Below, in pieces: positions 1-22,677 of a stretch of DNA of 22,677 bases. The notes beneath the pieces are model-generated. The model saw only the letters and a program-made list of their open reading frames with translations, ran no database searches and was not told the DNA's origin. How positions within the stretch are numbered: position 1 is the stretch's first letter; each line of letters begins with the position of its first letter. The position numbers and the translations under genes were made by a program. Source of the stretch: a virus; IMG/VR virus record IMGVR_UViG_3300031974_000445, positions 1 through 22,677 of that record; one strand, 5' to 3'.

Positions 1-231
1 GTCATCACGATAAAACTCATACCCCTGAATATCATCTAGCGGTCTGTAATTAACATCTTCCTGACCACGAAACTCGATAGCATTACTAATCGTTTCAATA
101 ATCGGATCATATGTGTAACCCATAGATGCGCCAACAACATCAAAGAATGACGGATCATCTTGCTCTAGTTGAGTTTGTGCGCCACGATATAAAACACTAT
201 TATGTGAGAAAGGATCAAAGGTCGGCAGCAT
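1..231 (-). CDS. Partial internal virion protein candidate, N-terminal 77 codons
   Basis: An open frame on the minus strand starts at the ATG at 231-229 and runs off the left edge without a stop. It begins MLPTFDPFSHNSVLY, is acidic and hydrophilic, and has no signal peptide. The start lies inside the end of the upstream gene, whose stop is at 215, giving a 17-nt overlap like other junctions of this operon. I do not recognise a domain in 77 residues. By position, after two internal virion proteins in a T7-like order, it could be the third and largest one (T7 gp16 position) or another tail-tip or ejection protein. That role is inference from order only. Confidence 0.6.
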   Translation of the reverse strand, partial: MLPTFDPFSHNSVLYRGAQTQLEQDDPSFFDVVGASMGYTYDPIIETISNAIEFRGQEDVNYRPLDDIQGYEFYRDD

Positions 232-2869
232 TAGCCAATTCCTCACTTAACTGATTTAAGCTAAAGTAAATAAATGTAGGCTCATCCCCATCTTGAAGGG
301 CTATAAATGGTGATGGCTTACCTTCATCATCAATTTCAATAACCATATATCTTAGATCTTCTGATGTTGTTCCAGAAAAAGGAAGTGGCATAAGGCGTAG
401 TCTTTTCTTTGCTAAAACACGATCAACACCTAGCGGCGTTTCTTCCCCAGCAGCCATTTCTTCTTCAATAGATTGAGACATTGCCAACCCACCTTTTATA
501 CTTAAAGTTGGGTCATCTGTTTCACCTCTGCCATAATCAAGCTCAAACACAGCATCTGAAACGCCATAAACATTTCTTAGTTGATTGTTAAGCAAACCAA
601 CTACATCAGGAACCTTATCTCCAAACCTTCCTGACAATGCTTGACGAGATCTATCAGATACTTGAAATGCTGGATCAATAACGATCCCTTGTAGTTTATG
701 ATAATGTTGTTCAAAATATCTTCTTGTATCGGATTTAATTTGGTCAATAGGTTTACCACTTGCAATTTGATATTCAATAAATGGCATCATTTCAAATGAA
801 GCATTTGGATTAGCGGTGTCTCCTGTAAATAATCCAGCATTATCAACTAAAGTAATTTCATCAGCAAATTGTTCTATGCTTTGATCTTTAAGAGTTGATT
901 TAATTTGTTTAGCAAACTTTTGTGGGTCATTTCGTGCTTCACGCAATTCATCAAGAACCCTTTTAAAACTAGCTATACCATCTGGCTCAAAAGAAGCAGC
1001 ATATAAAGCACCTTCAATTAACCCAATTTGCTCCCCATTCATTCCAGCCAGATCAAAAAGATTAATACTTTCCGTAGAATTAGGAAGTCTTACATCTGCA
1101 AACTGAGCATAATACTCAGCAAGCATTTGAGTTTCACGATCATTATAAGGGTTTGCATCAATCATATTATTCATTGCAGAAACAAGACTTTTAGGCAGCA
1201 CTCTTCTTGAAGCAGATGTTTGTCCCCAATTGAATCTTTCATTGAAACCATTTTGAAAAAAGAAATTTGGATCTCTATCGCTACCTGTAATAGCTTTTTC
1301 CATAGTCTCTTGGCTTTTGGCGGAAGCTGGGTTTGCAGTACCTGTACTGACTTCTGTTAAATTTTTTGCATCACTTTCAGATAGTGTATTAGCATCAAGA
1401 ATAGCTTTCTTTTCTGCTGTCACAGAATTGAAAAGTCTTGTTATGTTAAGTCTATCTCTGCTGTAATCGGCGGTTGATATTATAGTATCTGCTAAATTTT
1501 TTATATCATCAGGCAAGTCAACATCAAGTTTGCCTTCTTGATTTATATAACGCTCAACAAGAGCCGCTTCTTTATAATCTGTTTTATTATTTATTTGGTC
1601 AGAAATCCGATCTTGAAACAAATGCCTAGCTCTTGTAAAAGCTCGATTTGTTCCATCACTACTTCCTATTGTTGTAGCTTTTCCTGCTAAATCTTTTTCA
1701 AGATTTCTTAAAATAAATATTGATTGAGGCAGATCATTATTTGTAATTGCATCTAATATTTTATCATTAGCTGTCTTTGTAATCCTATCAATTCCAAGCC
1801 TTGCGTTTTCAGCATCAATGGCTTCTTGCTCTCTAGCTGCTTTATCTGCATCTGATTCATTCAGTCTTGCTTGAGTTTCAGCATTACCAAGTTGAGTTTG
1901 ATAATTTGTTAAACTTGTATTAAGAGATTTTTTATTATCAATAAAGTCTGGGCTGTTAATAAGAGATCTAATATCTTCTCTTATATTATCTGGCAAATCA
2001 TCAATGCCAGCACCACCTGACTGTACTACTCTACGAATATCATTTACTTGTAGTGATGTAGCTTGTGGATCTGATTCTATTTTTGCAATAATTCTTTGTG
2101 CTGTACCATCAAAGATTGCTTGTGTTAAAGCTGATTTAAGTTCAGTTGCTTTTGTTTTTGTAATTAAATCGGGGAAAGCAAGTTGTGCTTTATCTATCTG
2201 ATCTAATCTATCTTCAAGTAAAATTTGTGCGCTTTGAAAAGAATCAGAGCCTTCTTGAAATGATGGGCTTGAATGAAGAGACGCCATAGTTTTTGCAGAC
2301 TGCTCAACATCAGAAATAACAGCATTAGCTGCTGATACACGCTCTCTTTGAGCTTCTTCTGCTGTTAGATTTAACCTATAAGATGCTTGTAAAGAACTGC
2401 CTACTTGATTGATAATATTTGCAAATCTGGGCGCAGCATTTTTAGATGTTTCTTGTACAAAATTACCAAAGTCGGCATCAAACAAAGCAGAGCCATTTGG
2501 TTTATATTTGTGTGTTTGAGATAATTCTGCTGCTTTTTGTTTAAAATCATCTTCAGTTTGAGCTACATATCTACGCTCAATTATCTCTTTATAAGCATCT
2601 TGAGCAGCGCGACCAAAGTTATTAGGCAGTTGAAATGCAACAGGCTCACCTGTTTCTGGATCAATAGAACGCAAATCAGCAGCAGATGCAGCTTGTGCTG
2701 TTTCAATGCCACGTTCTTTTGCTTGTTTTTTTAACTCATTAAAAGAGTCTTGAATCATATTATCAGCAAGTTCACCTACGCTGCGCCATGACGCAACTTC
2801 ACCAGTGTCAGCGCGAACAACACCAATGCTGCGTGATATGTTCTGTCTTTGCTGCCTAATAACTGCCAT
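215..2869 (-). CDS. Large internal virion protein (T7 gp15 position)
   Basis: An 884-residue hydrophilic protein, rich in Asn, Asp, Gln, Ala and Glu, with no membrane segment or signal peptide and long helical, coiled-coil-like stretches (about residues 160-240 and 310-420). It follows tail tubular protein B and a small internal protein, where T7-like phages encode the internal core protein gp15 (about 750 aa) that is ejected into the cell. No catalytic motif is visible, so the assignment rests on position, size and composition. The start ATG overlaps the previous stop as TAATG at 2867-2871, so translation is probably coupled. The DNA here is visibly more AT-rich, with A/T-ending codons, than the neighbouring tail tubular B gene. 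It could also be a tail-fibre-associated structural protein. Confidence 0.65.
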   Translation of the reverse strand: MAVIRQQRQNISRSIGVVRADTGEVASWRSVGELADNMIQDSFNELKKQAKERGIETAQAASAADLRSIDPETGEPVAFQLPNNFGRAAQDAYKEIIERRYVAQTEDDFKQKAAELSQTHKYKPNGSALFDADFGNFVQETSKNAAPRFANIINQVGSSLQASYRLNLTAEEAQRERVSAANAVISDVEQSAKTMASLHSSPSFQEGSDSFQSAQILLEDRLDQIDKAQLAFPDLITKTKATELKSALTQAIFDGTAQRIIAKIESDPQATSLQVNDIRRVVQSGGAGIDDLPDNIREDIRSLINSPDFIDNKKSLNTSLTNYQTQLGNAETQARLNESDADKAAREQEAIDAENARLGIDRITKTANDKILDAITNNDLPQSIFILRNLEKDLAGKATTIGSSDGTNRAFTRARHLFQDRISDQINNKTDYKEAALVERYINQEGKLDVDLPDDIKNLADTIISTADYSRDRLNITRLFNSVTAEKKAILDANTLSESDAKNLTEVSTGTANPASAKSQETMEKAITGSDRDPNFFFQNGFNERFNWGQTSASRRVLPKSLVSAMNNMIDANPYNDRETQMLAEYYAQFADVRLPNSTESINLFDLAGMNGEQIGLIEGALYAASFEPDGIASFKRVLDELREARNDPQKFAKQIKSTLKDQSIEQFADEITLVDNAGLFTGDTANPNASFEMMPFIEYQIASGKPIDQIKSDTRRYFEQHYHKLQGIVIDPAFQVSDRSRQALSGRFGDKVPDVVGLLNNQLRNVYGVSDAVFELDYGRGETDDPTLSIKGGLAMSQSIEEEMAAGEETPLGVDRVLAKKRLRLMPLPFSGTTSEDLRYMVIEIDDEGKPSPFIALQDGDEPTFIYFSLNQLSEELANAADL

Positions 2870-3339
2870 TACTTTGTACCTAATTTTAATTGATCTGTCT
2901 TATACATCTCATAACGCCAGAATCCAGATGCTATCGCAGAACCAGCACCAAGATACCCTTGCATCAAAGCAGCCCTACCTTTACTAGCCTCCATCCCTGC
3001 CATAGATCTTTGTTGAGATGCTTGCATCATGCCCTGAGAACCTATTGATTGTACATCTGAGTAAGCAATTTCTTTTTGCCTATCCATAAATGCTTTCATA
3101 GATCTATCAGATGGATCTCTGCCAAGAAACGCTTGGAAAGCAATGTTGCTAGAGGTTGCTGTTTCAAACTGGCGCAATCTAACATTAGCTCTTTCCAAAG
3201 CCTCAATTTCTGTTTGCCTTGCAGATTGCTCATACTGAGCTTGATTAAAAGCAGCTTGCCTTCTTGCTGCACGACCTTGCTGAATAGACGATATAGCAGA
3301 AAGACCAGTCATTGCTAATTGTATGCCAAAAACACTCAT
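2869..3339 (-). CDS. Small internal virion protein (T7 gp14-like)
   Basis: A 156-residue protein. Residues 1-22 form a hydrophobic, Gly/Ala-containing start (MSVFGIQLAMTGLSAISSIQ), followed by a long Gln/Arg/Ala-rich helix (about 23-65) and a second Ala/Gly-rich C-terminal segment (about 125-143). This resembles T7 gp14-type internal virion proteins, which have an amphipathic or membrane-active N-terminus and help form the conduit for DNA ejection. It sits between tail tubular B and the large internal protein, the T7 gp14 place. Both ends are coupled by 1-nt TAATG overlaps (3339 and 2869). No exact family call can be made without a search. Confidence 0.65.
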   Translation of the reverse strand: MSVFGIQLAMTGLSAISSIQQGRAARRQAAFNQAQYEQSARQTEIEALERANVRLRQFETATSSNIAFQAFLGRDPSDRSMKAFMDRQKEIAYSDVQSIGSQGMMQASQQRSMAGMEASKGRAALMQGYLGAGSAIASGFWRYEMYKTDQLKLGTK

Positions 3340-5603
3340 TAGAATGATACCTCCGCGATTATACCATTTACTTGCAAAGATAGCGGTGCTGTTTGTGTAA
3401 TGGTGACAACTGGATCTTTGCTATAACCCAGCAGCCTAAACTCTCTTTTGCCAGATACAGCAGTTCTAGCAACGCTAAAGTCATCTGTAACCTGACGTAT
3501 AATCAGGTTCTTGTTGTTTACTGACAATGACAATGTGTCAATCAAATCAACTACAACTCTGCTAACAGCGCGTGGCTCACCAGTAAGAGGACCGCCTTGC
3601 ACCTGTGCATCAATAGGCAGTGTCTGTGCCTCTACATTAAAGTCAAACCCAATCTGGGCAGACGATATGGTTTGTACAGCAGACACATCAACATTGCCAC
3701 TGGCTACTGTAAACTCTCCTAAATAGTCAGTGCCGTTTACAACCTTAACCTTTGCACCATTAGCAAAGTGACTTGATACATCAAACACACCATTGCTGCC
3801 TGAGAACGTAGCTGAGAAGTCCATGTTCATATTCGCATCGAACTCCATAAGAATAAACTTATCAGTCCCAGCACCAAGGTCATATTGACCCACACAAAAC
3901 ACACGATCATCAATGGTGCAAACGGAATGAAACTTACCTGATGTTGTCCACTCAGACCATCCAGCCCTTTGTTCTGCTCTGTTAGATGTAAATACTGCAA
4001 TCTTACCAGTGTCATTCAAAACAAAAGCGTAAGACTCTGGACGATTAATAGCACCACGGAGAATACACATTTGCACAGGATTACTAATCAAATGTGGCGA
4101 TAGCGTTGAGATTGCGGTAGCAACATACGCAGCTTCAGAATCAGAATAGATGTACTCGCGCACAACAGACCCTGTTTTTTGCACATAGATTGTCGCACCA
4201 TCAAATGACTCTGGGCGCACAAAGTTGCTACCGTATGGAGTCTGTCTCCGAATTTGAGCATTAGTTGGCGTGATTGGCTTCTCGGTAAATGATGGAATGT
4301 ACATCTCTGAGGTGCTGGTAAAGATCTGTAGATCACGATTTGACATTAAATGTCGGATAGTATTGATCTCACCAATGCTAGCTGTCAGGTCGATTCCATC
4401 TCCATCCTCACCATCACCCACACCAAAGTCAAAGTAAGATGCTGGTTTACTCGCCCAGATGCCGTCTGGCTGGCCTAACGTACCAGCAAACCACAATCTA
4501 TTCTCATGGAACGTAACAGCCGCTGGGAAGCCTCTGAGGGCCGAATATGACTGCTCTCCCCACTGTGTTGTAGGTGCGTGTGTTACAATCTTTGGTGAGC
4601 CGCCTCCAACAGCAGATGCGTTAGCTGTTGCTCCAGAGGTTACTGTAAATACATTCTCATCAATAACCTCAACAACAGCTTCTGTACCATTGATCTGATT
4701 GGCGTTAATACCACCAACAGCACCAGCTTCACTGATTACAATGCTATCCCCTTCAGCCAAACCATGCAGCGGGAATGTAATCTTAATATCTGCACTGCCA
4801 TCAACAGTCTCAATAGCATCAGTTGCAAGCCGCACTGCAAGTGAATTGGTAACATTGCCAGTAGCTTGAGTAGTTGATTGCACAGATGTAATCAGTATCT
4901 CATTATCGTGATACCGCAGCCTGACCCCAACATGCTTAGAGTCTGGATAATTACCGCCTGACTGACTGCCTGTAATATCAAAGTAAGCTGCACTTGTGGT
5001 AACAGTAATACCATTACCGCTAGATGCAGACGGATCTAGTGTCATGCCCACTGGTTGAAACGAATAGTATGGCTGATTTATTCTGTAGCCATCAGCACTT
5101 GTTTCAAAAGTAGTTGTCTCTACTTGAAATGTAGTCAGGCTAGTACGCACTAGCTTACGCACCATAAAGGTTTGATGCGCTATAAACATAACATCACCAG
5201 CTTGGGCGTAAGTTAGCTCTGGCAAAATGCTATGACTAAACGGCAAAGCAGCCGAGCTTGTATCCTGTGTGATTGTTTGTATTAAGGATACTGCGCCTGT
5301 AGACGGGCTGATCTGAAACACACGGATCTTAGCGTTTTCTAGGCTAACAATGTATCGCTCATCATCAGAAAAAATAAACGGAACAATACGAATCTGTTGA
5401 GTTACTGATCCACTTACTGTGGTGTCAAACTCATAGATCTTGCTAGTACCATATCGCTTTAGCAAACCACCTTCATTACGCAGAAAGAAGTTCTCAACCT
5501 TCTTAGCTGAGTTAGCGTAGATAGGCGTATCCGTCCTTGAGGCCAAAGATGGACTAATCTCTCCAAACTGAAAGTTGCTAATCGGAACGCGAATACGAGC
5601 CAT
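3339..5603 (-). CDS. Tail tubular protein B (nozzle)
   Basis: A 754-residue, beta-rich protein close in size to T7 gp12 (about 794 aa), the nozzle of the short podovirus tail. The N-terminus (residues about 5-60: ISNFQFGEISPSLASRTDTP, then KKVENFFLRNEGGLLKRYGT) is the typical opening of phage tail nozzle proteins: adopt a site, then a statement about non-matching ends and a GG-x-x-x-R motif. A second hallmark is the stretch about 360-400 (VTFHENRLWFAGT, then PDGIWASKPASYFDF). It is directly downstream of tail tubular A with a 1-nt TAATG overlap at 5603, the universal order in T7-like phages. It acts in the virion at the distal end of the tail. Confidence 0.88.
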   Translation of the reverse strand: MARIRVPISNFQFGEISPSLASRTDTPIYANSAKKVENFFLRNEGGLLKRYGTSKIYEFDTTVSGSVTQQIRIVPFIFSDDERYIVSLENAKIRVFQISPSTGAVSLIQTITQDTSSAALPFSHSILPELTYAQAGDVMFIAHQTFMVRKLVRTSLTTFQVETTTFETSADGYRINQPYYSFQPVGMTLDPSASSGNGITVTTSAAYFDITGSQSGGNYPDSKHVGVRLRYHDNEILITSVQSTTQATGNVTNSLAVRLATDAIETVDGSADIKITFPLHGLAEGDSIVISEAGAVGGINANQINGTEAVVEVIDENVFTVTSGATANASAVGGGSPKIVTHAPTTQWGEQSYSALRGFPAAVTFHENRLWFAGTLGQPDGIWASKPASYFDFGVGDGEDGDGIDLTASIGEINTIRHLMSNRDLQIFTSTSEMYIPSFTEKPITPTNAQIRRQTPYGSNFVRPESFDGATIYVQKTGSVVREYIYSDSEAAYVATAISTLSPHLISNPVQMCILRGAINRPESYAFVLNDTGKIAVFTSNRAEQRAGWSEWTTSGKFHSVCTIDDRVFCVGQYDLGAGTDKFILMEFDANMNMDFSATFSGSNGVFDVSSHFANGAKVKVVNGTDYLGEFTVASGNVDVSAVQTISSAQIGFDFNVEAQTLPIDAQVQGGPLTGEPRAVSRVVVDLIDTLSLSVNNKNLIIRQVTDDFSVARTAVSGKREFRLLGYSKDPVVTITQTAPLSLQVNGIIAEVSF

Positions 5604-6196
5604 TAACTGCGCCTTTCAGTAATAAACCTCGAACTTGGAATCTTGCGTGTTGTCTGTTGCTGCGAATCAGTGCTTCTAGCTTTTGCCATAGCCTGTTGTG
5701 CAGATGTTGACATTAGCTGTGCAAGGCTTGCATCTCTAGCAATAGAAGTGGCAAACACATTGGCTAGCCCAAACTCAACCGCAACTGTGAAGTATGAAGG
5801 CCAATATTCTTCATCTGGCCTGTAGGTGTAATCTGCAATAACAACATCTGTTTCTGCTGTATCTGCATAAACCATGTCGCCATAAATCTGATAATCAATC
5901 TGCAAGTCACTAACTGTAACTGCATGAACCATAAGAGTGTCGTTAGCTAATTGATATGCACGATCATATCTGCCTGTTGGCGCATCACTCAAAAGGTTTA
6001 GAACTGCTTGGTTTGTTGCAAACCGCCAGCGTGTATTAACCAACGCAGCCCTAGCAAAATCCTCATACATATTCACAGAGACAAGAGCCTCTGTGCTTCC
6101 ATCATCAAATGATGTAATCGGTTCGGCACCAATAAGAATCAATGCCCTTGAACATATATCAACAGGAGAATCTGCTGTAGTGCTGGTTACTGCCAT
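5603..6196 (-). CDS. Tail tubular protein A (adaptor)
   Basis: A 197-residue protein, the same size as T7 gp11, which forms the ring joining portal and nozzle. Family hallmarks are visible: ICSRALILIGAEPITSFDDG near residues 15-34, then ARAALVNTRWRFAT about residues 48-61, YDRAYQLANDTL about 78-89 and a YRPDEEYWPSYF segment about 128-139. The start ATG at 6196 is preceded by CCCCCTCACTTCAC with no Shine-Dalgarno sequence. Instead a strong UUCG hairpin lies 7 nt upstream. The stop overlaps the tail tubular B start (TAATG). Confidence 0.88.
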   Translation of the reverse strand: MAVTSTTADSPVDICSRALILIGAEPITSFDDGSTEALVSVNMYEDFARAALVNTRWRFATNQAVLNLLSDAPTGRYDRAYQLANDTLMVHAVTVSDLQIDYQIYGDMVYADTAETDVVIADYTYRPDEEYWPSYFTVAVEFGLANVFATSIARDASLAQLMSTSAQQAMAKARSTDSQQQTTRKIPSSRFITERRS

Positions 6197-6203
6197 GTGA
6201 AGT

Positions 6204-6223
6204 GAGGGGGCCGAAGCCCCCTC
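6204..6223 (-). other. UUCG-capped hairpin before tail tubular A
   Basis: On the minus (coding) strand the sequence GAGGGGGC TTCG GCCCCCTC forms an 8-bp stem with a UUCG tetraloop, in the 33-nt gap between the small head protein and tail tubular A. No T-run follows on either strand, so it is not a classical intrinsic terminator. It may be a partial terminator, a 3' stabiliser of the abundant capsid mRNA, or a block to read-through ribosomes. Confidence 0.6.
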
Positions 6224-6229
6224 TCCCTA

Positions 6230-6493
6230 TTAGTCACCGTCTGTTTCAACGATAGCTGTGCCATCAGAAACGTCAACAACTGTGCCAGTGTTCGACAGAA
6301 CATTAACAAAGTGTGTTGTTGGTGTGTTTGAATCAACGACAAGAATAACATCACGAACTGCAAGCATGTTCGCTGCGTCATTAAAGTAGCCAGAGGTATT
6401 CACCGTAGCGATTGCATCGGTAGATGAATAGAACCAAAGGTTGCCGTTTGAAGCACCAGCTAGACGAGTAAGGTTTGCTGCACTGTAAGCCAT
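6230..6493 (-). CDS. Small head-associated protein after the capsid gene
   Basis: An 87-residue protein (MAYSAANLTRLAGASNGNLW, then YFNDAANMLAVRDVILVVDS). It is rich in small and beta-forming residues and has no membrane segment. Proteins with this opening and the pattern 'LW.Y.STDAIATVNTSGYFND' are common directly after capsid genes in aquatic phages and are mostly annotated as hypothetical. A head decoration or stabilising role is inference from position. The ATG has a good upstream site (AGGGGGT) 15 nt downstream of the capsid stop, so it is the second gene of the capsid pair and likely to be made abundantly. Confidence 0.75.
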   Translation of the reverse strand: MAYSAANLTRLAGASNGNLWFYSSTDAIATVNTSGYFNDAANMLAVRDVILVVDSNTPTTHFVNVLSNTGTVVDVSDGTAIVETDGD

Positions 6494-6508
6494 TTTTCTT
6501 ACCCCCTA

Positions 6509-7321
6509 TTAGTTGTTATCCAAGACTTCATAGATACCGTTGTCATCAATAACAACCGCACCCATTGACATCATGGATGTTACAAGATGAGAAACACGCT
6601 CTGGAACATAGTTCAACTCAGTTGAAACATCTGCGCCAATACCGAGGCCCACAGAAGATGTGTGGTACGCGATATTTTTACCAGCGGTTACTGCTGAAGT
6701 TGAGAAGATCTTGAATCCAAGAAACTCTTTCATGCTCATGCCGCCAGCGTAAGGAAGATTCTGCTCACCAACAAAGTCGCTAGAAGCAAACTCTGTAATA
6801 CCAAACAAGTCAGCATAACCTTTCGGGTGCATTGCCAGATAACGTCCACCATCTTCTGGAATGTCAGCAGAGCCAAATGTCTCAAACAAAGACAGAAGGT
6901 CAGCCTTTTCCAAAGCAGAGCTAGTATCGTGAATCTGGGTTGAGTTAGCACCAGCATCCATAGCAGTAATCAGAAGTTCATCTGTCTTACGCCCAAGAGC
7001 AGCAGCAGCAGATTTAGCTACAGCTTGACGCTCATCAATGTTGGTCTTTAGCTCATCCAGCTTGTCGATGTACTCGGCAGCGTAGAAGTCGCTCATTGTT
7101 GCCTCGACATTGGTGTGTGCCAATTCCATTGGTGTTACCATGCCGTTGCGAGATTTAGTTGAAGCAGAGCCAGTGCCGATCTTTTGGAAGCGGACAACTG
7201 ATCCGGACACATTACCTACTGTACGCACTGTGTTCCGCAGTTTGGAACCCATGCGCTGATAAGCCATGTGAACCTCTGATTCAAACTGTTTAATAAAGGC
7301 GGTGTCGATTGTATTCGCCAT
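6509..7321 (-). CDS. Major capsid protein
   Basis: A 270-residue protein starting MANTIDTAFIKQFESEVH. It shows the layout of an HK97-fold phage capsid of the family found in marine podoviruses (Phage_capsid_2 type): an N-terminal helix (1-25), a P-loop-like beta segment (RTVGNVSGSVVRFQK about 31-45), a spine helix (about 85-120: DELKTNIDERQAVAKSAAAA), and a C-terminal A-domain-like part ending in DDNGIYEVLDN. It is shorter than T7 gp10 (345 aa) and has no N-terminal scaffold domain; a separate scaffold gene lies upstream. The Shine-Dalgarno sequence AGAAGGA is 8 nt before the ATG. Gene order (scaffold, then capsid, then tail tubular A) supports the call. Confidence 0.85.
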   Translation of the reverse strand: MANTIDTAFIKQFESEVHMAYQRMGSKLRNTVRTVGNVSGSVVRFQKIGTGSASTKSRNGMVTPMELAHTNVEATMSDFYAAEYIDKLDELKTNIDERQAVAKSAAAALGRKTDELLITAMDAGANSTQIHDTSSALEKADLLSLFETFGSADIPEDGGRYLAMHPKGYADLFGITEFASSDFVGEQNLPYAGGMSMKEFLGFKIFSTSAVTAGKNIAYHTSSVGLGIGADVSTELNYVPERVSHLVTSMMSMGAVVIDDNGIYEVLDNN

Positions 7322-7407
7322 TTTACAGTCCTTCTCTAAAGGTGTTGAGTTACAGTTCTGCGGTTGTCTGCTTTGACATCTTCAACGCGAGTATCCTTGC
7401 GGGTCGC

Positions 7408-7929
7408 TCAGTGCATTACAGGCCGTGTAAATCCACCAATAACATCATTATGTTGCGGTGTGCAACGCACAAAACGCATCATAGTGTGTCCGTGCATTTC
7501 ATACATATTGTCGTCAAATACAAACCCGCACCAGCTTAACCACATAATTGTGTCATGATGATCGGCTGGAACAAAGTTTTCTATGTATTCATATCCATTC
7601 TGTAAGAGTGCAATAGTTTCTGTGCAACCACGCAAGAAGGGACGAAAGTTATTTGTAATTCCGTGAGTTCCAAGCAGCCATACTCTTGCACCACTGTCCT
7701 CAATTGGAACAGTGCCACACATGCCTATAGGCGTTTCATCTAACATTAATGTGTATGTATGTGCGCCATCTACAGCAAAAGGCTCAGTAAGAGCTTCTAA
7801 CGGTTGCAACCCGTGTATAAGGCACTCACGCAGATCATGCAGTCGTAGATCATCTGCTATAAATTCAGCGTCATGGGGTCGGCTTTTTATTAACGAGAGC
7901 CGACCAACTCGCACAAACTCTTTAGCCAT
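7408..7929 (-). CDS. T7 gp13-like acetyltransferase-fold virion protein
   Basis: A 173-residue protein from the ATG at 7929 (MAKEFVRVGRLSLIKSRPHD), which overlaps the scaffold stop by 8 nt (ATGGCTAA). A longer TTG start at 7953 is possible. The features are those of the T7 gp13/DUF2833 group with a GNAT-like fold: an early 'L.ad.R..D..e', a beta strand with GMCGTVPIEDSGARVWLLGT (about residues 68-87), and a C-terminal 'YIENFVPADHHDTIMWLSWCGF' helix-strand unit. In T7, gp13 is needed for assembly of the internal core. Here the gene lies between scaffold and capsid instead of after the nozzle. Whether it keeps acetyl-CoA binding cannot be judged from sequence. Confidence 0.6.
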   Translation of the reverse strand: MAKEFVRVGRLSLIKSRPHDAEFIADDLRLHDLRECLIHGLQPLEALTEPFAVDGAHTYTLMLDETPIGMCGTVPIEDSGARVWLLGTHGITNNFRPFLRGCTETIALLQNGYEYIENFVPADHHDTIMWLSWCGFVFDDNMYEMHGHTMMRFVRCTPQHNDVIGGFTRPVMH

Positions 7930-8650
7930 AAAGACGTTTGAATCCATCTTCAACTTGCTTGATAAAAACAGGATCTCTCCTTACTGGATCATGGTATCTT
8001 GGGTCAAGCATCATTTGCTTCAACTCATTTTCATTTGTCTGTGCAGCAGGGATGCTTGTTCCAGATGGCCCATCTTGACGCAAGTTTTCCATAATATGCT
8101 CAAGAGCAAGCACACCATCTGCTGTTTCACACATACGCTCGATTGCGCCTAGATGATCTTCACTAAAAAACTGATTAGCAAATAAGCTAACCGCTTCTGT
8201 TCTTGCAGACGCATTATCACCTAGCTTAGCAAGTTCAGCATCATAATCAGGCACATCAGCATTGAGAGCGTTCATGTACATGTTGATGCCTTCTTGAAAC
8301 TCCTCATTACTATAACCGTTTTCAAAAGCTGTATTAGCCCACCACGTTAGCAACTCATTCCCATCAGCCATTTCTGTATCAAAGCCTTCGGGCAACTCAT
8401 AGTCACCTACTTCTGCTGGGCGATTTTCAAACGCTTGGCTTTCAATCTCTTTCATAACAGCGGCGCGTACTTCTTCTTCTTTTTGCCCCAGCTTTGTTTC
8501 TAGGTTTGTGTACCCATTAGCCAGATCTTCTGGTGAGTTAAACTTCTGTGGCAACCACTCAGGTCTGCCAGCGTCTTGTTGCAGTAACGGATCACCACCT
8601 TCGGTAACAACGCCACTATCTTCAGTTGCTTCTGTTGCTTCTTCATTCAT
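7922..8650 (-). CDS. Capsid scaffolding protein
   Basis: A 242-residue strongly acidic protein. The N-terminus is disordered and acidic (MNEEATEATEDSGVV), followed by the scaffold hallmark RPEWLPQKFNSPEDLANGYT (about residues 29-48) and a LE-x-KLGQKEEEVR coiled coil, then a helical middle and a basic C-terminal tip (MMLDPRYHDPVRRDPVFIKQ), the usual shell-binding part. It acts transiently inside the procapsid. It is placed between portal and capsid as in T7 (gp9). The start overlaps the previous stop by 8 nt and its own end overlaps the next start by 8 nt. Confidence 0.82.
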   Translation of the reverse strand: MNEEATEATEDSGVVTEGGDPLLQQDAGRPEWLPQKFNSPEDLANGYTNLETKLGQKEEEVRAAVMKEIESQAFENRPAEVGDYELPEGFDTEMADGNELLTWWANTAFENGYSNEEFQEGINMYMNALNADVPDYDAELAKLGDNASARTEAVSLFANQFFSEDHLGAIERMCETADGVLALEHIMENLRQDGPSGTSIPAAQTNENELKQMMLDPRYHDPVRRDPVFIKQVEDGFKRLYG

Positions 8651-8912
8651 CGTTTTTAACCCTATGTGCGTGACGGATGCGTGATTCTAATAGGCCAACA
8701 ATATATCGCTGCCCTTCCATGTGACGCAGTTCCGCATCGGAAACCCCTGCGCCATTAACTTGTTCTATGGTAATGGACCTTAGATAACTCAATACCTCTT
8801 CCCCAGAAGGGGTGGCAAATAGACTAGCTATATTCAAGCTAATCTTTGAGTCCTCTGTTTTGTCCCGCTGAAATCCATCTAATCCTAGATAGACGTTATT
8901 GTTGCGGCTCAA
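8643..8912 (-). CDS. Bbp19-like small virion-module protein
   Basis: An 89-residue protein with the pattern LFATPSGEEVLSYLRS (residues 31-46) and HMEGQRYIVGLLESRI (about 64-79). This matches the Bbp19 family of Bordetella phage BPP-1 and related podoviruses, found next to the portal gene: a phage protein with 'tp.G..vL..L' followed by 'eGqR.vv..l...i'. Its function is unknown. It overlaps the portal end by 17 nt and the scaffold start by 8 nt. Confidence 0.65.
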   Translation of the reverse strand: MSRNNNVYLGLDGFQRDKTEDSKISLNIASLFATPSGEEVLSYLRSITIEQVNGAGVSDAELRHMEGQRYIVGLLESRIRHAHRVKNDE

Positions 8913-10488
8913 TCATTTCCTCCCCTTGAGGTTGAGACATCTGCTGCTGCATAGCCATCTGCTGTGCCATAGCCATCATTTGTCTGCGTTCCTCAAGGTC
9001 GCGGATCAGTGTGTCGGGTACACCAAACTTCTTAGCTAGGTATGCCGCAGTATCTTCTGAGTTAATAAGAAGGTTCATAACCTCTGGGCCAAAGCTGCCT
9101 TGCACAAGCTCAAGCCAACGCGCAACGGAGGAAATATCTTGGTTAGCCTGTGCCTGTGCAAGTGGCGATACAGAACGAACCTTAACCTCTCTGCCATTAA
9201 TTGTAGGGAGTTCGATGCGTCCTTGTTTCTTTAGAATATACACTACGCGCTGTAGAACAGGTTGTACCAACTCAGCTTGGAGCCGTCCGAAAGCAGAACC
9301 AATACGGCGTGACAGATCTGCCATCCGCTCTGCAACTTCTGTTGCAGAAGCTGGGGTTCTGTCAGGATTACCAAGCATATCATTGTACAAAGCCCTCTTG
9401 ATGTTGAGCCTCATATCAGACAACACAAGATTTGCTACGTCAAATGATCCGGCTGCACGAATAGGCTCAAGCCCCCTAGAACCCGCAGCCTTTGGTATGA
9501 CCGTTCCCGGAACCAAGTTAATCGTATCAGGGTTTACTACCCCATCATCTTCCATTTGATAGATCCCTGAGATCGCCATCTGTGCGTTCTCAAGGATAAG
9601 TTCAATGGTGAGATTGGTGGTTTTGATCGCTGATAAAGCGTTGATAAGCGGTCCTCGTCCGTATGTTTCGCCGCTGCACTTCGACCAACGAAAACAAATA
9701 AAAGGATTTGACCCCACACCTTGATACTTCTCCTCACGGATTATCTCTTTGGTGTTGCACTCAATAGCATAGAATAGATACGCATCTTCATTCTTTATAG
9801 AGTAATCTTTGCATACAACCTCAAGAATCTTAATACGTTCTTCTGGCTGTCTATCAATCCGCTCTTGTAGCTTCTTGCTAATCTTAGCCTTTGGATACAT
9901 GTTTGGTATGTCAGAGTTTCTAACCTGACGCTCACGAAACACATGATCTATCTTGTCATCAGGCCCAGAGTCCAACACAACATGTGGCAATGGGATGGCT
10001 GAAAACACTACAGGATTTATAGCATCCCCTTCAGCAACAGACAGAACGCCAGTACCAACGGCAAGGTCCATAAAGGATTCGTGTACTTCCTGACCAAAGT
10101 TAGAGTTCTGAATTACCTCAAAAACATAGTCAGTTACCTCATCGAGTTCATTATCCACCGAGTCACGCTCTGTGGTAGGAATCTCTGATCCCGCACGAAA
10201 ATCAGCCCAACGTGCAAAGTTCGGTACCAAGCCTTGCTGCAAGCGCGAGGCAAACTCTTGAACGCCAACCACCGCTGTTTCATCAAAGATCTTATCGTCT
10301 CTGCGCTGTCCAATAGTTTCATAATAGAATGACTCCCTCTGAGGTAGAGCATATTCATAACACTCCTCAAACAAAGGAACAAAGTTTTCTCTAAGAGATT
10401 TGGCTTTATCGTATTTTTTCAAATACATAGCAGCAACTTTATCGTCACCGCCCATAGCCCCCATGTCTGAATCAGTGTATGTAATCAT
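8896..10488 (-). CDS. Portal (head-to-tail connecting protein)
   Basis: A 530-residue protein, the same size as T7 gp8 (536 aa). Family features are ECYEYALPQRESFYYE (residues about 42-57), RLQQGLVPNFARWADFRAGS (about 82-101), YGRGPLINALSAIKTTN (about 276-292), the ATEVAERMADLSRRIGSAFG helix (about 384-403) and a Gln/Met-rich tail (MAMAQQMAMQQQMSQPQ). It forms the dodecameric ring at one capsid vertex through which DNA is packaged and ejected. The start ATG is coupled to the upstream stop by ATGA at 10485-10488. The C-terminal Gln/Met repeat is low-complexity. Confidence 0.92.
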   Translation of the reverse strand: MITYTDSDMGAMGGDDKVAAMYLKKYDKAKSLRENFVPLFEECYEYALPQRESFYYETIGQRRDDKIFDETAVVGVQEFASRLQQGLVPNFARWADFRAGSEIPTTERDSVDNELDEVTDYVFEVIQNSNFGQEVHESFMDLAVGTGVLSVAEGDAINPVVFSAIPLPHVVLDSGPDDKIDHVFRERQVRNSDIPNMYPKAKISKKLQERIDRQPEERIKILEVVCKDYSIKNEDAYLFYAIECNTKEIIREEKYQGVGSNPFICFRWSKCSGETYGRGPLINALSAIKTTNLTIELILENAQMAISGIYQMEDDGVVNPDTINLVPGTVIPKAAGSRGLEPIRAAGSFDVANLVLSDMRLNIKRALYNDMLGNPDRTPASATEVAERMADLSRRIGSAFGRLQAELVQPVLQRVVYILKKQGRIELPTINGREVKVRSVSPLAQAQANQDISSVARWLELVQGSFGPEVMNLLINSEDTAAYLAKKFGVPDTLIRDLEERRQMMAMAQQMAMQQQMSQPQGEEMIEPQQ

Positions 10489-10700
10489 TTACTATACTCG
10501 TTGTAGTAACCCATGCCACCACCAGAGCTAGAAATCAAAGATCTTCGACCACGACCACGCCGCATCTCAGATACAGTCTGCTCAAGTGCCTCTTGCTTTG
10601 CAGTCTTTTTTTCTTCCAAAGCCTTTGCCTTCTGAGCTTCTTGCTCAGCTTTGATGCTTGGATCAATAGAAGGTGCGCGTGAACCGCCGCCTATACACAT
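10485..10700 (-). CDS. Small conserved protein between terminase and portal
   Basis: A 71-residue protein with a Gly/Cys N-terminus (MCIGGGSRAPS), a Lys/Glu/Gln-rich helix (about 18-50) and a Gly/Arg/Ser-rich end (MRRGRGRRSLISSSGGG). Proteins of this kind (MC-hydrophobic-GG, then charged helix) are frequent just upstream of podovirus portal genes but their function is unknown. It has the best ribosome-binding site of the late block, AAGGAGGT, 5 nt before the ATG, and passes ribosomes to the portal through ATGA. Confidence 0.7.
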   Translation of the reverse strand: MCIGGGSRAPSIDPSIKAEQEAQKAKALEEKKTAKQEALEQTVSEMRRGRGRRSLISSSGGGMGYYNEYSK

Positions 10701-10762
10701 GTTAACCTCCTTGGCTAAAGGTTATTCCTAAACATAGTTTGCTGCATAGCGCAACGCACAAA

Positions 10763-12301
10763 TCAAAGTCTTGCCCATAATCCTTGACGCTTTGGCTGTT
10801 TTTGCTTTCTAGCAAACACATCAAACTCAGCTTTCGCATTAAAGGCTCTAAGAGGCTTCTGCCCCGATATTAACTGTCTGCCCTCACCAGCACCTAACAT
10901 TAGATACTGCAAAGCGTCATGTATGTGAGAGTACATATTCTTATCCGGCTTGTCATCAAACCTCTCACCAGACACTTGTAACCTTTTGTAACTATAGCCG
11001 CCTTCAAATCCTTTTATAAGCGTAGGGCAACGGCGATCAATCATAAACGCTGGTTTGCCCTCGACCATCTTGTTTAGGTTAGACGATACAGCTTCTAAGC
11101 GTAGATCTACCGAGTTGCTATGAGTTGGTTGTGCGCGGAGTCCAGCACCTCTGAGTATCTGGAACGGTGTGCTTTCATCAGTCTGTGCGCGGAAGTCACC
11201 AGCTGGATCACCAAAGATATGTACATCAAGGCCATCAAACCTAGTAGCAATCTCTTGGCGCAGCATCTCAGCAAAACGAACAATGCCCATATCAATAGCA
11301 ACAATCTCTGACTGTATTAGCCATCTGCCCCTAACCTTCTGACCAAACACAGCAGCAGGAGTCAAACCAAAGTCGATACCAATGTACAGTGGAACACCAG
11401 CAGCAATTGGTATTTCTTCTTTGGCTATGTGAGTGTCGGCTACAAACATAGGATAGACAGGCTTTCCTTCTTGGATTGTACCAAGCCTATTCATTACATA
11501 GACATCAATCCAGCTTTTTGTCTTACCGCGAACAAGATTGGTGTAATAGCTTTTAAGCATGTTCTTTGAGTTTTCAGCAGCAGGATTTATCTCGTAATCA
11601 AACACACCACCCTGTTCATCGGTCTTTTCTAACATACCCGCTGGCTGCACATAGAAGTTCCAGTTGTCAGGCTTGACCAACATACGCGCTTGCTCTTGAG
11701 GGATGTGGTCAGGGATTGGCACCTCGCCAGACATGATAGGCCACCAGTGATCTTCTTCTGGGGCGTTAGTGTCAGCGATTACCCCTGACCAACTAGGACC
11801 ACCTTCACGCATGGAAGGGAAGCGACCAACACGCATAGTACACGCATCAATAATAGATTTTGGAACCTCCCTAGCCTCATTGATCCAGATGCCAGTAAGC
11901 TCTAGCGACAACAGCTTCTTTACATCTTCTGGGCGATCAAGGGCTAGGAAGATAACTTCAAGCTCTAAGTCAGCTTGTTTAATGTTATGCGTATAAGGTA
12001 CAGACCACATAAACTTGCCCCACTGATCTTCGGGAAACCAGTCAAGCCAAGTCTTTATCGTTGTTGTTCTAAGCTGTGGGTTTGTATTACGAATGATAGC
12101 CCAACGGCTGCGCCTAATACCATGTTTGTTTGGCTTCTGCTGCAATGCTCTACGGAACACTTCAACACAACAACCAACAGATTTACCAGAGCCTACAGGA
12201 CCACGGATGCCACGAAAGAATGTGTCATCTTTCATAAACGCTTTTAATGTATCGCCATCAGGCTTGTACTTAAAGTTGGTCAACCTTGTGGTCCCTACCA
12301 A
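10763..12301 (-). CDS. terL: Terminase large subunit (TerL)
   Basis: The 512-residue packaging motor with ATPase and nuclease parts. Walker A GPVGSGKS is at residues 34-41; the Walker B region is GIWINEARE at 137-145 with catalytic Glu142, the acidic residue before it replaced by Asn. Nuclease residues are Asp310 in IGIDFG, Asp365/Asp369 in FGDPAGD and Asp462 in HDALQYL. The frame has no ATG before residue 23 (KAFMKDD), which would cut into the conserved 'ykp...tl..f' lead to Walker A. A TTG at 12301 or 12283 is therefore the likely start, inside the end of the preceding gene (stop at 12270). It works with the small subunit at 14928-15299. Confidence 0.93.
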   Translation of the reverse strand: MVGTTRLTNFKYKPDGDTLKAFMKDDTFFRGIRGPVGSGKSVGCCVEVFRRALQQKPNKHGIRRSRWAIIRNTNPQLRTTTIKTWLDWFPEDQWGKFMWSVPYTHNIKQADLELEVIFLALDRPEDVKKLLSLELTGIWINEAREVPKSIIDACTMRVGRFPSMREGGPSWSGVIADTNAPEEDHWWPIMSGEVPIPDHIPQEQARMLVKPDNWNFYVQPAGMLEKTDEQGGVFDYEINPAAENSKNMLKSYYTNLVRGKTKSWIDVYVMNRLGTIQEGKPVYPMFVADTHIAKEEIPIAAGVPLYIGIDFGLTPAAVFGQKVRGRWLIQSEIVAIDMGIVRFAEMLRQEIATRFDGLDVHIFGDPAGDFRAQTDESTPFQILRGAGLRAQPTHSNSVDLRLEAVSSNLNKMVEGKPAFMIDRRCPTLIKGFEGGYSYKRLQVSGERFDDKPDKNMYSHIHDALQYLMLGAGEGRQLISGQKPLRAFNAKAEFDVFARKQKQPKRQGLWARL

Positions 12302-12464
12302 ACTTAATCATGCGTTCAACTATCTCCGGCCCTATGGAGGCGATGACTTTATCAGCCTCATGGTCGGTACAAAACTCTTCTGGGTGGTGACAAAGGTGTA
12401 CCTTTTTAACCACACGCCTCAGAACCTCACGTTCTTCTGGCTTCAAAGTGTGTAAGAAACTCAT
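12270..12464 (-). CDS. Small protein coupled to terminase
   Basis: A 64-residue mostly helical protein (MSFLHTLKPEEREVLRRVVK, then HLCHHPEEFCTDHEADKVIA). It has three His and two Cys near residues 24-34, but the spacing is not a clear zinc site. I do not recognise a family. It begins in an ATGA overlap with the upstream gene and ends inside the terminase start region, so it may serve partly to deliver ribosomes to the non-ATG start of TerL. Confidence 0.65.
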   Translation of the reverse strand: MSFLHTLKPEEREVLRRVVKKVHLCHHPEEFCTDHEADKVIASIGPEIVERMIKFGRDHKVDQL

Positions 12465-12712
12465 CTATGACTTGCTGCCTTTTTAGCAACATCCTTTGGT
12501 TGCTTGGCGAATTGCTTACCTTTTCGTATCGCTGCCCGCTTCGCTCTGGTAGTGCGGCGATACTCTTCGTCACTCAGGGCAGCTATGGCAGACGCAGGGA
12601 GGTAACGCTCACCAGTAGCTTCTTTGCCCTGAGTGGATGGCTTACCCGACTTAGTTCCCCACTTTTGTCGCGTCCAAGCTCTAAGCGACTTTTGTGAATC
12701 CGCGAGTGCCAT
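12461..12712 (-). CDS. Basic small protein, DUF5872-like
   Basis: An 83-residue very basic protein. The pattern SLRAWTRQKWGTKSGKPST (residues 9-27), GERYLPASAIAALSDEEY (about 34-51) and a Lys/Arg-rich tail with GKQFAKQPKDVAKKA is typical of a family of unknown function widespread in environmental phages (I recall it as DUF5872; unverified). The function is unknown; DNA or RNA binding is plausible from charge. It is followed by an ATGA coupling. Confidence 0.65.
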   Translation of the reverse strand: MALADSQKSLRAWTRQKWGTKSGKPSTQGKEATGERYLPASAIAALSDEEYRRTTRAKRAAIRKGKQFAKQPKDVAKKAASHR

Positions 12713-12739
12713 TAGTTTGTATACCCGCCGCCAGCCTTC

Positions 12740-13006
12740 TTATACAGAAGAGCTAGCCTTTGTGCTTTTCTTGCTGACCACTGACCCGCTGCGCCGCCCT
12801 TTGCCTCGCGCTTTACTTTGTTGAACAGGCTCTTTCTTAGCTTGGGCTTCGTGTAGTTCCCCGCTTCGTTGACCGCCATCTTTGACCTCCATAGGTATTA
12901 CTCGGCGTGAGTCAGGCATATAGGTTGCGCCTGACAGAGTGCGTCCGTCAGGCATTTGAATCGTTGGACCCTCGTAAGGAGTGCCGTCAGTAAACTGCCA
13001 CTTCAT
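12740..13006 (-). CDS. Hypothetical protein, MPDGRT motif, basic tail
   Basis: An 88-residue protein. Residues 1-42 look like a small beta domain (MKWQFTDGTPYEGPTIQMPD, then GRTLSGATYMPDSRRVIP). Residues 43-88 are a low-complexity Lys/Ser/Gln/Arg tail (KARGKGRRSGSVVSKKSTKA). Similar 'y.G.....mpDG....g..h' proteins occur in environmental phages without known function. The start is in an ATGA overlap with the 50-aa gene upstream. Confidence 0.6.
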   Translation of the reverse strand: MKWQFTDGTPYEGPTIQMPDGRTLSGATYMPDSRRVIPMEVKDGGQRSGELHEAQAKKEPVQQSKARGKGRRSGSVVSKKSTKASSSV

Positions 13007-13155
13007 GCTTGCTTCATCTTTGAATCAATAATCTTTTTCTGCATTGCCTTTGGCAGTGTCTTTTGTTTTGCGGTTAGCAAAGACTTAGCGGCCTTCTTGG
13101 CTTTCTTCTTACCCGCTGGTGTGTAGGCGTACTTCTTTCCCATTACATTTGGCAT
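13003..13155 (-). CDS. 50-aa lysine-rich protein
   Basis: A short gene that exactly fills the space between its neighbours. The ATG at 13155 overlaps the previous stop (TAATG) and the TGA at 13003-13005 overlaps the next ATG (ATGA). The product begins MPNVMGKKYAYTPAGKKKAK and is about one-third Lys, with no acidic residue before residue 44. 'MP.v.gK.y.Yt..G...A' openings are seen in other small phage proteins of unknown function. The tight coupling on both sides is the main evidence that it is real. Nucleic-acid binding is inference from charge. Confidence 0.7.
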   Translation of the reverse strand: MPNVMGKKYAYTPAGKKKAKKAAKSLLTAKQKTLPKAMQKKIIDSKMKQA

Positions 13156-13346
13156 TATTCTGCTCCCTGATTATTAATGGTCTTGCCAGTAAGAAGTTTA
13201 AAAATTGTTGAGTAAGGCAAGCCTTGAAGATCCTCGCCCTTTTCAGCTTTCTTGCGAATTTCAGACAATGCGCCAGCCTTCAGCTTATCTTGAATACTAT
13301 TGCTATTATTGCTGTTACTAGCTTTAATTAATGATTTTTTCTTCAT
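13155..13346 (-). CDS. Hypothetical small protein
   Basis: A 63-residue protein with a Lys/Ser/Asn-rich start (MKKKSLIKASNSNNSNS) and a helical middle (DKLKAGALSEIRKKAEKGED). The Ser-Asn repeat is encoded by a short imperfect run of AAT/AGC codons. I do not recognise a family. It is coupled at both ends by TAATG. Confidence 0.6.
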   Translation of the reverse strand: MKKKSLIKASNSNNSNSIQDKLKAGALSEIRKKAEKGEDLQGLPYSTIFKLLTGKTINNQGAE

Positions 13347-13654
13347 TACGCTTTTCCTTTCTTAGCCTTGTTTCTACGAGATATAGCAGCACCAATACGT
13401 CTTGCTTCGGCTTTGCTGCTAGCACCCCAAGCTCTAAGGCTTAGAAGTAGACGAGTTGGTTTCCCCTTTTCGTCCTTCTCCGGCCCTTTCATATTCCCCA
13501 TCCGTTGAAGAAACGATGCCCTGCGTGGGTTGTCCCCCGACCTTACTGGAGCCTTGAGTGTGCCGCCTTTGTAAGAGGCGCGACCTCTGGCGTTGAGACC
13601 ACCTTTGGGGTTCTGACCTTCTTTTCTTGTCCATGCTGGTGTCTTTGGTGCCAT
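13346..13654 (-). CDS. Basic protein, DUF6321-like
   Basis: A 102-residue basic protein with a strongly conserved-looking core: AWTRKEGQNPKGGLNARGRA (residues 7-26), SGDNPRRASFLQRMGNMKGP (about 39-58), KGKPTRLLLSLRAWGASSKA (about 63-82) and a Lys/Arg tail. This matches a small domain of unknown function common in environmental phages (I recall DUF6321; unverified). The sequence looks like a nucleic-acid or structural scaffold protein, but no function is established. It starts in TAATG with the gene upstream. Confidence 0.68.
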   Translation of the reverse strand: MAPKTPAWTRKEGQNPKGGLNARGRASYKGGTLKAPVRSGDNPRRASFLQRMGNMKGPEKDEKGKPTRLLLSLRAWGASSKAEARRIGAAISRRNKAKKGKA

Positions 13655-14490
13655 TACTTTTTACCAAGGCTTCTAAGATTGACTAACGAGGATCTTGTGC
13701 CAATAGCACCTTTACGCCCACTGCCTCTACGCCGCTTGGTTGTCAACGTACCCATATCGGCATCAACCACAACCTCTGGCTTATCCTCAATCTTAGGACG
13801 AGGGGCTGGATCAGGACTGTCATCTTTCTGTGGCTTGTCACGCACAGTTTCCAATACTGGACCCCCAGCCAATAAGTCAGGGCTGTAGTCGCCTCTGCCT
13901 GTGTATCGACCACCCTTTACATAACCTTGAATGTCACCAAACTTAGTCGCAGCACCTGTACCTTTGTCAGTAACTAACTTAGTGCCATAAGTAACTTTGC
14001 CATCCTTCATAGTAGGGGCATCAGAAGCAATGGTACTCATAATGTTAGAAGCGGCTTTCTTGCCAGCAATATTAGCAATATTTAAAGCAGCACTGCCAAC
14101 ACTAGGAATCATTACATCACCTGCTGGTAACTGACCAACCCTAGACCTAGTGGCTAGCTGTCCCATGTTGCTAACATTAAGACCGGGCCTACCAGCAACA
14201 TTAGCGGCAACTTGATCTGCGCTAAGATCCCCAACAGCACCAAAGGTGGCCTTAACATCTAATGGGCTTGGACCTCTGAACTTAGCCTTGGCAACACCAG
14301 CAGAAAAGCCAGCAGGAGTCTGGACCCTGCCAGTCCGCGCTTCTTTAGCTGGGTTAACTGGTGGCCTTGGTTTAGCCTTAAAGGGCGTAGTGTTCTTTGG
14401 CTTAGCCTTAGAAGTTACCCTCTTCTTAGGCTTGCGAGTGCGACCTCTTTCTCTGCCGCCATCTCCACCGCCGCCGCCACCTGATCCCAT
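13654..14490 (-). CDS. Low-complexity Gly/Lys/Ala/Pro-rich protein
   Basis: A 278-residue protein of no family I recognise. Residues 1-12 are a glycine run (MGSGGGGGGDGG), 13-60 are Lys/Arg/Pro-rich, 60-215 are Ala/Gly/Val-rich with 'AGDVMIPSVGSAALNIANIA', and the C-terminus is again basic (RRRGSGRKGAIGTRSS). There is no signal peptide or membrane segment. The Shine-Dalgarno sequence AGGAG lies 7 nt before the ATG. A virion-associated or DNA-binding role is possible but unproven. The end is coupled to the next gene by TAATG. Confidence 0.65.
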   Translation of the reverse strand: MGSGGGGGGDGGRERGRTRKPKKRVTSKAKPKNTTPFKAKPRPPVNPAKEARTGRVQTPAGFSAGVAKAKFRGPSPLDVKATFGAVGDLSADQVAANVAGRPGLNVSNMGQLATRSRVGQLPAGDVMIPSVGSAALNIANIAGKKAASNIMSTIASDAPTMKDGKVTYGTKLVTDKGTGAATKFGDIQGYVKGGRYTGRGDYSPDLLAGGPVLETVRDKPQKDDSPDPAPRPKIEDKPEVVVDADMGTLTTKRRRGSGRKGAIGTRSSLVNLRSLGKK

Positions 14491-14499
14491 AATTCTCTC

Positions 14500-14874
14500 C
14501 TATATCTTAATCCAGCCCAGCTTATGAGCCTCAGTCCTCAACCAGTAAGCCTCTCTATGACCAATGCCAACAAACATCCTGCGAAGCTCCTTGACCATAG
14601 ACAGAACCTTTCCGTCCAAACAAATAAAATCAACTATCCAAAGTTCGTCACCACCGCCATCAAACCACTCAGGCTCAAACCTTTTGGTAGTTAAATATTT
14701 TTTTACCGCATCATCGTCAGGGAAACCCCAACTAACAAAGCCATCATCTAAAACCAAACACTGACCTAAACTAATCGGTAACGCAACGTACAATTCGTAC
14801 TCCTTCTCACCCCACCAACTGTGATACGGACTGCGCTCTATCAAATCCTTTAACGAGCTTTTTTCGCTAATCAT
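14500..14874 (-). CDS. HlyC-like acyltransferase-fold phage protein
   Basis: A 124-residue protein from the ATG at 14874 (a TTG 30 nt upstream is possible). It has the layout of the RTX-toxin-activating acyltransferase (HlyC) group, which is GNAT-related: an N-terminal Ser-x-x-His (SPYHSWW, His18), a strand 'LPISLGQCLVLDDGFVSWGF' (about 32-51), and DELWIVDFICLDGK with Asp82 at the place of the HlyC catalytic Asp, then 'LRRMF'. In HlyC a His/Asp pair supports transfer of an acyl chain from acyl carrier protein to lysine. Phage homologues are common and uncharacterised. No RTX toxin gene is near, so the substrate is unknown. It lies between the small terminase and the basic proteins. Confidence 0.6.
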   Translation of the reverse strand: MISEKSSLKDLIERSPYHSWWGEKEYELYVALPISLGQCLVLDDGFVSWGFPDDDAVKKYLTTKRFEPEWFDGGGDELWIVDFICLDGKVLSMVKELRRMFVGIGHREAYWLRTEAHKLGWIKI

Positions 14875-14927
14875 GTGAGTGATGGACCCCGTGACTACTG
14901 GCAAAGCCAGTTTTTCAACCCCTACCC

Positions 14928-15299
14928 CTATGACAGATCTATGCTCACCTTAATTTCCCCAGCGTGTAAGTGCATAGACCGCTCTACAGGTTTGAAGCCA
15001 GCACGATCCAGTATATCCTTTGACGCTTCTAGCTGGACGTACTCAGACTTGGCACCTTTGGCTAGGTTCAGCAGCTTGCTTGCAGCCACGGTAGCATTAA
15101 GACCGAGCGTCTCAGTCACTCTTTGCATCATGTACTGCTGCACATGAGGCTGACGCAAAGCCTTACTGGCACTGACTCTACCAGATTCGCCTTCTGCGTA
15201 ACCGGCTTTGCCAGCAGCCTCACGCACGGTACATCCATCGGCTACAAGCGTATCCACCAAAGCAGTCTGTTTCTCGGTCAACTTAGATACATCAGTCAT
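14928..15299 (-). CDS. terS: Terminase small subunit (TerS)
   Basis: A 123-residue protein starting at the ATG at 15299, chosen because GAGGTT lies 6 nt upstream. A longer frame to 15347 would pass through the G tracts. It has an N-terminal helix-turn-helix (LTEKQTALVDTLVADGCTVR, then EAAGKAGYAEGESGRVSASK, residues 7-50) typical of phage small terminases that recognise the packaging site, a central oligomerisation helix (VTETLGLNATVAASKLLNLA) and an acidic C-terminus. It is the first gene of the leftward late block, directly behind the promoter at 15339-15367, and is separated from TerL by eight genes. Confidence 0.82.
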   Translation of the reverse strand: MTDVSKLTEKQTALVDTLVADGCTVREAAGKAGYAEGESGRVSASKALRQPHVQQYMMQRVTETLGLNATVAASKLLNLAKGAKSEYVQLEASKDILDRAGFKPVERSMHLHAGEIKVSIDLS

Positions 15300-15314
15300 A
15301 CTCAACCTCACTTG

Positions 15315-15337
15315 CCCCCCCCTTGTGTTCCCCCCCC
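15315..15337 (-). other. Two G8 tracts in the small-terminase leader
   Basis: The minus strand carries GGGGGGGG at 15337-15330, seven nt (AACACAA), then GGGGGGGG at 15322-15315, ending 16 nt before the terS ATG. Each G8 run can supply two G-triplets, so an intramolecular G-quadruplex in the mRNA leader is possible. The predicted start of transcription falls in the upstream tract. Runs like this are also prone to slippage and to sequencing error. Confidence 0.6.
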
Positions 15338-15338
15338 A

Positions 15339-15367
15339 TTTACACACTCACTCTGACAGCTTGTCAA
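15339..15367 (-). promoter_or_regulatory. Sigma70-like late promoter for the leftward block
   Basis: On the minus strand TTGACA (15367-15362, perfect -35) is followed after exactly 17 nt by TGTAAA (15344-15339, 4 of 6 to TATAAT). The start site would be near 15332, about 33 nt before the terS ATG. One arm of the CACTCACTCTG inverted repeat fills the promoter spacer, suggesting an operator. Confidence 0.65.
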
Positions 15368-15405
15368 CGCACAAAACAGTACAACTCAACTAAACAGAGT
15401 GAGTG
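15345..15405. repeat. 11-bp inverted repeat across the late promoter
   Basis: CACTCACTCTG (15345-15355) and its exact complement CAGAGTGAGTG (15395-15405) are separated by 39 bp. The left arm lies between the -35 and -10 of the late promoter. The 9-mer GAGTGAGTG recurs at 22595-22603 in the terminator at the other end of the early block. A regulator binding both arms with looping is one reading; a transcript hairpin is another. Confidence 0.55.
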
Positions 15406-15448
15406 AGTGAATAGCCTTGCTGCCTTTGCCGAATCCACATTTGCTAGC

Positions 15449-15720
15449 TTACCCAGTTCTCCTAGGCATCTGTCGTGGCCCTACCCTCGCCTAACTGCCC
15501 TATCCGAGCCACAGTCGCCCATCCAAGTAAAGGAGCAGGCCGCACCCTGCAGACGAGGTGCATAGCTGGTTCCCTTCCTTCTTCCGTGGCTGTCCTTTAC
15601 TTGGACGCTTCAGCCGCCCTGCAGGGCGTCCTCGCGGCAAGCTGTTCGTCAGTGGCTTCGGGGGCAGCATAAGGCGAGGGCAGTTCCTCGCCAGTTACCA
15701 AGGAGAACTAAAATGGGTAA
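15449..15720 (+). ncRNA. Structured leader RNA that masks a ribosome-binding site
   Basis: A GC-rich, gene-free stretch with nested complementary arms. Outer: TTACCC+AGTTCTCCT (15449-15463) with AGGAGAACT (15701-15709) and GGGTAA (15715-15720), which covers the Shine-Dalgarno sequence and start of the next gene. Next: CCCTCGCCT (15484-15492) with AGGCGAGGG (15672-15680). Next: CCGAGCCAC (15504-15512) with GTGGC-T-TCGG (15652-15661). Inside are two arms: TCCAAGTAAAGGA (15522-15534) with TCCTTTACTTGGA (15593-15605), extended by CAG/CTG and CC/GG and capped by GCACC/GGTGC; and GCTT-CA-GCCGC (15607-15617) with GCGGCAAGC (15634-15642). A local hairpin GGCGAGG/CCTCGCC (15673-15692) competes with the second helix. 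I recognise no known RNA family. I see no clear plus-strand promoter ahead of it. Confidence 0.6.
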
Positions 15721-16117
15721 GCAATCAAATGTAAATGGATTCGTCAAAGACACCAATTCTATCCACACCCTCACGGATAGAGTAACAAGACAATCAGTTC
15801 AATATCATGTTGGCAAGTTCATCGATCATCTCAAGTGGTCAATTGATCTCAAAGAAAAGAAAAAGATGGAGATCAACGAACTCGCTCAAGAGATGATCGC
15901 CAACAAAGATGGCACCATCGAGGGCAACGCACACTACGATGCAGATCAACTGGTTCAGATGGAGAACAACTGGAATTGGAACAACGATCAGCAAGCAGTG
16001 GCTGAGGAAATGCTTACATACTTCAAGCAAGCATCACAGCAGTTGTTCCCAGAAGAACATGCCAAGTCACAGCAGAACGCAACTCAAGCAGAAGCGTTCT
16101 TCACAAAGTCAGCGTAA
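15713..16117 (+). CDS. Hypothetical protein, first rightward gene
   Basis: A 134-residue hydrophilic helical protein (MGKQSNVNGFVKDTNSIHTL) with a Lys/Glu-rich helix (about 43-65), an Asn/Trp stretch (MENNWNWNNDQQ about 82-93) and a Gln-rich end. No domain is recognised. AAGGAGAACTAAA precedes the ATG. It stands alone between the structured leader and a strong terminator, so it is a separately controlled single-gene unit, which suggests an early or host-takeover role by inference. The codon use looks like that of the other early genes. Confidence 0.75.
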   Translation: MGKQSNVNGFVKDTNSIHTLTDRVTRQSVQYHVGKFIDHLKWSIDLKEKKKMEINELAQEMIANKDGTIEGNAHYDADQLVQMENNWNWNNDQQAVAEEMLTYFKQASQQLFPEEHAKSQQNATQAEAFFTKSA

Positions 16118-16129
16118 AGGGCTGAAACA

Positions 16130-16160
16130 GCCTCGCAGCTTCGGCTGCGGGGCTTTTTTT
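16130..16160 (+). terminator. Intrinsic terminator
   Basis: GCCTCGCAGC-TTCG-GCTGCGGGGC is a 10-bp stem (one T-G wobble) with a UUCG loop followed by seven T (16154-16160). It ends the transcript of the 134-aa gene 12 nt after the stop codon. A weaker overlapping hairpin GGCTG-AAA-CAGCC (16120-16132) lies just upstream and would compete. Confidence 0.92.
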
Positions 16161-16202
16161 ATGCTCATCATCAACGTCAACACCGCAAGGTCATCACATA
16201 TA

Positions 16203-16219
16203 AGTTGCAGCCTGCAACT
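16203..16219. promoter_or_regulatory. Iteron-like palindrome on the promoter -35
   Basis: AGTTGCAG-C-CTGCAACT, with 8-bp perfect arms. Its core GTTGC-N5-GCAAC has the same bases and spacing as the iterons at 19750-19806 inside the initiator gene. It covers the -35 box, so the replication initiator may also control this promoter (inference). Confidence 0.6.
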
Positions 16220-16233
16220 AACTATTATATACT
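16205..16233 (+). promoter_or_regulatory. Sigma70-like early promoter
   Basis: TTGCAG (-35, 16205-16210), 17-nt spacer, TATACT (-10, 16228-16233, 5 of 6). It lies directly after the terminator and before the 38-aa ORF and the DUF932 gene. A palindrome covers the -35 (16203-16219) and a second one starts in the -10 (16230-16247), so the promoter is very likely repressed or autoregulated. Confidence 0.75.
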
Positions 16234-16247
16234 GCAAGTATGCAGTA
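16230..16247. promoter_or_regulatory. Operator TACTGCA-N4-TGCAGTA, copy 1
   Basis: TACTGCAAGTATGCAGTA is a perfect 7-4-7 palindrome overlapping the -10 and start site. The same 7-bp arms and 4-bp spacing recur at 20539-20556, and a degenerate version is at 18608-18625. All three are inside or across promoters. Confidence 0.7.
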
Positions 16248-16263
16248 GGAAATGAGGATAAAA

Positions 16264-16380
16264 ATGCGGATCAAATCTTACAGGAATTTTTATTTCGTGC
16301 CTCGTTACTTTCGCACGGATCGCGGGTTCACCATCAAATGGCTGGGCCTAATCGTAACCCATCGCAACTCAAACTTTTAG
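16264..16380 (+). CDS. 38-aa basic aromatic protein
   Basis: A short frame (MRIKSYRNFYFVPRYFRTDR and 18 more residues) with GAGG 5 nt before the ATG. It is the first frame behind the promoter at 16205-16233 and its TAG stop is embedded in the ribosome-binding site of the DUF932 gene. It is rich in Arg, Phe and Tyr with one Trp. No family is recognised; it could be a leader peptide or a small host-directed phage protein. Confidence 0.6.
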   Translation: MRIKSYRNFYFVPRYFRTDRGFTIKWLGLIVTHRNSNF

Positions 16381-16390
16381 GAGAACCAAA

Positions 16391-17263
16391 ATGGATGGAG
16401 TAACTGTAATTGGAAACAACACACTAGCTTTAGATAACTGGTCGTTTCCTGTTGAAACTGTCAACCTGATTGCAAGCAAGGATGGTGACTGCAACCTGTA
16501 TGATGTGCCTCAGTCTATGGCTAGGGCGATCATGCGTACTGATACCAATGAAGTGCTTGGCGTTCATGGCTCCAAATACAAAGCCATCAAGCATGATGAT
16601 GTTGTCAACTCTGTGATGGATGCTGTTAAAAACTCAGCAGTATCTAATGACTACGACACAAACATTGAAGTGTTCGACAACGGCGCAAAGCTGCGCGGCA
16701 CTGTTGACTTCAATGATCTGGTCATCGAACCAACAGTCGGTGATTATGTCAGGTTCCGTGTTCAATTCTTCAACTCATATGACAGTAGCTGGGCGTTTCA
16801 ACAATCAGCTTTTGGTTTGCGTTTGTGGTGCCTCAATGGCTGCACACACTCAGATACTGTAGCTAATACATGGGCCAAGCATACAACCAACGTCAATGTC
16901 GAGGGCAGTTCAAAGAAAATACAAGCTGGCCTTGATGCGTTCATGACTACCAAAGATATCTACAAATCATGGATGACTACGCATGTTGACGATGAGATGG
17001 CTGAGACATTCTTCAAGCACAGCATGTGTCGTGTACCCAACAAGACAAGCACATTCAAATGGAATGAACGCATGTTGGATAATCTGATGTCATGTTGGTA
17101 TGCAGACAAGAAGGCTCTCGGCTCTAACAAGTGGGCGTTATACAACGCTTGCACATATTGGGCATCACATACTCAAGAGTCTAAGTCACCAGCTAATACT
17201 CAACGGCTGCGTGAGAACCAACTTGCTAAAGTGTTCAAGCAATCTAACTGGCACAGAGTTTAA
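16391..17263 (+). CDS. DUF932 family protein
   Basis: A 290-residue protein with the features of the DUF932 (phage/plasmid-like TIGR03299) group: VLGVHGSKYKAIKHDDVVNS (residues about 55-74), GAKLRGTVDF (about 98-107), a central beta segment, FGLRLWCLNGCTHSD (about 140-154) and HTTNVNVEGSSKKI (about 163-176). The family is found in many phages and plasmids, often near replication or recombination genes, and has no proven function. The site TAGGAGAACCAAAATGG gives the start. The 12 nt GGAGAACCAAAA at 16380-16391 are exactly complementary to the hairpin loop region at 22570-22581. Confidence 0.82.
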   Translation: MDGVTVIGNNTLALDNWSFPVETVNLIASKDGDCNLYDVPQSMARAIMRTDTNEVLGVHGSKYKAIKHDDVVNSVMDAVKNSAVSNDYDTNIEVFDNGAKLRGTVDFNDLVIEPTVGDYVRFRVQFFNSYDSSWAFQQSAFGLRLWCLNGCTHSDTVANTWAKHTTNVNVEGSSKKIQAGLDAFMTTKDIYKSWMTTHVDDEMAETFFKHSMCRVPNKTSTFKWNERMLDNLMSCWYADKKALGSNKWALYNACTYWASHTQESKSPANTQRLRENQLAKVFKQSNWHRV

Positions 17264-17269
17264 TCGCTC

Positions 17270-17316
17270 GACGGTCCCCGCCTCGGCCCCGCATATGGCA
17301 AGAGGCGGGGGCCGTC
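17270..17316 (+). other. Strong GC-rich intercistronic hairpin
   Basis: A 15-bp stem (G plus ACGGTCCCCGCCTC, with GAGGCGGGGGCCGT plus C; one wobble) around a 17-nt loop, starting 7 nt after the DUF932 stop. There is no T-run after it, so it is not a standard terminator. The loop sequence CGGCCCCGC (17284-17292) can instead pair with GCGGGGGCCG (17305-17314), giving two mutually exclusive folds. It may be an RNA-stability or processing element. Confidence 0.65.
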
Positions 17317-17341
17317 TCGCTAATCAAACAAGGAGAATCAA

Positions 17342-17551
17342 ATGAATATATCATTCATCAATCAAGTCAACGAGTGCAAACGTATACTTGACTTGCTTAC
17401 TGAACGTGCATCTGACGAAAATTCACAGTTTCATTACTCAATACAATCAGCCAAGTGGAACATTGATCGTGTTGCTGCAACCTATCAAGAAGTTCTTGAT
17501 CGTGATGCAAACGAAGATCAATCCTTTCGTCCAATCAAGGAGGTAAAATAA
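17342..17551 (+). CDS. Hypothetical small helical protein
   Basis: A 69-residue protein (MNISFINQVNECKRILDLLT), mostly amphipathic helix, acidic. It starts after AAGGAGAATCAA and ends in a 1-nt TAATG overlap with the next gene, whose ribosome-binding site AAGGAGGT lies inside its last codons. No family is recognised. Confidence 0.65.
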   Translation: MNISFINQVNECKRILDLLTERASDENSQFHYSIQSAKWNIDRVAATYQEVLDRDANEDQSFRPIKEVK

Positions 17552-17757
17552 TGTCACTAATGCAACAACGTCACTATGAGTTTCTTGCAGATAATGTTGC
17601 TCCACTATTGGGTTGGCCTACACAAATAGACAGGATGGCTGACGAGTTAGCTGCAACAAATCCCAAGTTCAACAGAGATAAGTTTATCCAACGTGCAGTT
17701 GCTGCGTGGGAGAAAGCAAATCCAATGGAGCCACTTGATGACCATATTCCATACTGA
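17551..17757 (+). CDS. Small phage protein with SSB-tail-like C-terminus
   Basis: A 68-residue protein with the pattern HYEFLADNVAPLL (residues 8-20) and MADELAATNPKFNRDKFIQR (about 29-48). This is common in short phage early proteins of unknown function ('ya..l...nprFdr.rF'). Its last six residues are DDHIPY, close to the DDDIPF tip of bacterial SSB. The start follows AAGGAGGT. It overlaps the next gene by 20 nt. Confidence 0.7.
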   Translation: MSLMQQRHYEFLADNVAPLLGWPTQIDRMADELAATNPKFNRDKFIQRAVAAWEKANPMEPLDDHIPY

Positions 17758-18043
17758 GTTAGAGGCTAAGAAAGTCTTTGAAGAATATTATGAGTGTCGC
17801 TTTTGCGAAATGCAGTTCGATGAGGAGCAATACATTAACTCAATGATCGAAGGCACATGTCCTAATTGCAAAGGCGATGATATCAATCACATGAAAACTT
17901 ACACTGTGTATCAGCATGTGTTTGCTACAGATGAGGATGATGCTGTTGAAACATCATTTCAAATTGGTAATTGGCAATCTATGCAGGGCAAGATTGATAT
18001 CACACGTCACCTATGGGAAGCCAAAAGGAGAACCAAATCATGA
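17738..18043 (+). CDS. Small zinc-ribbon protein
   Basis: A 101-residue protein from the ATG at 17738 (GGAG 8 nt upstream). Cys20-x2-Cys23 (YYECRFCEMQF) and Cys41-x2-Cys44 (GTCPNCKGDD) form a clear zinc ribbon of the rubredoxin-like kind, and the rest is acidic (ATDEDDAVETS). It has no enzymatic motif. It may bind nucleic acid or a host protein. The stop is in an ATGA overlap with the winged-helix gene. Confidence 0.7.
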   Translation: MTIFHTELEAKKVFEEYYECRFCEMQFDEEQYINSMIEGTCPNCKGDDINHMKTYTVYQHVFATDEDDAVETSFQIGNWQSMQGKIDITRHLWEAKRRTKS

Positions 18044-18363
18044 ATGATCTATTCGATGTTGAAGTGCATAAAATGCACCACAAAAATGCTGCTGATACTG
18101 AGGTTGAAGCAGCACAAAAGATTGCACCTAAAGCACCTATCTTACGCATCAAAGTGTTGCAGTATCTACAAAGCAAAGGCACTGTTGGGGCTACAGGTGA
18201 ACAAGTTGCAGAAGGTATTGATGAATGGCTTTACTCTGTGAAGCCACGCATTACTGAGCTTGTTCGTGCCGATCGTGTCATTGATAGCGGTCGGCGTATC
18301 AAAAACTCACGCAACCGCAATGAAATTGTATGGGTTGCTTTAGCTAATGAAGAGGTAAGCTAA
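18040..18363 (+). CDS. Winged-helix DNA-binding protein
   Basis: A 107-residue protein. Residues about 34-100 form a winged helix: ILRIKVLQYLQSKG (helix 1), TGEQVAEGIDE (helix 2), YSVKPRITELVRADRVIDSG (recognition helix and strand), then a wing RIKNSRNRNEIVWVAL. The 'VkpRitELvr.drvi.sg.r' pattern is common in phage regulatory proteins. It starts at the ATG at 18040 after AAGGAGAACCAAATC, overlapping the previous stop (ATGA), and ends in TAATG. It is probably a transcription regulator of the early block (inference). Confidence 0.72.
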   Translation: MNDLFDVEVHKMHHKNAADTEVEAAQKIAPKAPILRIKVLQYLQSKGTVGATGEQVAEGIDEWLYSVKPRITELVRADRVIDSGRRIKNSRNRNEIVWVALANEEVS

Positions 18364-18599
18364 TGGCTGGTGCATATCATAGATCCAAGACAGGCTATCT
18401 TAATCCACAGATGGCAAGCTATGCAGAATCTGAAAAATTTTACAACAGAATGAAAGCTGAACAACGAGAAGCAATGATCAAAGCATCTGAGTCTATACCA
18501 GATGATGCTTTTGCTGATGATGTTATACCTAATGATGAGTATGGCAGCATCAAACGTCATGAAACAATTGTTGAAACAACTCTTTGGCACTATGACTGA
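18363..18599 (+). CDS. Hypothetical acidic small protein
   Basis: A 78-residue protein (MAGAYHRSKTGYLNPQMASY) with a charged helix (ESEKFYNRMKAEQREAMIKA) and an acidic loop (DDAFADDVIPNDEYG). No family is recognised. The start is in TAATG with GAGGT upstream. Its stop TGA is followed at once by the TTGACA of the next promoter. Confidence 0.62.
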   Translation: MAGAYHRSKTGYLNPQMASYAESEKFYNRMKAEQREAMIKASESIPDDAFADDVIPNDEYGSIKRHETIVETTLWHYD

Positions 18600-18628
18600 T
18601 TGACAAATACTGCGTAGTTGCAGATGAT
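18600..18628 (+). promoter_or_regulatory. Promoter with internal operator (copy 3)
   Basis: TTGACA (18600-18605), 17-nt spacer, GATGAT (18623-18628, 4 of 6). The spacer is filled by TACTGCGTAGTTGCAGAT (18608-18625), a degenerate copy of the TACTGC-N6-GCAGTA operator. The predicted start of transcription (about 18635) falls on the A of the ATG of the HTH gene, so the mRNA would be leaderless. Confidence 0.65.
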
Positions 18629-18634
18629 GTGTTC

Positions 18635-18838
18635 ATGCAAAGTTACTTGGACATACTCAAAGAAAAATCTGCAACCGCAAACGTCCCACTAAAGAAGGCG
18701 TTTGTACATGCTGGAGTGCGCGACTCTACATACTACCGTGCAATACATGGTCGCAATCTCCGGCATGAAACAGCTAACCGTGTGGAACAGTCGATTGAAA
18801 AACTTTCAACACTTCAAAGAAGAGACAGTAGTTCCTGA
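18635..18838 (+). CDS. Small HTH protein, repressor candidate
   Basis: A 67-residue protein from the ATG at 18635 (an upstream GTG at 18629 is possible). The sequence DILKEKSATANVPLKKAFVH, AGVRDSTYYRAIHGR and LRHETANRVEQSIEKL forms a helix-turn-helix in which STYYRAI is the likely recognition helix. This is the layout of small phage Cro/C2-like DNA-binding proteins. No Shine-Dalgarno sequence is visible, and the promoter geometry predicts a leaderless transcript, as for lambda cI. An operator copy lies in its own promoter, so it is the best candidate for the protein that reads the three operators. Confidence 0.7.
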   Translation: MQSYLDILKEKSATANVPLKKAFVHAGVRDSTYYRAIHGRNLRHETANRVEQSIEKLSTLQRRDSSS

Positions 18839-19067
18839 CACATATCAAGAGATCATATTGAGCTTGGTTCAACATAGACACAAGCTCGGTATGTCTCAGG
18901 AAGAGTTAGCCCATCAAATCGGCTGTGCAAAATCACTTGTTCACAAATGGGAGCAGTATAAACGTGTGCCATCTGGCTTCATGTTTAGCTGTTGGTTAGA
19001 AGCACTTGGCCTCACGATCAAAGTCCACAAGAAAAAAACTAACGCTAGGAAGAAAGCAGTATTGTGA
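18765..19067 (+). CDS. Xre-family HTH protein
   Basis: The C-terminal two-thirds is a clear Xre-type HTH: IILSLVQHRHKLGMSQEELA, HQIGCAKSLVHKWEQYKRVP, then a hydrophobic helix FMFSCWLEALGLTI and a Lys-rich tail. The start is uncertain. The ATG at 18765 lies inside the previous gene in another frame and has no good Shine-Dalgarno sequence; the frame stays open to 18702. Either this gene overlaps the HTH gene by 74 nt or more, or a +1 shift near 18800-18838 joins the two HTH domains in one protein. A second regulator is likely, as in repressor pairs. Confidence 0.65.
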   Translation: MKQLTVWNSRLKNFQHFKEETVVPDTYQEIILSLVQHRHKLGMSQEELAHQIGCAKSLVHKWEQYKRVPSGFMFSCWLEALGLTIKVHKKKTNARKKAVL

Positions 19068-19338
19068 TGCTTGCAATACACACACCAATTATTTTGTGTG
19101 CATTTTAGCTACAATAGAACCCGCAACATATCACACGATATGTTTAGATTGTTACGATGGTGAATCATGGCAAACAAAAATCGCAACAAAGGCAACTACC
19201 ACGAAAGGTGGTTCGTCAACTGGCTCCAAGAAAAAGGGTTCAAAGCGAAAAGGCAACCTCTCAGCGGCAGCTTGGGAGGAGAATATAGCGGGGACATCAT
19301 CTGGGAAATCGGACAAGAGCGACTGGTGGTGGAAGTAA
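19006..19338 (+). CDS. Doubtful Cys4 zinc-finger frame
   Basis: The frame fills the 99-nt gap between the Xre gene and the nuclease gene and there encodes YCDACNTHTNYF followed by ICLDCYDGE, a two-CxxC zinc knuckle of the kind seen in small phage proteins. It has no ATG or GTG start: only a TTG at 19006 inside the Xre gene. Its second half overlaps the nuclease gene and is low-complexity Lys/Ser/Gly, probably not meaningful. It may be a non-ATG gene, a +1-shifted extension of the Xre protein after the A7 run at 19032-19038, or a relic. Confidence 0.3.
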   Translation: MASRSKSTRKKLTLGRKQYCDACNTHTNYFVCILATIEPATYHTICLDCYDGESWQTKIATKATTTKGGSSTGSKKKGSKRKGNLSAAAWEENIAGTSSGKSDKSDWWWK

Positions 19339-19529
19339 AGTACCGCGACAAGTCAAACTTTCCCAATCCATTTACAGTTGTAAGAGATGTTTTGTTTTAC
19401 AAGCGCAAGACAGGCTCACCGAAAACGCTTGTAATATTTGATGGCGATGTATTTGCTGAAAGGATTGCGCCATTACTAAAGGAGAACCAACATGTCGTTT
19501 CTACTGATGGCGAGGGCAATCAAAGCTGA
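19167..19529 (+). CDS. Hjc-like Holliday junction resolvase / PDDEXK nuclease
   Basis: A 120-residue protein. NKGNYHERWFVNWLQEKGF (residues 7-25) with Glu13, RQPLSGSLGGEYSGDI (29-44) with Asp43, and VVEVKYRDKSN (54-64) with Glu56 and Lys58 are the signature of the Hjc/VRR-like PD-(D/E)xK fold. 'SG..g....DI' followed by 'EvK' is typical of phage and archaeal Holliday junction resolvases. It would cut branched recombination or replication intermediates, as T7 endonuclease I does. It is next to the replication and annealing genes. GGTGA precedes the ATG. It overlaps the initiator gene by 38 nt. Confidence 0.75.
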   Translation: MANKNRNKGNYHERWFVNWLQEKGFKAKRQPLSGSLGGEYSGDIIWEIGQERLVVEVKYRDKSNFPNPFTVVRDVLFYKRKTGSPKTLVIFDGDVFAERIAPLLKENQHVVSTDGEGNQS

Positions 19530-20154
19530 CATCCCTGATTGCTATGCCAAGTGGCTTATGGTCGTACTTGCTGACCATGCCGATGAACATACACACGAAT
19601 GTTTCCCTAGTTTGTCACGTCTATCTGACCGCACACAAATGAGTGTGGCTACAATTACTAGGAAACTCAATTGGTTAGAGGATCACGGGCTGCTTACAAG
19701 AGTGCGTGGCTCATACCGCAAGTCTACCATCTATACAATATTTCCTAGTGTTGCACAGAGCAACGAGGTTGTTGCAGACAGCAAGTTACCTGTTGCAGAC
19801 AGCAACACTAACCTATCAATTAACCCTCCAGTAAACAAAAAGATATTGGTGCCAGAAGATTGGTGTCCAAGTGAGGAGTTGTGCAAGTCGATCAATGAAA
19901 AGCTAGAAGAGGATCAGGACCATGAGTATGAAGCAGATCAGTTCCGTTGTTACCATGCCAGCAAAGGCAGCAGATTCGTCAGCATTGACCTCGCTTACAG
20001 AGGCTGGTGTCGCCGCGCCTTTAAGTGGAGAGCAGATGGATCAAGGTCGGGATCGTTTACTAACAATAAACAGTCCATCAGAGGCAGACAAAAGGCTAGT
20101 CACTTCGCTGGAATCTTATCTGGGCTTTCCAGTGCGGCAGATAAGCAGAACTAG
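19492..20154 (+). CDS. Replication initiator, lambda O-like
   Basis: A 220-residue protein with strong start AAGGAGAACCAACATG. Residues 1-85 are a phage replication-protein winged helix (HTH_36-like): YAKWLMVVLADHADEHTHEC, FPSLSRLSDRTQMSVATITR, KLNWLEDHGLLTRVRG. Residues about 86-107 form a linker encoded by three direct repeats. Residues 140-185 (ADQFRCYHASKGSRFVSIDL, AYRGWCRRAFKW) are the C-terminal part common in phage initiators. The linker repeats are iterons, so the gene likely contains its own origin, as lambda O does. It overlaps the next gene by 119 nt. Confidence 0.75.
   Translation: MSFLLMARAIKADIPDCYAKWLMVVLADHADEHTHECFPSLSRLSDRTQMSVATITRKLNWLEDHGLLTRVRGSYRKSTIYTIFPSVAQSNEVVADSKLPVADSNTNLSINPPVNKKILVPEDWCPSEELCKSINEKLEEDQDHEYEADQFRCYHASKGSRFVSIDLAYRGWCRRAFKWRADGSRSGSFTNNKQSIRGRQKASHFAGILSGLSSAADKQN
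19750..19812. repeat. Three 21-bp iterons: candidate replication origin
   Basis: Three copies spaced exactly 21 bp start at 19750, 19771 and 19792: GTTGC-ACAGA-GCAAC, GTTGC-AGACA-GCAAG, GTTGC-AGACA-GCAAC. Each is an imperfect palindrome GTTGC-N5-GCAAC. An AT-richer segment follows (about 19806-19855). The position between the two domains of an O-like initiator gene is that of the lambda origin. Confidence 0.7.
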
Positions 20155-20557
20155 GTTCCTTGAAAGCAGCCTTGAGATCATTGTCAAAGGCTATGAGATA
20201 ACAACAAAGGACATAGAAGGTTTGAATAGGGCCATAATCGCTGCTCAGAAGGCACTGACGCCATTTACAGCACAGCAGCTAGAGGAACAGCTAACCGCTG
20301 TTGCAGCCCTTGTAGTGAAGCCTTCAAACGAATCTTCTCAAGATCATGCAATGCGGATTAAAGCTACAGCTATCAAGCTGCAAGATTATCCAGCAGATAT
20401 TGTGAAGTATGCGCTTGAGCGTGTGGTCGAGTCGTCAACATTCTGGCCCTCATACGCAGAAATATACAAGCACATCGAGTGGCGTGTGCGTAACAGGAAC
20501 CTGTTACTGGATGCGCTTTTAAAGAAACGTGTTGCACTTACTGCACAGTTGCAGTAG
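20036..20557 (+). CDS. Putative helicase loader / primosomal protein
   Basis: A 173-residue protein from the ATG at 20036, chosen because GGAG lies 6 nt upstream; the frame is open further to 19922. The C-terminal half has 'HAMRIKATAIKLQDYPADIV', 'KYALERVVESSTFWPSYAEI' and 'YKHIEWRVRNRN'. The 'yP.d.v..al......fWPs.aEi' pattern is found in phage proteins downstream of initiator genes that are thought to act with DnaB-type helicases. The O-then-P gene order supports this. No ATPase motif is present, so it is not DnaC-like. Confidence 0.6.
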   Translation: MDQGRDRLLTINSPSEADKRLVTSLESYLGFPVRQISRTRFLESSLEIIVKGYEITTKDIEGLNRAIIAAQKALTPFTAQQLEEQLTAVAALVVKPSNESSQDHAMRIKATAIKLQDYPADIVKYALERVVESSTFWPSYAEIYKHIEWRVRNRNLLLDALLKKRVALTAQLQ

Positions 20558-20560
20558 TAT
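20532..20560 (+). promoter_or_regulatory. Promoter with operator copy 2, before the exonuclease gene
   Basis: TTGCAC (20532-20537), 17-nt spacer, TAGTAT (20555-20560). The spacer and first two bases of the -10 are covered by TACTGCACAGTTGCAGTA (20539-20556), a perfect TACTGCA-N4-TGCAGTA palindrome. Both boxes are weak, but the geometry is the same as at 18600-18628. It would drive the exonuclease-annealing-SSB group. Confidence 0.6.
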
Positions 20561-20580
20561 CAATACAAAGGAGAACCAAC

Positions 20581-21393
20581 ATGAACAGACTAGGATTTCT
20601 AGGCGGCTCAGATATGCGCCGCATAATGAATGGTGATTGGACATCACTGTGGGAAGAAAAGACAGGCAAGACAGAGCCTGATGATCTATCCAATGTGCTG
20701 CCTGTGCAGCTTGGAGTATTTACAGAACAGTTCAATATCAATTGGTTTGCTGACCAGCATCGTTGCAATGTTAGAAAGCAACAGCATTGCGTTGAAATAA
20801 ATTGGGAAGGTGTGCCGCTCAAAGGAACTGTAGATGGATACATCTGGGACAACAGCGGATCTGAAAATACTTTCACTGATGACATCATTGAGTGCAAGCA
20901 CACATACGATGCCAACAACATGCAGCAATGTTTGCAGATGTATATGCCACAGATACAGTTTTACATGTGGTTACATCAAGCCAAGGGCTGTTATCTATCT
21001 GTAATCTTTGGCAATCGTAGATGGGAATCTGTCTATGTTTCAATTGATTGGGATTACATTCACAAAATGCAAGTCCACATCAAAGAATTTTGGAGGCTGG
21101 TTCGTGATGACACCCGCCCTTTTGCTGATGATGAGATACCACCTGTATCCATAGACAAGATCAAAGTAGATGGCATGACACGCAGAGATGCGTCATCTGA
21201 CAATGAGTTTATTAGCAGATGCCATGACTACATTGAGCAAGAACAAAACGCCAAGCTATTTGAATCAGCCAAGGCTGACCTCAAAGCTATGGTCGGAGAT
21301 GATGAGCGAGAAGTTTACTGTGACCTTCTCACCATCAAACGCGATAAGCGCGGATCACTTCGTGTCACAGTAAAGGAGAACCAGAATGTCTAA
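20581..21393 (+). CDS. YqaJ-like viral recombinase exonuclease
   Basis: A 270-residue protein of the lambda-exonuclease/YqaJ PD-(D/E)xK fold. LGFLGGSDMRRIM (residues 4-16), LGVFTEQFNINWF with Glu49 (44-56), LKGTVDGYIWD with Asp85 (80-90), IIECKHT with Glu104-x-Lys106 (102-108) and QIQFYMWL with Gln124/Gln126 (124-131) are the active-site motifs. It degrades one strand of double-stranded DNA ends to expose ssDNA for the annealing protein next door. It starts after AAGGAGAACCAAC and is driven by the operator-bearing promoter at 20532-20560. Confidence 0.88.
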   Translation: MNRLGFLGGSDMRRIMNGDWTSLWEEKTGKTEPDDLSNVLPVQLGVFTEQFNINWFADQHRCNVRKQQHCVEINWEGVPLKGTVDGYIWDNSGSENTFTDDIIECKHTYDANNMQQCLQMYMPQIQFYMWLHQAKGCYLSVIFGNRRWESVYVSIDWDYIHKMQVHIKEFWRLVRDDTRPFADDEIPPVSIDKIKVDGMTRRDASSDNEFISRCHDYIEQEQNAKLFESAKADLKAMVGDDEREVYCDLLTIKRDKRGSLRVTVKENQNV

Positions 21394-21847
21394 AGACAAT
21401 CTAAAACTATGGAACAAGGTATCAAAATCTGATCCCAAGTTCCTCAAGAATGTATCGTTTGGATCACGCTCATTTACAGCTATTGATCCTCAGTACCAAG
21501 TGAAGTCAGCTACAGAAGAGTTTGGCCCAATTGGTCACGGTTGGGGATGGTCAAATACAACTCGCTTTGTTGATGTAAGCAATGGTGACACTGCTGTTAT
21601 TGCTGACGTTATGATATGGACAGGCACTAAAGAAAACTGCTTTGGCCCATTCAGTGGATGCCGCAAGTTCTTTGACGCTAAGAAAAGCAGGATGTCAGAG
21701 GATGCACCTAAGATGGCTATTACAGATGGCCTAACAAAAGCTATGTCACATCTTGGGTTCAATGCAGATGTGTTTCTTGGTGAATATGATGGCAACAAGT
21801 ACACCGCTGATACAGGTGGTGATAAGAGCGGTGGAGGTGAATGGTAA
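21386..21847 (+). CDS. Single-strand annealing protein (Rad52/Erf-like)
   Basis: A 153-residue protein. SFTAIDPQYQVKSATEEFGP (residues 29-48), GHGWGWSNTTRF (about 51-62), CFGPFSGCRKF (about 84-94), then APKMAITDGLTKAMSHLGF and NADVFLGEYDGNKY (about 107-140). The conserved ending 'ALTkAls.lGf.adVflG.yDdnkY' is that of short phage annealing proteins of the Rad52/Erf superfamily. Its C-terminus is Gly-rich and short. It works with the adjacent exonuclease in end-dependent recombination. It starts after AAGGAGAACCAGA and overlaps the exonuclease gene by 8 nt. Confidence 0.75.
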   Translation: MSKDNLKLWNKVSKSDPKFLKNVSFGSRSFTAIDPQYQVKSATEEFGPIGHGWGWSNTTRFVDVSNGDTAVIADVMIWTGTKENCFGPFSGCRKFFDAKKSRMSEDAPKMAITDGLTKAMSHLGFNADVFLGEYDGNKYTADTGGDKSGGGEW

Positions 21848-22164
21848 TGTTCCACGTGAAACAGCTACAAACCATTGAGGATGAACTCAAAAGGATCAAC
21901 AACAATTTGGAGAAGCTGGTTATGCTGGCTTCCCCACCACCAGCCAAACCAAAGAAACTGATTGAGACATCAAACAAATATCCACGCAAGTTTCTAACTA
22001 CAATCAAGGGTAGGTATAGAACTGTAGAAGAGATTGGCAAGTATCTAAACTTGTCTACTCAAACAGTTACAACCTACATCAAGTTAGCTAGGGCTGACGG
22101 ATACATTATCAATCGCAAACATGGTGGCTTGTACAAGCTACAGAAGGGACAGATCAATGACTGA
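21847..22164 (+). CDS. HTH protein beginning MFHVKQ
   Basis: A 105-residue protein. The ATG at 21847 is preferred over 21841 because GGAGGT lies 8 nt upstream and the start forms TAATG with the previous stop. Residues 7-25 are a coiled-coil helix (IEDELKRINNNLEKL); residues about 40-105 form an HTH (FLTTIKGRYRTVEEIGKYLN, LSTQTVTTYIKLARADGYII). A DNA-binding regulator or partition-like adaptor is possible. The first codons contain the parS-type site. Confidence 0.7.
   Translation: MFHVKQLQTIEDELKRINNNLEKLVMLASPPPAKPKKLIETSNKYPRKFLTTIKGRYRTVEEIGKYLNLSTQTVTTYIKLARADGYIINRKHGGLYKLQKGQIND
21848..21863. promoter_or_regulatory. Consensus parS (ParB-binding) site
   Basis: TGTTCCACGTGAAACA fits the bacterial chromosomal parS consensus TGTTNCACGTGAAACA at every base. 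A 15-base fixed match is expected about 2 in 100,000 times in a window this size. It lies in the first codons of the 105-aa HTH gene. No parA or parB gene is in the window, so a host ParB is the likely partner if the site is functional. Confidence 0.75.
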
Positions 22165-22555
22165 ATATGACAACACTAACTCCGGCATAGCTGGTAAGCC
22201 TTGGCCCGAACAGAACTTTATCTTGCAGGGCAAGCTAAACATCATGGGTGAGGATGGTCACGTTGCTATCATTACGGCTCAAACCAAAGCAGGAGAAAAG
22301 CGTCTTGAGGTATACCAAAAGGTAGGTGTGCTGTTTGAAAACAAAGACAAGACAGATGATGACAACAAACCAGATTACTCTGGCCCTCTTGATGGCATAC
22401 ATCAGGATTGGCGTATTGCTGGATGGCGCGGTGAGAAAGACGGACGCAAGTATCTATCACTCAAGGTGTCAGAGATGCAGCCAAAGGATGAGGAATCAAA
22501 GCCAGAGCCACAAGAAACATCTACACAAGAGCTAGATGATGATATACCATTCTAA
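22157..22555 (+). CDS. SSB-like protein with DDDIPF tail
   Basis: A 132-residue protein from the ATG at 22157 (AGGGA upstream; 8-nt overlap with the previous gene). The body has alternating strands (NFILQGKLNIMGEDGHVAII, LEVYQKVGVLFENKDK) and IAGWRGEKDGRKYLSLKVSE, which resembles the DUF736-type small beta domain. The end is an acidic tail, QELDDDIPF, identical in its last six residues to Escherichia coli SSB, the peptide bound by many host repair proteins. A phage ssDNA-binding protein is the best reading; the OB fold is not proven. It is the last gene of the exonuclease-annealing group. Confidence 0.65.
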   Translation: MTEYDNTNSGIAGKPWPEQNFILQGKLNIMGEDGHVAIITAQTKAGEKRLEVYQKVGVLFENKDKTDDDNKPDYSGPLDGIHQDWRIAGWRGEKDGRKYLSLKVSEMQPKDEESKPEPQETSTQELDDDIPF

Positions 22556-22559
22556 AAAA

Positions 22560-22592
22560 CGTGGTGCGGTTTTGGTTCTCCGCTAATCCACG
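22560..22592 (+). ncRNA. Hairpin presenting an anti-ribosome-binding-site loop (sRNA candidate)
   Basis: CGTGG-T-GCGG, loop TTTTGGTTCT, CCGC-TAAT-CCACG starts 5 nt after the SSB-like stop. Loop plus stem edge, TTTTGGTTCTCC (22570-22581), is the exact complement of GGAGAACCAAAA at 16380-16391; 10 nt pair with the sites of the initiator and exonuclease genes. It is followed by a terminator, the layout of a 3'-UTR-derived small RNA. Confidence 0.5.
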
Positions 22593-22625
22593 GCGAGTGA
22601 GTGTCCCCCGATGCTCACTCGTTTT
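22593..22625 (+). terminator. Terminator at the end of the early block
   Basis: CGAGTGAG (22594-22601), 12-nt loop with CCCCC, CTCACTCG (22614-22621), then TTTT (22622-22625). The 8-bp stem is extended by a G-T wobble. The T-run is short, so it is moderate in strength. The stem shares GAGTGAGTG with the late-promoter inverted repeat. Confidence 0.6.
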
Positions 22626-22677
22626 ACGTTGGGACAGCCAGCAGCCGCATCCGATTACACAAACGCTCTGCCCGATT

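Follow-up and report, generated by a model that had tools for sequence, protein, structure and literature searches.

Rod-like and self-silencing RNAs described so far

Obelisks are common in the ocean, GOLLD and ROOL RNAs are often tied to phages, and the hok system combines short local or 5'-3' pairing with an antisense RNA and a small membrane toxin. Obelisks are rod-like RNAs whose protein, Oblin-1, has about 200 aa (PMC11922315), while hok-type mRNA folds on itself in a way that holds back its translation (PMC11228461). GOLLD and ROOL are large structured non-coding RNAs of bacteria (PMC12286853), and cabRNA is a structured phage RNA from the terminase locus which activates CBASS and shows no sequence homology between phages (PMC10686824).

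The stretch of DNA analysed here as a whole (the window; 22,677 nt, IMG/VR record IMGVR_UViG_3300031974_000445) is a fragment of a podophage contig. Its terminase, portal and major capsid genes lie on the minus strand (6.5-15.3 kb); from 15.7 kb onwards the plus strand carries the early and replication genes. The window TerL is 62.7% identical to that of the Pelagibacter phage EXVC031P Hodr, and no DNA similar to the window was found in the phage collection. In the divergent region between TerS and the first early gene, strand-symmetric self-alignment and folding identified a long hairpin, hereafter the rod, that extends from 15399 to 15774 and reaches about 60 nt into the early gene.

Physically this element comes nearest to viroid and Obelisk rods, functionally to a hok-type message and by place to cabRNA, and none of these fits. 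The trait common to Obelisks, viroid-like and HDV-like agents and the phage element is an RNA of about 1 kb predicted to form an unbranched end-to-end rod, with small interruptions and an ORF of 130-200 aa. A rod of this kind comprising the whole element and its ORF is found in long-arm relatives of the window (L147, L156, L158, L174, L175 and others) and partially in the window itself. In contrast to Obelisks, however, the phage rod is encoded in a dsDNA genome together with terminase, portal and capsid genes, which separates it from RNA replicons. It is a linear hairpin with a tip, set in a context of promoter and terminator, and it shows no sign of RNA replication or ribozymes. The early proteins have no Pfam or PHROG family and model as a helical hairpin.

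The likeness to hok lies in a start site closed by long-range pairing, as indicated by folding and covariation. Unlike in hok, the phage leader mirrors the gene start or even the entire gene, and a helical protein of 130-170 aa is encoded; that of the window is a soluble-looking helical hairpin, and no separate antisense gene was identified, so that no counterpart of the toxin and the antisense RNA of hok was found here. The rod shares with cabRNA that it is a structured phage RNA at the terminase locus without sequence homology between phages, but cabRNA has about 400 nt, belongs to the late strand within terS-terL and is an RNA that the host senses, with no known phage-serving fold. GOLLD and ROOL have complex ornate folds, form homo-oligomers and conserve sequence, whereas the phage rod is unbranched and has little sequence conservation. 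Scanning the window and eight long-arm relatives with the Rfam covariance models gave no match at the gathering score (best chance match 7.3 bits, E 0.8), in agreement with the first-pass annotation of this DNA, which had recognised no RNA family. No published description of such a hairpin was found in the literature searched.

The hairpin of the window and its surroundings

The hairpin was confirmed and has no equal in the window: in a strand-symmetric scan for self-complementarity it scored 45.3, compared with 14.8 for the next best place. The plus strand of 15440-15725 folded with -131.8 kcal/mol as against -99.1 ± 4.9 kcal/mol for shuffled sequences (z -6.66), none of the 200 shuffles being as stable; the reverse strand of the hairpin folds too (z -8.3). 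The first-pass annotation had proposed, from the letters of the window, a GC-rich nest of complementary arms over about 270 gene-free bases. All the arm pairs that it named were recovered, including a perfect 13-bp helix (TCCAAGTAAAGGA/TCCTTTACTTGGA), and the GC content is indeed about 0.60 across a 260-nt stretch of the hairpin relative to 0.40-0.48 in most of the window. The proposed extent holds for the core of the structure, but the actual hairpin is longer and enters the early gene (Table 1).

Table 1. Features of the window at and around the rod.
Feature	Position	Strand	Basis or remark
Gene for the terminase small subunit (TerS), the first of the late genes; diverges from the rod	14928-15299	-	
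Late leftward promoter TTGACA-N17-TGTAAA, left of the rod	15339-15367	-	
Left rod arm (5' side of the proposed leader RNA), resembling an antisense copy of leader and opening codons of the early gene	15399-15552	+	Symmetric self-alignment, folds
Tip region joining the two arms; in relatives it is different or replaced	15553-15618	+	
Right rod arm, running from the leader to within codon 21 of the early gene	15619-15774	+	Symmetric self-alignment, folds
Local 7-bp hairpin GGCGAGG/CCTCGCC (15673-15679/15686-15692); competes with pairing to 15484-15491	15673-15692	+	Sequence
Shine-Dalgarno AGGAG (15701-15705) and ATG (15713-15715), inside the outer stem	15701-15715	+	Partners 15455-15463 and 15447-15453
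First early gene, 134 aa, predicted helical hairpin	15713-16117	+	No PHROGs hit (single-sequence scan)
Intrinsic terminator 3' of the early gene	16130-16160	+	Sequence; equivalent hairpin in long-arm relatives
Separate rightward promoter TTGCAG-N17-TATACT, serving genes beyond the rod unit	16205-16233	+	

In the outer stem, the arm AGTTCTCCT pairs with AGGAGAACT over the Shine-Dalgarno (SD) sequence and TTACCC pairs with GGGTAA over the start codon, both as originally described. In folds, the SD paired with the left arm at a probability of about 1, and in an RNA begun at 15620, from which the left arm is absent, it was mostly unpaired. We predict that the start site in the rod is closed to ribosomes, and the base pairing itself is supported by covariation (see below). 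Both of the alternative pairings suggested for 15673-15680, with the distant left arm or within the local hairpin, are present in the sequence. The local hairpin is kept in three relatives (L021, L122 and L099) with one base-pair change, GGCGAGG/CCTCGCC becoming GCCGAGG/CCTCGGC, and it may represent a second state of the leader RNA, as the first-pass annotation proposed.

Upstream of its rod, the window yielded no canonical rightward promoter (the best score was 5.1, against a background median of 6.2), and none common to the relatives was found at the left end of the rod. A fair leftward promoter-like site lies right of the early gene at 16252-16224, so an antisense transcript is possible; Hodr likewise has a leftward promoter right of its early gene, and such promoters are not conserved among the relatives. 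Two palindromes at 16203-16245, GTTGCAGCCTGCAAC and CTGCAAGTATGCAG, overlap the early-operon promoter and an opposed TATAAT and are likely repressor operators. Directly downstream of the late promoter, C8-TTGTGTT-C8 (15315-15337) corresponds to two G8 tracts 7 nt apart on the late strand. Similar paired G-tracts are present in many relatives, L156 having a looser copy on the plus strand just right of its rod, and they are candidates for forming a G-quadruplex in the late mRNA, at its 5' end.

The early protein is fast-evolving, and neither it nor its relatives matched Pfam or PHROG families. Profile comparison of the two early-protein groups detected no homology (hhalign probability 1.1), and both groups model as a helical hairpin. 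A fold search of the PDB gave only generic coiled coils (E at least 1), the best BFVD match is an uncharacterised phage protein (E 6e-4), and the Hodr early protein matched only Hodr.

Rods of related phages and their covariation

Searches with TerL and TerS yielded about 160 IMG/VR loci and 38 loci from genome contigs, giving 108 non-redundant loci with enough sequence. Self-alignment was performed under a strict gap scheme with shuffled controls (lax gap penalties let alignments run away). An inverted repeat scoring at least 35 was present at the equivalent place in 40 of the 108 loci, mostly from marine phages; the shuffled maxima for the first set of loci were 10-17. The rod is the single outlier of its genome, with scores of 45 in the window, 68 in Hodr, 148 in L049 and 138 in L066, the remainder of these sequences reaching about 16 at most. 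In the isolate Hodr it has 286 aligned pairs, of which 90% are Watson-Crick. A comparable repeat was not found in the more distant podophages HTVC010P, MEP301, CKB-S2 and Pmp11 (best scores 15-26). As regards the host, the matches in the genome collection were mainly contigs of uncertain binning. A GC-rich, prophage-like locus on a Caldovatus aquaticus contig (L180) has a 143-pair inverted repeat upstream of its TerS relative and is a possible distant case of a rod in a cultured bacterium.

Ten loci have long arms of 426-547 aligned pairs (L093, L094, L049, L066, L117, L147, L156, L158, L174 and L175). Their right arm spans the whole early gene and ends 7-82 nt past the stop codon, mostly just past the intrinsic terminator, and in most of them the left arm starts near the -35 of the leftward late promoter. 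In the whole-element rods mentioned above (520-550 pairs) both gene and terminator lie within the right arm. The rod of the window is of a shorter class, extending over the leader and the start and through 21 codons.

Other strong folds take the place of one rod in about 35 of 80 loci, and where a single rod is absent the leader region is still extremely folded (median z -6.5). The loci of a different early-gene group (L105, L109, L159, L163 and similar) have no single rod and very stable multi-hairpin leaders (z to -14), which also contain no plus-strand helix of 20 bp or more. In L005, L006, L012, L015 and L019/L020 a further large hairpin, with the common motif GGCCGTTGCGACAGC...CTGACGGACGTT, lies between the main rod and TerS, at about 90-290 nt from the latter. 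The rod tips of L005, L012, L014, L015 and L023 contain an interchangeable hairpin module, AGCCCGCGCTT...GCGCAAGCGGGCT, nested at differing places.

Conservation and covariation of the arms had been named in the first-pass annotation as a test of the structure, and the arms do covary: their sequences diverge between lineages and their complementarity is kept. Close pairs of relatives showed 88 compensatory, two-sided changes that stayed Watson-Crick, together with 59 one-sided changes to A.C and 6 to G.T. The helix over the SD and the AUG is kept in about 15 loci, including the window, while codons 2-3 of the early gene vary (GGTAAG, ACCAAG, ACTAAG, TCAAAG and others) and the opposite arm changes to match.

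The rods also differ between strands. Counting Watson-Crick and G.U pairs, no uninterrupted helix of at least 20 bp occurs on the plus strand among the 8130 pairs of the 40 rods, the longest having 19 bp; with shuffled interruptions 19.8 such helices were expected, and the minimum in 200 shuffles was 10. The minus strand of the same rods contains 32 of them (longest 31 bp). ViennaRNA folds of 83 loci, which are independent of self-alignment, gave 0 such helices for the plus strand and 37 for the minus strand. Read in plus-strand letters, A.C mismatches are 4.7 times commoner than G.U (559:119). Re-placing only the A.C mismatches produced 4-18 helices of at least 20 bp (mean 10.2), a result that stands in 28 non-redundant rods, and re-placing G.U left the helix counts unchanged. 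A.C mismatches act as helix breakers and are positioned where would-be long helices break, while G.U, which does not break a rightward helix, is not employed as a breaker. The ceiling is present in Hodr, L174 and L175 without an excess of A.C. Among unopposed bulge bases on the plus strand, A accounts for 0.37-0.43 and C for 0.13, and such an A-rich bias is usual for unpaired bases in structured RNA.

Mutation bias was rejected as the cause of the A.C excess, as no strand skew at four-fold sites of neighbouring genes was big enough to account for it. The leftward strand, favoured at first on account of its better fold and the A.C excess, was set aside after the tests of helix runs, A.C placement and bulges; the reverse strand is the more stable in nearly all loci because A.C on the plus strand is G.U on the minus strand. 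Other mismatches are no commoner than A.C, so the minus strand could still account for part of the asymmetry. The strand-specific evidence nevertheless favours a rightward RNA, consistent with the rightward terminator and gene. Together with the covariation, it sustains the first-pass reading of a structured rightward RNA over the start of the early gene, the scale of which had been understated: the rod is family-wide and measures up to about 1.3 kb.

A proposed self-silencing early message and its alternatives

The most economical account of these data is a rightward early message that serves as its own lock. Specifically, the locus probably encodes an early mRNA that is self-silencing, rod-shaped and below the RNase III limit, whose transcription, stability, timing and release we infer. 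Because the leader repeats the sequence after it in inverted form, the RNA would fold into a rod, the nascent gene zipping onto the leader while it emerges. The rod would keep ribosomes off the start site and would offer single-strand nucleases little to cut. Its interruptions (A.C, A.A, C.C and C.U mismatches and A-rich bulges) would keep continuous helices below 20 bp, so that the double-stranded RNA could persist below the RNase III limit. A helix of about 20 bp approximates the length needed by RNase III, and the putative match between this limit and the ceiling is one of length. The contacts of the enzyme with dsRNA extend as far as 10 bp from where it cleaves (PMC3386247). The stable, silenced message might be opened later by processing, by a helicase or by a phage or host factor; alternatively, transcripts initiating inside the tip might bypass the rod.

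Hiding an SD needs tens of base pairs, not 500, so silencing in cis alone under-explains the long rods, and a role in trans becomes a serious alternative. The RNA could imitate dsRNA and act as a decoy for, or inhibit, a host factor that binds dsRNA (RNase III itself, an RNA-sensing defence cyclase or the like); the early protein would be its partner and the hiding of the ORF secondary. Arms of up to about 540 bp, far beyond the requirements of start-site hiding, would suit this role, as would a sequence that is free to change under a fixed shape and helix ceiling, the extreme folding of leaders at loci without a single rod, and a fast-evolving early protein without family matches. Phage RNAs can moreover engage defence, as the staphylococcal cabRNA from the terminase region does in activating CBASS (PMC10686824). 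However, cabRNA sits inside the late terminase genes, from which the rod RNA is divergent, no binding partner or defence link of the rod was found, and covariation is kept exactly at the SD and the AUG, where a pure decoy does not need it. We regard a primary role in trans as somewhat unlikely. The broader idea that DNA phages independently make HDV- or Obelisk-shaped rods, which would be nuclease-proof, gene-carrying and early, would act in trans against host dsRNA-handling or RNA-sensing defence, and would combine fast sequence turnover with strict shape, is possible and is put forward tentatively.

It is unlikely that the leftward strand is the functional molecule, whether as a long RNA (late leader or antisense) that runs through the early gene or as ssDNA of the minus strand, with A.C of the plus strand as a G.U pair. 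The better fold of the minus strand, the ratio of A.C to G.T and the leftward promoters that the window and Hodr have to the right of the early gene would agree with it, but the A.C sites behave as breakers and not as pairs, the bulges are RNA-like only on the plus strand (A-rich and C-poor, as opposed to U-rich on the minus strand), the arms usually stop at the rightward terminator, the leftward promoters are not conserved, and Hodr, L174 and L175 have no A.C excess. Template switching during replication, by which inverted repeats are known to be corrected, could rewrite one arm from the other and yield covariation without selection on the RNA. Such conversion may contribute to the covariation, as the compensatory pairs include coding positions. 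As the sole cause it is quite unlikely: it predicts neither the strand-specific 19-bp ceiling nor the non-random A.C placement, the A-rich bulges or the arms that stop at the terminator, and tests for mismatch strand symmetry and for random interruption spacing found neither. The Watson-Crick fraction is moreover about 0.7-0.9 and near-perfect long copies are absent, though conversion should yield some. RNase III is known to have a role in icaR control, and a regulatory leader might be cut by this enzyme to free the start site, in the manner of the lambda N leader or icaR. Bacteria offer a known case of translation controlled by UTR pairing in icaR (PMC3868564), and the SD of the phage rod is closed and opens without the left arm; yet the rods avoid helices long enough for ordinary cleavage, as the plus-strand folds of all 83 loci demonstrate, and no conserved processing site was identified, which makes cleavage of this type very unlikely.

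The self-silencing message thus remains the reading that we prefer. The conservation of shape with almost no conserved sequence means that sequence-based RNA discovery would miss such elements, and the occurrence of the rod in an isolate, Pelagibacter phage EXVC031P Hodr, makes it testable. The rod would connect DNA phages with the physical logic that viroids and Obelisks follow. Its helix lengths bear an apparent imprint of RNase III, which would give a direct, quantitative footprint of dsRNA surveillance in bacteria under marine phage infection. If true, the self-silencing rod would represent a new type of construction for a bacterial message, in which a gene is preceded by its own antisense copy and folded as a rod.

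Follow-up and report, generated by a model that had tools for sequence, protein, structure and literature searches.

A palindromic operator at three early promoters of an uncultured phage and HTH67, its putative Cro-type repressor

The virus record IMGVR_UViG_3300031974_000445, whose 22,677 bases form the window analysed here, carries one palindrome at three early promoters, which raises the question of which protein binds these sites and what kind of control circuit they serve. An initial annotation had described TACTGCA-N4-TGCAGTA as perfect at two places and degenerate at a third, each in the spacer or across the −10 of a sigma70-like promoter with 17-nt spacing; the coordinates were all exact and all three promoters fit this description (Table 1). 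O1 (TACTGCAAGTATGCAGTA) and O3 (TACTGCACAGTTGCAGTA) are exact copies, and O2 (TACTGCGTAGTTGCAGAT) carries three mismatches in 14. Relatives were gathered through HTH67, a 67-aa lambda-repressor-like HTH protein encoded behind O2, and through the exonuclease encoded behind O3; longer relatives measure 27–34 kb, and the nearest terminase to theirs is that of Pelagibacter phage EXVC031P Hodr (62.7% identity).

Operator sites at three early promoters

The exact 18-mer occurs twice in the window, as compared to 9.6e-5 occurrences expected from the window's base composition. When up to three mismatches are allowed, five matches are found against a shuffle mean of 1.87, and two of these, at 5777 and 7598 in the structural arm, appear to be coincidental; as 5 of 100 shuffles also reach five matches, the window by itself does not make O2 significant, and its support comes from the comparison with relatives. 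All early ORFs with an assigned function in the window are on the plus strand, and the gene content behind the three sites makes early, replication and recombination genes the proposed targets.

Table 1. Operators, predicted promoters and genes of the early region (window positions)
Feature	Position	Strand	Basis
Predicted promoter P1: TTGCAG (16205–16210), 17 bp, TATACT (16228–16233)	16205..16233	+	sequence
Second short dyad TTGCA-N3-TGCAA across P1 −35	16205..16217	+	similar in O1 of many relatives, absent or decayed in others
Operator O1, exact 18-mer, overlaps −10 of left early promoter	16230..16247	+	conserved in relatives
Small ORF of 38 codons, GAGG upstream, first ORF after O1	16264..16380	+	start region conserved in L007 and L008
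Early protein, 290 aa, phrog_1221 (function not known), downstream of O1	16391..17263	+	E 5.8e-26
Predicted promoter P2: TTGACA (18600–18605), 17 bp, GATGAT (18623–18628)	18600..18628	+	sequence
Operator O2, degenerate 18-mer, fills P2 spacer and enters −10	18608..18625	+	conserved at HTH67 loci
HTH67, proposed operator-binding repressor	18635..18838	+	co-occurrence, structure model
Xre (HTH_3) protein, 100 aa from this ATG, overlaps HTH67 3′ end	18765..19067	+	HTH_3 match
Holliday junction resolvase-like protein, O2 operon	19167..19529	+	family matches
O-like replication initiation protein, O2 operon	19492..20154	+	phrog_1032, E 5.3e-24
Predicted promoter P3: TTGCAC (20532–20537), 17 bp, TAGTAT (20555–20560)	20532..20560	+	sequence
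Operator O3, exact 18-mer, fills P3 spacer and enters −10	20539..20556	+	conserved in relatives
RecE/YqaJ-like exonuclease, first gene after O3	20581..21393	+	phrog_434, E 1.1e-26; YqaJ, E 1.4e-7
Recombination-associated protein (phrog_7838), O3 operon	21386..21847	+	phrog_7838 match
Single-strand DNA-binding-like protein, O3 operon	22121..22555	+	E 2.3e-5

The view that a single operator family is built into three early promoters is borne out by the relatives, which have sites at the three corresponding positions, upstream of the left early genes, of the HTH67 gene and of the RecE/YqaJ-type exonuclease gene. The many copies in coding DNA that would speak against such a family were not seen: in 15 IMG/VR records there are 41 places with the core ACTGC-N6-GCAG, and 39 of them resemble O1–O3 (one, G002:3508 at the far end of its record, being assigned by sequence only); the remaining two, in G006 and G011, are near-identical to each other. 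The reversed core pattern gives two hits in the 15 records. O1 was not found in many of the distant loci. In some distant relatives O2 overlaps the start codon.

For comparing registers and SD-like sequences, non-redundant sets (<85% identity) were chosen by the pattern CTGC-N6-GCAG, so that full conservation of these eight bases is by construction; among the sites classed by distance as O1 or O3, a few probably match by chance, and two near-identical loci with an altered operator (L215 and L243) were left out of these counts and of the mismatch triples. The register −25/17 or −24/16 scores best for P1 in 13 of 26 O1 sites and the register seen in the window best for P2 in 10 of 28 O2 sites; for P3 the register −7/17 is the best-scoring one in 22 of 38 O3 sites, with TTG at that −35 in 29 of 38. 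O3 fills the 17-bp spacer in its commonest register, as O2 does in close relatives, and O1 overlaps the −10. Such differing registers suit occlusion of the promoter more than one fixed activator geometry. It is highly improbable that the palindromes are activator sites or RNA hairpins rather than repressor operators; they are perfect or near-perfect inverted repeats, and the distant O2 sites lying over a start codon could be read that way, but the half-sites are kept among relatives while the N4 centre varies, and the site lies within the spacer or over the −10 at ordinary 17-bp spacing. In the window, moreover, O2 and O3 are upstream of the predicted transcription start and thus not transcribed there.

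The three sites differ in what follows them and in how well they match. An SD-like sequence precedes the first ATG at 21 of 24 O1 sites and 23 of 36 O3 sites, as opposed to 3 of 27 O2 sites; as the ATG of HTH67 falls at the predicted transcription start in the window, its mRNA is predicted, from sequence, to be leaderless and probably is translated as such. In 40 of 50 distinct site triples, O2 carries more mismatches than O3 does; compared with O1 it has more mismatches in 24, fewer in 25 and the same number in one.

A small HTH protein that accompanies the operator

The initial annotation had named the 67-aa HTH protein, the Xre protein and a winged-helix protein as candidate binders; the first of these matches the operator distribution best, and the other named candidates fit less well. 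Scanning IMG/VR for the exact 18-mer gave at least 120 stretches, and 50 of the 120 listed encode an HTH67 relative, versus 2 of 107 stretches for a control palindrome with one base changed per half-site. The other 70 of those listed comprise 13 that are kin via neighbouring genes, 16 from one other family and 41 remaining ones; 57 of the 120 are neither HTH67 loci nor recognised kin, which counts against the pairing. The 16-member family, in which this exact 18-mer is also present, has a different repeated TGCA-rich locus.

The search was also run the other way round: an HTH67 profile picked out relatives encoded in 568 IMG/VR stretches; 80 were kept, and 78 of these were testable, two having no upstream sequence. 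The operator core, at up to two mismatches of 10, lies at the HTH67 start codon in 78 of 78 loci (31 distinct upstream sequences) versus 1 of 227 background windows. Twenty aligned relatives share 29–66% identity with HTH67 of the window, and the core is retained at most of their loci, but this set was found partly through the operator, so that the 78 of 78 profile-derived loci give the unbiased statement. The same profile, run against bacterial and archaeal genomes, yielded five MAG contigs (50–61% GC), which may be phage contigs binned with bacteria; cores are located near the HTH gene or further downstream, and the core-bearing contigs were binned with Opitutae, Rhodobacterales and Novosphingobium. 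L215 and L243, both encoding HTH67 relatives, have TAGTGCA-N4-TGCACTA within a promoter of unchanged geometry; whether the recognition helix covaries with the operator was considered as a line of evidence and dropped, this single variant lead being too little. Hodr, the closest isolate, has neither HTH67 nor the operator core. A replacement palindrome specific to Hodr was also sought; the early region of Hodr has four places with a perfect palindrome, and no motif is repeated among them.

The way the sites are distributed bears on the idea that a host transcription factor binds them and times phage expression. There is a precedent in CtrA, sites for which occur in promoters of phages of Alphaproteobacteria, and the concentration of a regulator's sites in phage promoters is a likeness to CtrA-mediated lytic deferment; there, the regulator is the host's own (PMC9437464). 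Here, the sites track the phage gene and not the host label, the core being present in bins of three different bacterial groups and absent from Hodr together with HTH67, which makes binding by a host factor very unlikely.

The Xre neighbour, alone or together with HTH67, is a closer competitor, yet improbable as the operator-binding regulator. Its protein matches HTH_3, a homologue adjoins HTH67 in 118 of 129 loci, and 49 of the 120 listed exact-operator stretches contain one versus 2 of 107 controls, which is almost equal to HTH67. On the other hand, 11 of the 129 HTH67 loci lack an adjacent Xre homologue and keep their operators; in the records of 10 of these 11 no Xre homologue was found except for one weak match (E 7.3e-4), the eleventh locus, L213, lying on the same contig as L085, and a 32.9-kb record of the Xre-less clade was likewise without one. 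Three of the 11 have another Xre-like ORF just upstream of O2 (E 0.3). In Hodr, the Xre domain is fused to a Rep-like C-terminus and the operator core is absent, which suggests that Xre serves replication. Two further candidates were set aside: a 107-aa HTH protein, present in 10 of the 120 listed stretches, and Rep, a homologue of which was not found in several operator-bearing loci.

HTH67 itself resists assignment by similarity. No convincing match to the family was found in Pfam, PHROGs, NCBIfam or PDB sequences; matches to the curated HTH_3 model were likewise unconvincing (best E 0.022, in 4 of 21 family members, and none for the window's HTH67). Isolate phages gave no relative at E values up to 1, and two longer HTH67 relatives used as query gave unconvincing matches only, at E up to 10. 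The family thus appears to be undescribed in the libraries searched, and the titles and abstract openings listed for work on control in pelagiphages and SAR11 phages and on Cro-like lytic repressors did not reveal the system. An AlphaFold2 model (pLDDT 90.6) has four helices (4–15, 19–25, 30–37 and 44–65), of which 19–25 and 30–37 form the HTH. Structural matches are weak and mostly to lambda-repressor-like proteins: Foldseek gives a best E of 0.24 and a TMq of 0.61 for 434 Cro, and the Z scores are 7.0 for HNF-1A (the best), 6.7 for prophage Lp1 protein 11, 5.7 for C.Esp1396I, 5.1 for P22 c2 and 5.0 for 434 Cro. Being weak, these matches speak only for the common HTH arrangement.

Lifestyle and a proposed early-control circuit

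The sites had initially been taken as a regulon typical of a temperate or delayed lytic control circuit. The first half of this is left unsupported, as neither PF00589 (tyrosine integrase) nor PF00239 (serine resolvase) was matched in 16 records, several of which are incomplete; delayed lytic control is possible, and a Cro-like governor of early genes is the simpler reading. Integrases in the MAGs holding L321–L323 were rejected as evidence of a temperate lifestyle since any part of a binned genome may carry them. Temperate phages commonly have autoregulated promoters and a small repressor, and HTH67 might accordingly be pictured as a CI-like immunity repressor or as keeping a prophage in a non-integrated state. 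This is unlikely, however; besides the missing integrase and resolvase matches, the operator specificity is kept across HTH proteins 29–66% identical to the window's, unlike the immunities of lambdoid phages, which diversify. The predicted leaderless mRNA does have a counterpart in a temperate phage, PY54, the cI and cro mRNAs of which are reported to be leaderless (PMC4488713).

HTH67 is quite probably a small autoregulated early-gene repressor of the Cro type, which would act as a dimer on CTGCA-N4-TGCAG at O1, O2 and O3, judging from site geometry, conservation and co-occurrence. After entry, the early promoters would fire via host sigma70 RNA polymerase. HTH67 at O1 would then occlude the promoter of the left early genes, and at O3 that of the recombination operon; at O2 it would occlude its own promoter, which would also drive the Xre, resolvase and replication-initiator genes. 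With rising HTH67 levels, filling would begin at the site of best match (O3, in many cases O1 as well) and reach the weaker O2 later, the outcome being a self-limiting early pulse; on the whole, however, O2 is no weaker than O1, which leaves this order uncertain.

Relation to known repressors and meaning for the phage group

With 434 Cro and P22 c2, HTH67 may share the small lambda-repressor-like HTH fold, going by the weak matches above, and the system has in common with theirs a palindromic operator overlapping early promoters; the operator of P22 resembles an 18-bp operator with an N4 centre. HTH67 differs from both in that it has no convincing sequence match, each promoter has one operator, no integrase was found and, of the early ORFs given a function in the window, none was seen to be a divergent CI partner. 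C proteins such as C.Esp1396I, one of the structural matches, are small autoregulatory HTH proteins as well; these control restriction-modification genes, whereas the proposed targets here are phage replication and recombination genes. PY54 Cro is similar in being a lytic repressor with a leaderless mRNA (predicted for HTH67) and few operators, but in PY54, a temperate phage, Cro has a single binding site, which controls cI and not the gene of Cro itself (PMC4488713); here, one of the three sites belongs to the promoter of the regulator.

Control by a phage repressor that governs three sites is of a familiar kind, and the HTH67 version of it appears to have been previously unnamed. More out of the ordinary, its operator specificity looks unusually constant as far as the aligned sites and proteins tell. 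It is conceivable, though rather doubtful, that this amounts to a shared regulatory code, in which hundreds of mostly marine phages keep one operator specificity and the repressor serves both as early governor and for superinfection exclusion without lysogeny; the HTH proteins concerned have diverged to about 30–40% identity, and the contigs range from 44 to 61% GC. If this were true, one phage's repressor would shut off early expression in whatever relative enters the same cell, and the TAGTGCA-N4-TGCACTA loci may be a first escape through altered specificity.

For a large group of uncultured phages without prior annotation of early control here, a regulator, its predicted binding site and its target genes can now be proposed. 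The pairing of HTH67 and operator is compact, and with its specificity so constant, one may ask whether phages that co-infect a cell regulate each other.

Surroundings of O1

The −35 of the promoter predicted at O1, the first copy of the main operator (TACTGCA-N4-TGCAGTA), is spanned by another short dyad, TTGCA-N3-TGCAA, and in many relatives a similar dyad likewise lies over the −35 at O1. The gap between its half-sites is shorter by one base than that of the main operator, and this dyad may therefore be bound by a different factor. Immediately 3′ of O1 follows a 38-codon ORF preceded by GAGG; in other relatives, this position is occupied by a small hydrophobic protein.

Xre domains

While Xre and the replication initiator are two distinct genes in the window, Pelagibacter phage EXVC031P Hodr encodes one fusion of an Xre-type HTH domain with a C-terminus similar to the window's initiator. 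In L213, L085 and L110, from a clade without the usual Xre gene, a different Xre-like ORF lies immediately 5′ of O2, the degenerate operator.

Exact and variant palindromes elsewhere

The exact 18-mer also occurs within a repeated TGCA-rich locus of a different phage family (L031, L035, L043, L044 and 12 more loci), in which no relative of HTH67, the proposed operator-binding repressor, was detected. A variant palindrome, TAGTGCAATAATGCACTA, sits in promoter-like context with 17-bp spacing in L215 and L243, each of which encodes an HTH67 relative; it is possibly an operator of altered specificity.

Coordinates of the features discussed
Feature	Locus	Position
TTGCA-N3-TGCAA	window	16205-16217
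38-codon ORF	window	16264-16380
Xre–initiator fusion	Hodr (L025)	15431-15958
Xre-like ORF	L213	4173-4433
Xre-like ORF	L085	
Xre-like ORF	L110	
TAGTGCAATAATGCACTA	L215	4846-4863
TAGTGCAATAATGCACTA	L243	4864-4881

Follow-up and report, generated by a model that had tools for sequence, protein, structure and literature searches.

Where in its genome does a phage begin replication, and can the site be recognised from sequence? The locus considered here raises this question within a stretch of viral DNA of 22,677 nucleotides (the window), in which palindromic repeats lie inside the gene for an O-like replication initiator. The repeats had been read as a lambda-like origin. On comparative grounds, the initiator gene very probably does contain a replication origin of the phage, as in lambda, with intragenic iterons and an initiator that joins an HTH_36 domain to a DnaT-like domain and is not lambda O. 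The features of origin organisation seen at this locus include repeats inside the initiator gene between its two domains, iterons that vary with the HTH, and a weak stretch of 40 bp adjoining the last iteron.

The Initiator Gene and Its Protein

The initiator gene (19492..20154, + strand) encodes a protein of 220 aa that is recognised by its matches to PF13730 (HTH_36, 1.4e-11), phrog_1032 (replication initiation, 5.3e-24) and phrog_391 (O-like, 2e-11), and by its AlphaFold2 model. The protein consists of a winged HTH (HTH_36; residues ~1-90), a disordered linker (~91-120), and a three-helix C-terminal domain (~125-185, with the helices of the model at 128-185). Model confidence is low (pLDDT 48-57) across residues 91-110, where the repeats are encoded, with the winged HTH before and the three-helix domain after; the repeats thus do lie in a linker between two domains, as had been proposed. 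The lambda O family (Phage_rep_O) is absent among the Pfam matches of the initiator up to E 1, and the protein is, by its profile matches, O-like only in the wide sense of phrog_391, outside the lambda O Pfam family.

Structural comparison with the PDB covered the winged HTH, for which the best matches are winged-HTH structures, including 4pql and 4pt7 (titled "Structure of initiator"). A search of BFVD with the initiator model returned many HTH phage proteins, with poor superposition over the whole length. The DnaT DNA-binding domain (PF17948) is matched by five of 25 members of the initiator family (best 9e-5), and the window protein falls below threshold; DnaT chains match the C-terminal domain of relatives at E about 0.4. 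Profile scans of genome contigs gave no match to the family profile or to the U7 initiator.

Iterons in the Linker

The repeats occupy positions 19750-19806, which read GTTGCACAGAGCAAC-GAGGTT-GTTGCAGACAGCAAG-TTACCT-GTTGCAGACAGCAAC, three units with a period of 21 bp. None is assigned to a strand. Iteron 1 (GTTGCACAGAGCAAC, 19750..19764) is defined by direct reading, a mismatch scan and arm covariation among relatives; iterons 2 (GTTGCAGACAGCAAG, 19771..19785) and 3 (GTTGCAGACAGCAAC, 19792..19806) are defined by direct reading and the mismatch scan. The middle unit has a single arm mismatch, GCAAG for GCAAC. With this qualification, direct reading bears out the original prediction of three GTTGC-N5-GCAAC repeats phased at exactly 21 bp, starting at 19750, 19771 and 19792. 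The peptide encoded across them, VAQSNEVVADSKLPVADSN, is the one that the repeats had been said to impose on the protein. When one mismatch or fewer is allowed, GTTGC-N5-GCAAC has seven matches in the window (1.1 expected; maximum of four in 100 shuffles), three of which are the iterons, and a scan for like palindromes 18-26 bp apart finds the iteron array as the sole cluster in the 22.7-kb window.

A spacing of 21 bp is also seven codons. In a wider set of initiators, collected by scans with the initiators of Pseudanabaena phage Pam5 and Salmonella phage SI5 (185 genes, 42 at 85% identity), periods are mostly 21-24 bp and include 22 and 23 bp, which are not whole codons. These 22- and 23-bp spacings in relatives suggest that a distance of about two helical turns is maintained independently of the reading frame. 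In most of the 42 initiators, palindromic repeat pairs stand above the level of synonymous-codon shuffles, and the arms are clade-specific; because the lineages in this set are not independent, these counts exceed the true number of events. The same scan gives no significant pair in L083, L086, L088, L094, L098, L141, L182 or L250. All 33 of the 33 repeat clusters found in initiator genes begin 230-400 nt past the ATG, in the linker, and their density is 1.14/kb in initiator genes versus 0.054/kb across 220 kb of flanking DNA. The linkers of L083 and L088, two distant initiators, carry GTAGC-N5-GCGAC with an identical central arm mismatch, which may be a real asymmetric site.

Selection on the DNA of the Repeats

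The linker was read in 64 plus 21 further IMG/VR records of relatives. The architecture of the repeats is kept while the letters change: most relatives have GTTGC/GCAAC, and others have GTCGC/GCGAC (L065-L070), GATGC/GCATC (L074), GGTGC/GCACC (the L050 group) or CTCCG/CGGAG (the L060 group). The linker peptide of the L060 group is VLRESEGVLRES where others have VADSN. It had been suggested that relatives conserving the peptide without the DNA repeats would speak against an origin; the opposite is seen, in that the DNA architecture is kept while the peptide varies.

Among 37 distinct iteron units, changes on both sides occur at all five arm pairs. Compensatory cells number 21, versus 3.7 (sd 1.6) after shuffling, and covariation is 0.382 versus 0.121; in a control, sliding the arm partners by one to three columns abolishes the signal. 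Arms that can pair, and that preserve pairing through changes on both sides, would also be expected of 5-bp mRNA hairpin stems tuning how the initiator, or the loader gene that overlaps it, is translated. Yet G-U accounts for just two of 165 paired arm cells, though RNA stems would tolerate many, so the repeats appear to act as duplex DNA rather than as an RNA hairpin. The spacing of about two DNA turns, the tracking of the HTH by the arms, and an Rfam search without a match likewise weigh against hairpins, an explanation that we regard as highly improbable. The scarcity of G-U pairs was the reason for setting aside an RNA role of the palindromes.

Codon choice within the repeats differs from that in the remainder of these genes (p at most 4e-7 for each codon). 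GTT is used in 26/29 cases within repeats versus 37/99 elsewhere, GCA in 32/36 versus 71/189, the serine codon AGC in 20/27 versus 47/239, and the asparagine codon AAC in 26/26 versus 86/167. Copy number also varies: the close family has two or three iterons, and the near-identical initiators of Salmonella phages SI8 (L086) and SI5 (L089) differ by one 24-bp unit, present in SI5, a natural copy-number variation. Such variation would fit repeats that form a minisatellite in a flexible linker and persist by chance or because of the peptide, but the codon bias inside the repeats and the compensatory arm changes both contradict this, and the same DNA architecture occurs with different peptides; there is very little chance that the repeats are of this kind. 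The repeats are a selected DNA element and not a by-product of the peptide, as judged from relatives, because these co-change the arms, bias the codons, and concentrate the repeats in the linker.

Iterons and the HTH Domain

Natural domain swaps link the iterons to one half of the protein. L086 and L177 have a C-terminal domain in common (88%) and differ in HTH clade and iterons, whereas L086 and L182 have the HTH (94%) and the iteron in common and unrelated C-terminal domains. In enteric loci the C-terminal domain is freely swapped between initiators. The iterons thus belong to the HTH: among the 42 diverse initiators, their sequence switches when the HTH clade does and does not follow the C-terminal domain. 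The expectation that linker repeats would change together with the HTH is therefore borne out in the relatives, in which the arms co-change on both sides and follow the HTH clade.

The Upstream Promoter Palindrome

A single iteron-like palindrome, GTTGCAGCCTGCAAC (16204..16218, no strand assigned), lies 3.3 kb upstream, after a terminator, where it overlaps a conserved early promoter (16204-16246; weak -35 TTGCAG, 17 bp, -10 TATACT). It is a candidate operator, outside the core claim of an origin. The inverted repeat ACTGCA-AGTA-TGCAGT follows the palindrome within the same region (16204-16246). This arrangement of promoter and palindrome recurs in many relatives, and the promoter copies of L068 and L074 have the odd arm that the second iteron has in their lineage. 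In lineages with GGTGC or CTCCG iterons, the promoter site was not found in the 4-5 kb upstream. Autoregulation by the initiator through the palindrome at 16204 is plausible from its sequence and position, and another regulator is also a candidate.

The promoter copy raises an alternative for the intragenic palindromes as well, which might be operators for the early operon, bound by the initiator or another HTH protein, with replication starting elsewhere. Both the recurrence of the promoter palindrome in many relatives and the odd arm shared in L068 and L074 favour such a role. Against it, the intragenic copies are phased and number two to several, weak DNA and an AACC array adjoin them, and distant lineages have such an array at the same place, in the linker; we consider this explanation improbable. 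Operator and origin use can coexist, as they do for plasmid iteron initiators.

Weak DNA and the AACC Array

Directly 3′ of iteron 3, the least stable 40-bp window of the region 19401-20300 starts at 19808 and ranks in the top 1.9% of the whole window. This stretch (19808..19847, no strand assigned), which holds the AACC repeats, is a candidate DNA-unwinding element. An AT-richer stretch beside the repeats, as originally predicted, is thus present at the 40-bp scale, but at 60 and 100 bp the stretch at 19808 is not special in stability. GC skew, which had also been proposed as an indicator, does not point to 19.8 kb; its sign changes near 16-17 kb, with gene orientation, which dominates it, and it was given no weight.

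The candidate element contains an array, ACTAACCTATCA, whose first AACC lies at 19810..19813 and whose second lies 12 bp further, at 19822..19825 (both + strand); both copies are assigned by recurrence across lineages. In general, the array begins a few bases past the last iteron and consists of AACC every 11-13 bp, often followed by ~RTCA. It is found in marine-type, enteric, Pseudomonas, cyanophage and gut-phage initiators, in which the encoded peptides differ (NL, T, EP), and the AACC occurrences use all three reading frames (27/43/15). An AACC chain is present in 12 of 15 diverse lineages and ranks first among 256 tetramers, while the best tetramer not overlapping AACC within that motif reaches 4. 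The summed chain length over the 15 lineages is 38, versus 18.5 (maximum 28) in 500 peptide-preserving codon shuffles. Gene by gene, the array is mostly non-significant against codon shuffles; the combined and cross-lineage tests are significant.

No description of the AACC array was found in a search of an open-access library. A tentative reading, to which we give somewhat less than an even chance, is that HTH_36-type phage origins widely share the array as a second, hitherto undescribed element, serving as a strand-opening or helicase-loading signal, with the iterons as a fast-changing private address. Since the array persists across unrelated C-terminal domains and hosts, its reader may be some conserved component of the machinery, perhaps a host protein.

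The Neighbouring Candidate Loader Gene

The next open reading frame (19922..20557, + strand) overlaps the initiator gene by 233 nt (19922-20154) in a different frame, and an overlap of ~218-280 nt of open frame is found in all close relatives. The frame is conserved in 16 relatives, and its AlphaFold2 model has a pLDDT of 82.8. For residues 115-183, the best of 990 chains is 1no1 (SPP1 G39P), with a Z of 7.0, a level that chance can give, an rmsd of 2.4 over 65/67 residues, and 18% identity. The product and 15 homologues have no match to the P-like helicase loader family phrog_109. In other lineages, the same position is occupied by DnaC-like loaders, P-like loaders (phrog_109) or DnaB-like helicases, and the next genes of L086 and L088 are named "DNA primase/helicase" in their records. 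The product is a candidate helicase loader with a G39P-like domain, as the weak fold match of its model fits the position of the gene. The initiator lies in a replication-recombination module that also includes a resolvase (phrog_244, Hjc-like; 19167-19529), a YqaJ/RecE-like exonuclease (20581-21393) and an SSB-like gene (22121-22555).

Comparison With Known Origins

In lambda, the iterons of ori-lambda lie in the O gene, and the same holds for the Stx phages P27 and 933W (PMC7466680). In P27, synonymous changes in the iterons abolish plasmid establishment (PMC7466680). The window resembles lambda in its imperfect-palindrome iterons midway in the initiator gene, with an AT-rich stretch adjoining and a loader gene next; the annotated iterons of lambda occupy the same kind of place within O. 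In contrast to lambda, the initiator is of the HTH_36 type rather than the lambda O Pfam family, the iterons are GTTGC-N5-GCAAC at a 21-bp period rather than 18-bp iterons spaced 20-24, and the loader candidate is G39P-like rather than P. The AACC array of the window is absent from the corresponding place in lambda. The term "lambda-like" therefore suits the geometry and the probable mechanism, but not family membership.

In SPP1, oriL lies inside gene 38, with direct repeats and an AT-rich unwinding element; gp38 is the initiator and gp39 the loader (PMC6316719). The window shares with SPP1 repeats within the initiator gene and an AT-rich stretch as a candidate unwinding element; its candidate loader resembles gp39 by a weak fold match. 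Unlike in SPP1, no second origin was found for the window phage, and no phage DnaB-type helicase gene was identified in the examined part of the window. DnaT is described as binding single-stranded DNA through a three-helix bundle (PMC4132743). The C-terminal domain of the initiator likewise has three helices, with profile similarity to that of DnaT in several relatives, but it is joined in one protein to a winged HTH, which probably recognises a specific site, and the window member is below threshold. The intragenic kind of origin is known from lambda, the Stx phages and SPP1. What sets the window apart is its type of initiator, the cross-clade arm covariation and, above all, the AACC array.

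A Model for Initiation

From lambda, the Stx phages and SPP1 we infer a sequence of binding, opening, loading and replication start. The winged-HTH half of the initiator would bind each 15-bp palindrome, probably with two HTH units per palindrome, and the three sites, 21 bp apart on one face of the helix, would form a nucleoprotein complex. This complex may strain the weak, AACC-bearing DNA at 19808-19847 until it opens. The three-helix, DnaT-like C-terminal domain might then hold single-stranded DNA, contact the loader encoded by the overlapping next gene, or both, and the G39P-like loader would deliver a host DnaB-type helicase.

Significance

The HTH_36 "O-like" protein is the product of a common and little-characterised phage gene, and its putative origin can now be recognised directly in the sequence. 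With the probable origin inside the gene, a recombination event that exchanges the HTH would take the matching iterons with it, and enteric loci show such a pattern. From the many HTH domains and palindromes that occur in natural pairs, the recognition code of the HTH_36 domain could be deduced. If real, the AACC array would be a general strand-opening or helicase-loading signal of phages, with a role comparable to that of the bacterial DnaA-trio.

Follow-up and report, generated by a model that had tools for sequence, protein, structure and literature searches.

At the 3' end of its replication and recombination block, the phage genome analyzed here, from a family of uncultured marine phages, carries a hairpin whose loop is complementary to a ribosome-binding site (RBS) word that recurs at several genes of that block, and we consider it likely (probability of about 0.75) that the hairpin marks an operon-end antisense RNA through which the phage represses the translation of its own recombination and replication genes. 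This reading is drawn from sequence, with expression, processing, and the sign of the effect inferred; the observations beneath it are the anatomy of the element, its conservation, the joint change of loop and RBS, the joint change of paired stem positions, the confinement of the word to upstream genes, and the sparing of the SSB-like gene. The genome, hereafter the window, is a whole linear IMG/VR virus record of 22,677 bases.

Anatomy of the element and its complementarity to early start sites

The minus strand of the window carries structural genes (215-15,347), and the plus strand carries a replication/recombination block (15,713-22,555), which we label early by inference from its gene content. 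The block includes a DUF932 gene (16391); a gene with a phrog_1123 match (18040); a replication-initiation-like gene (19492) that matches both HTH_36 and replication initiation PHROGs; a YqaJ/RecE-like exonuclease gene (20581); an annealing-type gene (21386), whose relatives are annotated as single-strand annealing protein; a small HTH gene (21841); and an SSB-like gene (22157-22555, plus strand). The last of these, which matches a PHROG single strand DNA binding protein (E 2e-5) and has an RBS of its own without the shared word, is the last gene upstream of the hairpin.

The antisense hairpin (22560-22592, plus strand) sits directly 3' of the SSB-like gene, ~15 nt past the stop, and is delineated by its fold, by compensatory stem changes in relatives, and by variable stems around the word. 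In the predicted fold, an outer stem CGTGG/CCACG (22560-22564/22588-22592) and an inner stem GCGG/CCGC (22566-22569/22580-22583) enclose a 10-nt loop, UUUUGGUUCU (22570-22579). The anti-RBS word, TTTTGGTTCTCC (22570-22581, plus strand), fills this loop and places its final CC within the inner stem; it is defined by its complementarity to the shared early RBS and by its conservation and co-change in relatives. The preliminary description of a hairpin with an antisense word right after the last early gene is thus correct, with the word found at these positions as a perfect match. A second hairpin follows directly (22593-22625, plus strand), with a 13-bp stem (22593-22605/22610-22622), a CCCC loop, and then TTTT, and is the likely terminator and 3' end. 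The earlier claim of a terminator at this place holds for the strong stem; the T run is just TTTT, however, and the hairpin is absent from the sites returned by a terminator scan. Among relatives, at least five T stand among the next eight bases in 57 of 75 distinct hairpins, and no T run follows the hairpins of the L004 and L113 types. The segment 22550-22640 folds with a minimum free energy (MFE) of -33.5 kcal/mol (z -3.46), a value equaled by none of 200 shuffles. A scan of the window found no sigma-70-like promoter near the hairpin, and Rfam covariance models gave 0 matches to either strand of 22400-22677 at E up to 5.

Two further features of this region were noted. Read on the minus strand, 22554-22592 presents the antisense hairpin followed by TTTTTT, a possible terminator for late transcripts that converge on it; most relatives do not retain this run. 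In a longer read-through transcript (22560-22660), the antisense loop region is paired in the MFE fold with bases past the second hairpin, as is also found in L002 and L082/L083, and read-through might thereby mask the loop.

The word TTTTGGTTCTCC is complementary to the RBSs of seven upstream genes, over 12, 10, 10, 10, 9, 7, and 6 nt. The longest run is at the DUF932 gene, where GGAGAACCAAAA (16380-16391) confirms the exact 12-nt complement that had been claimed. The 10-nt runs are those of the 18040 gene, with the same 10-mer in GGAGAACCAAAT (18027-18038), and of the replication-initiation-like and exonuclease genes, both of which have GGAGAACCAACA (19481-19492 and 20570-20581); the annealing-type gene has GGAGAACCAGAA (21375-21386; 9 nt). 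Shorter runs occur at the 15713 gene, where GGAGAACTAAAA (15702-15713) has one mismatch and a run of 7 nt, and at the 17342 gene, where GGAGAATCAAAT (17332-17343) has two mismatches and a run of 6 nt. All of these sites are on the plus strand. An earlier statement that winged-helix, initiator, exonuclease, and annealing genes were matched over 8-10 nt is upheld in its lengths (10, 10, and 9 nt) and needs amending in its genes, as the winged-helix and the initiator are a single gene, 19492. Likewise, the suggestion that one RNA could turn down the whole early set is supported as an interpretation, but the word is present at only 7 of the 12 early starts examined, being absent at 17551, 18363, 19167, 21841, and the SSB-like start at 22157.

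When 22556-22625 was cofolded with each of the seven starts that bear the word, the energies were -5.3 to -12.2 kcal/mol, whereas 17 of 19 late starts were weaker than -5.3 kcal/mol. The two late exceptions, the minus-strand starts at 14490 (-11.0 kcal/mol) and 12712 (-7.1 kcal/mol), may be extra targets or chance. Among the five early starts without the word, 21841 reached -7.3 kcal/mol and the others ranged from 0 to -1.2 kcal/mol.

How rare such complementarity is depends on the question asked of the window. Among 1000 first-order Markov versions of the window, counting the plus strand only, one contained the exact 12-mer and 16 contained the 10-mer. A whole-genome 8-mer/10-mer scan, which also picks up the RBSs' own antisense, turned up a 10-mer able to pair with four or more start regions, on either strand, in 33 of 200 random versions; the 10-mer match alone is therefore not rare enough, and the complementarity seen in the window without relatives is no more than suggestive. 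When the 3' flank of every ORF was scanned, the flank at 22555 was a clear outlier, with 4 of 18 upstream start windows matching over at least 8 nt, the runner-up on that strand matching a single start window. It is the comparison with relatives, across 262 IMG/VR loci, that makes the evidence strong.

Conservation of the element in relatives

These 262 loci, the window among them (L001), came from four IMG/VR scans with the annealing and exonuclease proteins, and some share one contig (for example, L002 and L078). For the pairing, independent-pair, and word-count tests, 140 were kept; those left out had no SSB hit, a missing SSB stop, a flank shorter than 60 nt, or an identical flank and exonuclease site. 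Of the 140 non-identical loci, 101 have an anti-RBS word no more than ~60 nt from the SSB stop and 39 lack one, the figure of 101 being slightly generous because a few pattern words were added after the words of outlying clades had been seen. In the first set of loci, the loop word was present in 55 of 68 distinct SSB 3' flanks and absent from 13. Start windows belonging to the word-bearing flanks shared 8.0-8.9 nt with their own flank, compared with 4.7 nt for shuffled flanks, whereas those belonging to flanks without the word shared 3.3-4.7 nt, compared with 3.9-4.6 nt after shuffling.

The same signal is present in start windows picked without reference to any motif. Across 321 such windows from four genes, the mean complement to the 3' flank was 7.10 nt, versus 4.49 nt to an SSB-internal stretch, and it reached at least 7 nt in 60% and 3.1% of the windows, respectively. 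Some starts are misplaced by the start finder (for example, that of the DUF932 gene in L095), so the pairing signal is lowered by this error and not raised. Moreover, loci with the element have longer words in common among their start regions (8.02 nt, 83 loci) than loci without it (5.47 nt, 31 loci; p 1.8e-4). One outcome named in advance as refuting the element was that relatives would retain the sites but not the loop, and mostly the opposite was seen, the loop being kept and differing along with the RBS word. The exceptions are L164, which has GGAGAACCAA sites but no complementary 3' flank, and L010/L015, which have one GGAGAACTAC site with the loop absent.

A separate observation concerns the clade of L009, L013, L014, L017, L018, L020, and L026, in which a terminator without an anti-RBS word stands directly 3' of the SSB stop. 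The starts of this clade also lack a uniform GGAGAAC word, of which L026 retains one.

Joint change of loop and ribosome-binding sites

Across the relatives, the loop and the RBS word differ together. The loop TTGGTTCTCC goes with the RBS word GGAGAACCAA, GATTAGTTCTCC with GGAGAACTAA/TAC, and GGTGGTTCTCC with GGAGAACCAC/CAA. Outside the core, an ATCCTCC loop accompanies GGAGGAT sites (L030, L069, and L070), TTACTTCCTC accompanies GAGGAAGTAA sites (L231), CATTTCCTC accompanies GAGGAAATG sites (L182), and CACTCCTC accompanies GAGGAGTG sites (L257 and L258), while in L234 and L235 the loop sequence CCTTCTTCTCC matches GGAGAAGAA and AGAAGAAGGA in several registers. Two RBS words one base apart, GGAGAACAA and GGAGGACAA, are found in L263 together with two hairpin loops, TTGTTCTCC and TTGTCCTCC, that differ at the matching base; the second loop lies within the terminator-like hairpin of the SSB 3' flank.

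When the loops were swapped among classes, the pairing of 18 loop cores with their own sites exceeded that in all 20,000 permutations, a test that does not correct for descent. On ~38 pairs of loci with non-overlapping paths on the tree, own pairing was greater than swapped pairing in 26 and less in 12, with a mean gain of 1.31 nt and a median one-sided Wilcoxon p of 0.0023; a sign test alone on independent pairs (25 versus 14, p 0.11) was not significant. Three control stretches, two internal to SSB and one from the terminator region, showed no own-over-swapped signal on tree-independent pairs. Further, a C/T state test on the tree found loop and sites in agreement in 34 of 35 loci, the remainder of the 68 loci having been dropped for lack of a loop match or of motif sites, for a loop base other than C or T, or for a tie. 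We do not count this agreement as strong, because it involves only three changes on the tree.

Structural support and specificity for upstream genes

The stem enclosing the word changes in a compensatory manner. In five close relatives, three of the seven stem pairs are altered on both sides with all pairs kept, and the anti-RBS word is unchanged. Among 77 distinct word-bearing flanks, 72 form a helix of at least 4 bp around the word, using 56 different arm pairs, and in 56 of the 77 flanks the word has less pairing than the sequence around it. A helix score of at least 10 is reached by 35% of word-bearing flanks, compared with 8% when flanks are shuffled. In several clades (the L021-L065 type), the word stands beside the stem and not in a clear loop.

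In 23 long loci, the complement of the word occurs 77 times upstream on the plus strand, 74 of them before a start codon, and 0 times on the opposite strand; downstream, it occurs once on each strand. Pairing over at least 7 nt is found at 88 of 100 exonuclease starts, 50 of 62 annealing starts, 26 of 34 HTH36 starts, and 23 of 36 DUF932 starts, compared with 13 of 100 SSB starts. By this measure of predicted pairing, the SSB start is spared.

Alternative explanations

A free sRNA and action from the mRNA end are indistinguishable by sequence. If the 3' end of the mRNA looped back within its own molecule to pair with a single RBS at any one time, so that translation was limited or RNase III was given a double strand, the conserved pairing and position would be equally expected, and the lack of a sigma-70-like promoter near the hairpin would be in keeping with it, as would the precedent of icaR in Staphylococcus aureus (PMC3868564). 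Yet a single loop per mRNA would be unable to cover seven sites together, and seven sites keep the word; moreover, L263 carries two loops for two words. We regard such action in cis as possible though doubtful. That the element is merely a terminator, of plus- or minus-strand transcripts, with complementarity that is accidental or comes from pyrimidine-rich terminator sequence, might be argued from the TTTTTT that follows the window's first hairpin on the minus strand and from the late minus-strand genes that converge on the hairpin in several relatives. We find this very improbable: most relatives lack the T run, the stems vary while the word tracks the RBS, swapped pairing is worse than own pairing, and SSB is spared. 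A plain terminator or generic pyrimidine tract is largely refuted by the swap test and the within-operon controls.

The occurrence of the same word at many places in one block, together with orientation-independent reading, would also suit a double-stranded DNA site for a phage regulator, the downstream copy being one more, inverted. The upstream copies, however, lie before start codons in 74 of 77 cases and there take in the Shine-Dalgarno core; the opposite strand has no copy. The downstream copy sits inside a co-varying stem, and the L234/L235 match extends over several registers. Placement of the word before starts, strand bias, and the co-varying stem argue against the DNA-binding site, and we give it next to no weight. 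As regards the sign of the effect, sequence data reveal pairing and not its outcome, and pairing might activate early mRNAs or protect them, for instance if it shields ends or competes against another pairing. This we consider improbable, as the pairing spans the Shine-Dalgarno core, in many cases extending as far as the start codon; pairing over that core normally blocks 30S binding.

Relation to known regulators and cultured phages

Anti-Shine-Dalgarno sRNAs of the cuckoo RNA type in Alphaproteobacteria have hairpin loops with anti-Shine-Dalgarno sequence and act on many mRNAs; they are host-encoded, with generic CCUCC-type loops of the CCUCCUCC type. Unlike these, the phage element is phage-encoded and tuned to a phage-specific word, and its loop in the window, UUUUGGUUCUCC, is not of the CCUCCUCC type, which sets it outside that group. 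OppZ and CarZ of Vibrio cholerae are autoregulatory sRNAs derived from 3' UTRs (PMC7398697). They resemble the proposed phage RNA in that an operon-end RNA pairs with the translation start of its own mRNA, giving negative feedback without a protein regulator (PMC7398697). Typical of such sRNAs are liberation by RNase E, binding to Hfq, and repression of the parental operon. The phage element shares with them its position at the operon 3' end directly past the last stop, as well as its complementarity to, and co-change with, translation starts of the parental operon, in the absence of binding data. OppZ pairs at the oppB start, and oppBCDF was the sole transcript under its regulation (PMC7398697); the phage loop, in contrast, matches several separate RBSs through a shared word that co-changes across a phage lineage.

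In the icaR mRNA of S. aureus, an anti-Shine-Dalgarno motif in the 3' UTR pairs with the mRNA's own Shine-Dalgarno region and lowers translation (PMC3868564). Cleavage of the resulting duplex by RNase III is a further mark of this type. The 3' flank of the phage operon likewise bears an anti-Shine-Dalgarno word that complements RBSs of the same operon, any action in cis being inferred. The icaR case involves one gene, one site, and a motif 260 nt past the stop (PMC3868564), whereas the phage arrangement involves an operon, many sites, and a compact hairpin ~15 nt past the stop. Thus, both a trans form (OppZ/CarZ) and a cis form (icaR) exist in bacteria. Among phages, c4 of P1 and P7 is an antisense RNA whose loops are complementary to the region of a phage RBS (PMC12197685). 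It differs in controlling ant in immunity, and it is not known to have an operon-end origin or a shared word across multiple genes. No description of an element like the present one was found in the open literature searched.

Whole-region blastn against phage records gave no match. Protein matches to cultured relatives were limited to three records for the exonuclease, all below 60% identity, and three for the DUF932 protein, with none for SSB; the best cultured TerL match was Pelagibacter phage Hodr, at 62.7%. No such element was found in the start sites, SSB flank, and ORF-flank scan of Hodr, nor in an ORF-flank scan of MEP301, and a scan of genome contigs returned two weak relatives (22% and 27% identity). 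Thus, blastn and the exonuclease, DUF932, SSB, and TerL protein matches identified no close cultured relative.

Two pelagiphages, Lederberg (L268, MT647605, 26325-26410) and HTVC035P (L267, MW273923, 7611-7718), have a hairpin with a long stem and a pyrimidine loop after an exonuclease-annealing-small-gene block. The Lederberg loop complements its own starts over 13, 9, and 9 nt, ranking second of 21,976 windows, and that of HTVC035P complements five of its own starts (9, 9, 9, 8, and 8 nt), ranking 19th of 23,564. Because these sequences are A/T-rich and of low complexity, we treat them only as a lead to a possible cultured example.

Proposed mechanism and implications

In the mechanism that we propose, the 3' end of the early mRNA would bear the antisense element, whose loop would base-pair with the RBS word common to several genes of the same operon (the DUF932 gene, the replication initiator, the exonuclease, the annealing gene, and small genes) and block ribosome loading. 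Most simply, the element would be a stable 60-75-nt 3'-end fragment. Because it is copied last, it would appear only after the full early operon has been transcribed, and it would therefore act as delayed negative feedback, the early recombination and replication proteins falling as infection proceeds; SSB, which is required through replication, would escape repression. That the RNA is made and processed, that it acts in trans, that it represses and does not activate, and that the operon is early are inferred. Since the loop and the sites change together, the phage is probably lowering the level of the early proteins that it encodes.

Polymerase switches or repressor proteins are the usual explanation for early shut-off in small lytic phages. 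We lean, with some reserve, toward a broader view in which a marine phage lineage shares a self-addressed post-transcriptional regulon: a ~10-nt word over the Shine-Dalgarno sequence would serve as an address on the genes to be silenced, and the last RNA of the operon would carry its complement and act as a timer. Joint change of the loop and every site allows a clade to switch such an address to another word, and the L263 genome may be running two addresses with two loops.

On this reading, one short RNA from the end of the early transcript would exert feedback on a number of early genes by way of a ribosome-binding word common to them. The loop-site pairs constitute a natural compensatory-mutation series, in which both sides have changed and pairing has been kept across dozens of genomes. 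They also offer a route to such regulators in uncultured phages without RNA data, by way of 3' flanks that are complementary to several starts of their own genome.
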